A stretch of 64,000 nucleotides of DNA from Floccifex porci (lineage in GTDB: Bacteria > Bacillota_I > Bacilli_A > Erysipelotrichales > Erysipelotrichaceae), in contig NZ_VUMM01000002.1 of the NCBI RefSeq assembly GCF_009696175.1, positions 1 to 64,000 of the forward strand. Direction: 5' to 3'. Under the pieces are notes generated by a model. It worked only from the letters and a program-made list of their open reading frames with translations, did no database searches and was not told where the DNA came from. Positions 1 through 64,000 of the stretch are shown in pieces. The position numbers were made by a program, and so were the translations under genes. Each line of letters starts with the position of its first letter. The stretch's first letter is position 1.

Positions 1-260
<260 letters not shown>

Positions 261-405
261 TTAGCTCTCTAGATGTTCTGACACATCTTTCTTCCTTCTT
301 TTAAATTGACGTTGCTGTTCTTTTCCTTGTACTTTCGTACTTCTTTCAGGTTTTCTTGTTCAGTTTTCAAAGATCGTTTCGCTGCTCTCTGTCGAGCGCT
401 CACTT
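261..405 (-). other. rRNA operon leader
   Basis: Transcribed leader between the rrn promoter and 16S. On the minus strand it holds a GATCTTTGAAAACTGAACAA block, the usual Firmicutes rrn leader motif (boxA/processing region). A small hairpin, GTACGAAAGTAC, follows. There is no coding potential. The leader should be removed by RNase III-type processing with the 3' side of 16S, which lies outside the window. Confidence 0.7.
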
Positions 406-434
406 ATACTACCAAATCCTTCCCCTTCAGTCAA
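406..434 (-). promoter_or_regulatory. rrn promoter
   Basis: On the minus strand, -35 TTGACT (434-429) is separated by exactly 17 bp from -10 TAGTAT (411-406). The 60 bases upstream (435-495) are almost pure A/T with phased A and T runs, as expected of an UP element. The spacing and AT-rich upstream block fit a strong, growth-rate-controlled rRNA promoter. Confidence 0.85.
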
Positions 435-500
435 CTCTTTTTTTGAAAAAAAGTATCTTTTTTTTAATTTTTTTCTAATTTTTGTTTTAAATATAGAAAA

Positions 501-518
501 AGGGCACTTTTTTATGCC

Positions 519-520
<2 letters not shown>
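501..520 (-). terminator. Terminator of the glycoside operon
   Basis: Minus-strand stem AGGGCA / TGCCCT with an 8-nt loop is followed by a TTTTTC tract. The stem overlaps the TAG stop of the last GH1 gene. It separates the leftward glycoside operon from the rrn UP element, which starts within about 10 bases. Confidence 0.8.
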
Positions 521-4621
<4,101 letters not shown>

Positions 4622-4628
<7 letters not shown>

Positions 4629-6085
4629 GATTCCTCCTTACTCAACAATAAAGCCAAAGCATCATACCAGCGATCCATTCGCTTTTTCCAGTTGTTGATA
4701 TCCATCTTTCGATTGTATTCTATATATTCACGATGAGAAAACAATGTTTCTTTCTGATAAAGTCCCACCGCAATTCCAGCCATATAAGCGACTCCAATAG
4801 CCGATAATTCTTCCTGTTTTGAAACTTTAACAGAACATCTTGCCATATCGCTTAGAAACTGCATCAAATAATTATTTTTGCTTGGGCCTCCATCCGCTTT
4901 TACCTGAGATAAAGCCAGAGCGCTGTCACTGGCCATTGCATTTAATATGTCGGTAATCTGATAGGCAATGCTTTCAACCGAAGCTTTAATCAATTCATTC
5001 TTTTTGGTCGTTCTGGACATATTATAAAAGATGGCTCTTACATTTTCATTCCAATGAGGTGCGCTTAATCCAGAAAAAGCAGGGACTAAGATTGTTTCAT
5101 CTTCTTCATTTGCCTGTTCAATGGCTTGTTGAGTCTCATTTGGAGATTGAATCAATCCAAGATCATTCTGAATCCAGCTGATAATGGCTCCAGCATAATT
5201 GATATTACCTTCATATACATATTCCATTTTTCCATGCGTTTTCCATGCCAGCGAAGTGGTCAGTCCATTGTGACTTTTCATATACTGACTTCCAATATTC
5301 ATCATAATGGAAGAACCGGTTCCCAAAGTAACTTTTACTTGTCCAGACTGATGGCAGCCTTGTCCAAATAAAGCCGCATGAGAATCCCCTAATACCGCAT
5401 AAATTGGAATTTCATGATCCAGTATTCCTTCAACATCACTCATCCCAAAACAAGAATCACTGTCACAGACTTCTGGTAAATGTTCTTTTTCAATGCCAAA
5501 TAAAGCACATAGTGAATCCGACCACTCTCCTGTATGAATATCAAACAATTGAGTTCTTGAAGCATTGGATGCATCTGTTTTATACGATTGGCCATGAGTC
5601 AAACAGTAAACCAGCCATGTATCAATGGTTCCAAAACGATAATTTCCTTCTGGTTTTACATTTTCTTTTAACCATACCATTTTACTGGCAGGAAAATATG
5701 GAGATAATACCAGTCCTGTAATATCATAAATTTCTTCTTTATGACTTTCATATCGCTTACAGATTTCACTGGCTCTGGCACATTGCCATACAATGGCATC
5801 GGTTAATGGATTTCCTTTTTCATCAAATAAAACCGTTGTTTCTCTTTGATTGGAAATTCCCATAGCCACTATATCCGAAGAAAGAATAGAACTCTCTTCG
5901 ATGACATCCTGAATAGAAAGAATGGTATTCTGATAAATTTCCTTTGGATCATGAGATACATGACCCAATTCATTGACAATCTGTTTGTGTTTGCGATCTT
6001 TTCGACAAACAATGTCCCCTTTTTCATCAAACAACAAAGCTTTTGTGCTTTGTGTACTCTGATCGATACTTAATATATATTTCAT
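4622..6085 (-). CDS. FGGY-family sugar kinase, candidate apulose kinase
   Basis: 487 aa FGGY kinase. The N-terminal ATP-lobe opens with SIDQSTQSTKALLFD, then GISNQRETT and AIVWQCARA. The second lobe has the nucleotide loop TLGTGSSIMMN and DGGPSKNNYLMQ. These are glycerol-kinase-like signatures, but the surrounding operon (isomerase, split transketolase, apiosidase-like hydrolases) has no glycerol gene. In the known apiose isomerase route an FGGY kinase makes apulose 4-phosphate, and I suggest that role. There is no clear Shine-Dalgarno. The ATG overlaps the stop of the transketolase subunit (ATGA), so translation is probably coupled. Glycerol or another ketose remains possible. Confidence 0.7.
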
Positions 6086-7008
6086 ACATTTTTTCGTACA
6101 GAAGCAACGATTCCTTCTGTATCCAATCCATAATATTTAAACATTTCTTTATTCGTTCCGGATATTAAATGTTCATCTGGTAAATTCAATTCCAATAAAC
6201 GCTTTGGACAAGATTTTGATAAGACCTGTGCCACAGCTGCACCCAATCCACCTCTAGGTGCATGTTCTTCAATGGTTACCACCAGATTTACATCTTTTGC
6301 CTGCTGGATCAATGTTTCTTCATCCAATGGTTTAATGCAATACATATCGATTAGTCCAGTTGAAATCCCTTCTTTGTTTAATTGTTTCATAGCTTCTTTT
6401 GCGTATGGAACCATTTCTCCACAGGCAACCAGCAATACATCTGCTCCTGAAGAAATCACATTGGCTTTGTTTAGAGTGAAATCCATGTTTTCACCATATA
6501 TATCTTCCGTTGCACTTCGAGATACACGGATATACGCAGGTAATTCATCTTCTAACAGACTTTCTATTAATTTAGCGGTCTGAAAACGATCGCTTGGATT
6601 GTAGACACGCATTCCCGTTAAACTGGACATAGCCGCAAAATCCTGACACGAATGATGTGTCATCCCCAAGGCTCCATAGCTGACGCCGCCAGAAATTCCA
6701 ATTAAAGTAACATTGGTTTGTGAATAAGCCACATCCACTTTAGCCTGTTCATAGCTTCTGGTTGTCAGAAAGGAAGCAGGAGAAGCCGCAAATACTTTTT
6801 TATGACAGGAAGCCAGTCCCGCTGAAATTCCTACCAGATCCTGTTCGGCAATCCCAACTTCCACAAACTGTTCCGGATATGCATTCGCAAAGGGAGTTAA
6901 CGAAGCCGATCCTCGAGAATCGGAACATACGACAACAATTTCTTTATCTTTTTTAGCTTTTTCTAATAAGACATCGCAAATGGCTTGTCGATTGGTAATG
7001 GTATTCAT
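6082..7008 (-). CDS. Transketolase, C-terminal subunit (candidate apulose-4-phosphate transketolase)
   Basis: 308 aa, the pyrimidine-binding plus C-terminal domains of a transketolase made as a separate chain. The conserved FVEVGIAEQDLVGISAGLA segment contains the cofactor-activating Glu (VEVGIAEQ), and EEHAPRGGLG marks the C-terminal domain. It pairs with the N-terminal subunit encoded just upstream; the two genes overlap by ATGA. Split transketolases in sugar operons usually serve a dedicated catabolic step, not the pentose-phosphate cycle. Here the fitting reaction is apulose 4-phosphate plus glyceraldehyde 3-phosphate giving DHAP and xylulose 5-phosphate. Confidence 0.8.
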   Translation of the reverse strand: MNTITNRQAICDVLLEKAKKDKEIVVVCSDSRGSASLTPFANAYPEQFVEVGIAEQDLVGISAGLASCHKKVFAASPASFLTTRSYEQAKVDVAYSQTNVTLIGISGGVSYGALGMTHHSCQDFAAMSSLTGMRVYNPSDRFQTAKLIESLLEDELPAYIRVSRSATEDIYGENMDFTLNKANVISSGADVLLVACGEMVPYAKEAMKQLNKEGISTGLIDMYCIKPLDEETLIQQAKDVNLVVTIEEHAPRGGLGAAVAQVLSKSCPKRLLELNLPDEHLISGTNKEMFKYYGLDTEGIVASVRKNV

Positions 7009-7823
7009 GATAGTACCTCCTCAATTTCTTTGATAGCCTGTTTGTATTGTTCTTCACTCATTACTCCATGATGCCAGGCTTTTTCATTTTCCATAAAAGA
7101 AACACCTTTTCCTTTCACTGTATGTGCCATGACAACACTTGGTTTTCCTTTACATTGTTCGGCTTTACGATACGCATCAACCAATTGTGTACAATCGTTT
7201 CCATCTTCTACTTCAATCACATTCCATCCAAAACAGGCAAATTTTTCCGATAAAGAAGAAGTGGACATAACTTCATCTGTAGTGCCAGAAATCTGTAAAC
7301 GATTCAAATCCACTGTAGCACATAAATTGTCCAGTTTATATTGGCTGGCAGCCATCATCGCTTCATAATTTGACCCTTCTGCCATTTCCCCATCTCCTAA
7401 AACAACATACGTACGATACGATCTGGAATCCATTTTACCCGCAATGGCCATTCCTACCCCAATGGACAATCCATGTCCTAATGAACCGGAATTAATTTCA
7501 ATTCCATTGATATCCGTATTTGGATGTCCAATAAATTTTGAATTGTACTGAGAAAATGTATCAATGGCTTCCTGTTTATCAAAGAATCCTTTATCCCCTA
7601 ATACAACGAATAAAGCATCGGCACAATGTCCTTTACTTAACAGGAATCGATCTCGATTCTCATCTTTGAAGTTTTCTGGTGTCACATTCATGATTTCATT
7701 GTATAAAACATTTAAAATATCAATTACACTTAAATCTCCACCTACATGTCCCGCTTTTGATTTATGCATCATTTCAATAATGTCTTTTCTTAATTCATAA
7801 CTTTTTCTTGTCAATGCATCCAT
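7005..7823 (-). CDS. Transketolase, N-terminal (TPP-binding) subunit
   Basis: 272 aa thiamine-diphosphate-binding half of a split transketolase. Visible signatures are KSKAGHVGGDLSVIDIL near residue 20, SLGHGLSIGVGMA, and the metal/TPP motif GDGEMAEGSNYEA...DLNRLQ. ATG 7823 (MDALTRK) is preferred to the in-frame GTG at 7832, because AGGTGA stands 5 bases before it. It follows the isomerase gene with only 1 base between stop and start. With the C-terminal chain it should form an alpha2-beta2 enzyme. Confidence 0.82.
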   Translation of the reverse strand: MDALTRKSYELRKDIIEMMHKSKAGHVGGDLSVIDILNVLYNEIMNVTPENFKDENRDRFLLSKGHCADALFVVLGDKGFFDKQEAIDTFSQYNSKFIGHPNTDINGIEINSGSLGHGLSIGVGMAIAGKMDSRSYRTYVVLGDGEMAEGSNYEAMMAASQYKLDNLCATVDLNRLQISGTTDEVMSTSSLSEKFACFGWNVIEVEDGNDCTQLVDAYRKAEQCKGKPSVVMAHTVKGKGVSFMENEKAWHHGVMSEEQYKQAIKEIEEVLS

Positions 7824-7824
7824 T

Positions 7825-9222
7825 TTATTCACCTCGAATATACGCTTTTACTTCTTCTTCGTTATCATCATATAGATCTGGTTTTACTCCAATGTATTTA
7901 CAGGCTTCATATAAAACAGGAACGATATCCTTATGAATTCCAACACAATGATGAATGTATGGTCCCTCTACAATTTTTGCTTCCAGACGTTTCCAGTTTT
8001 TCACTTCTACCCATACATACGTTCCCTTTGTGTAAGGTCCTTCCACCCCCTTGGCATTTCCTAACAACAAAGAATACTCTCCATTGTCTCCATCAAAACG
8101 ACACAGAGTCATATCGCCTTTTTTTGCCTGGGCTTCTACAGCTCCTGGATAATCAAAAGCTAAAGGATACCCAATCGTTGGTTTACAGGAAGCACAGGAA
8201 ACAGGCCAAGGTCCACAGTGCTGCAAAAGTTCTGCATTGTCGTTGTCAGGGTGTCGAACGGTCCAGTCCGCAAAGAATGTTCGAGCTTCATCCATACCAG
8301 CTGCTTCCGCCAATACCGCTGTAATGGCTCCATGAATATCGGTTTCACAGACCACAGGAAGACCTTCTTCATTTAATAAGCTGTTCGCTGCACATGGCAT
8401 AATCCCAATTTCACTTTGTAGAGCATTCCAGCACTGAATCGCAATCGCATTGCATCCATATTGACTGGCTAATTGTTTCATTGCCACTTTTAAACAAGCA
8501 ACATTTTCCAGCTGTTTTTCGGAAATGCACACATTAAAATTTTCTTTACAATATTGAATGGTATCCATTACAGATTGACTTCCTTTTACCTGTTTCATTT
8601 TTGAAGTCAATTCTGGCATAGGAATCGGAGACAATTGAATGTTGAATTTTTCTAACAGTTCTCCTTCATTGCACATCGTAGACCAGAAATCAAATGGACG
8701 AGGTCCAATTTGAAGTATGCGTGTCTTTTTAAACACTTTGACTACATTACATACTGCCAAAAAGTTTCTGATGCCTCTTTCAAATTCTTCATCTTCTAAA
8801 TCACAATTACATAAATAGGTAAATGGAACCTGAAAACGTCTTAATACTTTTCCTGTTGCGAACAATCCACATTGAGAATCTCTTAAACGAATACCATTCG
8901 CATCGGGTCTTTCATCTCTAGGTCCCCATAATAAAACCGGAACACCCATTTCTTTTGCCAGACGAGCTACTTCGTATTCTGTTCCAAAATTTCCATGAGG
9001 GAAGAATAAACCGTCAATGTTTTCTTTTTTAAATTTTTCCTGAATTTTTATACGATCGTTATCATCATGCAACAATCCATCTTGTGCAATATCATCTATA
9101 TCAACGAATTCCACATTCATCTCTTTTAATTTTTCTCTTGTTCTATTCGCATATTCTTCTGCTGCTGGAGCCGAAAAAATGCTTCTGCGAGTAGGGGCAA
9201 ACCCTAATTTAATCTTTATCAT
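7825..9222 (-). CDS. FucI/AraA-like sugar isomerase, candidate apiose isomerase
   Basis: 465 aa protein of the L-fucose/L-arabinose isomerase superfamily. Features are an N-terminal Rossmann-like part (residues 1-170), a middle domain with ILQIGPRPFDFWS, and a C-terminal part with AIQCWNALQSEIG and CETDIHGA. The acidic residues there (Glu in QSEIG, Glu/Asp in CETDIHG) and the late His in HHCVGIH match the metal-binding sites of this superfamily. It would convert an aldose to a ketose. The neighbouring kinase and transketolase suggest apiose to apulose. Start ATG 9222 has AAGGAGA; the gene overlaps its neighbour by 14 bases. Family is firm, substrate inferred. Confidence 0.75.
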   Translation of the reverse strand: MIKIKLGFAPTRRSIFSAPAAEEYANRTREKLKEMNVEFVDIDDIAQDGLLHDDNDRIKIQEKFKKENIDGLFFPHGNFGTEYEVARLAKEMGVPVLLWGPRDERPDANGIRLRDSQCGLFATGKVLRRFQVPFTYLCNCDLEDEEFERGIRNFLAVCNVVKVFKKTRILQIGPRPFDFWSTMCNEGELLEKFNIQLSPIPMPELTSKMKQVKGSQSVMDTIQYCKENFNVCISEKQLENVACLKVAMKQLASQYGCNAIAIQCWNALQSEIGIMPCAANSLLNEEGLPVVCETDIHGAITAVLAEAAGMDEARTFFADWTVRHPDNDNAELLQHCGPWPVSCASCKPTIGYPLAFDYPGAVEAQAKKGDMTLCRFDGDNGEYSLLLGNAKGVEGPYTKGTYVWVEVKNWKRLEAKIVEGPYIHHCVGIHKDIVPVLYEACKYIGVKPDLYDDNEEEVKAYIRGE

Positions 9223-10768
9223 ATTTTCTCCTTTTTAATACAAGACACCAGTCTTTTTCATCTGGCTTTGAAATTGTTTTCCAACTCTGTTCAATAATCT
9301 GATCTTTTTCTTTACGATATTGTCCGCTTCTAGGATCAAACCACATACATTTATAATTTCCTGGAACAAAGCCATTCAATACACCACTTCTTCGCGTAGA
9401 AGCCGGATAATAAAACACCCAATGCGTATGGTCTTTTGATACCGTTACCATTGGCATCTTCTTTCCAAATGGATCGTTTTCAGCCCCCTGGCTTGTATGA
9501 TAGGGATAAAGCTCTTCAAAGTGCTGATCTAAATAAAACTGTTTAAAATAAGCCATCTGTTTACCCGCATTTCCATCAATGGCTATATACCATGGAATAT
9601 CAAAGCGATTAAAAAGGCTCATTTTATTTTCCATTCCTTTTTCCCATACACAGTCCCAGATTCCCTGTGCGCCATATGTGTAACCACATCCTCCAGATTG
9701 TATTGTGATATAAGCCACTCTTCTGACCATATCTTCATCACATAATCGTGTTCCATTTTCTTCCAGAGTGGAACAATACTCATAGAAAGCTTCCCCTTCC
9801 ACAAAAGGTTTATCTTTTTTATAATTTAAATAATCACTCGCCTTGATGATGTAATCTCCATGTCCAGCCTGATTTAATGTAAAGTCCATCCATTCTTCTT
9901 CCTGATAATAAGTCGCAAATGGCCTTTCATTGGTATAATGTGCCGTTAAAGGATGATGATAGCCATCTATATGATGAATGAATTCTCCTATTATTTTCCA
10001 TTGATCAATATAGAAATCTCTTTTTGAAACTTCATATCCAGCCACTTCTCCAGCTATGGTATAAACCATAGGATAACTTCCATAACGAGCTACAATATAG
10101 GAAGCCAGTTCCTTGTACTTTTCAACCTGATTTTCAATCGACATAAACCATGCCAATCCAAGTGCATTTACCAAACCTGCATCGGCAATGTATTCCATTC
10201 TTCGATCCAGTTCATTCTGATAAAACGAAACATTGGGTCGATTCTCTTTCCAGTAATGTTCTTTGCCACCCATAAGTTCATCACTTCTTAAATTGGTCTG
10301 ATAAACGGTATAGCCTTGTTTTTTTCTAAGATCCACCATCCCTTTAAACATACTATCCATATGCGGATGATTGGATTGATCCCATTTTTCTTTGTACGCA
10401 AATTCCCAATGCGTATCTCCTAACCAGAAAAAAGGAGTTCCATCGGCATAAGTAAAATAACGTTTATCCTGGCTGACTTTAATAAATCCATGTTTATATA
10501 TATCTAATGTTCCACTATAAGGAACACATTCGATCCATCCTGTTTTTCCATTTAGTTCTGAATCGTTGCTTTCCAATCGATATTGCCAATCTCCCAATAA
10601 AACAGGACTAAAGGCAATTCCCATTTTCTGAAAACCATCCCAATACGCTTCTCGAACAATAGAAGTCTTCCCATTGGTGAAAATGGCTTTCAATTCACAA
10701 TTAAAATAAGGGTCTTCTATTTGTGTTTCAAAATACAATCGCAATGTTCGATATCGTTCAACTCTCAT
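9209..10768 (-). CDS. Apiosidase-like glycoside hydrolase (DUF5060 + DUF4038), long form
   Basis: 519 aa. The first 85 residues look like the beta-sandwich DUF5060 (FSPVLLGDWQYRL). Residues 95-430 are the DUF4038/GH140-like barrel, with TPFFWLGDTHWEF opening it. The C-terminal 85 residues resemble the putative collagen-binding tail of this family (GNYKCMWFDPRSGQY). Candidate catalytic acids are E241 in TIAGEVAG and E324/E326 in FVEGEAFYE. It lacks a signal peptide. The start overlaps the upstream stop as ATGA with AGAGGA in front. Two different intracellular GH140-like enzymes in one operon argue for apiosyl substrates, though other furanosides are possible. Confidence 0.73.
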   Translation of the reverse strand: MRVERYRTLRLYFETQIEDPYFNCELKAIFTNGKTSIVREAYWDGFQKMGIAFSPVLLGDWQYRLESNDSELNGKTGWIECVPYSGTLDIYKHGFIKVSQDKRYFTYADGTPFFWLGDTHWEFAYKEKWDQSNHPHMDSMFKGMVDLRKKQGYTVYQTNLRSDELMGGKEHYWKENRPNVSFYQNELDRRMEYIADAGLVNALGLAWFMSIENQVEKYKELASYIVARYGSYPMVYTIAGEVAGYEVSKRDFYIDQWKIIGEFIHHIDGYHHPLTAHYTNERPFATYYQEEEWMDFTLNQAGHGDYIIKASDYLNYKKDKPFVEGEAFYEYCSTLEENGTRLCDEDMVRRVAYITIQSGGCGYTYGAQGIWDCVWEKGMENKMSLFNRFDIPWYIAIDGNAGKQMAYFKQFYLDQHFEELYPYHTSQGAENDPFGKKMPMVTVSKDHTHWVFYYPASTRRSGVLNGFVPGNYKCMWFDPRSGQYRKEKDQIIEQSWKTISKPDEKDWCLVLKRRKYDKD

Positions 10769-12213
10769 TTCAATCCTCTTTTCTTAGCCAATGAAACAGC
10801 AATCTTCACAAGTTTATCGGCATCTTCTTTGCAGATAAATCCTTTAGATACTTGTTCTTTGGTATCTTTTCTACATAACTTTTCATAATTGGATAAAGAA
10901 CCATACAATTCCTGTAAAAAACTGGCAGAAAAAGCTTTCTGATATCCAAATAAAGGATCTTTATCACTAGTGGGATCCACAAAACTTTGACCAATTTCAA
11001 CCTGACTTGAAGCACTATATCGAGCGGTTGGATAGTTTAATAAACAAGTTCTTAATCCACCCATCGTATTTCCAAAAACATCTTTTGAATTGCTTCCATC
11101 AAATTCCATACGAATGCGCTGACAGGAATTGGGTCCAATTCCATCTCGAACCCATTGAAATAAATTTCGGAAAGCGGCCGCAAATAAAATCTGTGAAGGA
11201 TAATCGTTTCCTTCTTCATGTTTACCATGATATTCAGGAAGCATATGAATTCGTTTCAGATCTTTGTCATTGCGATAATAATTCACATAACTGTACATCG
11301 TATCGTGTGAACTTCCTGTCACCTCGTATTCACGATACAGGAAATTCGGATCGTTGCTATCCATTCTCTTGGTCCGGAAAGCATCAAATTGCCCATTTTC
11401 ACTTTCAGTCTGTACAGAAATTAATGGTTCTGGACAATATTCCACTCGAGTTAAACGAAAATCATAATCCATACAAGATTCATATTGATTGACTGGAACA
11501 ATTAAATTTCGAATTCCTCCACCTGCCAGATATCCATCAAATGTCTTTTCTTTACGAAAACTGTTTAAATAGCGAAATAAGTAACACGCAGATTGTGACC
11601 ATCCCGTTAAATAAATATAGGAATGAGGATATTTTTCAATTGGATTGGATGCATCCTCTTTTCTTAAAAGTTCATTTAAATCTGTCAACATATCCCAGAA
11701 CAATCCAGTTTCGTAAGATACATCTAAATCCGGCAGTAAATGTTTTCGAATCACATCTTCCTGTGTAAAAGGAAAAGGTTCTGGATTGGGATTTGGCCAC
11801 GACAAAGATTTATATCGATCTTTATCAAATTCAATCAATTTTGCGATGGTGTTAGGTTTACTGGTAATACCTACATAAATATCTTGATCCCGAATAAACT
11901 TTTCATGTCCCAGAATCCACATTCTTTCAATTTCCATAAAAGAAGTAGGATTTATGATCTCTACAACTACATTTCCACTTGCCTTTTCAACATTCTCTGG
12001 CATACGAACAACGATTCGATTCTGATAAGAAACATCTTTATATTTGATTTTTACTTCACCTGTATTTCCATCACTTTCATATACATTGCTGGTTCCCATA
12101 ATAAAATATTCTTTTTCAATGTAATGATTCTTTTTAAAATCACAGTATTTAGCTGCACTTGAAAACGGATAGCTTTCTTCTGTGATGGGAATTTCCTGGA
12201 TTTTATGAATCAT
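10765..12213 (-). CDS. Alpha/beta hydrolase (putative glycoside esterase)
   Basis: 482 aa alpha/beta-hydrolase-fold protein with nucleophile elbow GWSQSA (Ser about residue 215), and DYDFRLTRVEYCPEPLISVQTESE and TGSSHDTM supplying likely acid and His regions. It resembles the uncharacterised 'alpha/beta hydrolase domain' family. It is the first gene of the operon. ATG 12213 is used because AAAGGAG stands before it; the longer reading from 12312 would run into the divergent lacI gene. In a plant-glycoside operon an acyl esterase removing acetyl, malonyl or cinnamoyl groups is a reasonable guess only. Confidence 0.65.
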   Translation of the reverse strand: MIHKIQEIPITEESYPFSSAAKYCDFKKNHYIEKEYFIMGTSNVYESDGNTGEVKIKYKDVSYQNRIVVRMPENVEKASGNVVVEIINPTSFMEIERMWILGHEKFIRDQDIYVGITSKPNTIAKLIEFDKDRYKSLSWPNPNPEPFPFTQEDVIRKHLLPDLDVSYETGLFWDMLTDLNELLRKEDASNPIEKYPHSYIYLTGWSQSACYLFRYLNSFRKEKTFDGYLAGGGIRNLIVPVNQYESCMDYDFRLTRVEYCPEPLISVQTESENGQFDAFRTKRMDSNDPNFLYREYEVTGSSHDTMYSYVNYYRNDKDLKRIHMLPEYHGKHEEGNDYPSQILFAAAFRNLFQWVRDGIGPNSCQRIRMEFDGSNSKDVFGNTMGGLRTCLLNYPTARYSASSQVEIGQSFVDPTSDKDPLFGYQKAFSASFLQELYGSLSNYEKLCRKDTKEQVSKGFICKEDADKLVKIAVSLAKKRGLK

Positions 12214-12215
12214 AT

Positions 12216-12245
12216 TTTTCACTCCTTTAAAATTTTGATATAATA
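12216..12245. promoter_or_regulatory. Overlapping divergent promoters for lacI-type gene and glycoside operon
   Basis: Plus strand: TTTTCA (12216-12221), 17 bp, TATAAT (12239-12244), with the predicted start of RNA at about 12251, the lacI ATG itself. Minus strand: TATTAT (12245-12240) on the same bases, with a weak -35 TTTAGC at 12268-12263, giving a leader of about 20 nt to the 12213 start. The two -10 boxes are superimposed, so polymerase binding for one direction excludes the other. Confidence 0.5.
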
Positions 12246-12250
12246 CTCCT

Positions 12251-13249
12251 ATGAAAATCACAGCTAAACAAATTGCCGAAAAACTAAATATTTCAACCGC
12301 TGCCGTTTCCATGGCACTTAATAATAAACCCGGTGTCAGTGTAGCTATGCGTCATAAAATTATTGATGTTGCTACAGAGATGGGATATGATTTTTCTCGT
12401 ATTCAGAAAAAGATGGAAAAATCAAATGAAATTGCGTTTGTTTTTTTTCATAAAAATTTTGTGTTTGATACACCTTTTTTTACAGAGCTAGCCACCAGTG
12501 TAGAAACAACGGTAAAAGAGAATGGCTTTCAACTGGTTGTTCATCACATTCATGATCTAGATAATCTGGAAGAAAAGGTAGCCACTTTAAATTCCTATCA
12601 TTATGCTGGAATCATCTTATTGGGAACCACTATGAATCAAAATGAGTTTTCTTATTTTCAAAAACTGGAAATTCCAATCTTGCTGCTGGATACGTATTTT
12701 CCAAATATCAAAACCAATTGTGTAGTGATCAACAATGTAGATGGTGCCCAATCGGCAACCGAATATTTGATAAAAAAACATCATAAACAGCCTGGATATC
12801 TGCATGCTAGTCAGAACATTCAGAATTTTGCCGAACGCTCTTTAGGCTTTTATAATGGGGTTCGAACTAATTCCTATCCTGTTTCTAAATCCATTGTGCA
12901 TCTATTATCGTGTTCCGTTGAAGGCGCTTATGCAGATATGCTGGAAATACTGAAGAATAAGGAGCCTGTCGCTTCCTGTTACTTCGCGGACAATGATGAA
13001 ATTGCCATAGGTGCTATGCGGGCTTTTAAGGAAATGGGATATCGTATTCCAGAAGATGTTGCCATCATTGGTTTTGATAACATTCCCTATTCCACTTTTG
13101 TGGATCCTCCATTAACAACCATTGATGTTCCTAAAGCCTTTATGGGTAAAATTGCTGCTCGTTTTTTAATTGAAGTCATTAAAAATCCAAGTGAGCACCA
13201 TGCAAAAATTGAAATCAATACATCTCTTGTGATTCGTAATTCTATATAA
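12251..13249 (+). CDS. LacI-family transcriptional regulator
   Basis: 332 aa. The N-terminal helix-turn-helix KQIAEKLNISTAAVSMALN (residues 5-25) is typical of LacI proteins. Residues 60-330 are a periplasmic-binding-like sugar sensor with AIGAMRAFKEMGYRIPEDVAIIGFDN. It is divergent from the glycoside operon and probably represses it and itself. No ribosome-binding site precedes ATG 12251. A TATAAT ends only 6 bases upstream, so the mRNA is probably leaderless. The ligand is unknown; the apioside, apiose or a phosphorylated product are candidates. Confidence 0.92.
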   Translation: MKITAKQIAEKLNISTAAVSMALNNKPGVSVAMRHKIIDVATEMGYDFSRIQKKMEKSNEIAFVFFHKNFVFDTPFFTELATSVETTVKENGFQLVVHHIHDLDNLEEKVATLNSYHYAGIILLGTTMNQNEFSYFQKLEIPILLLDTYFPNIKTNCVVINNVDGAQSATEYLIKKHHKQPGYLHASQNIQNFAERSLGFYNGVRTNSYPVSKSIVHLLSCSVEGAYADMLEILKNKEPVASCYFADNDEIAIGAMRAFKEMGYRIPEDVAIIGFDNIPYSTFVDPPLTTIDVPKAFMGKIAARFLIEVIKNPSEHHAKIEINTSLVIRNSI

Positions 13250-13253
13250 GACA

Positions 13254-13280
13254 AAAGGTTCAAGCCAAGCTTGAACCTTT
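13254..13280. terminator. Bidirectional terminator
   Basis: Perfect 11-bp stem AAAGGTTCAAG / CTTGAACCTTT with loop CCAAG, between the convergent lacI-type gene (plus) and PTS gene (minus). The stem ends supply T-rich tails on both strands. Confidence 0.88.
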
Positions 13281-13285
13281 ATTGA

Positions 13286-14701
13286 TTATTTGCTGGCTTT
13301 TTTTCCTTTGAAATTTTTTAAGCCATCACCATCACCAAATCCTAATATAACTCCTACAATAAAGGCAGCTACAAAAGCGACGGCACAGGCAATACATGCA
13401 TTAATGAAGTTTTGTCCAGGACCTCCAGCGTATTGAAGTACAGTTAAGAAGTTAGATGCTCCAAGAGTATAAACAGCGACTCCTAAGATTCCACCAACAA
13501 GTCCACCAATGAAACCACCAATGATTTGTGTAGCCATTGCTTTTTTGTTACGTAATAAGATACCGAACAATGTTGGTTCTGAAATACCACCTACGATCAA
13601 TGTGATCACATTGGCACCTGCCATTTGTTTTTCTTCTCCCTTTACACGTAAGAAGTAAGCTAAAGTCATACCCATTAAAGCGTAATTGGCAATGTTTGAT
13701 CCAGCTAATACAATTGGGTCATATCCTAATGTAGTGATGTTGATCAATGCGATTTGAATTACTGCAATATGCATTCCTGTAGCCACTAAGAATGGCCAGA
13801 AAGCCGCAATCAAGGCGATAGCCAATGGTCCAACAAAGTCATATAATGTTGAGAAGATCCATGATAATCCCATACCGATCCAGTTACCTACCGGAGCCAA
13901 TACACACATCATTAATGGAACCATGATCACTAAAGTACAGAATGGAACTCCAATGACTTTGATACTTTTTAACATGTGCTGATTGAAGAAATCAAATACA
14001 TATTTCAAAGCAAATACTGCTAATAAAGAAGGAAGGATCCCATTCGCATAATTATTTAACTGCATTGGAATAAATCCATAAATATTAAATGGTTCACCCA
14101 ATCCAACAATGTTGATAATGTTTGGATCGATCAATAACACACCCAGTAATAAAGCCAATGGAATACTTGTATTTAATTTTTTAGCTGCACCATAAGCTGC
14201 AAACACAGGCATAAAATAGAATCCGGCATTTCCAACAATATACAGCGTCTGCATAATATCCGCTGATTCTGGGAATACATTCATTAATGTTGGTCCTAAA
14301 ACGGAATAGAACATCTTGAAGAACCCGGCTCCCATCATGATTGGAATCAATGGAACAACAGTACCTGAAATATAATCTAGGACTTTCGATGGTAATTTTT
14401 TGATATCAAATGGTTCTTTGTCTAAATTTTCATCAATTGCACTTTCAATACCTAAACCAGCCATTGCACAGAATTCAGGATACACATCACTGACATGCTG
14501 TCCAATAATGATCTGAAATTGTTCTCCAGAAAACTGAGCTCCTACGGCTCCTTTAATGGAACGTACGGCTTCTACATTCACTTTTGATTTGTCTTTTAGA
14601 TTTAAACGTAATCTTGTCATACAATGTACAGCAGATGAAACATTTTCTTTTCCACCGACATTATTTAGAATCTGATTGCAAAATTCTGTATACTTTGCCA
14701 T
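13286..14701 (-). CDS. PTS glucoside-type transporter, EIIBC
   Basis: 471 aa membrane permease of the glucose-glucoside PTS superfamily. The EIIB domain is residues 1-80, with phospho-Cys C27 in AVHCMTRLRL. The EIIC domain follows from about residue 105 with roughly ten hydrophobic segments and the conserved GISEPTLFG loop. There is no fused EIIA; the partner is the Crr-like IIA at 17228-17686. It takes up and 6-phosphorylates a beta-glucoside for the GH1 enzymes. The gene follows licT and a RAT/terminator (14772-14842), so antitermination should control it. AGGA lies 10 bases before the ATG, a modest site. Confidence 0.9.
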   Translation of the reverse strand: MAKYTEFCNQILNNVGGKENVSSAVHCMTRLRLNLKDKSKVNVEAVRSIKGAVGAQFSGEQFQIIIGQHVSDVYPEFCAMAGLGIESAIDENLDKEPFDIKKLPSKVLDYISGTVVPLIPIMMGAGFFKMFYSVLGPTLMNVFPESADIMQTLYIVGNAGFYFMPVFAAYGAAKKLNTSIPLALLLGVLLIDPNIINIVGLGEPFNIYGFIPMQLNNYANGILPSLLAVFALKYVFDFFNQHMLKSIKVIGVPFCTLVIMVPLMMCVLAPVGNWIGMGLSWIFSTLYDFVGPLAIALIAAFWPFLVATGMHIAVIQIALINITTLGYDPIVLAGSNIANYALMGMTLAYFLRVKGEEKQMAGANVITLIVGGISEPTLFGILLRNKKAMATQIIGGFIGGLVGGILGVAVYTLGASNFLTVLQYAGGPGQNFINACIACAVAFVAAFIVGVILGFGDGDGLKNFKGKKASK

Positions 14702-14771
14702 TTTTTCTTTTTCCTCGCTCTCTTTTTTCTTCTATATGCTTTCAGGATATTGCGCACTACCCTGTATTAGC

Positions 14772-14817
14772 TAAAATAAAAACCTGACGCACAGAAAGAA
14801 CACTTTCTTGCATCAGG
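14772..14817 (-). terminator. RAT-linked intrinsic terminator before PTS EIIBC
   Basis: Minus-strand stem CCTGATGCAAGAAAG / CTTTCTGTGCGTCAGG (one G-U pair and one bulge, 4-nt loop), then TTTTTATTTT. Its 5' arm overlaps the end of the RAT at 14816-14842, so antiterminator and terminator folds exclude each other. Confidence 0.85.
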
Positions 14818-14842
14818 TAAAGCCCATCACTGGTTACAATCC
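14816..14842 (-). promoter_or_regulatory. LicT/BglG-type ribonucleic antiterminator (RAT) 1
   Basis: Minus-strand RNA has GGAUUGUAAC, a short apical segment, then GGCUUUACC, the bipartite pattern of BglG/LicT/SacY target hairpins (about 27-29 nt). It overlaps the stop codon of licT and leads straight into a terminator. Two further copies with the same GGNUUGUNAC...GGCUUNNCC pattern are at 17754-17782 and 20385-20412. Confidence 0.85.
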
Positions 14843-15661
14843 TTCTTTTGCACAAAGTCGATTGATATGTATCATTAAATATAGCAGCTCTTCTTTACTT
14901 GGCTCTATATTTAACTCACTATATATATAACATTTAATTTTTTCTATCACTTTCCTTAATTCAGGATATTTCTGATAGACATCTTCATACATCTTAATAT
15001 TATCCGAGAAATCCTTTGACATCTGATTGGTTCTCTTTAATAAATATTTAAGATGTGTCACAAATCGAGAATAACTGAAACCGCTTCGATCAATGATAAT
15101 ATCCATTTCACTTTCTACAATATCGGTAATATCCTCTACAAAATGTTCAAAATCATCTTTTTCATCGTTTTTTTTCACTTCCTGCTTCGCATTGATAAAA
15201 TGCATCGCAATGTTTGCTTCTTCGGATTGAGGAAGCCGTATCTTTAAACGACGATCAATATGTTTCACTGCCCATTTTCCAAGCAGCATTTCTTTTTCAT
15301 ATAAATGACGAATCTCATTGGTCATCGGGTTACTTAACACAAGCCCCTTCTTACAATTCTCTATCGCAAAATTTATATGATCACAAAGTGAAAACCAGAA
15401 CGTTCGATTTAACTCTACTTTTAGATAAGCACTCCCTTTTTTCACTATTTCATAACTCACTTCCAGAACATCTTCCGGTAGTTCATTTAAAAGCGAAACA
15501 TAGTGCGGATCCAGGTTGTAGTAGGTCCGATCAATCTGAGACAATTCAATCTCATACGGAGCTTTCTTAAATCCAATGCCCTTACCAAATGCGATAACTT
15601 CGTGATTATTGTCATCTACACAAACAGCCACATTGTTATTAATATTTCGAATGACCTTCAT
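14834..15661 (-). CDS. licT: LicT/BglG-family transcriptional antiterminator
   Basis: 275 aa. The RNA-binding CAT domain is residues 1-55 (KVIRNINNNVAVCVDDNNHE), PRD1 about 65-170 and PRD2 about 171-275. The four regulatory histidines are H95, H154, H203 and H265, almost the same positions as in Bacillus LicT. When substrate is transported, the PTS EII stops inhibiting PRD1 and HPr activates PRD2; the dimer then binds RAT RNA and prevents termination. It is the first gene of an operon with PTS EIIBC, from a strong promoter with a cre site. It probably also controls the IIA-GH43 and rhamnosidase-like units. Confidence 0.93.
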   Translation of the reverse strand: MKVIRNINNNVAVCVDDNNHEVIAFGKGIGFKKAPYEIELSQIDRTYYNLDPHYVSLLNELPEDVLEVSYEIVKKGSAYLKVELNRTFWFSLCDHINFAIENCKKGLVLSNPMTNEIRHLYEKEMLLGKWAVKHIDRRLKIRLPQSEEANIAMHFINAKQEVKKNDEKDDFEHFVEDITDIVESEMDIIIDRSGFSYSRFVTHLKYLLKRTNQMSKDFSDNIKMYEDVYQKYPELRKVIEKIKCYIYSELNIEPSKEELLYLMIHINRLCAKEGL

Positions 15662-15690
15662 TTTTATACTCCGTTGCTTTTCACGTCTAT

Positions 15691-15719
15691 ATCTTATAAC
15701 GAAATGAAAGCGTTGTCAA
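15691..15719 (-). promoter_or_regulatory. licT promoter with cre on the -35 box
   Basis: Minus strand: TTGACA (15719-15714), 17 bp, TAAGAT (15696-15691). The catabolite-responsive element TGAAAGCGTTGTCA (15705-15718) covers the -35 and upstream spacer and fits the CcpA consensus TGWAANCGNTNWCA at every position. CcpA bound here should block polymerase entry. Confidence 0.85.
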
Positions 15720-15794
15720 TAAATATTTTTAAGTTAATTTTACTTAATTTATTAGTTATTTTTACTCAATTTTAATTTATTAAGTATATATTAC

Positions 15795-17228
15795 TTAATT
15801 GAAAGAAAATGATTTAAATTTTAAAACACTTTTTCCTCTACAGACAAAGCGTAAATCGTTTACCTGATTCTTAATACAGACTTTTGCGGCTACTTTTGTA
15901 TAAGAATCACATTTTTTGATATCTAAAACACCCACTTTTTTATTTCCTGTATATATATCCCATTGACAATCTGAACTGGAAGTGACAACTACAGATATTT
16001 GAGATACATCCTGATAATCAAAATATTTATATCCAATTACCGTTCCATCCTGAATATTGGTGATATAAGCTTCTTTGTTTTCATCCTGAGTGATTGCTGG
16101 ATGAAGCTGAGAATCCATCGATACATCTTCTTTACAAGCACCTTCTTTTGACATTAACACGCAGGCAATATAAGAAGGATAATCTTCCAAAGCTTTTAAT
16201 GGACCTTTATTCAATCCACAGGATGTCATTTCTGCCTGATCGAACGTTCCATCTGGATTCATCTTCAACTTTTCTGCAACCCCTTGTCTTTGATATTGGG
16301 TATAATGGGTATGCCGATGTCCAAAAATATAATAGGTACCTTCTATCTCCACTATAGAGCCATGATTGTTCGCATAATAATACGATGGCTTTTCTTCAAT
16401 TCCAATATTTCCATTGGAATGTAAAACTCCTTTATATTCAAAATCCCGATCTGGATATTTTGACATTGCGTAACACAATTCATGTCCATTTACACTGGAA
16501 TAAATCGCATAATAGTTATCTTTAAATTTTCGCATAGAACTGGCTTCAAAAAATTCATGTCCTTCAAAACCCGTTCCTTTTGAATTGCTGACACCCGGCA
16601 ATAAAGGAACCGGCTCACTTTTTAATGTCAGCATATCCTCTTCCAGTTTCATCACCAGGTTTCCAGTAGTCGATATATTTATATCTATGTTTAATCCTTG
16701 TTTCTGTATTTTCTTTTTAATTCGTTCTATAACCTCTGGTGTAGATGAAAATCCAGAATACAGATACACCTGTCCATCTTCATCTTTAAATACACCTGGA
16801 TCAAACTGTTGTCGATCTCCCTTTTTTTTACCTAAAATTGTTCCATCTTTGTGATGTACATGTCCATAAAATGTAAAAGGTCCTTCTGGTTTATCGCTTT
16901 TTGCCACCGATATCGTATCCGATGTATCTAAACCATAAAACAGATAATAAATACCTTCTTTTTCTACAACATCCGGTGCAAACATCAAACGCTTTCCTGT
17001 TTCATTTAACGGATCTTCTTTTCCTGTATAAATAATGCCATGACAGATCCAATCGGATAGATCCTTTACTGGAGCCGACCAGCATACATAGGGTTCCATA
17101 CAGTATGTATTCCCATTAAAACGATCGTGAGAACCGTAAACATAAACACGATCCTTGAAAACATGGGGTTCTCCATCCGGTACATATTCCCAGCTGGGTA
17201 AGTAGGGATTAAAAGCCTGTTTGATCAT
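15795..17228 (-). CDS. Family 43 glycoside hydrolase (GH43)
   Basis: 477 aa, five-bladed propeller of GH43 (residues 1-330) plus a C-terminal beta-sandwich. The catalytic triad is visible: D18 in VPDGEPHVF (base), D143 in FDPGVF (pKa modulator) and E228 in FFEASSM (acid). There is no signal peptide. GH43 enzymes release arabinose, xylose or galactose, and this subfamily is not assignable by eye. Its start overlaps the IIA stop as TAATG, so it is co-translated with the PTS component. The gene adds a second pentose- or galactose-removing activity to the glycoside pathway. Confidence 0.85.
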   Translation of the reverse strand: MIKQAFNPYLPSWEYVPDGEPHVFKDRVYVYGSHDRFNGNTYCMEPYVCWSAPVKDLSDWICHGIIYTGKEDPLNETGKRLMFAPDVVEKEGIYYLFYGLDTSDTISVAKSDKPEGPFTFYGHVHHKDGTILGKKKGDRQQFDPGVFKDEDGQVYLYSGFSSTPEVIERIKKKIQKQGLNIDINISTTGNLVMKLEEDMLTLKSEPVPLLPGVSNSKGTGFEGHEFFEASSMRKFKDNYYAIYSSVNGHELCYAMSKYPDRDFEYKGVLHSNGNIGIEEKPSYYYANNHGSIVEIEGTYYIFGHRHTHYTQYQRQGVAEKLKMNPDGTFDQAEMTSCGLNKGPLKALEDYPSYIACVLMSKEGACKEDVSMDSQLHPAITQDENKEAYITNIQDGTVIGYKYFDYQDVSQISVVVTSSSDCQWDIYTGNKKVGVLDIKKCDSYTKVAAKVCIKNQVNDLRFVCRGKSVLKFKSFSFN

Positions 17229-17686
17229 TAAATCAGTTTTTCACCAGCATTTACGGTTCTATTTCCTAAATCAAAAGCTTTATCATACCCCGATGGGAAT
17301 ACAACCATTGTCACCAGATTGTACCCTTTTGCCTCTAATGCTTCTTTATCAAATTCAACCATTGGTTCTCCTGCTTTGATTTTTCCACCTTGTTTTACCA
17401 GCACATTAAATCCTTCTCCATTTAATTCCACAGTATCTAAACCAATGTGAACAATGCATTCAATGCCATCTTTTGTCTTAATACCCACTGCATGTCCTGT
17501 AGGAAATACCGTTTCCAGGCTTCCACTTAATGGAGCTACCACTCTATTTGACCCTGGAATCACCGCAAATCCATCTCCCATCATCTTAGTTGAAAATACT
17601 TGATCCGGTACTTGTGATAAAGGAATCAATTCACCAGAAACGGGTGCAACAATTTTAAATTCTTCTTTCTTAAAAAAATTGAACAT
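17228..17686 (-). CDS. PTS EIIA component, glucose type (Crr-like)
   Basis: 152 aa soluble EIIA-Glc-type protein with GHAVGIKTKDGIECIVHIGLDTV; H80 (VHIGLDT) is the phosphorylated His and H65 the supporting one. It passes phosphate from HPr to C27 of the EIIBC at 13286-14701, which lacks its own IIA domain. GGGAGG precedes the ATG. Its leader contains a RAT and terminator and its promoter a cre, so it should be induced together with EIIBC. Confidence 0.92.
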   Translation of the reverse strand: MFNFFKKEEFKIVAPVSGELIPLSQVPDQVFSTKMMGDGFAVIPGSNRVVAPLSGSLETVFPTGHAVGIKTKDGIECIVHIGLDTVELNGEGFNVLVKQGGKIKAGEPMVEFDKEALEAKGYNLVTMVVFPSGYDKAFDLGNRTVNAGEKLI

Positions 17687-17703
17687 GTTCTCTTACCTCC
17701 CAT

Positions 17704-17774
17704 AAAAAAAACTTCTTCTTAAGCAACCTAAAAAATCCTTTAAAGAATTTTTCGGGAAAGCCTTCAGAAGAAGT
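17704..17774 (-). terminator. RAT-linked terminator before IIA-GH43
   Basis: Minus-strand arms ACTTCTTCT (17774-17766) and AGAAGAAGT (17719-17711) are followed by an unbroken TTTTTTT run. They enclose an inner hairpin AAAAATTC / GGATTTTT. The outer 5' arm is the apical segment of RAT 2, so LicT binding would break it. Confidence 0.75.
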
Positions 17775-17782
17775 AACAAACC
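17754..17782 (-). promoter_or_regulatory. LicT/BglG-type RAT 2
   Basis: Minus-strand RNA GGUUUGUUAC, apical CUUCU/UGAAG stem-loop, then GGCUUUCCC, 29 nt in total as in known RATs. It lies between the promoter at 17806-17834 and the IIA gene. Confidence 0.8.
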
Positions 17783-17805
17783 TATTCATTTCTTTATCTA
17801 TATGA

Positions 17806-17834
17806 AGTATAGAAATTTTTGAAAGCGCTGTCAA
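17806..17834 (-). promoter_or_regulatory. IIA-GH43 promoter with cre on the -35 box
   Basis: Minus strand: TTGACA (17834-17829), 17 bp, TATACT (17811-17806). The cre TGAAAGCGCTGTCA (17820-17833) has the same placement as at the licT promoter, over the -35 hexamer. Confidence 0.85.
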
Positions 17835-17845
17835 GAAAAAATTAT

Positions 17846-20323
17846 TTATTCTTTCATTAAAATTGCTTTTTGAAATCCAAATGGTTCAATCGGTAAATAA
17901 CTTGACAATGGTTCTCTTATTTTTGTTCCTAAAGTATTGGTTATCTTTACAATACATTCATTTTTTCCGGACTGTACTTGTTCTGTACAATCAAATACAT
18001 AAGGTTTACAGATTCGAGTATCCACTTCTTTTCCATTTAGAATCACTTGTGCAATTTCATATACATCTTCTAATATAAGTTTTATTTTACATTTTGAATC
18101 CAAATAGAAATCCGTTTTATAAATAGCCGTTCCACACACCTGTTCATATCCTTTTATACTGGATACGAATTTTAACTGATTGCCAATCGTTTTTCCATCA
18201 AATTCGATCTTCCAATTGTCTAATTCCATTTCTTTTTCCTCTTTAAACAATGTACGCTGTTTTACAGGATAGCTTTCTATTGATTGAATAACTATTTTTG
18301 ATTCATAAGAAGACAAATGAATCCTTGGATCATATTCATACAACTCATTTTTAAACGCATCGTATTCATAAGCATTTTTTAAAGGAAAATCAAATTCTAT
18401 ATCTTCTTCTACACTTTCATTAAAAAACATATAAATCTTTTTATTCTCTTTTTCATATTCATAAACAACCAGGTTTTTATTGTTGACGGGTACTATTTTA
18501 TATTCATCTAAATCTTTTAAGATTTCTACTTTTGTAAGCCATTGTTTAAAATATTTACTTTCCCCAATGACTTTTGATGGAAGTTCTTTTTCAAATATAA
18601 CCCGAACATTGGATTCATATAAGAAATCAACTAAATCTTTACATATATATTGACTATATGGAAATAATAGTACTTCAAATTCTGTTTCATTTATTTTTAA
18701 TTTTGAATTCATACATTTTCCGGATAAGATGTAGTCTTTTGAAACAATATCAAAATGAATCTGATTCTGTGTTAAATATTTTGATAATTTTTCTACCGGA
18801 GTATAACTGGAAGCCCATTCGTTTTCTGCCGGATAATACAAAGCCACCTTTGAAGGATATTTTCCATTGGAAAACAAGGAACAAATTCGATTCATATATT
18901 GATCAAGTACTGGAAAATACGGAAATTGCGGATTGTGTCCATGTGCATAAAAATGTGGAGGACAATCCCAGTCTGGAAACTCTTTTGGATTGAAGGCATG
19001 AGGTACAATATTGTTGACTCCTCGAACCATTAAACTGTCCGCAATCCATTTCATCGTTTTCAATCCTTCATTCCATCCATATGCACCAAAGGCTTCGCAC
19101 ATACATCGTCCCTGTTTCTTAGGATCCAGATGAGAAGCAGAAGCTCCTAATTTTGCTAGAGCATAATGATAAAATTCTCCATTGGCCCCTCCAGTACTGA
19201 ATGCATCGTGATGATAATTCATTCCTGGTACGATCTGTGTTCCAATCACATCAATTCCGGCATAATGCATTCCCTCTTGACCCCTAAAATAGTGTCCGGT
19301 TCCATATCCCAAACGTGCATGGGCTCCATTGTCTTCAATGGTATGTCCAACATAGGATACATTATGCTCTTCACACCACTTTCCTAATACACTGGTAAAA
19401 TTCTCATTGTACAGTTTTGTGATTTGGTCCATATACTGAACTCGAATTTCATTTTCTTTTCCTTGTGCTTTTGTCCATAACAATGGTAAATACTTTAAAT
19501 CAAATGAAAATTCTTTTTCTAAATCTTTACGATATGGCAAAGGCATATCGCTTCCAATTGTAGCTTCGCATCCTTTCACATTCCCAAATCTAGGTTCATC
19601 GGAGAAAAATGCCTGTATGCTCTTGCCAAATTCCTCTTTAAAATGCTGGTAATGTGGTTCATACACTTCATCAATTAATATTTGAGTCGCTTCTTTCATA
19701 AGTGGATTCAAATAATCTTTTGTGGTTTCTTCTCCTCCTTTTTTTGTTTCAAAAACCACAAACAGACTATAAGCCCCTTTGGGAATGTCTACCGTGATCA
19801 AGCGACTGGAATCAATACAATGGCTAATATCCATCAACGTATCCGAATCTATTTCATCGTCTTCACTTTCCACTCGTTTTGCCATATAAACACCTAAAAT
19901 ACGAATGTCTTTTTCTGGTTTTTCCCAGATTCTTCCTTTTAGAACCTGCAGGTTGATTCGAGCCTGTGGAATCGGTCCATGGACATCATATCGTCTGCAC
20001 CACATATAAGTTTTTAAATATTGTGGATAACTGGATACCACTTTTCCATTGGCATACCCAGTGGGAAAATGAGAATCATCTAAAATCCACACTTTCATAT
20101 TTTTTTCTTTACATTTTTTCAGAATACAGTTTAGATCCTCCCACCACTTTTCTTTAACAAAATCCGGATGGGGTCTAGCTTCAATACAGATTGCCTTCAT
20201 CTGTGATTCATATATTTTATCCACATATTTCTCTAAAATTTCATGGCTTTCCCCATGTTGCCAGAAAAATGGATATAAATGATTTTCTACTTCTTTTTTA
20301 AATATTGTCTGATATCCACTCAT
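17846..20323 (-). CDS. Large glycoside hydrolase, alpha-L-rhamnosidase-like (GH106-type)
   Basis: 825 aa, no signal peptide. The N-terminal 450 residues form a TIM-barrel-like region with HFPTGYANG, AFFSDEPRFGN and YVGHTIEDNGAH. The C-terminal part contains beta-sandwich sugar-binding blocks, ending in a GH2-like jelly roll (CGTAIYKTDFYL...AQVILNGKEV). This architecture matches proteins annotated as GH106 alpha-L-rhamnosidase, although it is shorter than most. E in SDEP and in IEDN are candidate catalytic residues. A rhamnosidase would fit rutinosides or other rhamnosyl-glucosides. It is a single-gene unit with its own promoter and RAT 3. Confidence 0.65.
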   Translation of the reverse strand: MSGYQTIFKKEVENHLYPFFWQHGESHEILEKYVDKIYESQMKAICIEARPHPDFVKEKWWEDLNCILKKCKEKNMKVWILDDSHFPTGYANGKVVSSYPQYLKTYMWCRRYDVHGPIPQARINLQVLKGRIWEKPEKDIRILGVYMAKRVESEDDEIDSDTLMDISHCIDSSRLITVDIPKGAYSLFVVFETKKGGEETTKDYLNPLMKEATQILIDEVYEPHYQHFKEEFGKSIQAFFSDEPRFGNVKGCEATIGSDMPLPYRKDLEKEFSFDLKYLPLLWTKAQGKENEIRVQYMDQITKLYNENFTSVLGKWCEEHNVSYVGHTIEDNGAHARLGYGTGHYFRGQEGMHYAGIDVIGTQIVPGMNYHHDAFSTGGANGEFYHYALAKLGASASHLDPKKQGRCMCEAFGAYGWNEGLKTMKWIADSLMVRGVNNIVPHAFNPKEFPDWDCPPHFYAHGHNPQFPYFPVLDQYMNRICSLFSNGKYPSKVALYYPAENEWASSYTPVEKLSKYLTQNQIHFDIVSKDYILSGKCMNSKLKINETEFEVLLFPYSQYICKDLVDFLYESNVRVIFEKELPSKVIGESKYFKQWLTKVEILKDLDEYKIVPVNNKNLVVYEYEKENKKIYMFFNESVEEDIEFDFPLKNAYEYDAFKNELYEYDPRIHLSSYESKIVIQSIESYPVKQRTLFKEEKEMELDNWKIEFDGKTIGNQLKFVSSIKGYEQVCGTAIYKTDFYLDSKCKIKLILEDVYEIAQVILNGKEVDTRICKPYVFDCTEQVQSGKNECIVKITNTLGTKIREPLSSYLPIEPFGFQKAILMKE

Positions 20324-20334
20324 AGTTTCCTCCT

Positions 20335-20405
20335 AAATAAAAAGACTTCTTTTCGGCCACTATAAAAAATCTACATTTTTTATAGGACAAGCCTTCCAAG
20401 AAGTC
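20335..20405 (-). terminator. RAT-linked terminator before the rhamnosidase-like gene
   Basis: Minus-strand arms GACTTCTT (20405-20398) and AAGAAGTC (20351-20344) are followed by TTTTTATTT. They enclose an inner 9-bp hairpin TATAAAAAA / TTTTTTATA. The layout is the same as in the IIA leader. Confidence 0.72.
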
Positions 20406-20412
20406 ACAAACC
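20385..20412 (-). promoter_or_regulatory. LicT/BglG-type RAT 3
   Basis: Minus-strand RNA GGUUUGUGAC, apical UUCUUGGAAG segment, then GCUUGUCC, very close to RAT 2. It places this monocistronic gene under the same antiterminator. Confidence 0.78.
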
Positions 20413-20429
20413 CTTTTATTTCTATTTCA

Positions 20430-20458
20430 AGTATAAGAAAAAGAATTCTTTTTTTCAA
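20430..20458 (-). promoter_or_regulatory. Promoter of the rhamnosidase-like gene
   Basis: Minus strand: TTGAAA (20458-20453), 17 bp, TATACT (20435-20430). Unlike the other two LicT-controlled promoters I see no cre in it. Confidence 0.75.
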
Positions 20459-20494
20459 CTGTCTCTTTTTATAAAAATAAGTGTCTTTATTTGC

Positions 20495-23400
20495 CTATTT
20501 CATCGTAAACAATTCTTTTAATTCTGTTTTTGACAAAGAAGAAATCGACCCCTTTGCTCCTTCTACAAAAATATCACTCATTTCTTTTTTACTCTTCTGC
20601 ATTTCAAATATCTTTTCTTCGATGCTTCCTTTGATCAGTAATTGATACACCAGTACGTTTTTAGTCTGTCCAATCCGATACGCTCGATCGGTTGCCTGAT
20701 TCTGAGCCGATACATTCCACCATGGGTCAAAATGAATCACCGCCTGGGCACTGGTTAAGTTCAGTCCGGTTCCTCCCGCTTTTAAGGAAATCAGGAATAC
20801 ATCACTGTCATCCTCCTGAAATTCTTTTACTTCTTTTGCTCTTTTTTCTTTAGTGGTCTGTCCTGTAATTATATGATATTTGATTCCTCTTTGTTCCAGT
20901 TCAGGAATCATATAATCAAAAATAGTCGTAAAAGAAGAGAACAGTAACACTTTTTTCTGATTTTCTTTTAGTGTTTCAATCAGATCCAGACAAATATTCA
21001 TCTTTGTAGTAGGATAATTAAAATTATCAAAAACCATTCGTGCATCGCAACAAATCTGTCTTAAACGTGTCATCAAAGCCAGAATCAATATCGAATCCAC
21101 CTGTTCCAGTTCAAACTGTTTCTTTAATTCATCATTGGCTCTAGCCAGATTGACCAGATACAATTTCTTTTCTTCTTCATTAAAATCCAGCCACAGTTCT
21201 TTTTCAACTTTATCCGGCAAATCCTTTAATACCTGCTGTTTGGTTCTTCTTAAAATAAATGGAGAAACCAGTTTCTGCAGCTGACGCTGTTTTTCTTCAT
21301 CATTTTCAATTCGAATTGGTTTTTCATACTGTTTCACAAAATGAGCCAGTGAATACAGATATCCCGGCATTAAAAAATCAAAAATTGACCACAATTCACT
21401 TAAACTGTTTTCAATTGGAGTTCCTGTTAAAGCCAGTCTATGTTCACATTTTAAAGATTTTACACTCTGTGCATTCTGTGTTTTTGGATTTTTAATATAC
21501 TGAGCTTCATCCAATATCACATACTCAAATTTCTTTTTCAGATAAAATTCTATATCTCGTTTTAAATAATCATAGGTTGTGATATACAGATCGTGTTTTT
21601 CTTCGATCAGATTCTTTCTTTCCATCTGATTGCCAGTAACACATATACAATCCATTTGAATATTAAATTTATGAATTTCATTTTTCCAGTTATACATCAA
21701 TGAACTCGGACAGACAATTAAGTGAGGTTTTTTAGTTTTATACCCTTCTAAATAAACCAGCACCTGTAATGTTTTTCCTAAACCCATATCATCGGCTAAG
21801 ATTCCATTCAATCCAATGGTATTTAAATGAGAGATCCAATTGATTCCTTCTTTCTGATATTCTCTTAATAAAGAATTATATTTTTCATTTAATTCTATCG
21901 GTTTCAAAGAATCCAAGCGGTTCAAATACCGATCAATGGATTCGTCTTTTCGAATGTCCAGATCCACGGAATCTAAATGAAAAGACTGATAAGCCGGTTT
22001 AACAATTTCTTCTTTCTTTAAATCTTTTGTGCTTAAATCCAGTTGTGTGGCCAGATCATCCAATTCTTTGATTTCTTTGGATTCCAGATCAATAGTATCT
22101 CCATTTTTTAAACGGAAAAATTTCTTCTTTTTGCGATATGCATTTAATATCTGAATCAGTTCTTCTCTGGAAATACCATCGGTTTCAATCCGCATTTCCA
22201 GTAAATTATTCTGAATTTGTACACCTACATTTAAATTCAAAGACTTACGTTCTTTTAATCGTTTTAATTCTTCAGAAACCATTACGGTTGCCTGTTCCGT
22301 CAACAAAGGAATTCCTGTATCTAAAAACTCATCCAGTCTTTGTCCTCTGGTTTTAAAACAGGCAATATGATTTTCAACTTTACTGGCATAATTTTTAATA
22401 ATGGCTTCAATGGATTGAATACAGTAACTTTGATTTTCTTCAAATAATTGTTTAGTTTCCCCATTGTTTTTATAGTTTCCCCAAACTTTAAGTTCATTAT
22501 CCTGTAAATCGGAATAAATAGTAATATCCTGAATATTTTCTTCAAATATAGATGGATCAAAATTAGTATGCAGATCTATAAGAGATAAATTGGGCTGAAT
22601 CATTTGAAGATAAATCTGTTTCATATTTTCTTTATTGATCATAAGATCTTCATACTTGTATAAAAAATCAATCAAAGAAATCAGTTGTCCATACTCATCC
22701 AGTTTATAACGAATCAGGGTTGTCTCTTTTATACTGTATAAATGTTTTTTTCCTTTATAGTAATTCTGTTCAAAGATAGGATTGATATCATACATTTCAT
22801 CTATTTTCTGAATATCAAAACGAATTCTGATATCCTGGTCTTCAATAAGAAAATTGTAATAATCGAATGGCAATTGTTCGATCAGTGAATAAAATTCATC
22901 AAAATTAGAAGAATACAGATCTAAATATTTTTTATTGGATTCTACATCCAGTATGTTCTGATTGATAAAGTCTAAAATCATAGAACTATATTCATCTAAA
23001 TTTTTACGTTTTAATACAATGGAACTGGTCTTTCCTAAATTATAGACTTTTGAATTTGAAAATCCCTGTGACAGTTCCGTAATATTCTTTACTTTATAAA
23101 GCTTTTTGGTACCTATAGAAAAATTTATATTTGGATACGGATTTTTTTCCAGAAAAACACGCATATGAATGGTTTCATCTTTAGCAGATAATAGAGATTC
23201 CATTCTTTTTTCCAGTTTCGCATGAATCATCTTTTCCAGTTCGATATTATTTGATTCATTGATCTGTCGTTTGATTTCCAGTTCTCTTTCTCTCTGTTTC
23301 ATTTCCAGATAATCCTGGTAATTGATTTTATAAGGAAAAGACTCTGGATTGATTTCATTCACTGCTTCACATAAAGCAACGATATGAACACATCCTTTTT

Positions 23401-23638
23401 TTGTACTGCTTTTACTGCAGTCGCATTTTCCACTGTTTATGTGTCCATTCAGATCCACATTGACAAAGGTTTTTATCTTTCTATAATACTGAGCAAAGAC
23501 TCCTTTAATTTTATACCCGTCCATATTTTTATATATTTCTATATCTTTCAGAATTCCCGTGTAATAAGAATCTCTTGCCTGATAAAAAACCCATGTATCT
23601 TTAACATACAATCGAAGCGATGTCATATTGATCTGCAT
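20495..23638 (-). CDS. SNF2-family helicase with SWIM zinc finger
   Basis: 1047 aa. The N-terminal SWIM zinc finger is C72-x-C74-x8-C83-x-H85. After about 500 residues of linker comes the SNF2 ATPase with Walker A DDMGLGKT, DEAQ box (ILDEAQYIKN), motif III ALTGTPIENS, and the helicase C-terminal lobe with AGGTGLNLTSA and QATDRAYRIGQT. It is a DNA translocase of the bacterial RapA/HepA-like SNF2 group, with roles in transcription recycling or DNA repair; no defence genes surround it. GGAGG lies 7 bases before ATG 23638. It is monocistronic. Confidence 0.93.
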   Translation of the reverse strand: MQINMTSLRLYVKDTWVFYQARDSYYTGILKDIEIYKNMDGYKIKGVFAQYYRKIKTFVNVDLNGHINSGKCDCSKSSTKKGCVHIVALCEAVNEINPESFPYKINYQDYLEMKQRERELEIKRQINESNNIELEKMIHAKLEKRMESLLSAKDETIHMRVFLEKNPYPNINFSIGTKKLYKVKNITELSQGFSNSKVYNLGKTSSIVLKRKNLDEYSSMILDFINQNILDVESNKKYLDLYSSNFDEFYSLIEQLPFDYYNFLIEDQDIRIRFDIQKIDEMYDINPIFEQNYYKGKKHLYSIKETTLIRYKLDEYGQLISLIDFLYKYEDLMINKENMKQIYLQMIQPNLSLIDLHTNFDPSIFEENIQDITIYSDLQDNELKVWGNYKNNGETKQLFEENQSYCIQSIEAIIKNYASKVENHIACFKTRGQRLDEFLDTGIPLLTEQATVMVSEELKRLKERKSLNLNVGVQIQNNLLEMRIETDGISREELIQILNAYRKKKKFFRLKNGDTIDLESKEIKELDDLATQLDLSTKDLKKEEIVKPAYQSFHLDSVDLDIRKDESIDRYLNRLDSLKPIELNEKYNSLLREYQKEGINWISHLNTIGLNGILADDMGLGKTLQVLVYLEGYKTKKPHLIVCPSSLMYNWKNEIHKFNIQMDCICVTGNQMERKNLIEEKHDLYITTYDYLKRDIEFYLKKKFEYVILDEAQYIKNPKTQNAQSVKSLKCEHRLALTGTPIENSLSELWSIFDFLMPGYLYSLAHFVKQYEKPIRIENDEEKQRQLQKLVSPFILRRTKQQVLKDLPDKVEKELWLDFNEEEKKLYLVNLARANDELKKQFELEQVDSILILALMTRLRQICCDARMVFDNFNYPTTKMNICLDLIETLKENQKKVLLFSSFTTIFDYMIPELEQRGIKYHIITGQTTKEKRAKEVKEFQEDDSDVFLISLKAGGTGLNLTSAQAVIHFDPWWNVSAQNQATDRAYRIGQTKNVLVYQLLIKGSIEEKIFEMQKSKKEMSDIFVEGAKGSISSLSKTELKELFTMK

Positions 23639-23686
23639 ATCAAATCCTCCATATAAAAAAACTATATCATATTTTATTTATAAATA

Positions 23687-23710
23687 AAAAAAAGCCTTTT
23701 TGGCTTTTTT
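23687..23710 (-). terminator. Terminator downstream of the toxin-antitoxin pair
   Basis: Stem AAAAAAAGCC / GGCTTTTTT with T5 loop, about 90 bases after the toxin stop. It resembles the hairpin at 24540-24561 on the other side of the pair. Confidence 0.8.
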
Positions 23711-23800
23711 AAGAGAAAGTGTTTATTCAGGTCATTCTTCTTTTAAGAATTCGCTGTCAGCTCCATCCTTTGATAAAATTGATTCACATGAAGGATTGAT

Positions 23801-24115
23801 TTATCTGACAAGCCAACTATAGTCTTTACGGCAGTCAAGGATATAATCAATATAAACAGTATCATCCTGAATCTGATAAAGGATGAGATACCAGTTTGTG
23901 AAAAACATCTTACGGTATTTATTTGCTGGTATATATGCTTCTTCAAAGAAAGGAAAGCGTTGAGGCATATACGATAAAGAACGCATTGCATCCAGAAGCT
24001 CTTTCTTTTTCGTTTTGGCAGTTTCTTTGTTGACCTGTGCCATAAAACACATATGTGTTGTCAGCATTTGTTTTGCCCTTTCGGATACAATGACTTTATA
24101 TTTTTTGTCCGGCAT
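23801..24115 (-). CDS. RelE/ParE-family toxin
   Basis: 104 aa basic protein with the RelE/ParE fold pattern: YKVIVSERAKQML (helix 1), AMRSLSYMPQRFPFFEE, YRKMFFTNWYLILYQI and a final VYIDYILDCRKD strand. Such toxins cleave ribosome-bound mRNA or poison gyrase. ATG 24115 (MPDKKYKV) is chosen; the longer reading begins at a TTG (24133) inside the antitoxin gene. It follows the antitoxin by 4 bases with GGGG as a weak ribosome site. Confidence 0.85.
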   Translation of the reverse strand: MPDKKYKVIVSERAKQMLTTHMCFMAQVNKETAKTKKKELLDAMRSLSYMPQRFPFFEEAYIPANKYRKMFFTNWYLILYQIQDDTVYIDYILDCRKDYSWLVR

Positions 24116-24119
24116 TAAC

Positions 24120-24386
24120 TTATACCCCAGCAATTACATCATCAAGAAAAACATCGAGTTCATCAATAGTACATCCATTTCTTCCTGCTATTCTGTCTTC
24201 TTCGACAGCGAGAAGCTCTTCTCGCAATTTCAGCATTTTTTCCCTGCGGTTATACGTCTCGATATCCATAACAACCAGATCTCCTTCCCCATTTTTAGTG
24301 AGGAATACCGGTTCTGCTGTTTTGCGACACAAATCTGCAATCTCATTGTAGTTCTGGCGGATTGCTGCAGATGGCCGAATATTCAT
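24120..24386 (-). CDS. YefM/Phd-family antitoxin
   Basis: 88 aa. The N-terminal Phd/YefM DNA-binding part runs IRPSAAIRQNYNEIADLC...EPVFLTKNGEGDLVVMDIETY, and an acidic helical tail should wrap the toxin (AVEEDRIAGRNGCTIDELDVFLDDVI). It neutralises the downstream toxin and autoregulates the operon. TTGGAGGTGA precedes the start. Codon choice (CGC, GCC, CGG, CTG) is richer in GC than the neighbours, a sign of transfer. Confidence 0.9.
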   Translation of the reverse strand: MNIRPSAAIRQNYNEIADLCRKTAEPVFLTKNGEGDLVVMDIETYNRREKMLKLREELLAVEEDRIAGRNGCTIDELDVFLDDVIAGV

Positions 24387-24686
24387 ATCATCACCTCCAA
24401 AACAGCTTTAATAGTAATATTCTAACTATATTATACCTGTTTTATACAACATAATCACCATTAATATATAACTAAAATTGTACCACTTTCCAATCCTTTC
24501 TTTAGACAATTTCCAGGTATCCTCTTTTCTTTATAAATTAAAAAAGCCTTTCGGCTTTTTTAAAGAGAGAGTATATATGAAGATAATTATTATTTTATCT
24601 GTCTATACTTTATAAAATAGTTGTCTGTAGAATACCTTTCTTTTATGTGAAAAAATGTTAATTCATTTCTTCACAAGAATGATAAA
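24387..24686. other. Intergenic region upstream of toxin-antitoxin, with terminator of the aminotransferase operon
   Basis: 300 bases without a gene. At 24540-24561 the hairpin AAAAAGCC / GGCTTTTT with a TTTC loop should end the pheA-aminotransferase transcript, 125 bases past its stop. Between 24400 and 24470 an AT-rich stretch has TATAAT (minus, 24434-24429), the likely antitoxin promoter -10. I see nothing else. Confidence 0.6.
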
Positions 24687-25916
24687 CTATTGAACCTGAT
24701 CGTAAATGTCTTTCATACGTTTAGCCAGTCCTTTTACTTTATCTACCGATAAAGAACAAACAGCTACACGAATTCCATTATTGACTTTTACTGTATAAAT
24801 ATGCTGATCCATTAATGCCTGATGATATTTATCTCTTGTTTCATTATCCATTGATAAAGTCACAAAGAAACCTTCTTTATATGGATAATGTTTCAGTCCC
24901 ACTTCATTCGCTTCCTGAACAAAGATATCGCTTCTTTCTTTCAATAAAGAAACATACTGATTTCTTTCTTCATTGTATTTTTCTTTATGATTTTTCATAA
25001 CATCCACAAACATATTCATAGCCCCATTGTTGATGTTTGACCATGTTGCACGAGCATTCTTTTCGAATACAATTTTCACTTCCTGAACAGCCTGTTCTTT
25101 CTGTGCTAAAATAATCGCTGCTCCACAACGTAAACCATAGGATGTCATTGATTTTGATAAACTGAAGGCAATCACAACCACTACATTGTCTGAAATGGAA
25201 TCAAAACAATTCATATATTCTTTTGCCTTTTCCTGCTGATAAGAGAAATCAATGTAGGCAATATCATTTAATAAGACAACGGAATGTGTTTTTGAACATT
25301 CATTTAAAAACGCAATTACTTCATTCCATTCTTCTTTTGAAAGAGAATATCCAGATGGATTATGACAAGGATCATTGATGATCACTACCAAACGATCCTG
25401 AACTTCCATTGCACTCAAACATGCTTTTTTAAAGGAGTTTAAGTTAAAATGATCTTCTTCAAACAAATCATATTTTACTGTTTTCAAATTGTTCATTTGT
25501 GCCATCAGATTATAAGAACCCCAAGCCAATGAAGGTAAAACTAAAGTCTGACCTGGATCCAGACAATAAGAAACGGTCATATCTACAGCCCCGGTTCCTC
25601 CTGGAGTGGCAATAACTTCATGATTTAAATGGCTGTTTCCATTTAATACCCAATCATAAGCCTGTTCTTTGAAATCAGGGTTTCCTGTAAAGCTGGCCGC
25701 ATAGGCAGCCATTGAACGATTATCTAAATTCTTTAAAGAATCGTACACTGTATCTAAGGCAACCAGTTTTCCATCTTCTCCATATAACGATCCGATTGTC
25801 GCATTCACAACGGCATCATTTCCATATTCCGCAATCGCCTGTTTCGCTTTACTTACGATCGTAAATACGTTATCCACAATTGGCTGTTTGTTTACACTGT
25901 CTTTGACAAAACTCAT
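24687..25916 (-). CDS. Class I/II aminotransferase, probably aromatic
   Basis: 409 aa PLP enzyme of fold type I. Visible are the cofactor-region pattern TPGGTGAVDM, INDPCHNPSGYSLS (conserved NPxG turn), LLNDIAYIDF, and the PLP lysine in FSLSKSMTSYGLRCG. It transfers amino groups, most likely between aromatic or acidic amino acids and 2-oxo acids. It is the second gene of an operon with the chorismate mutase/prephenate dehydratase, 4 bases behind it with GGAGGA. That context points to phenylalanine and tyrosine formation from phenylpyruvate and hydroxyphenylpyruvate. Confidence 0.88.
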   Translation of the reverse strand: MSFVKDSVNKQPIVDNVFTIVSKAKQAIAEYGNDAVVNATIGSLYGEDGKLVALDTVYDSLKNLDNRSMAAYAASFTGNPDFKEQAYDWVLNGNSHLNHEVIATPGGTGAVDMTVSYCLDPGQTLVLPSLAWGSYNLMAQMNNLKTVKYDLFEEDHFNLNSFKKACLSAMEVQDRLVVIINDPCHNPSGYSLSKEEWNEVIAFLNECSKTHSVVLLNDIAYIDFSYQQEKAKEYMNCFDSISDNVVVVIAFSLSKSMTSYGLRCGAAIILAQKEQAVQEVKIVFEKNARATWSNINNGAMNMFVDVMKNHKEKYNEERNQYVSLLKERSDIFVQEANEVGLKHYPYKEGFFVTLSMDNETRDKYHQALMDQHIYTVKVNNGIRVAVCSLSVDKVKGLAKRMKDIYDQVQ

Positions 25917-25920
25917 CTTC

Positions 25921-26997
25921 CTAGTCCTCCTTTAATGTATAGTTTCCTAAAACTTTCACTCGTTCACAAATTGTTCGAATTTCTTTTAAACAATGTTGCA
26001 CATTTTCATCTTCTAAATTTCCATCAAATTCAATAAAGAAGAAATATTCAAAAGGTCTTCCTTTGATTGGTCGAGACTGAATGCACTGCATATTCAGACC
26101 ATGTTTTCCAATGATATCAATAATCTGAGCCAGTGATCCCGCTTTATGTTCAATCACAAGACATAGACTGAAACGATCTCCCTGATTGGACGGTTCTAAA
26201 CCAATAACCATGAATCGAGTCGTATTCTGGTTATTTTCCTCAATATGAGTTGCTAATACTTTCAAACCATAGAAAGCCGCATTTTCTTTAGCCCCAATGG
26301 CTGCTTTATGAATGTCTTTCTCTAAGGCAACATATTGAGCGGCTAAAGCTGTGTTGGGATACGCAACCGTTTTTACATTTAATTCCTGTAAAAAAACTTT
26401 TGCCTGTGATAAAGCCTGATCTTTTGAATAGACCCACTCTACATCCTTTAATGTAGCTTCTGGAAGTCCCAGTAAACATTGTTCAACTTTTAAATTATAG
26501 GCGCCCAAAATATAGACAGGATAGCTGTTTAAAGCATCCAGCACTTCTCCCACCAGTCCTGAATTGGTATTCTCAAAAGGAATCACACCATATTGTGCTC
26601 TTTTTTGAACCACAGCATCAAATACATCTTCAAAAGAAGACAGCCCCATCGTATGACTTTGAGGAAAAAGTTTTTCACATGTCATATGTGCAAAAGCTCC
26701 TTTAATTCCACAATAAGCTACAATATCCTGTGACTGTAGACTCCTTTGAAAATCTTTTGAATTTTCCATAACATGTTTTAAGAAATCCACATAATACAAT
26801 TCATAATCTGGATTCTTTATATATTTGCGATTTTTTTCAATGAGTTTTTCTTCTCTTTGTTTATCATAGATCGGTAAATTGTTTTCCATTTTATAGGAAA
26901 TCACATGTCTTACCGCATCCATTCTCTGTTCATACAAAGAAGCCATCTGACTATCAATTGCTTCAATTTCTTTACGTGCCTTTTCCAATTCATTCAT
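25921..26997 (-). CDS. pheA: Bifunctional chorismate mutase / prephenate dehydratase (P-protein)
   Basis: 358 aa. The AroQ-type chorismate mutase is residues 1-90 (IEAIDSQMASLYEQRMDAV, with the Arg/Lys/Glu helix pattern). Prephenate dehydratase is about 92-270 (VAYCGIKGAFAHM, PFENTNSGLVGEVLD, and the catalytic Thr in NTTRFMV). The ACT domain is about 275-355 (VIEHKAGSLAQIIDIIGKHGLNMQCIQSRPI), with the ESRP-like loop read as QSRP. The ACT domain gives phenylalanine feedback. ATG 26997 is taken with AGGTGA 5 bases ahead, not the GTG at 27006. It is divergent from aroB across a palindrome. Confidence 0.95.
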   Translation of the reverse strand: MNELEKARKEIEAIDSQMASLYEQRMDAVRHVISYKMENNLPIYDKQREEKLIEKNRKYIKNPDYELYYVDFLKHVMENSKDFQRSLQSQDIVAYCGIKGAFAHMTCEKLFPQSHTMGLSSFEDVFDAVVQKRAQYGVIPFENTNSGLVGEVLDALNSYPVYILGAYNLKVEQCLLGLPEATLKDVEWVYSKDQALSQAKVFLQELNVKTVAYPNTALAAQYVALEKDIHKAAIGAKENAAFYGLKVLATHIEENNQNTTRFMVIGLEPSNQGDRFSLCLVIEHKAGSLAQIIDIIGKHGLNMQCIQSRPIKGRPFEYFFFIEFDGNLEDENVQHCLKEIRTICERVKVLGNYTLKED

Positions 26998-27038
26998 ATT
27001 TATCACCTATACTTAGATATCATATCATAATTTCAATC

Positions 27039-27063
27039 ATTTTCAGAAAAATTTTCTGAAAAT
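27039..27063. promoter_or_regulatory. Perfect 25-bp palindrome between pheA and aroB
   Basis: Arms ATTTTCAGAAAA and TTTTCTGAAAAT flank a single A. It sits directly upstream of the aroB -35 and about 40 bases from the pheA start. It looks like an operator for a dimeric regulator shared by the divergent aromatic operons. Confidence 0.65.
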
Positions 27064-27092
27064 TTTTCATTATATTTTCAATGTGATACAAT
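27064..27092 (+). promoter_or_regulatory. aroB operon promoter
   Basis: TTTTCA (27064-27069), 17 bp, TACAAT (27087-27092), followed by GAGGTAA and ATG 27117. The -35 touches the palindrome, so a bound protein would affect initiation. Confidence 0.65.
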
Positions 27093-27116
27093 AGTATCAA
27101 ATCGAGGTAAATTTAT

Positions 27117-28142
27117 ATGAAATTAATTGTAGACTTAAAAGATCGTCAATATCCTATATGGATTGAAAGAAAAGCTTTATATCATATCGATGAAATCATA
27201 AATACGCATCGAAAAATTGCGATTATCCATGATGATGCCATTCCTTCAAAATGGATTGAAATCGTAAAAGAACAATGTGAAAACTGTGTCATCTTTTCTT
27301 TTCCTGAAGGAGAAAATTCAAAATGTTTTGAACAGTATCAATATTTACTGCAACAATGCATTGATCATCATCTTTCCAGAAAAGATGCCATCGTTGCCAT
27401 TGGTGGTGGTGTGACCGGAGATTTAGCTGGTTTTGTAGCCAGTACTTATATGAGAGGAATTGATTTCTACAACATTCCAACAACCATTCTTTCTCAAGTG
27501 GATTCATCCGTTGGTGGAAAAGTCGCCATTGATATGGGTTCCTACAAAAATATAGTGGGTTCTTTTTATCAGCCAAAAGGTGTTTTAATTGATCCGGATG
27601 TACTGTCCACTTTATCCATTCGCCAACAGCACAATGGATTGGTGGAAGCTTTAAAGATGGGACTGATTCTGGATGAAAATCTTGTCTGTGAATTTGAAAA
27701 AGAACAATTGGATATAGAAGCCATTATCACTCGTTCCATTGATTTAAAGCGTCAGGTTGTACAAGAAGATGAAAAAGAAAATTCACTACGGAAAATTTTA
27801 AATTTCGGACATACGATTGGACATGCCATTGAAGGAGCCTATGGTTTAGATACTTATTATCACGGAGAATGTGTTGCGATGGGTATGTTGTTCTTTATTG
27901 AAGATAAAGAATTAAAGAATCGAGTATTAAAAATTTATGATAAACTTTCTCTTCCTGCCGTTCCGGATTATGATGTCGATACGTTAATGGAATTTATTTC
28001 TCATGATAAAAAAGGAACACAGAATGTCATTTCCGTTATATCTGTAGCTAAGGCAGGTTCTTATTCAATTGAGGAAATGAACTATGAACAGATTCGTTTA
28101 AAATTATTAAGAGGTGCTTATGAAGAATCAAATCGGAAATAA
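27117..28142 (+). CDS. aroB: 3-dehydroquinate synthase
   Basis: 341 aa, second step of the shikimate pathway (DAHP to 3-dehydroquinate, NAD and metal dependent). Signatures include AIGGGVTGDLAGFVASTYMRG, IPTTILSQVDSSVGGKVAID, the metal Glu in NGLVEALKMG, and metal-binding histidines in LNFGHTIGHAIEG and YYHGECVAMGM. It is the first gene of aroB-aroC-aroA-tyrA. The 3' end overlaps aroC by 23 bases. Confidence 0.97.
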   Translation: MKLIVDLKDRQYPIWIERKALYHIDEIINTHRKIAIIHDDAIPSKWIEIVKEQCENCVIFSFPEGENSKCFEQYQYLLQQCIDHHLSRKDAIVAIGGGVTGDLAGFVASTYMRGIDFYNIPTTILSQVDSSVGGKVAIDMGSYKNIVGSFYQPKGVLIDPDVLSTLSIRQQHNGLVEALKMGLILDENLVCEFEKEQLDIEAIITRSIDLKRQVVQEDEKENSLRKILNFGHTIGHAIEGAYGLDTYYHGECVAMGMLFFIEDKELKNRVLKIYDKLSLPAVPDYDVDTLMEFISHDKKGTQNVISVISVAKAGSYSIEEMNYEQIRLKLLRGAYEESNRK

Positions 28143-29211
28143 TATATCGATGACTTTATTTGGAGAAAGTCATGGTCCCTGTATCGGAATCACTTTAGAT
28201 GGACTTCCTGCTGGTTTTAAAATTGATGAAGAAAGAATTCGTCAGGATATGGATCAGAGAAAAGCAAAAGGGAAAATTTCAACCCAAAGACACGAAGAAG
28301 ACAAGGTCGAAATCGTATCTGGTTATTTTGAAGGATATACCACCGGAAGTGCATTAACCATTCTGATTCAGAATCAGAATACCCGTTCTGCGGATTATAA
28401 AAAGACACAATATCGTCTTCGTCCTGGACATGCCGATTATACTGCTTATGAAAAATATAAAGGATTTCAGGATTATCGAGGAGGCGGTCATTTTTCCGGT
28501 CGTTTAACCGCCTGCATTGTGGCAGCTGGGAGTATCTGTCGACAGATTTTAGAAAGTAAAAACGTTTACACTGGAACGCATTTAAAACAGGTACATCACA
28601 TTCTAGATGATTCCTTTGACGAAAAAAATCTGTACAATCAGATTCAGGCTGTCAATCATATGGATTTTGCGATTCTAAATCCGGAAAAGAAAGAAGAAAT
28701 GATCCAATGTATTGAACAGGCAGCTTCCAATAAAGATTCCGTTGGAGGAATTTTAGAAACCGCCATTATTAATTATCCATCTGGAATCGGAGAACCTTTC
28801 TTTGATTCCATTGAAAGCATATTATCTCATTTACTGTTTTCCATTCCAGCGGTTAAAGGTGTATCGTTTGGAGAAGGATTTGGGTTTGCCTCCTTATATG
28901 GAAGCCAGGCCAACGATGCCTTTGTGTATACCGATCGCATCCAGACAAAAACCAATCACAATGCAGGAATCAATGGAGGAATATCCAATGGGATGCCAAT
29001 TTTAATTCATACATGTGTAAAACCCACTCCTTCTATTTTTAAAGAGCAGGAATCCGTTGATTACCAGACCAAAGAAAATGTAAAACTGGTCATTCAGGGA
29101 CGTCACGATCCATGTATTCTTCATAGAGCCCGTGTGGTTGTAGATAGTATGGTTGCTTTTGGATTGCTGGATCTATGGATGTCCGACAAAGCCAATGGAG
29201 GTTGGGTATGA
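28120..29211 (+). CDS. aroC: Chorismate synthase
   Basis: 363 aa FMN-dependent enzyme converting EPSP to chorismate. Signatures are GESHGPCIGITLDGLPAG, RPGHADYTAYEKY, the RGGGHFSGR block, and C-terminal RHDPCILHRARVVVDSM. ATG 28120 with AGAGGTG upstream is used; an in-frame GTG at 28114 would add two residues. It ends in TGA overlapping the aroA start (ATGA). Confidence 0.97.
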   Translation: MKNQIGNNISMTLFGESHGPCIGITLDGLPAGFKIDEERIRQDMDQRKAKGKISTQRHEEDKVEIVSGYFEGYTTGSALTILIQNQNTRSADYKKTQYRLRPGHADYTAYEKYKGFQDYRGGGHFSGRLTACIVAAGSICRQILESKNVYTGTHLKQVHHILDDSFDEKNLYNQIQAVNHMDFAILNPEKKEEMIQCIEQAASNKDSVGGILETAIINYPSGIGEPFFDSIESILSHLLFSIPAVKGVSFGEGFGFASLYGSQANDAFVYTDRIQTKTNHNAGINGGISNGMPILIHTCVKPTPSIFKEQESVDYQTKENVKLVIQGRHDPCILHRARVVVDSMVAFGLLDLWMSDKANGGWV

Positions 29212-30434
29212 AAGCAAAAATAGAACCAGGTAAGGTACAGGGAAGCATTCCTGTTCCCAGTTCAAAATCTATGGCTCATAGAGCCATCATTTGCGCTTCT
29301 TTATCAAAAGGAGTCAGTAAAGTCGGTAATATCACCTATTCGAAAGACATTGATGCCACAATTTCCTGTATGGAAGCCTTGGGAGCTCATATTGAAAAAT
29401 TTGATACATATTGTATTATATCGGGTACCGATATTTTAAATCAGACAGGGGATCGATGCTTAGATTGTCATGAATCTGGCTCTACTTTACGTTTTCTGAT
29501 TCCTTTAGCTTCTCAAGTTAAAGGAAAAGTAACATTTAAAGGACAAGGCCGTCTGATGTCTCGTCCTATGGAAATTTATGAGACATTGTTTAAAAATCAG
29601 AATCTGATTTACCAGCAGGAAGATACCATTCAGATTCAGGGAAATTTAAAACCAGGTTATTATTCTATAAAAGGAGATGTTTCTTCTCAATTTATTTCTG
29701 GATTGTTGTTTCTTTTACCTTTACTGAAACAAGATAGTACATTAGAAATTCTTCCTCCTTATGAATCAAAATCCTATGTGGATCTGACACTTTCCATGTT
29801 GAAACAATTTCAGATTCAAATTGATACCATCGATGAAACACATTATTTTATTAAAGGAAATCAAGTCTATCAGGCAAAAGATGTCTTAGTTGAAGGAGAC
29901 TATTCTCAGATGGCATTTTTTGCGGTATTGTCTCATTTAAATCATCCAGTTACTTGTCTAAATATGGATCCAGAATCTTTACAGGGAGACAAAGCCATTC
30001 TTTCCATTTTAAAAGACTATGAAAAGAAAAAAGATGTAACCATTGATTTATCCAACTGTCCGGATTTAGGACCTGTATTATGTGTATTAGCCGCTTATCA
30101 TCCTTATAAAACGACGATACTTCATGCCCAGAGACTTCGCATGAAAGAAAGCGATCGAATAGAAGCTATGGAAACCGAATTAAGAAAATGGAACGTCAAT
30201 ATAGAATCCACTTATGATACGATTACCATTCATGGAAAAAATGAATATAAAATGGATGAAATGGTCTATATTCACGGTCACAATGACCATCGTATCGTGA
30301 TGGCCATGTGTATATTTGGATTATGTGCTAAAAGTGAATCCATTATTGAAGATGCTCAGGCTATCACCAAGTCTTATCCCGGTTTCTTTAAAGACATTTT
30401 AAATATTAATGGAAAGGTGACACTTTATGATTAA
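29208..30434 (+). CDS. aroA: 3-phosphoshikimate 1-carboxyvinyltransferase (EPSP synthase)
   Basis: 408 aa. The SSKSMAHRAIICASL block binds shikimate 3-phosphate. SGSTLRFLIPLAS, FKGQGRLMSRP and the late RMKESDRIEAM and GHNDHRIVMAM blocks complete the two-domain fold. ATG 29208 is placed by TGGAGG 7 bases ahead and the ATGA overlap with aroC. The RPxxxL and surrounding residues are consistent with a working enzyme. The next gene, tyrA, overlaps by 8 bases. Confidence 0.97.
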   Translation: MKAKIEPGKVQGSIPVPSSKSMAHRAIICASLSKGVSKVGNITYSKDIDATISCMEALGAHIEKFDTYCIISGTDILNQTGDRCLDCHESGSTLRFLIPLASQVKGKVTFKGQGRLMSRPMEIYETLFKNQNLIYQQEDTIQIQGNLKPGYYSIKGDVSSQFISGLLFLLPLLKQDSTLEILPPYESKSYVDLTLSMLKQFQIQIDTIDETHYFIKGNQVYQAKDVLVEGDYSQMAFFAVLSHLNHPVTCLNMDPESLQGDKAILSILKDYEKKKDVTIDLSNCPDLGPVLCVLAAYHPYKTTILHAQRLRMKESDRIEAMETELRKWNVNIESTYDTITIHGKNEYKMDEMVYIHGHNDHRIVMAMCIFGLCAKSESIIEDAQAITKSYPGFFKDILNINGKVTLYD

Positions 30435-31290
30435 TAAAGAAACAAAATTTCTGATCGTTGGATTGGGTTTGCTGGGTGGTTCTTATGCGATGGGATTAAA
30501 ACAGGAAGGCTATACTGTTTATGGTTTAGCCAGAAGACAGGAAACCATCGACTATGCTTTAGAACACAATATCATCGATCAGGGACAGATTGAAGTGGAT
30601 GATTTTGTATCCAAAGCGGATGTCATTCTTTTTGGGTTGTATCCAACCGCTATGGTCAAATGGATCCAGAAATATAAACATCTGATCAAAAACCATACTT
30701 TGATCAGTGATGTCAGTGGAGTTAAAACCAATATAGTGGACGTCATTCAGGAAGAATTAAACGATAGAGATATCGAATTTATATCCTGTCACCCTATGGC
30801 AGGAAAAGAAACCAGTGGCATTGAATATGCGAATACAGAAATGTTCAAAAAAGCCAATTTCATCATTACTCCCACTGAAAAAAATACCGAAAAAGCCATT
30901 GAATTCTGTCACGATATGGCTTATACCTTACATTTTAATCACATTGCGATTTTAACCATTGAACAGCACGATCGCATGATAGCCTTTTTATCTCAATTGT
31001 GTCATGTCATAGCTGTTTCATTAATGAACACCCATGACAATTCACATTTAGTGGAATATACAGGAGACAGTTTCAGAGACTTAACAAGAATTGCTCAAAT
31101 CAATGAAAATATGTGGAGCGAACTGTTCTTACTCAATAAAGACATTTTATTGGATGAAATCAATCAGTTTATCGATTCCATTTCTCATTTTAGAGATGCT
31201 TTGCAGAGCGAAGATGAAGATGAAATGAAACGATTGTTTATTCAGTCCACACAAAGAAGAAAAGCTTTTAATAAAAAAGACAGTAAATAA
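30427..31290 (+). CDS. tyrA: Prephenate dehydrogenase
   Basis: 287 aa, NAD-binding GLGLLGGSYAMGLKQ at the N-terminus, then SDVSGVKTNIVD, SCHPMAGKETSGIEYA (catalytic His) and an all-helical C-terminal dimerisation domain. It turns prephenate into 4-hydroxyphenylpyruvate. No ACT domain is attached, so feedback must come from the active site or from other steps. It is the last gene of the aro operon. Confidence 0.95.
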   Translation: MINKETKFLIVGLGLLGGSYAMGLKQEGYTVYGLARRQETIDYALEHNIIDQGQIEVDDFVSKADVILFGLYPTAMVKWIQKYKHLIKNHTLISDVSGVKTNIVDVIQEELNDRDIEFISCHPMAGKETSGIEYANTEMFKKANFIITPTEKNTEKAIEFCHDMAYTLHFNHIAILTIEQHDRMIAFLSQLCHVIAVSLMNTHDNSHLVEYTGDSFRDLTRIAQINENMWSELFLLNKDILLDEINQFIDSISHFRDALQSEDEDEMKRLFIQSTQRRKAFNKKDSK

Positions 31291-31311
31291 GGTATCACAC
31301 GATACCTTATT
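31286..31311. terminator. Bidirectional terminator
   Basis: 11-bp stem AATAAGGTATC / GATACCTTATT, loop ACAC. It includes the stop codons of both tyrA (plus) and the nitroreductase (minus). Confidence 0.87.
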
Positions 31312-32032
31312 TATATTGTTTTAAATATTCATTTACGGAACGAGTCATTTCCTTTGAAAAATCACTGTTGTATTTTCTTTTACAGAAAGCCTGCATCCAG
31401 GCATTATAATCTCCAGATCGACAATTCTTTTTAAACATTTCAAATAAATTGTTTTCATTCCATTCAGGATATGTATTCTCATGTACCAGATATTTCAGAT
31501 CCACACGTTCTGGCTTTTTTCGATTGATTTGAGAAAGAACCGGATATCCAAAGACCAGCATACAGGCAGGAAACACATACTCTGGCAAATGCAGCAATTC
31601 TCTTTGTGTTTCAATATTTTCCATGATATCACCAATATAACACGATCCAATACCATAACTGTGAGCCGCTACCACAGCGTTTTGTGCAGCAATACAGGCA
31701 TCATTGACAGCCAGCATTAAATCACCAGTCCCCGGTTTTCTTGGCTTACAATCGGAATACTTAAACGTATCGTACCATTTTTTACAATCTGCACAAAAAA
31801 TCAGTACTAGTTTTCCCTGTTCAATAAAAGGCTGATGATCACACGATTCACTTAACTGATGAAGCAGATCTTTATCTGTAATTCTTAAAATTGTATACAA
31901 TTGCTGGTTTCCAGCCGTTGGTGCCAAAGAAGAACTTAGTAATATTTCCCTTACAATTTCTTCTTCAATTTCCTTTTCTTCAAATACTCTTACACTTTTT
32001 CTCTCAAATAATTGTTGTATGACTTCATTCAT
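31307..32032 (-). CDS. Nitroreductase-family flavoprotein
   Basis: 241 aa. FERKSVRVFEEKEIEEE and SSSLAPTAGNQQ form the FMN-phosphate site of the family; AVVAAHSYGIGSCYIGDI and ACMLVFGYP are conserved later blocks. It probably reduces a quinone or nitro compound with NAD(P)H; the physiological substrate is unknown. ATG 32032 follows AAGGGTGA. The C-terminal 50 residues (FKKNCRSGDYNAWMQAFCKRKY) match the longer two-cysteine subgroup. Confidence 0.88.
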   Translation of the reverse strand: MNEVIQQLFERKSVRVFEEKEIEEEIVREILLSSSLAPTAGNQQLYTILRITDKDLLHQLSESCDHQPFIEQGKLVLIFCADCKKWYDTFKYSDCKPRKPGTGDLMLAVNDACIAAQNAVVAAHSYGIGSCYIGDIMENIETQRELLHLPEYVFPACMLVFGYPVLSQINRKKPERVDLKYLVHENTYPEWNENNLFEMFKKNCRSGDYNAWMQAFCKRKYNSDFSKEMTRSVNEYLKQYK

Positions 32033-32091
32033 AAAATCACCCTTTTTTATCATAAACGAATTGATATAAAAATGAAATACGTTAAAATTGA

Positions 32092-32294
32092 AATGAAAAA
32101 CAATTATCCAATCATCTAGGTATTCCTTTACAAGAAGATATTACCCTTCTATCCACTTTAAAAGTTTTGAAGTCAACAAAAAAACTGGCTGCAATCGAAA
32201 AAAAGAGACCATTATTATGAGAACAGCATTACGTGAACACATTTTACAAGTTAAAGATGCATTGGATATTGAAACGATAAGGAGGAACACATGA
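32092..32294 (+). pseudogene. Gene remnants before the oxidoreductase
   Basis: Two abutting short reading frames. The first (32092-32220, no start codon) encodes a C-terminus-like stretch NHLGIPLQEDITLLSTLKVL. The second (ATG 32217 to TGA 32294, 25 aa, MRTALREHILQVKDALDIET) is coupled by ATGA to the first and again to the oxidoreductase start. I do not recognise the family. It could be a decayed gene with a frameshift, or a short leader peptide coupling translation of the next gene. Confidence 0.3.
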
Positions 32295-33271
32295 AAACAT
32301 TTAACTGGGCTACATTAGGATGTGGAGTCATTGCCAACCAGCTGGCGCAGGCTTTACAGGCACAAGGAAGAAACTTATATAGCGTAGCCAATCGTACACA
32401 TGAAAAGGCCATTGAATTTGCGAAAAAATATAATATTGAAAAAGTTTATGATTCCATTGATGAAGTGTTTGAAGATGAAAAGGTTGACATCATTTACATT
32501 TCAACTCCACATAATACTCATATTCAATATTTAAGAAAAGCATTAAAAGCAAAGAAACATGTACTATGTGAAAAATCCATTACTTTAAATGACAAAGAAT
32601 TGGAAGAAGCCATTCAGCTGGCAAAAGAAAACGATGTGATTCTAGCGGAAGCTATGACGATCTATCATATGCCTATCTATAGAGAATTAAAGAATAAAGC
32701 TTGTCAATTAGGAGATCTGAAAATGATTCAGACCAATTTTGGAAGCTATAAAGAATACAACATGAACAATCGTTTCTTTAATCCAAATTTAGCGGGTGGA
32801 GCCTTACTGGATATCGGTGTCTATTCTTTATCTTTGATGCGTTATTTTATGTCTTCCTGTCCAGATCAAATACTGTCACAAGTAAAAATGGCTCCCAGTG
32901 GTGTAGATGAACAAGTGGGAATCCTCTTAACAAATCCAGATGGCCAAATGGCGACCATCACACTGACTCTACATGCCAAACAACCAAAAAGAGCTATGTT
33001 AGCCTATGATAAAGGATATATTGAAATTTATGAATATCCTAGAGGACAAAAGGCAACGATTACGTATACCGAAGATAATCATCAGGAAATCATAGAATGT
33101 GGTTCTACCGATAAGGCCTTACAGTATGAAGTATTGGATATGGAAGATGCGATTTTAAATGGAAAGGAATCTATGCATCTGGATTATAGTAAAGATGTTA
33201 TGAAAATTATGAGTGATCTTCGCAGATCTTGGAATTTTAAGTATCCGGAGGAGAAAGAAAATGGAATATAA
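32291..33271 (+). CDS. Gfo/Idh/MocA-family oxidoreductase
   Basis: 326 aa. The N-terminal Rossmann fold has GCGVIANQLAQAL, then IDIIYISTPHNTH and the catalytic-lysine block VLCEKSITLN. The C-terminal alpha/beta domain contains GGALLDIGVYSLSLMRYF. It resembles dihydrodiol/sugar dehydrogenases acting on a cyclic polyol or glycoside. AAGGAGGAACAC gives a strong start. The next gene overlaps by 11 bases, forming a two-gene unit. Confidence 0.9.
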   Translation: MKTFNWATLGCGVIANQLAQALQAQGRNLYSVANRTHEKAIEFAKKYNIEKVYDSIDEVFEDEKVDIIYISTPHNTHIQYLRKALKAKKHVLCEKSITLNDKELEEAIQLAKENDVILAEAMTIYHMPIYRELKNKACQLGDLKMIQTNFGSYKEYNMNNRFFNPNLAGGALLDIGVYSLSLMRYFMSSCPDQILSQVKMAPSGVDEQVGILLTNPDGQMATITLTLHAKQPKRAMLAYDKGYIEIYEYPRGQKATITYTEDNHQEIIECGSTDKALQYEVLDMEDAILNGKESMHLDYSKDVMKIMSDLRRSWNFKYPEEKENGI

Positions 33272-33680
33272 ACGATTTGAAAATACAATAATTGCTCGTA
33301 TTGATAAAAATGAAGAAATATTAGAACAGGTTAAAACCATTGCACTTAAAGAAAATATAAAATTAGCTTCCATTCAGGCATTGGGAGCCATCAATGATTT
33401 TACAGTGGGTGTATTCAAAGTGGATGAAAAGAAATATTATGCCAATTCATTTCAGGGAAATTATGAAATCGTATCTTTAACAGGAACCATTAATACAATG
33501 AATGATGAATATTACTGTCATCTTCATTTAAGTGCCGGAAACGAATCTGGACAGGTATTTGGAGGACATCTGAATAAAGCCGTCGTATCAGCAACCTGTG
33601 AAATGGTGATTCAAATCATTAACGGTAAAGTAGATCGTGTTTTTAATGAAGAAGTTGGATTGAATGTATTTAAATTTTAA
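33261..33680 (+). CDS. PPC-domain (DUF296) protein
   Basis: 139 aa, one PPC/DUF296 domain: ASIQALGAINDFTVGVF, YEIVSLTGTI, then HLHLSAGNESGQVFGGHLNKAVV with the conserved His pair and GGH. Bacterial stand-alone forms are trimeric and of unclear function; some bind metal. ATG 33261 follows GGAGGAGA; the longer in-frame reading lies inside the previous gene. Translation is probably coupled with the oxidoreductase. Confidence 0.88.
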   Translation: MEYKRFENTIIARIDKNEEILEQVKTIALKENIKLASIQALGAINDFTVGVFKVDEKKYYANSFQGNYEIVSLTGTINTMNDEYYCHLHLSAGNESGQVFGGHLNKAVVSATCEMVIQIINGKVDRVFNEEVGLNVFKF

Positions 33681-33706
33681 AATGGATAGAAATACTACCT
33701 GTAAAT

Positions 33707-33736
33707 AAATGGTACTAAACTCAATTAGTACCATTT
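33707..33736 (+). terminator. Terminator after the PPC-domain gene
   Basis: 12-bp stem AAATGGTACTAA / TTAGTACCATTT, loop ACTCAA, followed by more T. From here to 33876 I see no gene on either strand. Confidence 0.88.
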
Positions 33737-33876
33737 TTTGTATATTAAAAAAAAGAATAAATCACTAAACTGGAATCCAGTCGGTAACCTAAGTTCCACA
33801 AATGTTTATATAGTCTCCCATTCATTATTTATATATTCATTCCAAAATATCCCCTCTTGGTACAACGGCATCTGTT

Positions 33877-33958
33877 TTAATTAGACTGAGCAAAAGTAGT
33901 AATAGTAACAGTTAAAATTAGTGTAAAACAAAACATACATATATAGTATTTTTCTCAT
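33877..33958 (-). pseudogene. Remnant of a small secreted protein after blaR1-like gene
   Basis: ATG 33958 has CAGAGGAATAAA ahead and starts 1 base after the BlaR1-like stop. After MRK one base out of frame gives a clean signal-peptide-like stretch, YYICMFCFTLILTVTITTFA, ending in QSN and a stop. The in-frame reading is a 25-aa peptide with a Tyr-rich end. I read it as a decayed exported protein. Confidence 0.3.
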
Positions 33959-33959
33959 T

Positions 33960-35080
33960 TTATTCCTCTGTTTCATTAATAATAGGCAAATCCGAATATA
34001 ACTCATTATTAATATCGTCTATTTTCTTAAACTTTCCATTCACAAAAAGACTGTATGTGCCATCTTTATGTTTTAAAATAAAGCTTTCTTGTACAGAATC
34101 TGCAGGCTTTGTTGTATAATCATCAACCGGAGGAGGGTTGTAAGCCTCAAAAACAATACTATTCGTAGTAAAAGGAAGCAATAAAACCAAAAAAAGTAGA
34201 AGCCTATTTGAATTTTTTCTGTAATTTGAATTTAGTAAATAGTTAATACGATAAGATAAGACATTTTCATCATCTCCAATTAAAAAACTAGAGGAGATGG
34301 GTAATATATGAACAACCGTATGACTATTTTCAATCATAATTTTTTTAAGCTTAATCAGTACATCTGCATAATGGATCAACTGTTTCTTTGAATACTTCTT
34401 CGTAACCTGCTGATCAACTCACATTTCCAAAGCAAGTTGAATTTTTTTAGAAAACCAGTATACCGGTGGAAACCACCAATAAATAATCTTAATGAGATTG
34501 ACAATCTGTTTTATCAGGTTGTCATGATTTTTAATATGCTGCAGCTCATGTTTTATAATATCTTGAATTTCAGAATCATTAAGTTCTATTTTTGGAAGAA
34601 AATCACTTTTTTAAAACCAATGACCATGAAAGATTCAATATCTTCCGCAAACCATACAGAATAATTAAATTTAGGAGGGATCTCAATATAATCGGAAACA
34701 CATTTATGTACACTACTATCCTTCAGAATACTGAATATTAAATTGCATTTTCTAATATTCTGAATATATTGAATGAGTTGAACAAGTATTCCAATCCCCC
34801 AGATTAAACATAATAAATTCAAGACGGAAAAAGAAGCAGATAATTTGAAATTTAAAAAATCTCGTATATAATTCATTACCCACGGAAAAGGAACTGTAAT
34901 GGTAAATGCATATTCAAAAGGCAAAAGTAAACGAACAATAATGACAATAGCCAAGAGAATCATGACATCCATTCTTAAAAACCGAATTAAGTTTTTCTGT
35001 GCAATGAATAATTCAAATAATAGGATCAAAGCCGTACTCATGACTAAAGTAATAAATATTGATGAAACTGAAAACAACAT
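33960..35080 (-). pseudogene. BlaR1/MecR1-like antirepressor metallopeptidase, broken
   Basis: The N-terminal part (35080-34586) has four hydrophobic segments and ends in FMVIGFKKVIFF. One T is missing in a T run (34599-34602); restoring it gives VIFLPKIEL and then the M56 zinc motif HELQHIKNHDNLIK. A TGA at 34421-34419 then breaks the frame where family members have a CDE-like segment (LALEM-stop-VDQQV). The rest, 34379-33960, continues with KKYSKKQLIHYADVL, a transmembrane segment and a short extracellular tail. There is no penicillin-binding sensor domain. With two lesions it is very likely inactive. Confidence 0.75.
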
Positions 35081-35084
35081 GAGT

Positions 35085-35453
35085 TTACTCCTCTAATTCT
35101 TTGCACTTTTTTTCAATTAAAACCTGTAACTGTTTCAATTCATTTAAGTTTTTATTGCGATCAATCAAAGAAGATGTAAGATCAAAAGTACTATTATTCC
35201 CCAATAAAAATTGTAGATAATCAGCCTGTTTAACCACAGGTGAATAAAACCTTGTAAGTACAGTATTTGAGTATCCAATATCTTCTACCTTAATAAATTG
35301 CATCTTTAGTAAAGCTTTCAACACTTGTTGGACTGTATTCATGTTTAAAGACTCATTTTCATTACAAATCTGATTAGCTGATAATGGTAAATCCGAACCC
35401 CAAAGTACAGACATCACTTCATTCTGTCGTTTTGTGAGAAGTTTTATTTTCAT
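35085..35453 (-). CDS. BlaI/MecI-family transcriptional repressor
   Basis: 122 aa winged-helix protein: LTKRQNEVMSVLWGSDLPLSANQIC, then NMNTVQQVLKALLKMQFIKVE, the recognition part of BlaI/MecI/CopY proteins, and a C-terminal dimerisation helix. Such repressors are normally cut by the BlaR1 protease, which here is broken, so repression may be permanent. It ends 5 bases before the blaR1-like start. A TACAATAT repeat cluster lies upstream. Confidence 0.88.
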   Translation of the reverse strand: MKIKLLTKRQNEVMSVLWGSDLPLSANQICNENESLNMNTVQQVLKALLKMQFIKVEDIGYSNTVLTRFYSPVVKQADYLQFLLGNNSTFDLTSSLIDRNKNLNELKQLQVLIEKKCKELEE

Positions 35454-35502
35454 AATTAAGCTCTCCCTTCTTTATTAGATTGTGACCAAAACAGTAAAAA
35501 AT

Positions 35503-35556
35503 TACAATATTAATAATTTTAGATAATTAATATTGTATTTTTTTTACAATATCAAT
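35503..35556. promoter_or_regulatory. Candidate BlaI operator cluster
   Basis: TACAATATTAAT (35503-35514) and its exact inverse ATTAATATTGTA (35526-35537) are 11 bp apart. A third, near-identical TACAATATCAAT follows at 35545-35556. BlaI/MecI operators are TACA...TGTA dyads, so this divergent region is a good candidate. A TATAAT at 35562-35567 (plus) could serve the gene at 35614. Confidence 0.6.
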
Positions 35557-35613
35557 TAAAATATAATTAAAGATAACATTATCCATATATAAAATCATAA
35601 GGAGGTGACATAC

Positions 35614-35976
35614 ATGAAACAGAATAAATTTAAATGTATTGAATTTGATGATGATAATAATAGAATCAATATTCTAATTGGTGATAAAGGTTTTGTGAAC
35701 TACAAAGATATCGAAAAAGTATCTCTTTTAAATGAAGATGCTAAATTCAGAGGAAAAACTCAGCCTTTTGTACATCAGGTTTTAGGTGGTACAACGTTTT
35801 ATACCATATTCGGAGAACCAAGTTTCTATGTTGGATTAAAGATCGTTTTAAAAGATCATATAATAAAAGCTGCTTATATTTCAGATAGAACAACCAGATT
35901 CAATACAGATATTTATAAAGAAGATGTAAAAGAAGGAAACCTGATTAAACGTAAGATTGAAAAACGAATTTCATAA
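35614..35976 (+). CDS. Hypothetical protein divergent from blaI-like gene
   Basis: 120 aa soluble protein that I do not recognise. It is mixed alpha/beta, with CIEFDDDNNRINILIGDKGFVNY at the start and a KIVLKDHIIKAAYISDRTTRF strand-rich end. AAGGAGGTG gives a strong start at ATG 35614. The putative BlaI operators between it and the repressor suggest it is a target gene. It is intact and followed by a large terminator. Confidence 0.7.
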   Translation: MKQNKFKCIEFDDDNNRINILIGDKGFVNYKDIEKVSLLNEDAKFRGKTQPFVHQVLGGTTFYTIFGEPSFYVGLKIVLKDHIIKAAYISDRTTRFNTDIYKEDVKEGNLIKRKIEKRIS

Positions 35977-36008
35977 ATCATTTCTCCTGTAGTAAATATA
36001 TTACAAAA

Positions 36009-36052
36009 AATAAAGGAATGAACTCTTAATAAGTGGAGTCCATTCCTTTATT
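36009..36052 (+). terminator. Terminator after hypothetical gene
   Basis: Long stem AATAAAGGAATG-A-ACTC / GAGT-C-CATTCCTTTATT with one A-C mismatch, 10-nt loop, then ATTTCT. Confidence 0.82.
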
Positions 36053-36248
36053 ATTTCTCATTGAAGCCCGTGGTATGCAATGTTTCTTTTTCTGTCAACG
36101 ATTGTTTATTCATCATCCAAATCAAACGAGGAATGATAAATTCCAGTATTAAATTCTGATTCCTCCTTGCATCAAATTGTCCAATATATTTATTATAGCC
36201 ATCAATTAATAGTGTATAAATCGTATGTATGGTAACTTTTCCAAATAA
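36051..36248 (-). pseudogene. C-terminal remnant of an unknown protein
   Basis: An open frame of 65 codons without any plausible start, between a TAG at 36251-36249 and TAA at 36053-36051. It reads like a real C-terminus (IYTLLIDGYNKYIGQF, then LILEFIIPRLIWMMNKQSLT). No family recognised. It is in the gene-poor, decayed stretch 35977-36372, where I see nothing else besides the two terminators. Confidence 0.35.
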
Positions 36249-36341
36249 CTAATGTATTTGAATACACATTCCTTTTTAGATATCTAAATCTGATGATTTC
36301 AAAAAATACTATAAATGTCAAAAACAGAAATTTATTGAGAT

Positions 36342-36382
36342 AAAAAAATAAGAAACACTGGTGAGGTGTTTCTTATTTTTTT
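36342..36382 (-). terminator. Terminator of the sigma-54 PTS operon
   Basis: 17-bp perfect stem AAAAAAATAAGAAACAC / GTGTTTCTTATTTTTTT. The HAD gene stop codon lies within it. Confidence 0.9.
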
Positions 36383-37032
36383 ATATAGGCTTTTATTTTA
36401 TTATAAGCTTCCAGAAAATCATAAAATGTATCATCAGCCAGACTCTGATCAAATCCGTATCTATGATCAATATGGGCCATCACAAAGATTCCTGCATTCT
36501 TAGCTGCCTGAATGCCATAAGTCGAATCTTCCAGTACAATACAATTTTCTTTTTTTACATTCAGTTTATTCACTGTATATAAATATATTTCAGGATTGGG
36601 TTTACTTTCTTTAAAATCTCTTCCTGAAACAATACAATCAAAATAGGATTCTAAATTACAGTCCTTTAAAAACTTTTCAATATCTTCTTTAGGAGAGGAT
36701 GAAGCAATTGCTGTTTTTATATTGTCTTGTTTTAATTTTGGCAGGATATATTTAATATAGGGATTGATTAGATCATTATAATTGAAAATCAGTTTTTCAC
36801 TGGTTTCATGATAGAAATCCATAAATGCATCTTCGCTTAGATTTTCCTGATACCATTCTGTCATCAGTTTTTTCTGTAAAGAATAGGAAGAACCAACCAG
36901 TTTATGAATTTCATTCAATGAAACGTTTTTCCCATGAGATTGATAAAACCTTTCGACTTTATCCATGAATAAGGGCTCTGAGTCAACCAGAACCCCATCC
37001 ATGTCAAATATTACCGCTTTATTTTCAATCAT
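36373..37032 (-). CDS. HAD-family hydrolase, beta-phosphoglucomutase-like
   Basis: 219 aa subfamily I HAD. Motif I is VIFDMDGVLVDSE (D9 and D11), motif II is AIASSSP, and motifs III/IV are FKESKPNPEIY and VLEDSTYGIQAA. The four-helix cap (residues 18-85) selects the substrate. It is either a sugar phosphatase or a phosphomutase. It is the last gene of the deglycase PTS operon, 1 base after the SIS gene. The fused HAD domain at 59576-61033 has the same SG-DFK-SKP-PEIY block, so this subfamily is tied to these deglycase loci. Confidence 0.88.
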   Translation of the reverse strand: MIENKAVIFDMDGVLVDSEPLFMDKVERFYQSHGKNVSLNEIHKLVGSSYSLQKKLMTEWYQENLSEDAFMDFYHETSEKLIFNYNDLINPYIKYILPKLKQDNIKTAIASSSPKEDIEKFLKDCNLESYFDCIVSGRDFKESKPNPEIYLYTVNKLNVKKENCIVLEDSTYGIQAAKNAGIFVMAHIDHRYGFDQSLADDTFYDFLEAYNKIKAYIKK

Positions 37033-37033
37033 A

Positions 37034-38029
37034 TTAGTAATCTAATGCTTTATAGTAACGACGAATATCAATTGGGTGTTTTCTACATTCTTCTAAATGT
37101 ACATTTAATCTCATGAAAGCGGATCTCATTACAATTGGAGATAACATTCCTCTAAATTCATCACTGATTCCTTTTAATTCAAATTCTTTTGTATCAAATA
37201 CAGTCACTTTGCGACTTACACGATTCACGAATTTTTCAACTCTTTCCATTTCTGGACGAGTTTTATCTTCTCCTTTGATCAGAATAACTGGAATGTCTCT
37301 TTCAATAACTTCTAAAGTTCCATGGAAGAAGTTAGCTGCTGAAATTGGTCTTGTACGCATCCATTGCATTTCTTCCATGATACACATTCCATAACATACA
37401 GCCCAGTCTTCTAAGTTTCCAGATCCAACTAAATATGTGATTGGTTCATCACAGTATTGTTTTGCGTAAGCTTCCATCTGTGCATCAGCTTTTTTATACA
37501 CATTTACAACATTTTCAGGCATATTTTTCAATTCTGTCATAAATTGATCGTATTTATCAAATTGCCCTGCATTTTTCATAAATCTTAATGCCACAGAATA
37601 CCACCAGTAATATTCTCCACCAAATGTATTAACTAAATAATCCACTTTATCAGCTAATGGTGTATTTAATTTTTCTACGTATCCAATTACTCGAGCTCCA
37701 ATTTCATGTGCTTTGTCAACCGCAGCTTCAACTTCAACTGTATGCCCTGATAAAGAGGCAATGACAACAACTGAATCTTTTGTGAAGTTCGCATTTCCTT
37801 CATACATGAAATCCTGTGCATTTTCTAAATAAATTGGTAATGTACATCCCATTTGTTTAATGGTATGCATAATCTGTCCAGCATACAATAATGTTCCACC
37901 AATTCCAAATAAGAAGATATTTTTATATCCTTCTTCACAAATCTTATCTACGATTTTTTCTACTTCAGGAATTAAATTCACTCCATTTGTGTGTTCTGTT
38001 CTTACTCTGTTTTCATCAAAATTAAACAT
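37034..38029 (-). CDS. SIS-domain protein, fructosamine-6-phosphate deglycase-like (FrlB/GfrF type)
   Basis: 331 aa with two SIS domains (GIGGTLLYAG and IASLSGHTVEV in the first; VGSGNLEDWAV and the active-site-like FFHGTLEVIE in the second). This is the FrlB/GfrE/GfrF family, which splits 6-phosphorylated Amadori products into glucose 6-phosphate and an amino acid. The neighbouring mannose-type PTS and LevR-type regulator match the Gfr layout for glucoselysine/fructoselysine. The exact amino acid part cannot be predicted. AAAGGAAGG precedes the start. Confidence 0.82.
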   Translation of the reverse strand: MFNFDENRVRTEHTNGVNLIPEVEKIVDKICEEGYKNIFLFGIGGTLLYAGQIMHTIKQMGCTLPIYLENAQDFMYEGNANFTKDSVVVIASLSGHTVEVEAAVDKAHEIGARVIGYVEKLNTPLADKVDYLVNTFGGEYYWWYSVALRFMKNAGQFDKYDQFMTELKNMPENVVNVYKKADAQMEAYAKQYCDEPITYLVGSGNLEDWAVCYGMCIMEEMQWMRTRPISAANFFHGTLEVIERDIPVILIKGEDKTRPEMERVEKFVNRVSRKVTVFDTKEFELKGISDEFRGMLSPIVMRSAFMRLNVHLEECRKHPIDIRRYYKALDY

Positions 38030-38052
38030 ATATTTTTACCTTCCTTTTCTAT

Positions 38053-38889
38053 TTATCCTAAAATTCCAAATTGAGCACATACAATACCTAGAATTGCAGT
38101 CCCAATTAATAACCACATTACATTTACTTTCTTATTCATTAAGTAGTAGTAAATTCCCATAACAACTAAAGATAACATTCCTGGCAGAATTCCATCCAAT
38201 ACCCCTTGAATCAATGTAGCAGATTCTCCGGATCCAATCTGTAAAGGTGTCGTAACCGATACCAGTTCGTTTGTCATACCACCAATTACCATGGCTCCTA
38301 AAATACCAGCTGCGAACATAAATTTTTCCATCAATCCAGAAGATTGAATCTTTTCTAAATAATTGGCTCCTAATTCATATCCTTTCATCGCGCATAAATA
38401 ACGAAGCGCAAATGCTGGAACATTGAAGATCAAAAGGAATAGAATAGGTCCTAAAATATTTCCTGTGGCAGATAAAGAAGCTCCAATACCAACAGCTAAA
38501 ATACGAAGTGTTCCTAACAGCAGGGAATCTCCAATTCCACTTAAAGGTCCCATTAAAGCGGCTTTTACGGCATTGATCGAAGATGTATCAAAATCATCCT
38601 GCTGTGCATTCATTTCTTCCATTGCCAGAGTGATTCCACCAACAAAAGGAGAAACATGAGCCGTAATGTTGAAGAATTCCAAATTTCTTTGTAAAGCTTC
38701 TTTTAACCCTTCTTCATCGTCTTTATAAATCTTTTTCAATCCCTGGCTGATCATTGTACAGAATCCCATATGCATCTGTCTTTCATAGTGCCATGAGAAT
38801 TCCATTGGAAGAGAACGCCAGAACATAGTTTTTAAATCTTTTTTAGTGATTACACCATTTTCTTTAATTGGCTGATTAGAAGTCTTCAT
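38053..38889 (-). CDS. PTS mannose-family EIID component (system 1)
   Basis: 278 aa. A long N-terminal cytoplasmic part (MFWRSLPMEFSWHYERQMHMGFC) precedes the conserved GPLSGIGDSLLLGTLR amphipathic region, and three or four C-terminal membrane segments end in VCAQFGILG. It forms the channel with EIIC. The start lies within the EIIC end (14-base overlap) with AGGAGGT 8 bases ahead. Confidence 0.94.
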   Translation of the reverse strand: MKTSNQPIKENGVITKKDLKTMFWRSLPMEFSWHYERQMHMGFCTMISQGLKKIYKDDEEGLKEALQRNLEFFNITAHVSPFVGGITLAMEEMNAQQDDFDTSSINAVKAALMGPLSGIGDSLLLGTLRILAVGIGASLSATGNILGPILFLLIFNVPAFALRYLCAMKGYELGANYLEKIQSSGLMEKFMFAAGILGAMVIGGMTNELVSVTTPLQIGSGESATLIQGVLDGILPGMLSLVVMGIYYYLMNKKVNVMWLLIGTAILGIVCAQFGILG

Positions 38890-39640
38890 CGTCCATACCT
38901 CCTTGAACTGTTACCTGATTACTGTTTGTGAAGTCAATTTTAATAAGTGCTGCAATCACACCCAAGAATGCGATTCCAACAACAGGCACTCCAAAATAAG
39001 AGGACAATAAGAATCCTAAAAAGAAGAATGGAGCCACTTTTTTGTTCATGATCATACGTGCTAACATCGCAAACCCCATAGCTGGTAAAATTCCACATGC
39101 GATGGACAATCCACTTGTTACCACGGCAGGAATCGCATCCACAACTGCCTGCATTTGAGAAGATCCCAACCAGAATCCAAAGAATGTAATCAGGAACAAT
39201 ACTGTACATGTGATAAACCCTGTTCCCATGTGAATCATTGTGATTGCTTTTACATTTCCTTTTGCGGCAAATTTATCAGCAAGATTTCCCATCATAGGTC
39301 TTACAATTGAAAACAGTACATTATCAATAGCCTGAGCCAGTAAAGCAATTGGAAATGCCATTGTGAAGGCAATTTCAGCTCCACCACCTGTTGTAATCGC
39401 AAACGCTGTTCCCAATACACCACCAACAATTACGTTAGGTGGAATAAATGCTCCAACTGAATATTGTCCTAAAAACGCAAGTTCCAGAGCCGCTCCTACT
39501 TCCACTCCTAATTTCAGATCTCCTAAAACCAGTCCAACCAATGGTCCAAGAACAATTGGTCTTTGAATTAAATTTGTTCCGGTTGCCAGATCACATTTTC
39601 CAATAAATGCGATGCAACCCAATAATAATGCTTGTAACAT
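38876..39640 (-). CDS. PTS mannose-family EIIC component (system 1)
   Basis: 254 aa membrane protein of about eight segments, with GPLVGLVLGDLKLGVEVGAALELAFLG (the typical sorbose/mannose IIC signature) near residue 32. Its C-terminal tail, GGMDDEDF, repeats the tail of the cognate IIA (EDEMDEDF). It is co-translated with EIID. Confidence 0.94.
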   Translation of the reverse strand: MLQALLLGCIAFIGKCDLATGTNLIQRPIVLGPLVGLVLGDLKLGVEVGAALELAFLGQYSVGAFIPPNVIVGGVLGTAFAITTGGGAEIAFTMAFPIALLAQAIDNVLFSIVRPMMGNLADKFAAKGNVKAITMIHMGTGFITCTVLFLITFFGFWLGSSQMQAVVDAIPAVVTSGLSIACGILPAMGFAMLARMIMNKKVAPFFFLGFLLSSYFGVPVVGIAFLGVIAALIKIDFTNSNQVTVQGGMDDEDF

Positions 39641-39654
39641 TCTCTCTTTCCTTT

Positions 39655-40125
39655 CTAAATTACTGTTTTTGCCAAAATTTTCTTTTCGTTAGAAGTCATT
39701 CGAATTTCAACTTCCACTCCACGATCTATCAATTCATGTAACATTTGAATCTCTTCTTCCGTTACATTCATCGCTTTTGAAATGCTCTTTGTATTTTCTT
39801 TTGCCTTAGTTCCACCTAAATTAATACTTTTAATAGAAGGACATCCATCGGCTAATTTTTTAACATCTTTGATTGATTCTGTAATGATCATTAATTTATA
39901 TTTGTCGGTTACTCCACTATTAATGGCATCAATTGAATCCTCAACGGATTTCATTACCAGTTTCACACCAGTTGGTTTAGCCAGTTTTAAAGATGTTTTT
40001 CTTAAATCATCTTTTGGAACTGCATCATTGGCAATCAGGATGCAATCTGCATTGATTGCTGAAGTCCATGTAAAAGCAACCTGTCCATGTAACAATCTAT
40101 GATCCACTCTAACTAGTTTTATCAT
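39655..40125 (-). CDS. PTS mannose-family EIIB component (system 1)
   Basis: 156 aa soluble EIIB. The phospho-His is H13 in RVDHRLLHGQVAF. It accepts phosphate from the IIA gene just upstream and gives it to the incoming sugar. Start ATG 40125 has AAAGGA ahead. Confidence 0.94.
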   Translation of the reverse strand: MIKLVRVDHRLLHGQVAFTWTSAINADCILIANDAVPKDDLRKTSLKLAKPTGVKLVMKSVEDSIDAINSGVTDKYKLMIITESIKDVKKLADGCPSIKSINLGGTKAKENTKSISKAMNVTEEEIQMLHELIDRGVEVEIRMTSNEKKILAKTVI

Positions 40126-40137
40126 CTTAAATCCTTT

Positions 40138-40551
40138 CTAAAAATCTTCATCCATTTCATCTTCAGGTTCACCCTGAATAACACCTATACCTTCTTTTGA
40201 ATGTTCCACTAATTTTTCAACTTCTTCCAAAGACAAATCATTCTGATAATTCATTGCCAGATCCAAAGCCAATCCCAGATTCATTCCTGATATAATCATG
40301 ACATGATCAAATTCTCTTAACTGTGATAAAGTCGTATGAACACTTCCCCCGAGCACATCACAAAGAACAATTATTTTTTCATTCTTTTCAGCCGCTTCTT
40401 TTTTCAGCTGTACATACAGATCGTTAGGACTCTGCCCAGGAAATAGGCTGATGGTTTCTATGCCATCTGCTAAATCTCCAGCAATCATCCTGACTGAATC
40501 CAACATACCATCAGATAATTTACCATGCGATGCAAAAATCAATCGACTCAT
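40138..40551 (-). CDS. PTS mannose-family EIIA component (system 1)
   Basis: 137 aa soluble EIIA with phospho-His H9 in FASHGKLSDG and the CDVLGGSVHTTLSQL block. It is the first gene of the operon, 42 bases downstream of a sigma-54 promoter, with AGGAGG 7 bases before ATG 40551. The C-terminus is acidic (EPEDEMDEDF). Confidence 0.94.
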   Translation of the reverse strand: MSRLIFASHGKLSDGMLDSVRMIAGDLADGIETISLFPGQSPNDLYVQLKKEAAEKNEKIIVLCDVLGGSVHTTLSQLREFDHVMIISGMNLGLALDLAMNYQNDLSLEEVEKLVEHSKEGIGVIQGEPEDEMDEDF

Positions 40552-40592
40552 TCATTCACCTCCTTTAATTTTATTTCCTTCACCAATATACA

Positions 40593-40608
40593 AGCAACTT
40601 TTGTGCCA
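40593..40608 (-). promoter_or_regulatory. Sigma-54 (-24/-12) promoter
   Basis: Minus strand TGGCACAAAAGTTGCT, with the invariant GG and GC dinucleotides 10 bp apart. It fits the consensus TGGCAC-N5-TTGC at every defined position. It drives IIA-IIB-IIC-IID-SIS-HAD and lies directly downstream of its presumed activator gene. Confidence 0.93.
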
Positions 40609-40624
40609 TAGAATAAAAATAAAT

Positions 40625-40662
40625 AAAAAATGATGAAATTTTATTTATTTTCATCATTTTTT
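40625..40662. terminator. Terminator of the sigma-54 activator gene
   Basis: 14-bp stem AAAAAATGATGAAA / TTTCATCATTTTTT with a 10-nt loop; it surrounds the TAA stop of the activator gene. It insulates the sigma-54 promoter, 17 bases further on, from read-through. Confidence 0.88.
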
Positions 40663-43337
40663 ACATATAAATAAATATATTTTATTTCTGCAAGTGGAAT
40701 TTCTACATGATAAAACTTTTCAATTGAATTCATTGCTTTCTTTGTAAATCCAATAAATGTTTCATTTTCTCTTTCAAAATCTGTACAATCTTCATATTCA
40801 TATTGATTTTTTGATATGATCAGTCTTTCAATCATAGAACAAATATGAATGTATAAGCCAAAACATGTACGATTTGACAAATGCATTCTTAAATACATCT
40901 GCAGCTGATCAATGGCATTGGCCACTTGTTCTAATAGTTTTGTTGGATTTAAAATTGTTAGAACATTCATCAGATTGGATAGAGAAAAATTCTTAAGTAT
41001 ATTTTTATTAAAGGTTTCTAATTCTTCTTCACTCATTAAATTATAAAAATAAGAATTCATTCCTTCATAGTTTGCCTGTGTAATCAAATCTTCTACACCC
41101 ACATAATTTAAACCTTCAATATCTGGATTCAATGTACCAATCATAAATAAGACATTGTATTCTTTAAATAATGGATTGTTGTCTTTATGAGTCAGTAAAA
41201 ATGAATAATCCTGAATTTTTACTTCGACATTGATTCCACCAGGTAAAGACTCTTCTAGGATATCTTTAAATCGATTGGACGTTTCAATACCACTTGCACA
41301 GGAACAAAGAATAATGGATTTCTTTATTTTTCTTTCCATTATATGATACGTACAGCTGCTGGCTTCACTTACTCTTTTCAGAAGTTCATTCATTTCAATA
41401 CCTTGTCGAATTCCATTTCCTATCGCTAATGCAATCGGTGTAGAAACATGATCGATAATTCCTACATTCACATTGTCTATCTTTAATCCATTATATATTT
41501 CCGCTAAGCTTCCCATATCCACCAGCAGATACAGATCTTTTATATGACCCATCCGAAATAAATAGGCATTCAATCGATCTACGATCATTTGTGTATCCGT
41601 ATTGATAGGCATATCCAGAGAATCAAATATATATTCCTGCAGCAGTTGATTGGCAGCTTCTGCCATGCTGCTGGCCGTTGAATAGCCATGAGACAGAATC
41701 ACACAGGCTTTCTGTTCTGCTTTTTTTATACGGGAAGGATTGTATATATAAAATATAAATGTATCAATCATGATCGATAATAAATCTATATCAAAATAAG
41801 ACTGTAAATATTTACAGATTTCAAAAGCAATATTAGTTGTTCGATAATATTCATTCTGAAGAATTTCATGAAGATCTTCACATTCTTCTTCATTTTTTAT
41901 ATACCAGTTCCAATAATCATTTGTTTCATCAATCACTTCCTGTATATAATACGCAATGGCTCTTCTTTCATTATTTGTGACTTTAAAACCATAACGATCA
42001 TCCACTACATTTAAAATATGGTCGATTCCCTTTAAATAATAAGACTGTTCAATTTTAGATTCTTTTAAGATCACTGCATCAAAATAATCACCAATGATCT
42101 TCTTACCTTTTTCCATTAAAATAGAAACATCTTTATGTATTTTATATTCTTTAAAACAATTTAATATCGATTCATTTAATCGTATAATTTCTTTTGACTG
42201 ATTACTGTGAATTTTTAAATCATCCACAAATATAAATTCTTTATTATTTGTATGAAAAGCCCCTGTCTGATAATTTTTTAAAATAGAATCTGGTAAACTA
42301 TTCAATCGAATCGTAATAACATCTTCTTTTTTATCCAGTAAAGAATTTATACAGCTGGATTGAATAACCCCTTTCAATTCCCCTACATTACCTTTAAACT
42401 GTTCTGTCATTAAAATCGAATACACCTGGCTGCTTAAACGAATTTTTGAATTCAATCTTAGCTGTTCATTATAAAAAATTGTATAAATCAATTCCAGTCG
42501 TTCCTGAGATGTCCTTTCATTTAATGATGGAATGGAAATCACCATTGGAATTCTTCGCATTAAGGTTTTCAATAATACATTATCTGGATTTTCGGTTGTC
42601 GCAAAAATAATTCTTGCGTTAGAAGAATACCATTTCTCATTATCTCCCACTCTGTGATAAATCCCCTGGTCCATATAAGTGAATAATTTTTCCTGACATT
42701 CGGCTTTTAAATCGTGTACTTCATCTAAAAATAAAATTCCTCCATCAGCTAAGGAAATCAATCCTTCATTGTCTTTATCAGCGCCCGTAAACGCTCCTTT
42801 CACATGTCCAAATAAATTCGCAGTCAATAATTCTGGATTATTGGCATATTCTGAACAATTCACAGTCACAAATTTTCCTTTATTTGATAACAGATTCTCA
42901 TTCAAAGCCCATTCATAAGTTAATCTGGCAATATAGCTTTTTCCTGTTCCGGTAGGTCCATACAATAACATAGGCAATCCATTAGGTGGATAGGAAATGG
43001 TTGATTTGCATTTGTTCACTGTGCTTTTTAAAGAATACTGATATCCTACTAATTTTGAAAAAGCATCTACATCCTTATGATTTACTAATTCATTAAAGTT
43101 TAAATACGTTTTCTTATTTACTTCAATATTTTCACTCTTTAAATATTCCAGACTGATAAAATAAAATGGTTTTTCATCAATTCGTATAATTTTATCTTCT
43201 TCTAATAATTTATTTAATACGATTGCACAGGTATTTTTGGGAATCTGAAAAGACTTACTGATATTTAATATGGTATTTTCCGAATATTTCTTTTCAAAAC
43301 TGTTTTTATTTATATAATTCAAAATTGTATTCTTCAT
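40641..43337 (-). CDS. LevR/GfrR-type sigma-54-dependent activator with PTS domains
   Basis: 898 aa. An N-terminal winged helix (residues 1-65) is followed by an AAA+ domain with Walker A GPTGTGKS (127-134), GAFTGA (181-186), the sigma-54 contact loop, and Walker B ILFLDE (201-206). Then come PRD1 (about 400-510), an EIIA-Man-like domain (CVILSHGYSTASS), an EIIB-like domain with CSCASGIETS, and PRD2. Phosphorylation by HPr and the cognate EII sets its activity. It activates the adjacent promoter; its binding sites are probably in its own 3' coding end. It is divergent from rpoN. Confidence 0.93.
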   Translation of the reverse strand: MKNTILNYINKNSFEKKYSENTILNISKSFQIPKNTCAIVLNKLLEEDKIIRIDEKPFYFISLEYLKSENIEVNKKTYLNFNELVNHKDVDAFSKLVGYQYSLKSTVNKCKSTISYPPNGLPMLLYGPTGTGKSYIARLTYEWALNENLLSNKGKFVTVNCSEYANNPELLTANLFGHVKGAFTGADKDNEGLISLADGGILFLDEVHDLKAECQEKLFTYMDQGIYHRVGDNEKWYSSNARIIFATTENPDNVLLKTLMRRIPMVISIPSLNERTSQERLELIYTIFYNEQLRLNSKIRLSSQVYSILMTEQFKGNVGELKGVIQSSCINSLLDKKEDVITIRLNSLPDSILKNYQTGAFHTNNKEFIFVDDLKIHSNQSKEIIRLNESILNCFKEYKIHKDVSILMEKGKKIIGDYFDAVILKESKIEQSYYLKGIDHILNVVDDRYGFKVTNNERRAIAYYIQEVIDETNDYWNWYIKNEEECEDLHEILQNEYYRTTNIAFEICKYLQSYFDIDLLSIMIDTFIFYIYNPSRIKKAEQKACVILSHGYSTASSMAEAANQLLQEYIFDSLDMPINTDTQMIVDRLNAYLFRMGHIKDLYLLVDMGSLAEIYNGLKIDNVNVGIIDHVSTPIALAIGNGIRQGIEMNELLKRVSEASSCTYHIMERKIKKSIILCSCASGIETSNRFKDILEESLPGGINVEVKIQDYSFLLTHKDNNPLFKEYNVLFMIGTLNPDIEGLNYVGVEDLITQANYEGMNSYFYNLMSEEELETFNKNILKNFSLSNLMNVLTILNPTKLLEQVANAIDQLQMYLRMHLSNRTCFGLYIHICSMIERLIISKNQYEYEDCTDFERENETFIGFTKKAMNSIEKFYHVEIPLAEIKYIYLYVKNDENK

Positions 43338-43348
43338 TTCTTTTCCTC

Positions 43349-43376
43349 TTTAAATTCATCTTCTATACATTATAAT
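43349..43376 (+). promoter_or_regulatory. rpoN promoter (leaderless transcript likely)
   Basis: TTTAAA (43349-43354), 16 bp, TATAAT (43371-43376). Initiation 7 bases further would be at or next to the A of ATG 43383, and no Shine-Dalgarno is present. Confidence 0.5.
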
Positions 43377-43382
43377 ACTAAT

Positions 43383-44573
43383 ATGAAAAACAATTTACAA
43401 TTGCATCAAACCTATAAACAATCTTTAATATTATCTAAATCCATGAAAAATCATTTAGAATTTCTGAAAATGAACAATCATGAACTGTCTTCATTTTTAA
43501 AAGAAGTATCCTTGACCAACCCATTTTTAGAATATACTCCCAGCACAGATATTTCTTTATATTTAAATGAAGGAATTGAAAGTAAGAAAAGTTTAAAAGA
43601 TGAACTGTATTTTCAGCTTCATACATGTAATCAGGATTACAATCAGAAAAATGCCGAATATATTATTGAATCATTAGATGAAAATGGATTTTTTAATCAG
43701 GATTTTGATGATATAGATACTTTATCTCTGATTCAAAGCTTTGAACCATACGGTGTAGCTGCCAAAAATAGTCTGGATTCTATATTTATCCAATTGAAAC
43801 AAAAACAACAGTTTTTAGCTTTACAGATCATGATAGAATTTGAAAAGGAAATCATTCATAATGATCTGGATACCATTTCAAAAGAATTAAAGATTTCGTT
43901 TGATCAGGTTTATGAATGCATTCATCAGATTCAACAATGTTCTCCTTTTCCCTGTGCTAATTATTCAGTGGATATACAACCACAGATCATTCCAGATTTA
44001 GAAATTATAATAGAAGAGAATGAAATACATATCCATCCAAAAGAAATTGGTAATATATACTTAGAAGAAACATCCCTTTCCAGAAATATGAATAAAGAAG
44101 TAAAACGGTATTTTCAGGAAGCTAAATTTTATATTGACAGCATTCATAAAAGGAATAAGACTTTACTTCTTATGATGAATGAACTTGTAAAGATACAGGA
44201 AGGCTTTTTTCTTTATCACGATCAGCTGAATCCATGTACCTTAAATGAGATTGCCCTTTTAACAAATTATTCAAAATCTACAACTTCTAGAACATTATCA
44301 AATAAATATTTTTTATTTCAAGATACCATTTATCCGATTTATTCTTTATTTACTTCTAAAACAAAAGAAGGATCCAGTAAAGATTCAATACTAAATGCGA
44401 TTCAATATTTAATTGAAACGGAAGATAAGAATTCTCCATTGGAAGATGAACAGATTGTTGAAAGACTGAAAGAATTTGAACTGTATGCAGCTCGAAGAAC
44501 TATATCAAAATACAGAAACCAATTAAATATTAAAAATTCCAGACAGAGAAAAAAAGATTATAAAAAGGGATAG
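43383..44573 (+). CDS. rpoN: RNA polymerase sigma-54 factor
   Basis: 396 aa. The Gln/Leu-rich N-terminal activator-binding region I (LQLHQTYKQSLILSKSM) is followed by the core-binding region, a helix-turn-helix (TLNEIALLTNYSKSTTSRTLS) and the RpoN box AARRTISKYRNQLNI, which recognises the -24 element. It is shorter than proteobacterial RpoN, like other Firmicute SigL proteins. It lies beside its likely main client, the LevR-type activator and PTS operon. Confidence 0.95.
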   Translation: MKNNLQLHQTYKQSLILSKSMKNHLEFLKMNNHELSSFLKEVSLTNPFLEYTPSTDISLYLNEGIESKKSLKDELYFQLHTCNQDYNQKNAEYIIESLDENGFFNQDFDDIDTLSLIQSFEPYGVAAKNSLDSIFIQLKQKQQFLALQIMIEFEKEIIHNDLDTISKELKISFDQVYECIHQIQQCSPFPCANYSVDIQPQIIPDLEIIIEENEIHIHPKEIGNIYLEETSLSRNMNKEVKRYFQEAKFYIDSIHKRNKTLLLMMNELVKIQEGFFLYHDQLNPCTLNEIALLTNYSKSTTSRTLSNKYFLFQDTIYPIYSLFTSKTKEGSSKDSILNAIQYLIETEDKNSPLEDEQIVERLKEFELYAARRTISKYRNQLNIKNSRQRKKDYKKG

Positions 44574-44597
44574 TATTAATTTTTACTATCTCTTTTT
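44562..44597. terminator. Bidirectional terminator rpoN / DUF3284 gene
   Basis: Stem AAAAAGGGATAGTA / TACTATCTCTTTTT (one G-U pair) with an 8-nt loop. It contains the stop codons of both convergent genes. Confidence 0.82.
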
Positions 44598-44980
44598 GAT
44601 AAAATATAAGATTCCATTTTTGATAATTGTTTCTTAGTAGCAGATTTAAAGCGCATTGAATCAAAGGCATTGACTTTACGACCAATGGATTCTTCTGTAT
44701 AAGTGACTTCACTTTTACCATCTTCGCATTCTTTGACCACATAAGAAGTAACAGCTTCCATATGACTGGTTTTCATGCGGGCTTTATATTCACAATTTCT
44801 TTTAAAAACCTCAATTTTTACATTCATTTTTTCTTTTCCAAATTTTTTTGAATATTGAAAGCCACTCTCTATTTTATGAATTTTCTTATTTGTTGCCTGT
44901 TTTACATCATCTATTACGGATACCTGAATCGCATCAAAAAATTCAACTGGTGTTACATTTAATACTTTTGTATACTGCAT
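44576..44980 (-). CDS. DUF3284-domain protein
   Basis: 134 aa, one DUF3284 domain: MQYTKVLNVTPVEFFDAI at the start and KSEVTYTEESIGRKVN later. The family looks like a small START/SRPBCC-type fold and is often found near PTS genes in Firmicutes; its function is unknown. ATG 44980 follows AGGGAG and fits the family start better than the frame from 45001. Confidence 0.82.
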   Translation of the reverse strand: MQYTKVLNVTPVEFFDAIQVSVIDDVKQATNKKIHKIESGFQYSKKFGKEKMNVKIEVFKRNCEYKARMKTSHMEAVTSYVVKECEDGKSEVTYTEESIGRKVNAFDSMRFKSATKKQLSKMESYILSKRDSKN

Positions 44981-45012
44981 TCTATCAACTCCCTGTATCA
45001 TTCTATCAAAAA

Positions 45013-45033
45013 AAGTCGAAATTATTTCGACTT
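45013..45033 (-). terminator. Terminator of AraC-type gene 1
   Basis: 9-bp stem AAGTCGAAA / TTTCGACTT with TTA loop, then TTTTTTTT on the minus strand; includes the stop codon. Confidence 0.85.
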
Positions 45034-46203
45034 ATAGATTTTATTCGCGTATTCTGTAGGACTGATATTATATTCCTGTTTAAAACGTCTTGAAAAATAA
45101 TGAATAGAGGAAAATCCTAATAAATTGGATATCTCTGATATTGTATATTTACTTTCTCGTATTAATTCTTTACTTTTATTTAATTTTGTATTTAAAATAT
45201 AGCGCTTAGGAGCAATGTTCAAATTATTATTGAATAAATTCTGTAGAGAACTTCGACTTAAACCAAAACGCTGACACAATTCTTCCACATTATTAAAATC
45301 ACTGAATACATTTTCATTAATATATAATAATATTTCATTCAACAATTCATTTTCAAAATTCTGCTGCATAGGAGTACTGGCTACTTTTACAACTTCTTCA
45401 TTATTACTTGTCATTAACTCATAAACAATACGATTTAATGCTTCAAACATTAACAGATTGCTGTGTTCTCCATCTGTAGAAGAACCTTGTACAAACAAAT
45501 CCAAAGCTGCCTTCGCTTCTCTTCCAATTTTAAAAATATGATTCATTAAAGATTCTTTTTGTGCTTCTAAATCAATATCCATATCAATGATAATGGATAA
45601 ATACGAACAGGGATTGTCTTCTGTTCTCTGTCGATGAAACTGATCTGGAGCATAAATCATTAAATCATTGGAATGCAGAACATATTCTTTTCCTTCAATG
45701 GTTGTATATAAAGTACCTGAATCCACATATGTAATTTCCCAGTATTTAATGGATTCTCCCTGAAAACTGTAATGGTGATTTCGAACATTATAGTAATACG
45801 CAATTAATTCATTAATATGTAAAGTGGGAAGAATTCTTTGATACGTATATTCCTGATTTAAAAATACATTTTCGATTCGACAGCCATTTATAAAAGCAAG
45901 TTCAATTTTTGATATTTTTCCTAATGGCACAAAGTTAAAATAAAATCCCTTATTGATTTTTATAATTCTATGAATCACAAATTCATCATATTCTTTATTT
46001 TCTGGATTCTCTGTAATAACCAGCAAAGCAATCCCATCTAACACTTTTAAATATATATCTTCGCTTGCCTTTAAAAAATAAGTAATCGTGTCACTTGTCG
46101 CATTTAAAACATAATTATTCTGGTGTATACTTTTATTCCTTGTGTAATCTGTAAATACTTCACCATATTTTAGAAAATCAAGGCTTGAAGTTTTATTGAA
46201 CAT
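45022..46203 (-). CDS. AraC-family regulator 1
   Basis: 393 aa. The C-terminal AraC domain (residues 295-390) has two helix-turn-helix units, EELCQRFGLSRSSLQNLF and ISEISNLLGFSSIHYFSRRFKQ. The N-terminal 200 residues include a cupin-like part (WEITYVDSGTLYTTIEGKEYVLHSNDLMIY). ATG 46203 (MFNKTSSLDF) follows AAGGGG. It lies downstream of the IIB-IIC-IID operon on the same strand. A close paralogue is divergent on the other side (48838-50001). Both probably sense an amino sugar or its derivative. Confidence 0.9.
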   Translation of the reverse strand: MFNKTSSLDFLKYGEVFTDYTRNKSIHQNNYVLNATSDTITYFLKASEDIYLKVLDGIALLVITENPENKEYDEFVIHRIIKINKGFYFNFVPLGKISKIELAFINGCRIENVFLNQEYTYQRILPTLHINELIAYYYNVRNHHYSFQGESIKYWEITYVDSGTLYTTIEGKEYVLHSNDLMIYAPDQFHRQRTEDNPCSYLSIIIDMDIDLEAQKESLMNHIFKIGREAKAALDLFVQGSSTDGEHSNLLMFEALNRIVYELMTSNNEEVVKVASTPMQQNFENELLNEILLYINENVFSDFNNVEELCQRFGLSRSSLQNLFNNNLNIAPKRYILNTKLNKSKELIRESKYTISEISNLLGFSSIHYFSRRFKQEYNISPTEYANKIYKSK

Positions 46204-46236
46204 TATAACCCCTTTCATTTTTCAAAACGTATAAAA

Positions 46237-46257
46237 AGACTCGAATAAATCGAGTCT
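46237..46257 (-). terminator. Terminator of PTS system 2
   Basis: 8-bp stem AGACTCGA / TCGAGTCT, loop ATAAA, then TTTTTAT on the minus strand. Confidence 0.83.
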
Positions 46258-46287
46258 CTTATAAGAGAGTAATTTATGCAATTGGAA

Positions 46288-47160
46288 TTATCCGACTGTC
46301 CAAGGAACTGGTACAAGTGGTGTATAAGAACCAGTCCAGATACCAAATACAGCTCCTACAATACCAATTACTAAGATTAGACCAATACATTTAACTGGTG
46401 TCCAACCTTTTTTCTTAATCAAGAAGAACATCAATAATGTTAACAATAATGGTAATAAACAAGGTAAGATCATATCCAGGTAGTTTTGAATAACGATTGG
46501 ACTTTCACCATTTGCGATAGTGATTCCTAAACGAGTTCCACCACCATAGTTAGCAATTAAGGCACCTACAACGAATACTCCTAATACAGAAGCAGCGTGT
46601 GTAAATTCCTGAGCGAATTCTGTCATCATGCTGACAGCTTTCATACCTAAATTATATGACCAGTACATCAAACCATAACGTAATGCCATTTCGCATCCGA
46701 ATAAGATAATGAAGTATAGAACTGGTCCAACAAAAGATCCATTAATAGCCATATTAGCTGTTAAACCAGCAGTAATAGGTACTAATGTATACCAGAATAA
46801 TGCATCCCCGATTCCTCCTAATGGAGCTGCAACGGAAATACGTACGGAACGGATTGTCTGGCAATCAGTTTTTAACTGTTCCATTGATAATACAATACCC
46901 ATAACAAATGTAACAGCGAATGGGTGTGTATTGATGAAGTCCATGTTGTGAGTCATAGATGTAGCTAAGTCATCTTTGTTTGTATGGATTTCCTGTAAAC
47001 CTGGTAACATAGCCCATAACCAACCAGCAGATTGCATACGTTCATAGTTGAATGCAGCCTGTAATTGACATGAACGCCAGATCATTTTAGTTAACGTTTT
47101 CTTGCTGACACGAGAAGCTGGAGTAGTATCTACATATCTTAAGTTTTGATTAGATTCCAT
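46288..47160 (-). CDS. PTS mannose-family EIID component (system 2)
   Basis: 290 aa. It has the IID pattern KMIWRSCQLQAAFNYERMQSAG at the N-terminus, APLGGIGDALFWYTLVPI centrally and membrane segments towards the C-terminus. ATG 47160 lies in the IIC end with AAGGAGGT 8 bases ahead. A GTG 3 bases earlier is less likely. The substrate is probably N-acetylgalactosamine or galactosamine, from the surrounding AgaS, NagA and GatZ genes. Confidence 0.93.
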   Translation of the reverse strand: MESNQNLRYVDTTPASRVSKKTLTKMIWRSCQLQAAFNYERMQSAGWLWAMLPGLQEIHTNKDDLATSMTHNMDFINTHPFAVTFVMGIVLSMEQLKTDCQTIRSVRISVAAPLGGIGDALFWYTLVPITAGLTANMAINGSFVGPVLYFIILFGCEMALRYGLMYWSYNLGMKAVSMMTEFAQEFTHAASVLGVFVVGALIANYGGGTRLGITIANGESPIVIQNYLDMILPCLLPLLLTLLMFFLIKKKGWTPVKCIGLILVIGIVGAVFGIWTGSYTPLVPVPWTVG

Positions 47161-47941
47161 CACTCATACCTCCTTCTGCAATTTTCTTATTTAATCCACT
47201 GATACGGAAGTCATTCAATGCGATAAAGATTCCTAAGAATGCAACTAATAATAATGTTGCAGAACCTAATACAGCGATGTTTCCAATTACCAATGCACAA
47301 ACGAAACCAGCTAATAAATAACCCCACATATCGTTTGCTAACATAATTTTTAATAAGATAGCGAAACCTACGAAACGCATCATTCCACCAGCAGCACTTA
47401 ATCCACCCATGAACCATGAAGCGTTAGCAGCCAATGCTTCCAATGTACCAGACATAGCAACTCCACCAACATAAGCGATGATTGCGATTACGGCGAATAA
47501 TCCACCTAAGATACACATAGAAGTATTTAATACAGCTGTAATTCCTTTAGGATTTGCTTGTTCAGCAGCTTTGTCTGCTTTAGCCATTAAACCAGACATA
47601 ACTGTAAATGTTAATGTTACAACGTATTGACCGAAAGTAGCGAAGATCATACAAGCACCTAAAGCGGCATTGATATCCATTTTAGCTTTAACAGCGAAGA
47701 TCATCGCAACAACAGATCCTAATACAGCGTTAGGAGGCTGAGCCCCACCAACTGGCATGTTACCAATCATCATTAATTCATATGTACCACCGATTACAAG
47801 TCCTGTTTGAACATCACCTAAGATCATACCGATGATAGGACAAGCAACGATTGGACGATACATAATTTCTGTTAATGAGAATTGGTCAATAGCAAAAATA
47901 AAAGTTACGATTGCTAATAAAATAATTTCGATAACATTCAT
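47150..47941 (-). CDS. PTS mannose-family EIIC component (system 2)
   Basis: 263 aa membrane protein with CPIIGMILGDVQTGLVIGGTYELMMIG near residue 33, the sorbose/mannose IIC signature. The tail GGMSDGI matches the tail of the remote IIA at 51465-51899 (DDFSDGI), supporting their pairing. GGAGAAG lies ahead of the start. Confidence 0.93.
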   Translation of the reverse strand: MNVIEIILLAIVTFIFAIDQFSLTEIMYRPIVACPIIGMILGDVQTGLVIGGTYELMMIGNMPVGGAQPPNAVLGSVVAMIFAVKAKMDINAALGACMIFATFGQYVVTLTFTVMSGLMAKADKAAEQANPKGITAVLNTSMCILGGLFAVIAIIAYVGGVAMSGTLEALAANASWFMGGLSAAGGMMRFVGFAILLKIMLANDMWGYLLAGFVCALVIGNIAVLGSATLLLVAFLGIFIALNDFRISGLNKKIAEGGMSDGI

Positions 47942-47985
47942 ATTTTTTTCTTCTCCAATTCTAATAAATGCTTATTATCTGGATC

Positions 47986-48462
47986 TTATTTCCACAATTT
48001 ATCCAGATCTTCTGCAGCATATTGTGGAACTCGACGAATTTCTAGTTCAACACCCATATCCTGCAATTTTTTGAAAGTAGCAACATCATCGTCATCTACA
48101 GCTACGCTTGTAGCAACCTGACGTTTACCTTCAGACATGTGCATGTTCCCAATATTTACTTTTTTAATAGGAACTCCACCTTCCACAAGTCTTAATACGT
48201 CCTGTGGTGTTTCACAAATAATCGCAATCATCTGTTTTGGACTTGCTTTTCCAATGATCTGAATTGTTTTGTCAATTGAGAAATATCTTGTTTGAGCATA
48301 TCCTGGTGCTGCCATATTCATTAATCCCTGACGTAATTTATCAGTTGATACAGCATCATTAGCAACTAACAACAAATTTGCTCCTACAGATCCACACCAT
48401 TGTGTAGCAACCTGACCATGAATCAAACGATTGTCAATTCTTGTTAAAACGATATTTGGCAT
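47986..48462 (-). CDS. PTS mannose-family EIIB component (system 2)
   Basis: 158 aa with phospho-His H15 in RIDNRLIHGQVATQW. It is the first gene of the IIB-IIC-IID operon. No IIA gene is attached; the phosphate donor is probably the IIA in the agaS-nagB operon about 3 kb away. GGGAGAG precedes the ATG. Confidence 0.93.
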   Translation of the reverse strand: MPNIVLTRIDNRLIHGQVATQWCGSVGANLLLVANDAVSTDKLRQGLMNMAAPGYAQTRYFSIDKTIQIIGKASPKQMIAIICETPQDVLRLVEGGVPIKKVNIGNMHMSEGKRQVATSVAVDDDDVATFKKLQDMGVELEIRRVPQYAAEDLDKLWK

Positions 48463-48837
48463 AAAAAACTCTCCCTTCTGTAGGACATTTATTTTGTCCT
48501 CTTGTCTGTATTATAGTTTTTTTTAAATAAAAAATATTTACAGTTTTTGTTATCCATTTTGTTTTTTTTAATAAATTTTAAAAATGTAACCGCTTTTATT
48601 TTGGCAAAAAAGGAAAATCATTCTTCATAAATCACAAAAATAGAACGCAAAAACATTCAAAAACATACATAAATATAAAAAAATGAAATGAAACAAATTA
48701 AAAAGTTTAAAAAAATATATTCATATATATTAATTTTTAAATAATCTAAATATTTTTAATAAAATATCTCATTTTTTATATTAAAAATTAAAATATTGAA
48801 TTATAATAAACAAAAAATACAAAAGAAAGGAGAATTT
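48463..48837. promoter_or_regulatory. AT-rich divergent control region of PTS system 2
   Basis: 375 bases without a gene, extremely A/T rich. Minus-strand TATAAT at 48515-48510 is a good -10 for IIB, without a recognisable -35, as is usual for an AraC-activated promoter. Its leader carries an AGGACA / TGTCCT hairpin (48482-48500). The plus-strand AraC gene starts at 48838 with AAAGGAGA. Long A and T tracts (48515-48780) suggest bent DNA. Confidence 0.55.
48585..48598. promoter_or_regulatory. cre-like site
   Basis: TGTAACCGCTTTTA matches the CcpA consensus TGWAANCGNTNWCA at 13 of 14 positions. It is 70-85 bases upstream of the IIB -10 and would allow catabolite control of this operon. Confidence 0.5.
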
Positions 48838-50001
48838 ATGTTTAATAAAACATCAAGTGTTGAATATCTGAAATTTGGCGAAGTCTATTACGATTCCTCC
48901 GAAAGAAGCTATGATCAGAATCATATTTTAACGATTCAAAATGATACGCTCACCTTTTTATTTGAAGCTGATGACGATATATATGTCAAATCTGTTGAAG
49001 GAATCTGTATGCTGGTTATTTCCAATACACTGGATCCAAAATATTTCAGTGAATTTGTCATTCATCGAACAATCAAAATTAATAAAGGTGTCTATTTTAA
49101 CTTTATTCCATTAGGAAATACATCAAAAGTTGAAATGGCTTTTAATCAGAATACTTCCATTATCAATCGCTTCTTTAATGGAATCTATACGCACTCCAGA
49201 ATAAAACCCAACTTCAGAATTCAGGAACTGGTCGCTTATTACTATAATATTCGAAGTACCAATTATATATTTTCTGGTGAAAAGGATCAGCACTGGGAAA
49301 TCACTTATGTGGATTCTGGCACTTTATATACGACTATAGAAGATCAGGAATTTGAACTACATTCTAACGAACTGATTGTATATGCCCCTGAACAATTTCA
49401 TACCCAAAGCACGAAAGAGGAAGTCTGTTCTTATTTAACTTTTATTGTCTCTATGGATATCAGTGAGGATGACAAAGAAAAATTAATCAATCGTGTATTT
49501 AAGATTTCAAGAGATTCCAGAACATCGGTTGAAAAGTTTGTACAGGCCGATGAAGATAAATCGCAATACGATCAGAACAGTATGATCATTTCTCTGGAAT
49601 ATGTGATCAATGATTTATTAAAATTATCTATCAAACAAGATCGTAAAGTGGCCAGCACACCAATGCAGCAGCGATTTGAAAACGAGATGATCAATGAAAT
49701 TCTTCTATATATCAATCAGAATATTTATACGTCTTTAAATGTAGAAGAAATCTGTGATTATTTTGCCATTTCAAGAAGTACATTACAGTCTTTATTCCGA
49801 AACAATTTACATATAGCTCCAAAAGAATATATAAGCAATTTAAAACTGGATAAAAGTAAATTATTAATAAAAGAAAGTAAATATACTATTTCAGAAATAG
49901 CTTCTATTTTAGGTTTTTCATCGATTCATTATTTTTCCAGACGATTTAAACAGAAATTTGGAATTAATCCTAGTGAATATGCCAATAAAATTTTAAAATA
50001 A
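48838..50001 (+). CDS. AraC-family regulator 2
   Basis: 387 aa, close paralogue of the protein at 45022-46203 along its full length: the same MFNKTSS start, WEITYVDSGTLYTTIED cupin part and C-terminal VEEICDYFAISRSTLQSLF...SIHYFSRRFKQKFG. ATG 48838 follows AAAGGAGA; the longer frame from 48796 is unlikely. It is divergent from PTS system 2 and the best candidate for its direct activator. Confidence 0.9.
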   Translation: MFNKTSSVEYLKFGEVYYDSSERSYDQNHILTIQNDTLTFLFEADDDIYVKSVEGICMLVISNTLDPKYFSEFVIHRTIKINKGVYFNFIPLGNTSKVEMAFNQNTSIINRFFNGIYTHSRIKPNFRIQELVAYYYNIRSTNYIFSGEKDQHWEITYVDSGTLYTTIEDQEFELHSNELIVYAPEQFHTQSTKEEVCSYLTFIVSMDISEDDKEKLINRVFKISRDSRTSVEKFVQADEDKSQYDQNSMIISLEYVINDLLKLSIKQDRKVASTPMQQRFENEMINEILLYINQNIYTSLNVEEICDYFAISRSTLQSLFRNNLHIAPKEYISNLKLDKSKLLIKESKYTISEIASILGFSSIHYFSRRFKQKFGINPSEYANKILK

Positions 50002-50003
50002 TT

Positions 50004-50025
50004 ATGACGTGAAACATCACGTCAT
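50004..50025 (+). terminator. Terminator of AraC-type gene 2
   Basis: 9-bp stem ATGACGTGA / TCACGTCAT, loop AACA, then TTTTTG. Confidence 0.87.
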
Positions 50026-50108
50026 TTTTGTTTATGCAAAAAACATTTGACAGACATTATAAAAGAAATTCTGTATGCTTTTATCAGATTAAAAATGGAG
50101 AAAAGAAT

Positions 50109-50694
50109 ATGGAACTACAGACACAGATCAGAAAATATAGAAAAACATTGAATCTTTCTCAGGAGGAATTGGCTGAAAAATATATGTGACAAGGCAAACG
50201 ATTTCCAATTGGAAAATGGAAAAAGCTATCCGGATATTCACAGTCTTATTCTTCTTAGTTCTTTATTCAGCATCTCTATAGACCAGTTGATTAAAGGAGA
50301 TTTAGAAACGATGAAAGAATTGGTTAACGAACAGGAATTAAAAAAATTCAATCTTTATGGAAACATTTTAAGTATTCATTTTGTATTATTAATTGTATTA
50401 TCGGTTCCTTTATTTATATGGCTTATACAATATGCCTTTTTCCCTTTTGGATTTTTATTTATTTTAACCATGTACAGAGCACTTAAAGTTGAAAAAATAA
50501 AAAAAGAGAATGATGTACAGACCTATAAAGAAATCCTTGCCTTTACCGAAGGAAAAAAACTGGATGAAATCACAAAGATGGTAGAAAAAGGGAAACGTCC
50601 TTATCAGAATATATTAAAAGTTCTGTTAAGTGCATTCATCACTGCCATACTGTGTTTTCTGATTGGATTTTTGATCCACATAATACAACAATAG
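50109..50694 (+). pseudogene. XRE-family regulator with membrane tail, frameshifted
   Basis: ATG 50109 (GGAGA ahead) begins a normal Cro/CI helix-turn-helix, MELQTQIRKYRKTLNLSQEE. One A missing in the A run at 50176-50180 leads to an early TGA. Restoring it gives the expected EKIYVTRQTISNW. A second missing G (TTGG for TTGGG at 50209-50212) must be restored to enter the frame that continues with ENGKSYPDIHSLILLSSLF and two transmembrane segments. Both lesions are single-base homopolymer losses, so sequencing error is possible. Confidence 0.75.
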
Positions 50695-50715
50695 CCACAG
50701 CTAAGCTGTGGCTAT
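50691..50715. terminator. Bidirectional terminator
   Basis: 10-bp perfect stem ATAGCCACAG / CTGTGGCTAT with loop CTAAG, between the XRE pseudogene and nagB. Confidence 0.87.
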
Positions 50716-50721
50716 CTTATT

Positions 50722-51453
50722 TTATTTTACTAAACTTAAAGCGTCTTCATCTGCAATTAAAATTACATCGTTATGGAATTTTAATATAGATGCAGGTACT
50801 TCAGGTCTTACAGGTCCTTCAATTAATTCTTTTACAATCGGAGCTTTTACTTTACCTGAAGCAACAATCAGAATGCGTTTTGCACTCATGATTTCACCAA
50901 TTCCCATTGTATAAGCGTATCTAGGAACATCGTCAATGGAATCAAACAAACGAGAATTTGCCTGAATTGTACTTTCTGTTAATTCAACTTTATGAACTTT
51001 TTCTTCAAATACATCCGCTGGTTCATTGAATCCAATATGCCCATTGTTTCCAATACCCAATAGCTGAAGATCGATTCCACCCATTGATTCAATCACATTG
51101 TGGTATCTTTCACATTCTTCTTCTGCATTTTCCGCTTTACCATTTGGAACATTGGTATTTTCTTTATTGATATTTACACGATCAAACAGATTCTTATTCA
51201 TAAAATAACGATAACTTTGATCATGTGTTCCATCCAAACCAACATATTCATCCAGATTCACTGTTTTTACTTCAGAAAAATCCAGATCACCTTTTTCACA
51301 CCAGTGAGTCAATGTATCATAAATTCCAATTGGAGTGGATCCTGTAGCCAATCCCAATACACAATCATTTTTTAAAATGATCTGTGCAGAAATGATATTG
51401 GCTGCTTTTCTGGACATATCTTTATAGTCACGAGCTCTAACAATCTTTAACAC
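50722..51453 (-). CDS. nagB: Glucosamine-6-phosphate deaminase
   Basis: 243 aa. GLATGSTPIGIYDTL binds the sugar phosphate, NLDEYVGL carries the catalytic Asp, and LLGIGNNGHIGFNEP the His. It turns glucosamine 6-phosphate into fructose 6-phosphate and ammonia. Initiation is at GTG 51453: no ATG is near and AGAGGTG stands 5 bases ahead. It is the third gene of the agaS-IIA-nagB operon. Confidence 0.95.
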   Translation of the reverse strand: MLKIVRARDYKDMSRKAANIISAQIILKNDCVLGLATGSTPIGIYDTLTHWCEKGDLDFSEVKTVNLDEYVGLDGTHDQSYRYFMNKNLFDRVNINKENTNVPNGKAENAEEECERYHNVIESMGGIDLQLLGIGNNGHIGFNEPADVFEEKVHKVELTESTIQANSRLFDSIDDVPRYAYTMGIGEIMSAKRILIVASGKVKAPIVKELIEGPVRPEVPASILKFHNDVILIADEDALSLVK

Positions 51454-51464
51454 AATTACACCTC

Positions 51465-51899
51465 TTAAATTCCATCTGAGAAATCATCATTTTCTACTGT
51501 TTCTTCAACAGGAGCCAATTCAAAACGAATGATTTGATCTTTTCCTGTATTTAAAGCAGTATTCACTAAAGATTCCAGATCCATACCAAATTGACGAGCC
51601 ATTACAACTTCTGCTAGCATTGGAAGGTTTGTTCCTGCCACAATTTCAATATTTTTATAAGATTGAGAAACAATAACCGCTGTTTTAAATGGTGAACCAC
51701 CAGCTAAATCCGAGAATACAATAATTCCATCACAATCCTGTAATGATTCGATTGCGTTTGTTAAATCGGCTGTTAACTGATCCACTTCCTGTTCAAAATT
51801 AACAGCAACATATTTTTCCTGTGGTCCTGCAATTAAATCGATTGAACTTGTCAATCCAGAAGCAAAACGACCATGACCTGTTACGATAATTCCTACCAT
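51465..51899 (-). CDS. PTS mannose-family EIIA component (system 2)
   Basis: 144 aa with phospho-His H9 in IVTGHGRFASG and the FSDLAGGSPFKTAV block. It is placed between agaS and nagB and not beside the other PTS genes, but its C-terminal DDFSDGI matches the IIC of system 2. AGGAGG lies 4-5 bases before the ATG. Confidence 0.93.
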   Translation of the reverse strand: MVGIIVTGHGRFASGLTSSIDLIAGPQEKYVAVNFEQEVDQLTADLTNAIESLQDCDGIIVFSDLAGGSPFKTAVIVSQSYKNIEIVAGTNLPMLAEVVMARQFGMDLESLVNTALNTGKDQIIRFELAPVEETVENDDFSDGI

Positions 51900-51911
51900 A
51901 ATTCCTCCTGC

Positions 51912-53081
51912 TTATTTACTGTACGGATAAATGATTACACCCTTAACAACACGATTTACTTCTCCAGATGGACATGGATTATCAGGAGTGTAACCAGACT
52001 TCAATGACTTAAATAATGCGATTGTCTGTGCAACAGTAATGTATTCAAGTCCTAACAATACATTTGGTAAATCTTGTCCATTATCAAATGAAATAAAATA
52101 ATCTGCATATTCTTTGATGTCATCGTCTTTTGAAGATACAACCAGAATTTTATTTCCTTTACGTTCTGGACTCATTTCCTTAATGATATCATATTCATAT
52201 TGACGTGTATATGGTTCATCAGAAAGATATACAACGCATAATGTTTCAGGATTGATTACTGATTTTGGTCCATGTCTGAATCCCATTGGAGTATCAAATA
52301 CTGTATCAATTGTACCACCATTTAATTCACACATTTTTAAAGCAGATTCCTGAGCAACCCCTTTATTATTATTGCTTCCTAAGTAAACGATACGTTTGAA
52401 ATCAAATTCATCCACAACATCTTTTGCCTTTGTCCAAGTTGAATCTAAGAATGCCTGGTTCTTTTCAATTACCACTTCTACCTGTTTTGAAAACGCATCT
52501 AAATCATCAATATTGAAAGCCAGTAAAGTGGCCAGATACATATTTGAATAAGAAGAAGTCATCGCAAAACTCTGATCATGTGTTTCAGGAGTTAAATTGA
52601 TGGCATAACAATTTTCTTTTCCAACTGCAAATTTAGATAAAGCTCCATTTGCATTACATGTTACGAATAAATGATTGATGTTTTCACATACTGTATTTGC
52701 CACTTCTACAGCTGCAACGGATTCAGGTGAATTTCCACTTCGTCCATAACTGATCAGCAATGTTGGTTTTGTTCTTGATAAATAACTTTCTGGATCCGCA
52801 ACGATATCTGTTGTTGCATAAGATTTTACTTTATAGTTGTTTTTCTTTGATAAATAAGCATAAATTGAATTCCCAACAAATTCACTTGTTCCTGCACCTG
52901 TTAAAATAATGTCATAATCTTCATTTTTTGTTGTTCTTTCAATAAAGGCTTTAATGGCATCTTTTTCATTTTTAACTTGTGCAATTGTTTTAGCCCAAGT
53001 AGCTGGCTGCTGTAAAATTTCTTTTGCAGTCCAATACCCATTTAATTCTTTCCAATTCTCTTCTGTTTTATTAAATAACAT
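51912..53081 (-). CDS. agaS: SIS-domain sugar isomerase/deaminase AgaS
   Basis: 389 aa with two SIS domains: TGAGTSEFVGNS and ISYGRSGNSPESVA in the first, YLGSNNNKGVAQESALK and GFRHGPKSVI in the second. AgaS deaminates and isomerises galactosamine 6-phosphate to tagatose 6-phosphate. With NagA-type deacetylase and a GatZ protein nearby, GalNAc use is likely. ATG 53081 has AAGGAGG; the in-frame start at 53111 is less well supported. Confidence 0.9.
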   Translation of the reverse strand: MLFNKTEENWKELNGYWTAKEILQQPATWAKTIAQVKNEKDAIKAFIERTTKNEDYDIILTGAGTSEFVGNSIYAYLSKKNNYKVKSYATTDIVADPESYLSRTKPTLLISYGRSGNSPESVAAVEVANTVCENINHLFVTCNANGALSKFAVGKENCYAINLTPETHDQSFAMTSSYSNMYLATLLAFNIDDLDAFSKQVEVVIEKNQAFLDSTWTKAKDVVDEFDFKRIVYLGSNNNKGVAQESALKMCELNGGTIDTVFDTPMGFRHGPKSVINPETLCVVYLSDEPYTRQYEYDIIKEMSPERKGNKILVVSSKDDDIKEYADYFISFDNGQDLPNVLLGLEYITVAQTIALFKSLKSGYTPDNPCPSGEVNRVVKGVIIYPYSK

Positions 53082-53116
53082 AATATCCTCCTTCAAAGGT
53101 TCTTTTTTCAATTTGT

Positions 53117-53144
53117 ATTATATTTTTATAGAGTTGAAATACAA
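53117..53144 (-). promoter_or_regulatory. Candidate agaS operon promoter
   Basis: Minus strand: TTGTAT (53144-53139), 16 bp, TATAAT (53122-53117). The -35 is weak, which suits an activated promoter. Confidence 0.5.
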
Positions 53145-53238
53145 TAACCGTACTAAATAATGCAAAACGAAAATTAATTAATGAACAGTTTTTTTAGATA
53201 TAATATAATTAATGAGAACAGAAAGAGAGAGAGAGTTT

Positions 53239-53787
53239 ATGAATAATAAAAAAGCTTCTGCAAAAAATACAATGATTGCCGGAAATAATATTTATCAGGA
53301 TAAATTTGGAAATACGATCTATTTTGATAAGAAAAACAATCTGGCTTATAAAATCAGTCAGGATAAAGTCAATACGTTTCAAACCTTACAGATGCGCTAT
53401 ATTTTATGCCTGATTGCTTTTATTCTTTTTTACATTTTATTTAAACTGAATATCTGGTTATCCATCGGTATTACAATTGTGATTGGTATCTTTTTAGAAT
53501 ATCGTTTTCGAAAGTTTTTAAAACAGTTACCAAAAACCACAAAATTCGAAAAGAAAGATCGTATGAAACCCATTGATCAGATGATTGAATCTTCGATTCA
53601 GGATCTGATTCTTCGATTTGTTTTATATGGAATGTTAGGTATTCTATTAATCGTAAATACTTTTATTTCTGAAAATGTAAAAGGACAGAATGGTTTGGTT
53701 GTTATCAGCTATGTAGTGGCTGTCTTTGCGTTCTATATGGCTTATAAATATTTAATTCTGGTTATTCGTAAAAAGAAAAATAAATAA
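53239..53787 (+). CDS. Four-helix membrane protein of unknown function
   Basis: 182 aa, not recognised. A 50-residue cytoplasmic N-terminus is followed by two adjacent membrane segments (YILCLIAFILFYILF and SIGITIVIGIFLEY), a basic linker (KFEKKDRMKPIDQ) and two more (LYGMLGILLIVNTFI and VVISYVVAVFAFYMAY). The C-terminus is RKKKNK. ATG 53239 has a GAGAGAG site. An upstream in-frame ATG at 53212 starts 7 bases after a TATAAT and could serve as a leaderless start adding 9 residues. Confidence 0.72.
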   Translation: MNNKKASAKNTMIAGNNIYQDKFGNTIYFDKKNNLAYKISQDKVNTFQTLQMRYILCLIAFILFYILFKLNIWLSIGITIVIGIFLEYRFRKFLKQLPKTTKFEKKDRMKPIDQMIESSIQDLILRFVLYGMLGILLIVNTFISENVKGQNGLVVISYVVAVFAFYMAYKYLILVIRKKKNK

Positions 53788-53804
53788 GGACCCGACGGGT
53801 CCTT
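53786..53804. terminator. Terminator membrane protein / nagA
   Basis: 8-bp stem AAGGACCC / GGGTCCTT, loop GAC, then TCTTTTTATTT; convergent genes on both sides. Confidence 0.87.
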
Positions 53805-53809
53805 TCTTT

Positions 53810-54949
53810 TTATTTGCAGGCTTTTCCTCTTGCATAAGTCTGTACAACATCGTAATCATTATTTAATACAACGATATCGGCATCATAACCTGTACAGATC
53901 TTTCCTTTACGATCATCCATACCTAAAGCACGTGCTGGATTCAGTGTACATGAATTGATTGCGTATTCAAATGGTACACCTGCTTTTTCTACGACAACCT
54001 GAAGTCCTCGATTCACCTGTAATGTGCTTCCTGCCAGTCCTTTTGTCGCTGTTAAGTGCGCACTTCCATCTGGATATACTTCAATTTCCTGTCCACCAAA
54101 TAACATCTTACTTCCAATTGGACAACCTTTTGCCATTAATGCATCGGTAATCATAATGACATGATCTTTTCCTTTGGCCATATAGTAATTATTTAAAGAA
54201 TTGACATTGGAATGATTTCCGTCACAGATAACTTCTCCATATACATCACGAACTCGCATAGCCGCTCCTACCAATCCTGGATTACGATGATGGAAAGGTG
54301 TCATACCATTGAATACGTGAGTCATTGACATAGCTCCATGCGCAATGGCCATAACAGCTTCTTCATAAGTTGCACCTGAATGTCCCTGGCTGACCAACAC
54401 TCCATGCTGTGCACAATATTCTGTCAACGCGAAATCTTTATCGTGTTCACATGCCATCGTAATTACTTTGATCAATCCTTTGGCATCTTCCTGATATTGT
54501 TTAAATTCTTCTACATCTGCAGGAATGCAATATTGTTCTGGCTGTGCTCCTTTGTATTTCTGATCCAGATAAGGTCCTTCAAAATGAATTCCTAAAATTT
54601 CAGCTCCTTCATATCCTTCTTCAACTACACGAGCTACATTTTTTACCGCATTGGACAATACTTCATGACTTTGTGTAATCGTTGTTGGACAAATTCCAGT
54701 TACTCCTTCAGAAGTAATGCTCTTCATCCAGTGGCGCAATCCTTCTGGTGTAGCATCGTTCGTATCCCAAGTATCATAACCATGTGTATGAATATCAATA
54801 AAACCTGGAACAATGCGATCGTTTCCATAATCGACATCGACATCTTTTTTACCATACTCTAAAATATCAACAATTTTTTCTCCATCCATTTCGATTTGCG
54901 CAGCCATAAACTGCCCGGCAATCCAAACTCTTTTACTTTGAATAATCAT
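53810..54949 (-). CDS. nagA: N-acetylhexosamine-6-phosphate deacetylase
   Basis: 379 aa amidohydrolase. Metal and substrate motifs visible: DIHTHGYDTWD, HFEGPYLDQKYKGAQ (metal Glu), VSQGHSGATYEEA, MTHVFNGMTPFHHRNPG, ICDGNHSNV and MITDALMAKG (catalytic Asp). It removes acetate from GlcNAc 6-phosphate or GalNAc 6-phosphate. It is monocistronic in the amino-sugar region; with agaS nearby it may act on both. GGAGGTAA precedes ATG 54949. Confidence 0.93.
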   Translation of the reverse strand: MIIQSKRVWIAGQFMAAQIEMDGEKIVDILEYGKKDVDVDYGNDRIVPGFIDIHTHGYDTWDTNDATPEGLRHWMKSITSEGVTGICPTTITQSHEVLSNAVKNVARVVEEGYEGAEILGIHFEGPYLDQKYKGAQPEQYCIPADVEEFKQYQEDAKGLIKVITMACEHDKDFALTEYCAQHGVLVSQGHSGATYEEAVMAIAHGAMSMTHVFNGMTPFHHRNPGLVGAAMRVRDVYGEVICDGNHSNVNSLNNYYMAKGKDHVIMITDALMAKGCPIGSKMLFGGQEIEVYPDGSAHLTATKGLAGSTLQVNRGLQVVVEKAGVPFEYAINSCTLNPARALGMDDRKGKICTGYDADIVVLNNDYDVVQTYARGKACK

Positions 54950-55097
54950 TTTTTAATTACCTCCAACTGTTTTCATTCTAAACCCGTTTTGAATTTCTTT
55001 TGTTATCTTATTATACAATGTTTTTATACTTTTTAGTAAAAACACAATTCTATTTTTGAATTTGATATAATGGTAAAGAAAGAAAACGAGGGTTATT

Positions 55098-55727
55098 ATG
55101 AAAATTTTAGCAATAATTGCAGTGGTAGCAGTCGTTATGATTGCTCTTATCTCTACATTAAAAAAATCAATGGTAAAAAAATTAATTCATTATCTGGAAG
55201 AATCTGAATTTGAATCCTTTTACAAAGATATCGATTCCACAAAAACAAAATTATTATTACCAAAAATGAGCATTCTGGATATGAAATTAAATGCCGAAAT
55301 TGTACAGCAGAATAAAAATAATATCGATGCATTGTTTGATGAAATCTGTTCCCTTCCATTAACACCTTCTCAAAAAGAACATTATTATATGAAGGCTTTT
55401 AATTATTATGTTTCTCTTTCTGATAAAAAACATACAAAGAAATACATTCATCTTATTAATGAATTGCCAAATGAAAGAATGAAACTGGAAGCCAATCGTG
55501 TTTATAATATTTATATCCTTAAAAATGATAAAGATCTACGTTCTTTATTAGTGGAATTAAAAGATATGGATGATGAACAGAAAGGGGTTAATGAATATTT
55601 AATTTCTTTAATTTACAAAAACAAAAACGATATGGAAAATGCGAAAAAATATGAAGAATTAAGTAAACAACATTTTGCCTTAGTCGATGAAAAAACAGCT
55701 GAAAAAGTAAAAGGGAGCCAATCATAG
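55098..55727 (+). CDS. Membrane-anchored helical protein of unknown function
   Basis: 209 aa. One N-terminal membrane anchor (ILAIIAVVAVVMIALI) is followed by an all-helical, charged domain with TPR-like spacing (FNYYVSLSDKKHTKKYIHLI; ISLIYKNKNDMENAKKYEEL). I do not recognise a family. GAGGG lies before the ATG and TATAAT (55066-55071) is a likely -10. It is monocistronic and convergent with the HAD gene. Confidence 0.7.
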   Translation: MKILAIIAVVAVVMIALISTLKKSMVKKLIHYLEESEFESFYKDIDSTKTKLLLPKMSILDMKLNAEIVQQNKNNIDALFDEICSLPLTPSQKEHYYMKAFNYYVSLSDKKHTKKYIHLINELPNERMKLEANRVYNIYILKNDKDLRSLLVELKDMDDEQKGVNEYLISLIYKNKNDMENAKKYEELSKQHFALVDEKTAEKVKGSQS

Positions 55728-55735
55728 GCTCCCTT
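55711..55735. terminator. Bidirectional terminator
   Basis: 9-bp stem AAGGGAGCC / GGCTCCCTT with 7-nt loop. Stop codons of both convergent genes lie in it. Confidence 0.87.
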
Positions 55736-56534
55736 TCAAAATAAAATTCAGCCATTCTATGCAACCATCTTCATAACAAGATGGCACAATCATGTCTGCC
55801 ACTTCTTTACATTCTTTCTTTCCATTTTCTAAAGTGACACCTAATTTTGAGGCCTTTATACAATCTACATCGGATAATCCATCTCCAATAGAAGATACTT
55901 CTTGCCAGGAAATATTTAACTCTTGCAACAATCGATTGCACGTTTTAAATTTATCTACACTTGAGCATATGACATCCGCCATATAGGGAGTCGAACGAAT
56001 AGCCAGAACATCATACTGTTCCATTTCTCTTTTACAATCATCAAAATACAGATCCATTTTTTCTTTGGTATCCGAAACACTGAATTTACAGATCGATCCA
56101 TTATAGAAAGGTTCATCCACAACTTTATATTCAATCTGACAATTAAAAGAATCCAGCTGGTATCCATGTGTATACTGATGACACACTGCATATTCAGGCT
56201 GTGTATATCCAGGTGCCAGATGATGATTTAATGTGATATTCCATAATTTTGTACATAAAGATTTATCAATGGGATATTCAAATACAGTTTTCTGTTTCTT
56301 TACATCATAAACATGAGCTCCATTGCTGGAAATGACATATCCCCCAAACTGGTCCATTTGAATCTGTAAAGCCAATGGATGCACTCCCTGAAAGACACGA
56401 GCCGAATTTAACACGATCTGAATCCCTTTTTTCTGAATTTCTATCAGTTTTTCTTTCACTTCTTCTTTGACATATAAACCACTGCTTGGATTCATTAAAG
56501 AGCCATCTAAATCACAAATCAAAACCTTTATCAT
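55722..56534 (-). CDS. Cof-type HAD hydrolase
   Basis: 270 aa class IIB HAD: motif I LICDLDGSLMNPSSG, motif II VLNSARVFQG, and IGDGLSDVDCIKASKLGVTLENG as motif IV. It probably dephosphorylates a small sugar phosphate. Here motif I reads DLDGSL and not DLDGTL, which is tolerated. It follows gatZ at 38 bases, with a terminator before it on its 5' side, so it may have its own promoter. Confidence 0.88.
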   Translation of the reverse strand: MIKVLICDLDGSLMNPSSGLYVKEEVKEKLIEIQKKGIQIVLNSARVFQGVHPLALQIQMDQFGGYVISSNGAHVYDVKKQKTVFEYPIDKSLCTKLWNITLNHHLAPGYTQPEYAVCHQYTHGYQLDSFNCQIEYKVVDEPFYNGSICKFSVSDTKEKMDLYFDDCKREMEQYDVLAIRSTPYMADVICSSVDKFKTCNRLLQELNISWQEVSSIGDGLSDVDCIKASKLGVTLENGKKECKEVADMIVPSCYEDGCIEWLNFILKGSL

Positions 56535-56548
56535 AATACCTCCAAAAA

Positions 56549-56574
56549 AATAAGACTGAAAAATCAGTCTTATT
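56549..56574 (-). terminator. Terminator of gatZ-like gene
   Basis: 11-bp stem AATAAGACTGA / TCAGTCTTATT with AAAA loop; the minus-strand product ends in TTTTTTT. It includes the gatZ stop codon. Confidence 0.87.
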
Positions 56575-57883
56575 AGAACAATTCACTTTGATGTGTAGCG
56601 TATAAATATTCATCAATGGAATCACAAATACGATCAACAATTAAAGCCTCTGGATCATTTTCTAATAATCCTTCTCTGACTCTAGTATATTGAATTGGCA
56701 TATATTGTGTCAATAAATTTAGAGGAATGCCATTTGTACGAAGATTCTGAATCATTGTCTGCATTGCCTGTTTTACTTCAGGAACTGGCATATAATAACG
56801 ACAACGATCGGAGAATGAATATTTACGTTTTAAAGCTACTTCTTCTTCCGTTCCAATATAATGTTTGGACCAGTATTTTGTATCTTTCAACATAGCTGCA
56901 TCCAATACATCTTTGAAATGAGAAGCTTTGTCTTTTAATAATTCATTTTCAATATCGGCTAAGGCAAACAGAGCCTGACGCATCATGAAAGTAAATCCAG
57001 GACCTACTTTTAAAATCGCAATTCCATCTTCTACCATTTCTCTTAATTTGATTTTTGTCTGATAATCCGTTGAATGTCCTTCAAATACAATATTGTCATA
57101 ATCACGAATGGCTGCACATAAATCTACTGCTTTAGCACGATCGTATTCTGTACATCCACTGTCTTTTTCTTCAACCCCTGGCTGAACAACAATACCAATG
57201 ACATTGCTCCATGCATGGTCTAGACCATTGTCTTTAAACGCTTTTTCAAATGTATTTAAAGTTGCTTTGAAATCTTCTGGTTTTGTGACCTGAACCCCTT
57301 CATCCACAGCACCCTGTGCTCCACCAGGAATAGGAACTTCACTACCAACAATATAAACAGGTTCAATCGCATCTGGATTGGTTTCTAATAATTTCGCATA
57401 GGCTTCTTCTGCTACTTTAGCCAGACGAGCTCCACGACGTGCAATGGTTTCATCACTTAAACGAGTGTTCACATCATCATCTTTTACACGCATACTTGTA
57501 TCGATATGAATCTTTGTGAATCCAGCACTTACATAACAGCGGATCAGTTCATCGGCTTCTTTCATAGCTTCTTCTTCATTCATAGAAGTGAAAGTTAATG
57601 GTCCTAAATGATCTCCACCCAGGAATAATTTATTTGTATCAAATCCAATTTCTTTTGCGATATCTTCCACAAATGCTTTAAAATCAGCTGGTTTCATTCC
57701 TGTATATCCACCATACTGATCACACTGATTGGCTGTACTTTCAATTAATACACATGAATTATCTTTTTTCCCTTTTAATAAAGCTGCACGAATAACATAT
57801 TCATTGGCAGAACAACAGGAATAAATTCCAACCGCTCTTCCTTCTTTCTGTGCTTTTACAATTTGTTTTAATGGATTTTGCAT
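56573..57883 (-). CDS. Tagatose-1,6-bisphosphate aldolase non-catalytic subunit (GatZ/KbaZ family)
   Basis: 436 aa GatZ/KbaZ protein: GIYSCCSANEYVIRAAL, VLIESTANQCDQYGGYTGMKP, FLGGDHLGPLTF and a C-terminal SDRCRYYMPVPEV. In Escherichia it stabilises the class II aldolase GatY/KbaY, whose gene is not in this window. It fits GalNAc breakdown through tagatose 6-phosphate. ATG 57883 follows AGGAGG; the TTG at 57901 is rejected. A TATAAT on the minus strand about 30 bases upstream may be its -10. Confidence 0.88.
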   Translation of the reverse strand: MQNPLKQIVKAQKEGRAVGIYSCCSANEYVIRAALLKGKKDNSCVLIESTANQCDQYGGYTGMKPADFKAFVEDIAKEIGFDTNKLFLGGDHLGPLTFTSMNEEEAMKEADELIRCYVSAGFTKIHIDTSMRVKDDDVNTRLSDETIARRGARLAKVAEEAYAKLLETNPDAIEPVYIVGSEVPIPGGAQGAVDEGVQVTKPEDFKATLNTFEKAFKDNGLDHAWSNVIGIVVQPGVEEKDSGCTEYDRAKAVDLCAAIRDYDNIVFEGHSTDYQTKIKLREMVEDGIAILKVGPGFTFMMRQALFALADIENELLKDKASHFKDVLDAAMLKDTKYWSKHYIGTEEEVALKRKYSFSDRCRYYMPVPEVKQAMQTMIQNLRTNGIPLNLLTQYMPIQYTRVREGLLENDPEALIVDRICDSIDEYLYATHQSELF

Positions 57884-57984
57884 AGTATATATCCTCCTCA
57901 AAAAGGATTATATTCTTTCTATTTTTGTAAAAAAACTGCCCTACCATTAAGTACAAAATTCAAATTAAAAAGGTAAAATAATCA

Positions 57985-58743
57985 TTATAAAATATTAAAA
58001 TGTATCAATGCATTATAGATTCCATCGTAATCGATATCATTTGTCACATAACTTGCCATTTCTTTTAATTCATCCACCGCATTTCCCATTGCGACACCAA
58101 TATTTACTTCTTTTAACATATCCTGATCGTTGAACCCATCTCCAAAAGCCATAGATTCTTCTTTAGATAGATTATATAAATGAAGAAACTGTTTAATTGC
58201 CTTTCCTTTTCCTCCATCTTTAGAAACAATGTCTACTGCATATGGATTCCATCTTGTAATCAGACAATCCTTTAACAATTTCTTTAATTCTTTTTCCTGT
58301 TCTTCATTCACAAATCCAATTCCCTGATAAATCACATTTCCGTTATATTTTTTAATTTCAGGAACCGCTGTATGAATGCTCTTTTGTGCAAATCGAACAT
58401 AGTCATTTACATAATTGATATAAAAATCTTTTTCTTCCAGTAACTGGATCGGATATTTATTCTGAACAAAAAGATCGATCAATGTATGATTTATGACTGG
58501 ATTTGACCATATCACCTGTTTTTCCTTATTTAAAATCAATTGCCCATTTAATAAAATCCAGGCATCAAAATCCATATAAGAAAAATTCATTTCTTCCAGT
58601 TCTTTCATATGACGACCGGTACATAATACTCTTAAGATTCCTTTCTCTTTTAAAGCCTCTAACGATTGTATTGTGCTTTCTGGTATCTGATTTGTATTAT
58701 GAGACAATAAAGTCCCATCTACATCAAAAAATATTACTTTCAT
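57985..58743 (-). CDS. Cof-type HAD hydrolase
   Basis: 252 aa: motif I FFDVDGTLLSHNTNQIPES, motif II VLCTGRH, and FGDGFNDQDMLKEVNIGVAMGNA as motif IV, with a C2B cap between. A sugar-phosphate phosphatase of unknown target. It lies 2 bases behind the GntR gene and ends the deglycase PTS operon that enters from the right. Confidence 0.9.
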   Translation of the reverse strand: MKVIFFDVDGTLLSHNTNQIPESTIQSLEALKEKGILRVLCTGRHMKELEEMNFSYMDFDAWILLNGQLILNKEKQVIWSNPVINHTLIDLFVQNKYPIQLLEEKDFYINYVNDYVRFAQKSIHTAVPEIKKYNGNVIYQGIGFVNEEQEKELKKLLKDCLITRWNPYAVDIVSKDGGKGKAIKQFLHLYNLSKEESMAFGDGFNDQDMLKEVNIGVAMGNAVDELKEMASYVTNDIDYDGIYNALIHFNIL

Positions 58744-58745
58744 AA

Positions 58746-59546
58746 TTATCGCCTTACATCCACTTCAAAAGACATACGATCGATTGAACATGTTAAATAC
58801 TCTACAATGATCAGGCGATTTAATTCATCATAATATTGTGTTTCAATATGATAGACTAGTTCGTTTTCCTTTAGTCTTAAAACTTTTCCGACGTTTTCAT
58901 CCGCAATGACAGGATGTAGACTTCGTTTGGCTTTCATCAATCTTATTCCATAATTTTTTTCAAATGTTTCCACAATAGAATGAGTTTTCAATTCCTCCAT
59001 ACATCGATCAAATTTAGGAGCCGTTTTTTCAAACACAAAGAAATGTAAAATCATAGTAGGAAATCCATATTCATCTAAAACACGAGTAATTGAATAAACT
59101 TTATCTTCTTCTTTAATGGCCCGAAATGTACTATTTGAAACTTTATATTTTTCTAATAGATTCTTATTATATAACGTTTCAAACTCGATGATTTTAGATC
59201 GATTTTCTAAATCAATTCCCTTTTCAAAAGAAAAAGATACATATTCTTTAAATAAATTCTTTTGTGGAATTTCCATAACATACGTTCCACTTCCTTTTTT
59301 CCGTCCAATTAAATTTTCCTTTATCAATTCGCTATATGCCTGACGAATCACTGGACGAGATACATTAAGTGATTTACACAATTCTTCTTCTGTTGGTAAC
59401 TGGTCAAAAGGTTTATAGGCTCCGCTTAATATTAAACTTTTTATTTGTTCTTTTAATTGAAAATAAAGAGGAACAGCAGAATCACGATTTATACTTAAGA
59501 CATTTAATGTTGCTTCTGTTGTCAAATCATTCACCCTTTCTTCCAT
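58746..59546 (-). CDS. GntR-family regulator with UTRA domain
   Basis: 266 aa. The GntR winged helix is residues 22-90 (VPLYFQLKEQIKSLILSGAYKPFDQLPTEEELCKSLNVSRPVIRQAY) and the UTRA ligand domain about 110-260. Proteins of this type sense phosphorylated sugars or amino-sugar phosphates. It is cotranscribed with the kinase/HAD and deglycase genes, 29 bases behind, and probably represses that operon. The start has only a weak ribosome site (GGATATAG). Confidence 0.9.
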   Translation of the reverse strand: MEERVNDLTTEATLNVLSINRDSAVPLYFQLKEQIKSLILSGAYKPFDQLPTEEELCKSLNVSRPVIRQAYSELIKENLIGRKKGSGTYVMEIPQKNLFKEYVSFSFEKGIDLENRSKIIEFETLYNKNLLEKYKVSNSTFRAIKEEDKVYSITRVLDEYGFPTMILHFFVFEKTAPKFDRCMEELKTHSIVETFEKNYGIRLMKAKRSLHPVIADENVGKVLRLKENELVYHIETQYYDELNRLIIVEYLTCSIDRMSFEVDVRR

Positions 59547-59575
59547 AATCTATATCCAACGTTGATTTTAACATG

Positions 59576-61033
59576 TTACATAAAAATTTTCAGATAATTC
59601 TTTATTTCTTTAAAAGAATTAAATTTTAATATACCTTCAACGTTTTTATTCATTTCATTTTTAAGACACAATACGTCTAATTGTGCATTCAAAGCAGCCT
59701 GTAATCCATAAATCGAATCTTCTATCACAAAAATATGTTTCCGATCTATATTCAATTTCACAACCGAAGCGTTATATATTTCTGGATCAGGTTTTGAGTT
59801 TTTAAAGTCCCATCCACTGACAATGAAATCAAAATAAGGCTCCAATTTACATTGTTCTATCATTTGTTCAATTTCTTTTTTCTGAGAACTGGATACAATT
59901 ACACAAACAATGTGATTTTTCTTACAATATTCTAATAATTCAATCACATCCGACATAATATATTGGGAATAATCAATTGGATATCCTTTAAAAAAATCGT
60001 CACGAAGAATCTTAAAATCTTCTGGATTCATATCAAATTTCTGGCTCATATAAGATAATTGAAAAAGATCACTGGAACCGTATAAAAGACAATAATCTTC
60101 CTGTGTAAATGTTTGATGGTATTTCTGACAGAAACATTCATAGACTTTCATCCAATGTTTTTCACTGTCAACCAGTACTCCATCCATATCAAATAGAATT
60201 GCCTTTAGCTCTTTCTTTTGAAAAGGAAACCCTATTCCTCCTTCAATCTGACATATTTCTTTTGAAAAAGTGGCAGCCAATTGAAAAGAAGAAGTTAAAC
60301 CGGAAAGAACAGGCTTTGATTTTTTCCATCCCTGTTCCACTAAAGAAGTCACAAATCGACTAATAAAGGCATCTCCTGCTCCCATTGTATCAATTGGTTT
60401 AATATAATCAATGATTCCTTCATAATAACTGGAATGGTAATATAAAAGCGGATTTAAACTGGATCTTGTGATCAAAACAGGAATATTAAATGGATAGGCA
60501 TTTAAAAACTGCTGTATTTTTTCCATTGGAGCATCAGAAAAAGAAAATTGAGCAAAATCAATATAAGGAACAATTTTATCTAAATAATCTTTCTCTCTAT
60601 ATTTTTCTTTTTCTCCAAAATCATAAACAATAATTCCATCTGTATGAATGTTTCTGATTTCATTTTCTAATTTTGAATTACAACTTGTAAAAATCACATC
60701 AAAATCAAAATCAATATTTAATAATGGATTCCCTGGCCAATCTTCTTTTAGATCCACTTTAATAAATTGTCTTTCTCCATGTAAACGATTCTGAATACAA
60801 CATTTTGTCGATCCTTTATGATATGTACATAGATCTATATTCACATTCATACTTTTCAAGACTTGTACCAAATGTTTGCCATAATCATCTAGTGCTATTT
60901 TTCCATAATAATACGAAGAATATCCTAATTTTGCACAATTGATTGCAACATTGACTGCGTTTCCACCAGGAAAACAAACGCCTTCATTTTGATATACATC
61001 AAATACATTGTCTGAAAAACTTAGTATTTTCAT
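59576..61033 (-). CDS. Fusion of PfkB-family sugar kinase (FrlD-like) and HAD hydrolase
   Basis: 485 aa, one continuous frame. Residues 1-270 are a PfkB/ribokinase-type kinase closest in look to fructoselysine 6-kinase: SDNVFDVYQ, CFPGGNAVNVAINCAKLG, and the catalytic DTMGAGDAF. Residues 275-485 are a beta-phosphoglucomutase-like HAD: ILFDMDGVLVDSE, CVIVSSS, WDFKNSKPDPEIY and VIEDSIYGLQAA. The start overlaps the deglycase stop (TAATG). A kinase joined to a likely phosphatase, in an operon where the PTS already phosphorylates, is odd. No frameshift or stop separates the halves. Confidence 0.87.
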   Translation of the reverse strand: MKILSFSDNVFDVYQNEGVCFPGGNAVNVAINCAKLGYSSYYYGKIALDDYGKHLVQVLKSMNVNIDLCTYHKGSTKCCIQNRLHGERQFIKVDLKEDWPGNPLLNIDFDFDVIFTSCNSKLENEIRNIHTDGIIVYDFGEKEKYREKDYLDKIVPYIDFAQFSFSDAPMEKIQQFLNAYPFNIPVLITRSSLNPLLYYHSSYYEGIIDYIKPIDTMGAGDAFISRFVTSLVEQGWKKSKPVLSGLTSSFQLAATFSKEICQIEGGIGFPFQKKELKAILFDMDGVLVDSEKHWMKVYECFCQKYHQTFTQEDYCLLYGSSDLFQLSYMSQKFDMNPEDFKILRDDFFKGYPIDYSQYIMSDVIELLEYCKKNHIVCVIVSSSQKKEIEQMIEQCKLEPYFDFIVSGWDFKNSKPDPEIYNASVVKLNIDRKHIFVIEDSIYGLQAALNAQLDVLCLKNEMNKNVEGILKFNSFKEIKNYLKIFM

Positions 61034-62034
61034 TAGTATTCCACCGTTCTATAATAACGTCTAATATCCAGTGAATGTTTTGTGATGGCTTCCATATTTT
61101 TTGATATACGCTGAAGGATTGCATTCATGACAACCCATGTTAAATAAGGTCTAAATGAATCGGATATATGAGGATACACAAAATCATGACAATCAAATAC
61201 ATTGGCTTCTTTTGTGTATTTTTCTATAAATCCTTTCACTCTTAAATCAATTTCTCTGGTTTTTCCTTCGGTAACCAGTAAAGTGACAGGAACATTTTGT
61301 TCAATCAATTCCAGTGTTCCATGAAAGAATTCTGCACTGGAAACGGATTTAGTACGGATCCATTGACTTTCTTCCAGAACACACATAGAAAATGCATAAC
61401 AGACAGGCCATAATTCATTGGAAGCCACCCAGATATGATATGGAGCATTGTGATATTTCTGACAATACGCAATCGCTTTTTCATCTACCTGTTTTCGAAC
61501 CGAACATAGAACTTCTGGCAAATATTCCAGTTCTTTGGCAAAAGTTGGATAATCCAAAAAATAACCTTTATTAAATAATATTTTCCCAATAACTATATAT
61601 AAGATCAACTCCTGTGGTCTTCCATCTTCATATACTATGGAATAATCACTTAATTCTTCTAAAATAGAATTTCCTTTTCCAATTACAGAAACAATGGTTG
61701 CATTTGTATTGGCTTTAATATACTGAGCAGCCGCTACCGTTTCTTTTGTATCTCCGGACTTGCTTGCCATAAAGACTAGAGTAGTATCCTTTAACTGGTT
61801 CATTCCTGTATAGATCAATTCACTGGATAAATAAGAATAAACTGGCAAATCACTCATTTCATTGATCCAGCAACGAAACGGATCCATCATAGCCTGAGAT
61901 CCACCTACTGAAGAAAATAATATATTTGAAAATCCTTTTTCACATACTTCATCCGCAATTTTTTCAATCTGCGCTTTTTTAGAATAAATATGTGCTCCAA
62001 TTTTTAAAAAGTTCTGTTCATCATAATTAATCAT
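61033..62034 (-). CDS. SIS-domain protein, fructosamine-6-phosphate deglycase-like (system 3)
   Basis: 333 aa, paralogue of the protein at 37034-38029: two SIS domains with FMASKSGDTKETVAA in the first and SVSSAEFFHGTLELIEQN plus the LDIRRYYRTVEY end. ATG 62034 (MINYDEQNF) is used; it aligns with the paralogue's start, while ATG 62043 would stand 1 base from AAAGGA. The likely reaction is cleavage of a 6-phosphorylated Amadori compound to glucose 6-phosphate and an amine. Confidence 0.82.
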   Translation of the reverse strand: MINYDEQNFLKIGAHIYSKKAQIEKIADEVCEKGFSNILFSSVGGSQAMMDPFRCWINEMSDLPVYSYLSSELIYTGMNQLKDTTLVFMASKSGDTKETVAAAQYIKANTNATIVSVIGKGNSILEELSDYSIVYEDGRPQELILYIVIGKILFNKGYFLDYPTFAKELEYLPEVLCSVRKQVDEKAIAYCQKYHNAPYHIWVASNELWPVCYAFSMCVLEESQWIRTKSVSSAEFFHGTLELIEQNVPVTLLVTEGKTREIDLRVKGFIEKYTKEANVFDCHDFVYPHISDSFRPYLTWVVMNAILQRISKNMEAITKHSLDIRRYYRTVEY

Positions 62035-62058
62035 ATTGTCCATTTCCTTTATAAAAAT

Positions 62059-62077
62059 GCACCCGATAAACGGGTGC
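62059..62077 (-). terminator. Hairpin between EIID and SIS genes (intraoperonic terminator)
   Basis: 7-bp G/C-rich stem GCACCCG / CGGGTGC with loop ATAAA, then ATTTTTAT on the minus strand, in the 51-base gap inside the operon. It should partly stop transcription, giving more PTS than deglycase mRNA. Confidence 0.75.
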
Positions 62078-62085
62078 TAAATTGT

Positions 62086-62901
62086 TTACATCCAACCTAA
62101 GAATGATAAAATAATACCCGCAATGATAATTGCGATAATCATTACAATTGTATTTGCGTTTTTCTTTTTAAATAAGTAGAAAATAAAGAATACAAATGCC
62201 AATGGTAAAATATTTGGAAGCACATTATCAAATATAGATTGTACTGTCGCTCCTTCAATTCCATAAACTAAGTTATCTGAGAAAGCAAAAGATACATAGC
62301 TAGGAATCAATCCACCAACAACTGTAACCCCTAAAATTCCTGCCGCATCTGTTAAATATTTGGAATAAGACGAAATAGAAGACACCGCTTTATTTCCTAA
62401 TACATATCCAATTTCCGCAAACCAGATACGGCTGATGGCAGCAATGAACCAAATTAAGATATATAGAATCGGTCCTAATACCGAACCACTTTGTGCTAAA
62501 GAACAGCAAATTGCAGCACTGATTGGAAGTAAAGTAAACCAGAAAATCGCATCTCCTAATCCAGCGAAAGGTCCAAATAAACCATTTCGGATTCCTTCAA
62601 TCAATTTACGATCTTCTCCAGCTTCTTCCATGGCAATAATAATTCCCATCAGGAAAGTCGCCATATGCATTTCTGTATTCATAAATTCCATATTATACTG
62701 CATAAATTCTTTCATATCTTCATCAGAATCTTTGAAGATTTTTTTTGCAGTTGGAATCATGGATTCTGTAAAACCACAAGCCTGCATACGTTCAAAACTA
62801 AAAGAACTTTGTTCAATTACTGAATATAAACCCATCTTATGGATGTCTTTTTTAGTGACTTTTCCACGTTCTTTTCCATTTAATAATTTATTAGATGCCA
62901 T
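62086..62901 (-). CDS. PTS mannose-family EIID component (system 3)
   Basis: 271 aa: KMGLYSVIEQSSFSFERMQACGF at the N-terminus, GPFAGLGDAIFWFTLLPI centrally, then membrane segments ending in IILSFLGWM. ATG 62901 (MASNKLL) has GGAGG 8 bases ahead inside the IIC end; the frame from 62919 has no such site. Confidence 0.93.
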   Translation of the reverse strand: MASNKLLNGKERGKVTKKDIHKMGLYSVIEQSSFSFERMQACGFTESMIPTAKKIFKDSDEDMKEFMQYNMEFMNTEMHMATFLMGIIIAMEEAGEDRKLIEGIRNGLFGPFAGLGDAIFWFTLLPISAAICCSLAQSGSVLGPILYILIWFIAAISRIWFAEIGYVLGNKAVSSISSYSKYLTDAAGILGVTVVGGLIPSYVSFAFSDNLVYGIEGATVQSIFDNVLPNILPLAFVFFIFYLFKKKNANTIVMIIAIIIAGIILSFLGWM

Positions 62902-63682
62902 CTTCTTCGCCTCCATCATAAACTACGGCTTTTGCAGCTGTATCATCAATTTTCTTATTATACATAAAATTAATTGCAGCCAGAGCAATTCCCACAATCG
63001 CAATTGGAAGAACATTTGGCATATCTAAGAATGTTGCCATAATAAATCCAATGAATAAATATGGAGCATTCTGTTTCTTCAAAGTAACCATCAATAATAA
63101 ACCTAACCCAATAGCTGGTAATAAGTTTCCAGCCACTTCAAATCCATGAACCAGCCATACAGGGAATGTATTCACAAAAGCCTGAATTGCGGATTGTGCT
63201 GCATAAGCACAAAGGAATACCATAACTGCATATCCAATCGCAACAATAAATACACCTGACCAAGTCCATTTTCTAAATGCTTTTGTATCGGCTTTTTCAG
63301 CAGCAGCATCACAGCGATGAGCAATGAATGCGAACAATGAGTTACAGACGATACCATACCATTGTGCCAGTAATGCGAATGGTAAAGATAAACCTAACGC
63401 GGTTTCTGCCGATTGTCCCGTTGTATACGCAATAACCATTGTCATCATACCTGCCATCAAAGCATCTGGTGGAACCGTTCCACCAACTGTCAACAATCCT
63501 AAATACGATAATTCAGCTACCGCACCACATTTAACACCCAGACTAATGTCGCCTAGAGCAATCCCCGCAAAGAATGCAACGACCATTGGACGGAACCAGT
63601 AAAAAGCTTCCCAGCATTTATCAACTGCACAAATAAATGCGACTAATGCAAGTAAAATCCCTTGCATAAATGTAATTGTCAT
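62891..63682 (-). CDS. PTS mannose-family EIIC component (system 3)
   Basis: 263 aa membrane protein with RPMVVAFFAGIALGDISLGVKCGAVAELSYLG near residue 31. It ends in DGGEEDGI, the same kind of acidic -DGI tail as system 2. Co-translated with EIID (11-base overlap). Confidence 0.93.
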   Translation of the reverse strand: MTITFMQGILLALVAFICAVDKCWEAFYWFRPMVVAFFAGIALGDISLGVKCGAVAELSYLGLLTVGGTVPPDALMAGMMTMVIAYTTGQSAETALGLSLPFALLAQWYGIVCNSLFAFIAHRCDAAAEKADTKAFRKWTWSGVFIVAIGYAVMVFLCAYAAQSAIQAFVNTFPVWLVHGFEVAGNLLPAIGLGLLLMVTLKKQNAPYLFIGFIMATFLDMPNVLPIAIVGIALAAINFMYNKKIDDTAAKAVVYDGGEEDGI

Positions 63683-63709
63683 ATTTTCTTCTCCTTCTAA
63701 ATTATTTAA

Positions 63710-64000
63710 TTAAATATCAATACGTTTGTTTCCTGGAGCAATTTGAATATATACATCCACTCCTTTTGCTTTCATTGCTTCGAAATCTTCCAGATCCTGA
63801 TCGTCTACATACACATGGGCTTCTTTGTATGTTACTTTTCCAGGTGCAGAATGCATATTTCCAACATTGACAGCTTTAATTGGCACTCCACCATCAATCA
63901 GCTTACGCATTGCCTGTGGATTCTTACAAACCAAGAAAATCAATTGTTTTGGACTTGCCTTTGAAATCACATCAATTGTTTTTTGAACGGTAAAAAAGCG
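63710..64000 (-). CDS. PTS mannose-family EIIB component (system 3), 5' end outside window
   Basis: The last 96 residues of an EIIB are visible, from RFFTVQKTIDVISKASPKQL to APGNKRIDI. They align with IIB of system 2 (RYFSIDKTIQIIGKASPKQ). The phospho-His lies in the missing N-terminal part. The frame is open to the window edge, so the gene is cut there and is not short. Confidence 0.92.
   Translation of the reverse strand, partial: RFFTVQKTIDVISKASPKQLIFLVCKNPQAMRKLIDGGVPIKAVNVGNMHSAPGKVTYKEAHVYVDDQDLEDFEAMKAKGVDVYIQIAPGNKRIDI

Follow-up and report, generated by a model that had tools for sequence, protein, structure and literature searches.

The window, the 64,000-nucleotide stretch of Floccifex porci DNA analysed here, encodes a single polypeptide in which a FrlD-like PfkB kinase is joined to a HAD-IA domain, and this fusion is genuine rather than the result of an assembly join. 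It represents a new domain arrangement inside a known kind of pathway and is well conserved where present. Judged by the protein families involved, the surrounding operon has a Gfr/Frl-like gene content to which a FrlD-type kinase and a HAD have been added (Table 1), and through it this gut bacterium probably degrades conjugates of sugars and amino acids that heated food supplies. Such food is rich in Amadori compounds, with phosphorylated intermediates that are potentially toxic for bacteria (PMC4941530). As a tentative explanation, which by analogy with known enzymes we place first while holding it at somewhat under even odds, the kinase half would act on fructosamines and the HAD half would be a phosphatase serving as a safety valve for surplus or uncleavable phospho-fructosamine. 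The joining of a kinase to a likely phosphatase would then suggest that some gut Firmicutes have built overflow control into a catabolic enzyme. More generally, PTS-deglycase operons repeatedly bear a HAD-IA protein, for which none of the curated models used gives a function-assigning match.

Table 1. Coordinates of the fusion, its neighbours and related genes (window positions unless a contig or locus is given).
Feature	Position	Strand	Evidence or remark
Fusion gene, 485 aa: FrlD-like PfkB kinase (residues ~1-270) and HAD-IA (~275-485)	59576..61033	minus	
Kinase domain, residues 1-272	60218..61033	minus	PfkB (Pfam) E=2e-16; NF007321 FrlD; Foldseek
HAD-IA domain, residues 273-485	59576..60217	minus	HAD_2 (Pfam) E=3e-31; conserved columns; Foldseek
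SIS-domain deglycase-like protein, 336 aa, GfrF/FrlB type	61033..62043	minus	identities; NF008481 80 bits, below cut-off
PTS EIID, mannose/sorbose/galactosamine family	62086..62919	minus	PF03613 E=3e-83
PTS EIIC	62891..63682	minus	PF03609 E=2e-62
PTS EIIB, continues past the window; 155 aa complete on contig	63710..64000	minus	NF007288 127 bits
GntR/UTRA regulator	58746..59546	minus	41% identity to that of the Stoquefichus operon
Cof-type HAD-IIB hydrolase	57985..58743	minus	homologue in Gemmiger operons
PTS EIIA, possible EIIBCD partner	51465..51899	minus	39% identity to the EIIA behind the L025 fusion
GlmS-like SIS, divergent from EIIB, just past the window	C12:64334-65458		61% identity to the Stoquefichus divergent SIS
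Separate HAD-IA ending a kinase-less PTS-deglycase operon	36373..37032	minus	41% identity to the fused HAD
HAD-IA/Cof HAD-IIB fusions	L039 8007-9575; L043 8007-9575; L045 2003-3571; L041 8135-9568		

Reality and distribution of the fusion

The fusion gene is one open reading frame running from ATG to stop without internal stops, and it is in phase with its own operon, since its start codon begins at the final base of the SIS gene ahead of it (TAATG). The two halves follow each other without a linker in the sequence, and the AlphaFold model, built with 61 related sequences (mean pLDDT 93.9, pTM 0.72), likewise lacks a disordered linker. A metagenome-assembled genome of Candidatus Stoquefichus (recorded as L025, L079, L083 and G301), belonging to another family of the same order, carries an equal end-to-end fusion of 499 aa, 45% identical to that of the window across residues 1-482, and both have the junction motif KELKA(I/V)(L/I)FDMDGV. 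The uninterrupted 485-residue protein described in the first-pass annotation is therefore confirmed, together with the two motifs singled out there, DTMGAGDAF (residues 215-223) and the DMD of FDMDGV (residues 281-286). That annotation had named separate halves in the relatives, combined with an assembly join, as grounds for abandoning the fusion; the first part holds, as most relatives encode kinase and HAD separately, but the second does not, because the fusion recurs, with its junction motif, in a genome from another family, so that an assembly artefact or the reading through of two neighbouring genes is extremely improbable and, for practical purposes, refuted.

The proposed search for the fusion elsewhere thus yielded one further genome. 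Screens of 316 genomes of the order, plus samples of the class (395 genomes) and the phylum (392) that overlap the order set, turned up no third case; with two genomes only, the fusion is rare. No PfkB-HAD fusion was found in the literature covered by our search. Stops within kinase matches were also considered as possible kinase-stop-HAD neighbours, an idea that was dropped, as the gene immediately behind the kinase is not a HAD at any of those loci.

The operon and its relatives

On the minus strand, the genes of the operon are ordered EIIB-EIIC-EIID-SIS-fusion-GntR-Cof hydrolase-KbaZ-like-Cof hydrolase. The SIS protein shares 39% identity with the GfrF-position SIS of a Klebsiella PTS operon and 24% with E. 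coli FrlB. The set that defines Gfr systems (a mannose-family EIIABCD with GfrE- and GfrF-type SIS proteins) is represented by EIIBCD, this SIS and the divergent GlmS-like SIS, with EIIA distant at 51465; at other loci EIIA is in the same operon. FrlD proteins are recognized by a gene directly beside a FrlB/GfrF-type SIS deglycase, and the fusion has this location, with a 1-base overlap; in nearly all relatives the kinase is also directly behind the SIS. The operon content thus bears out the first-pass annotation in placing a FrlD-like kinase beside a deglycase and a PTS, and its gene families lead us to infer an Amadori or Heyns compound as the substrate. Within the same operon, the KbaZ/GatZ-like protein (56573-57901, minus strand) has no adjacent KbaY/GatY, and the only class II aldolase match in the genome is on another contig (C34). 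A strong GC hairpin, T-rich in its tail, lies on the minus strand between EIID and SIS (62059-62077) and could be an attenuator or processing site.

The Stoquefichus locus is ordered EIIB-EIIC-EIID-SIS-fusion-EIIA-EamA-DeoC-GntR. Lachnospiraceae, Oscillospiraceae (Gemmiger) and Solobacterium have their genes arranged as IIB-IIC-IID-SIS-kinase-GntR-(DeoC)-IIA-HAD, with separate kinase and HAD genes, as in such operons of many Clostridia. Contig C8 of the same genome as the window carries GntR-GntR-SIS-kinase-SIS-IIA-IIB-IIC-IID-HAD, again with each gene separate, while L026, the nearest unfused relative, has PTS, SIS and kinase and no HAD. Several loci have a gene for an EamA exporter after the HAD or, in the fused case, after the fusion and EIIA; the window's own operon showed no such gene. 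The puzzle raised at first, that the PTS should already phosphorylate the substrate, is not peculiar to the fusion, as PTS, SIS and FrlD-like kinase occur together in many Firmicutes.

Where a mannose-type PTS adjoined the SIS-kinase pair, 12 of 14 loci had a HAD-IA gene or the fusion, against none of the nine loci where it did not (Fisher p=7e-5, n=23 loci, although the relatedness of the loci reduces this to two supported independent pairs, at most five). These loci were scored by hand, and the distant HAD of L030 (20% identity, upstream of SIS) was counted as absent. A HAD is also found in a kinase-less PTS-SIS operon, whereas the kinase loci that have no PTS beside them showed none. Together these observations suggest, but no more than suggest, that the HAD goes with the PTS and the kinase with the deglycase. 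That kinase-less operon (36373-43337, minus strand) is the second PTS-deglycase operon of the window and consists of a LevR-like sigma-54 activator, EIIA, EIIB, EIIC, EIID, SIS and HAD. A third mannose-type PTS (IIB-IIC-IID, 46288-48462) adjoins an AraC-type regulator gene (window 45022-48462).

The kinase loci without a mannose-type PTS carry an ABC-type binding protein (L037) or a 6-phospho-beta-glucosidase beside the SIS-kinase pair (L033 3445-4869, L034 422-2386 and L047 1786-3225, the last also with a PTS EIIC); at the L028 kinase locus, no transporter was recognized within reach. The glucosidase neighbours suggest that glucosylated (disaccharide) Amadori compounds are used, a case in which the kinase would have to act after the PTS. 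In Gemmiger and its relatives, the operon HAD-IA is itself fused to a Cof-type HAD-IIB, giving a double-phosphatase-like protein of ~480-520 aa.

The two halves of the protein

The kinase half has its best NCBIfam match in the FrlD model NF007321 (93.6 bits over residues 1-233, below the cut-off of 247), shares 26% identity with E. coli FrlD and has fructokinases and ketohexokinase as its structural matches in Foldseek. It keeps the conserved D12 and both motifs of the PfkB family, G23-G24-N25 and D215-T-M-G-A-G-D221. In the T-x-G-x-x-G loop, the second glycine is lost across the kinase's subclade, the unfused L026 included.

The HAD half has the motifs of HAD-IA phosphatases (D282/D284, S382, K414 and E438/D439, with a helical cap in the model), all of them kept in both fusions. 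The expectation that both domains carry catalytic residues therefore stands, as both look intact, though with the altered loop of the kinase. Among the curated models, the best for this half are the beta-phosphoglucomutase family and HxpB, each below its own cut-off (the HxpB hexitol phosphatase model NF008087 gives 80.4 bits against 191).

Origin of the fusion

Both the kinase and the SIS trees recover the topology (Stoquefichus, (window, L026)), with supports of 99/88 and 99/89, in which the fusions do not group to the exclusion of L026; nevertheless, a single fused clade was not clearly rejected by topology tests (kinase p=0.069, HAD p=0.39). The fusion may have arisen by one event followed by loss in L026 or by two events, and the shared junction (KELKA..FDMDGV) favours a single origin. 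The fused HADs share a clade (100/98) with orphan HADs of unrelated contexts, apart from the operon HADs, and a clade uniting fused and operon HADs is rejected (AU p=0.008), as is with it the idea that the operon's own HAD gene was joined to the kinase. The HAD domain was therefore probably recruited from a generic HAD, filling the place that operon HADs hold elsewhere.

Possible function

In the mechanism that we propose, the PTS would import Amadori or Heyns compounds (fructoselysine-like) and deliver them as 6-phosphates, which the SIS proteins would split into an amino acid and hexose-6-phosphate. The kinase half would phosphorylate fructosamines that arrive unphosphorylated in the cytosol (glycated peptides, other importers), and the HAD half would hydrolyse phospho-fructosamine that accumulates or cannot be cleaved. 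The build-up of 6-P-fructose-aspartate is indeed toxic, as are phospho-Amadori compounds when the deglycase is absent (PMC4941530), and in E. coli the HAD phosphatase YigL eases the stress caused by PTS-made sugar phosphates by letting the sugar exit (PMC4021124). The kinase half could thus recapture free fructosamine while the HAD half drains the phosphorylated surplus, the fusion setting phosphorylation and relief at a fixed 1:1 ratio, and low affinity of the phosphatase would keep the two from cycling wastefully under normal flow. In favour of this explanation are the intact HAD motifs, the joint occurrence of kinase and HAD in unfused PTS-SIS operons, the pairing of HAD with PTS and the EamA exporters of several loci. 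Several points count against this explanation: HAD-IA phosphatases are promiscuous, which makes substrate assignment hard; the fused HADs lie apart from the operon HADs in the tree, so that their functional equivalence is an assumption; the pairing of HAD with PTS reflects few independent events; L026 has no HAD; the window's operon showed no EamA gene; and the kinase loop is altered.

Alternatively, the substrates of the two halves could differ within one pathway: the kinase would take fructosamines, and the HAD some other phosphate ester made there, such as a by-product of the deglycases or of the aldolase branch, or a damaged sugar phosphate. We regard this as unlikely, if less so than the readings that follow. 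The fused HAD is nearest to generic, orphan HADs, and aldolase genes occur at these loci: the KbaZ-like gene in the window and DeoC in L025, L029 and L031. However, no aldolase is common to both fusion loci, and the HAD genes track the PTS-SIS core and not any aldolase. The DeoC (deoxyribose-phosphate aldolase) genes of these PTS-deglycase operons score well over the model cut-off (L025 8812-9528, L029 7667-8371).

That one half is a passenger or regulator, weak though catalytic-looking and kept for oligomerization or control, seems improbable. The kinase domain, with its changed nucleotide-loop motif, is on a long branch (1.5 against 0.54-0.64), but the SIS of the same operon is likewise on a longer branch, and the catalytic residues of both halves are retained between two fusions at 45% identity. 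We give little credence to a position editor, in which the PTS would place the phosphate where the deglycase cannot use it and the HAD would remove it for the kinase of the same polypeptide to re-add correctly, an ATP-driven two-step stand-in for a mutase. For the release of a free sugar after deglycation, this analysis found no positive support.

A true mutase, an option of the first-pass annotation, has lost ground and is now very doubtful. The HAD half does match the beta-phosphoglucomutase family model TIGR02009 (90 bits) and the folds of beta-PGM and putative beta-PGMs (3e58, TMt 0.84; 3kbb, TM1254, 0.82), but TIGR01990 gives only 72.4 bits against a cut-off of 189.4, and H20, R49, K117 and N118, residues that have roles in L. 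lactis beta-PGM, are replaced by W, D, Q and K (the reference sequence showed one mismatch when compared with 1lvh). Because these residues are missing, the HAD half is more likely a phosphatase than a mutase.

Comparison with known systems

As in the E. coli Frl system (FrlB deglycase, FrlD fructoselysine 6-kinase), a SIS gene lies directly ahead of a PfkB kinase of the same group, and the regulator is of the GntR type. In contrast to Frl, the window operon has a PTS in place of the FrlA permease, no FrlC epimerase nearby and a kinase fused to a HAD, and the identities to FrlD and FrlB are low. With the Gfr system of Salmonella and Enterococcus (GfrABCD PTS, GfrE and GfrF deglycases), for which chemistry and gene content have been described (PMC12675984), it shares the mannose-family PTS and two SIS proteins, one of them GlmS-like, whereas Gfr has neither kinase nor HAD and a sigma-54-type activator instead of GntR. 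The unfused PTS-SIS-kinase-GntR-IIA-HAD operons of Gemmiger, Lachnospiraceae and Solobacterium have an equal gene set, kinase and HAD both included, but as separate genes, the HAD of Gemmiger being joined to a Cof-type HAD instead. E. coli YigL is similar in the proposed role, the dephosphorylation of surplus PTS-made sugar phosphate, but it is unfused and of another HAD subclass than the fused HAD-IA, which we do not claim as a YigL member. Finally, plant FHy/RFK, a HAD FMN hydrolase joined to riboflavin kinase, is a precedent for a natural HAD phosphatase-kinase fusion with opposed activities (PMC2972280), although it differs from the fusion described here in kinase family, domain order and substrate.
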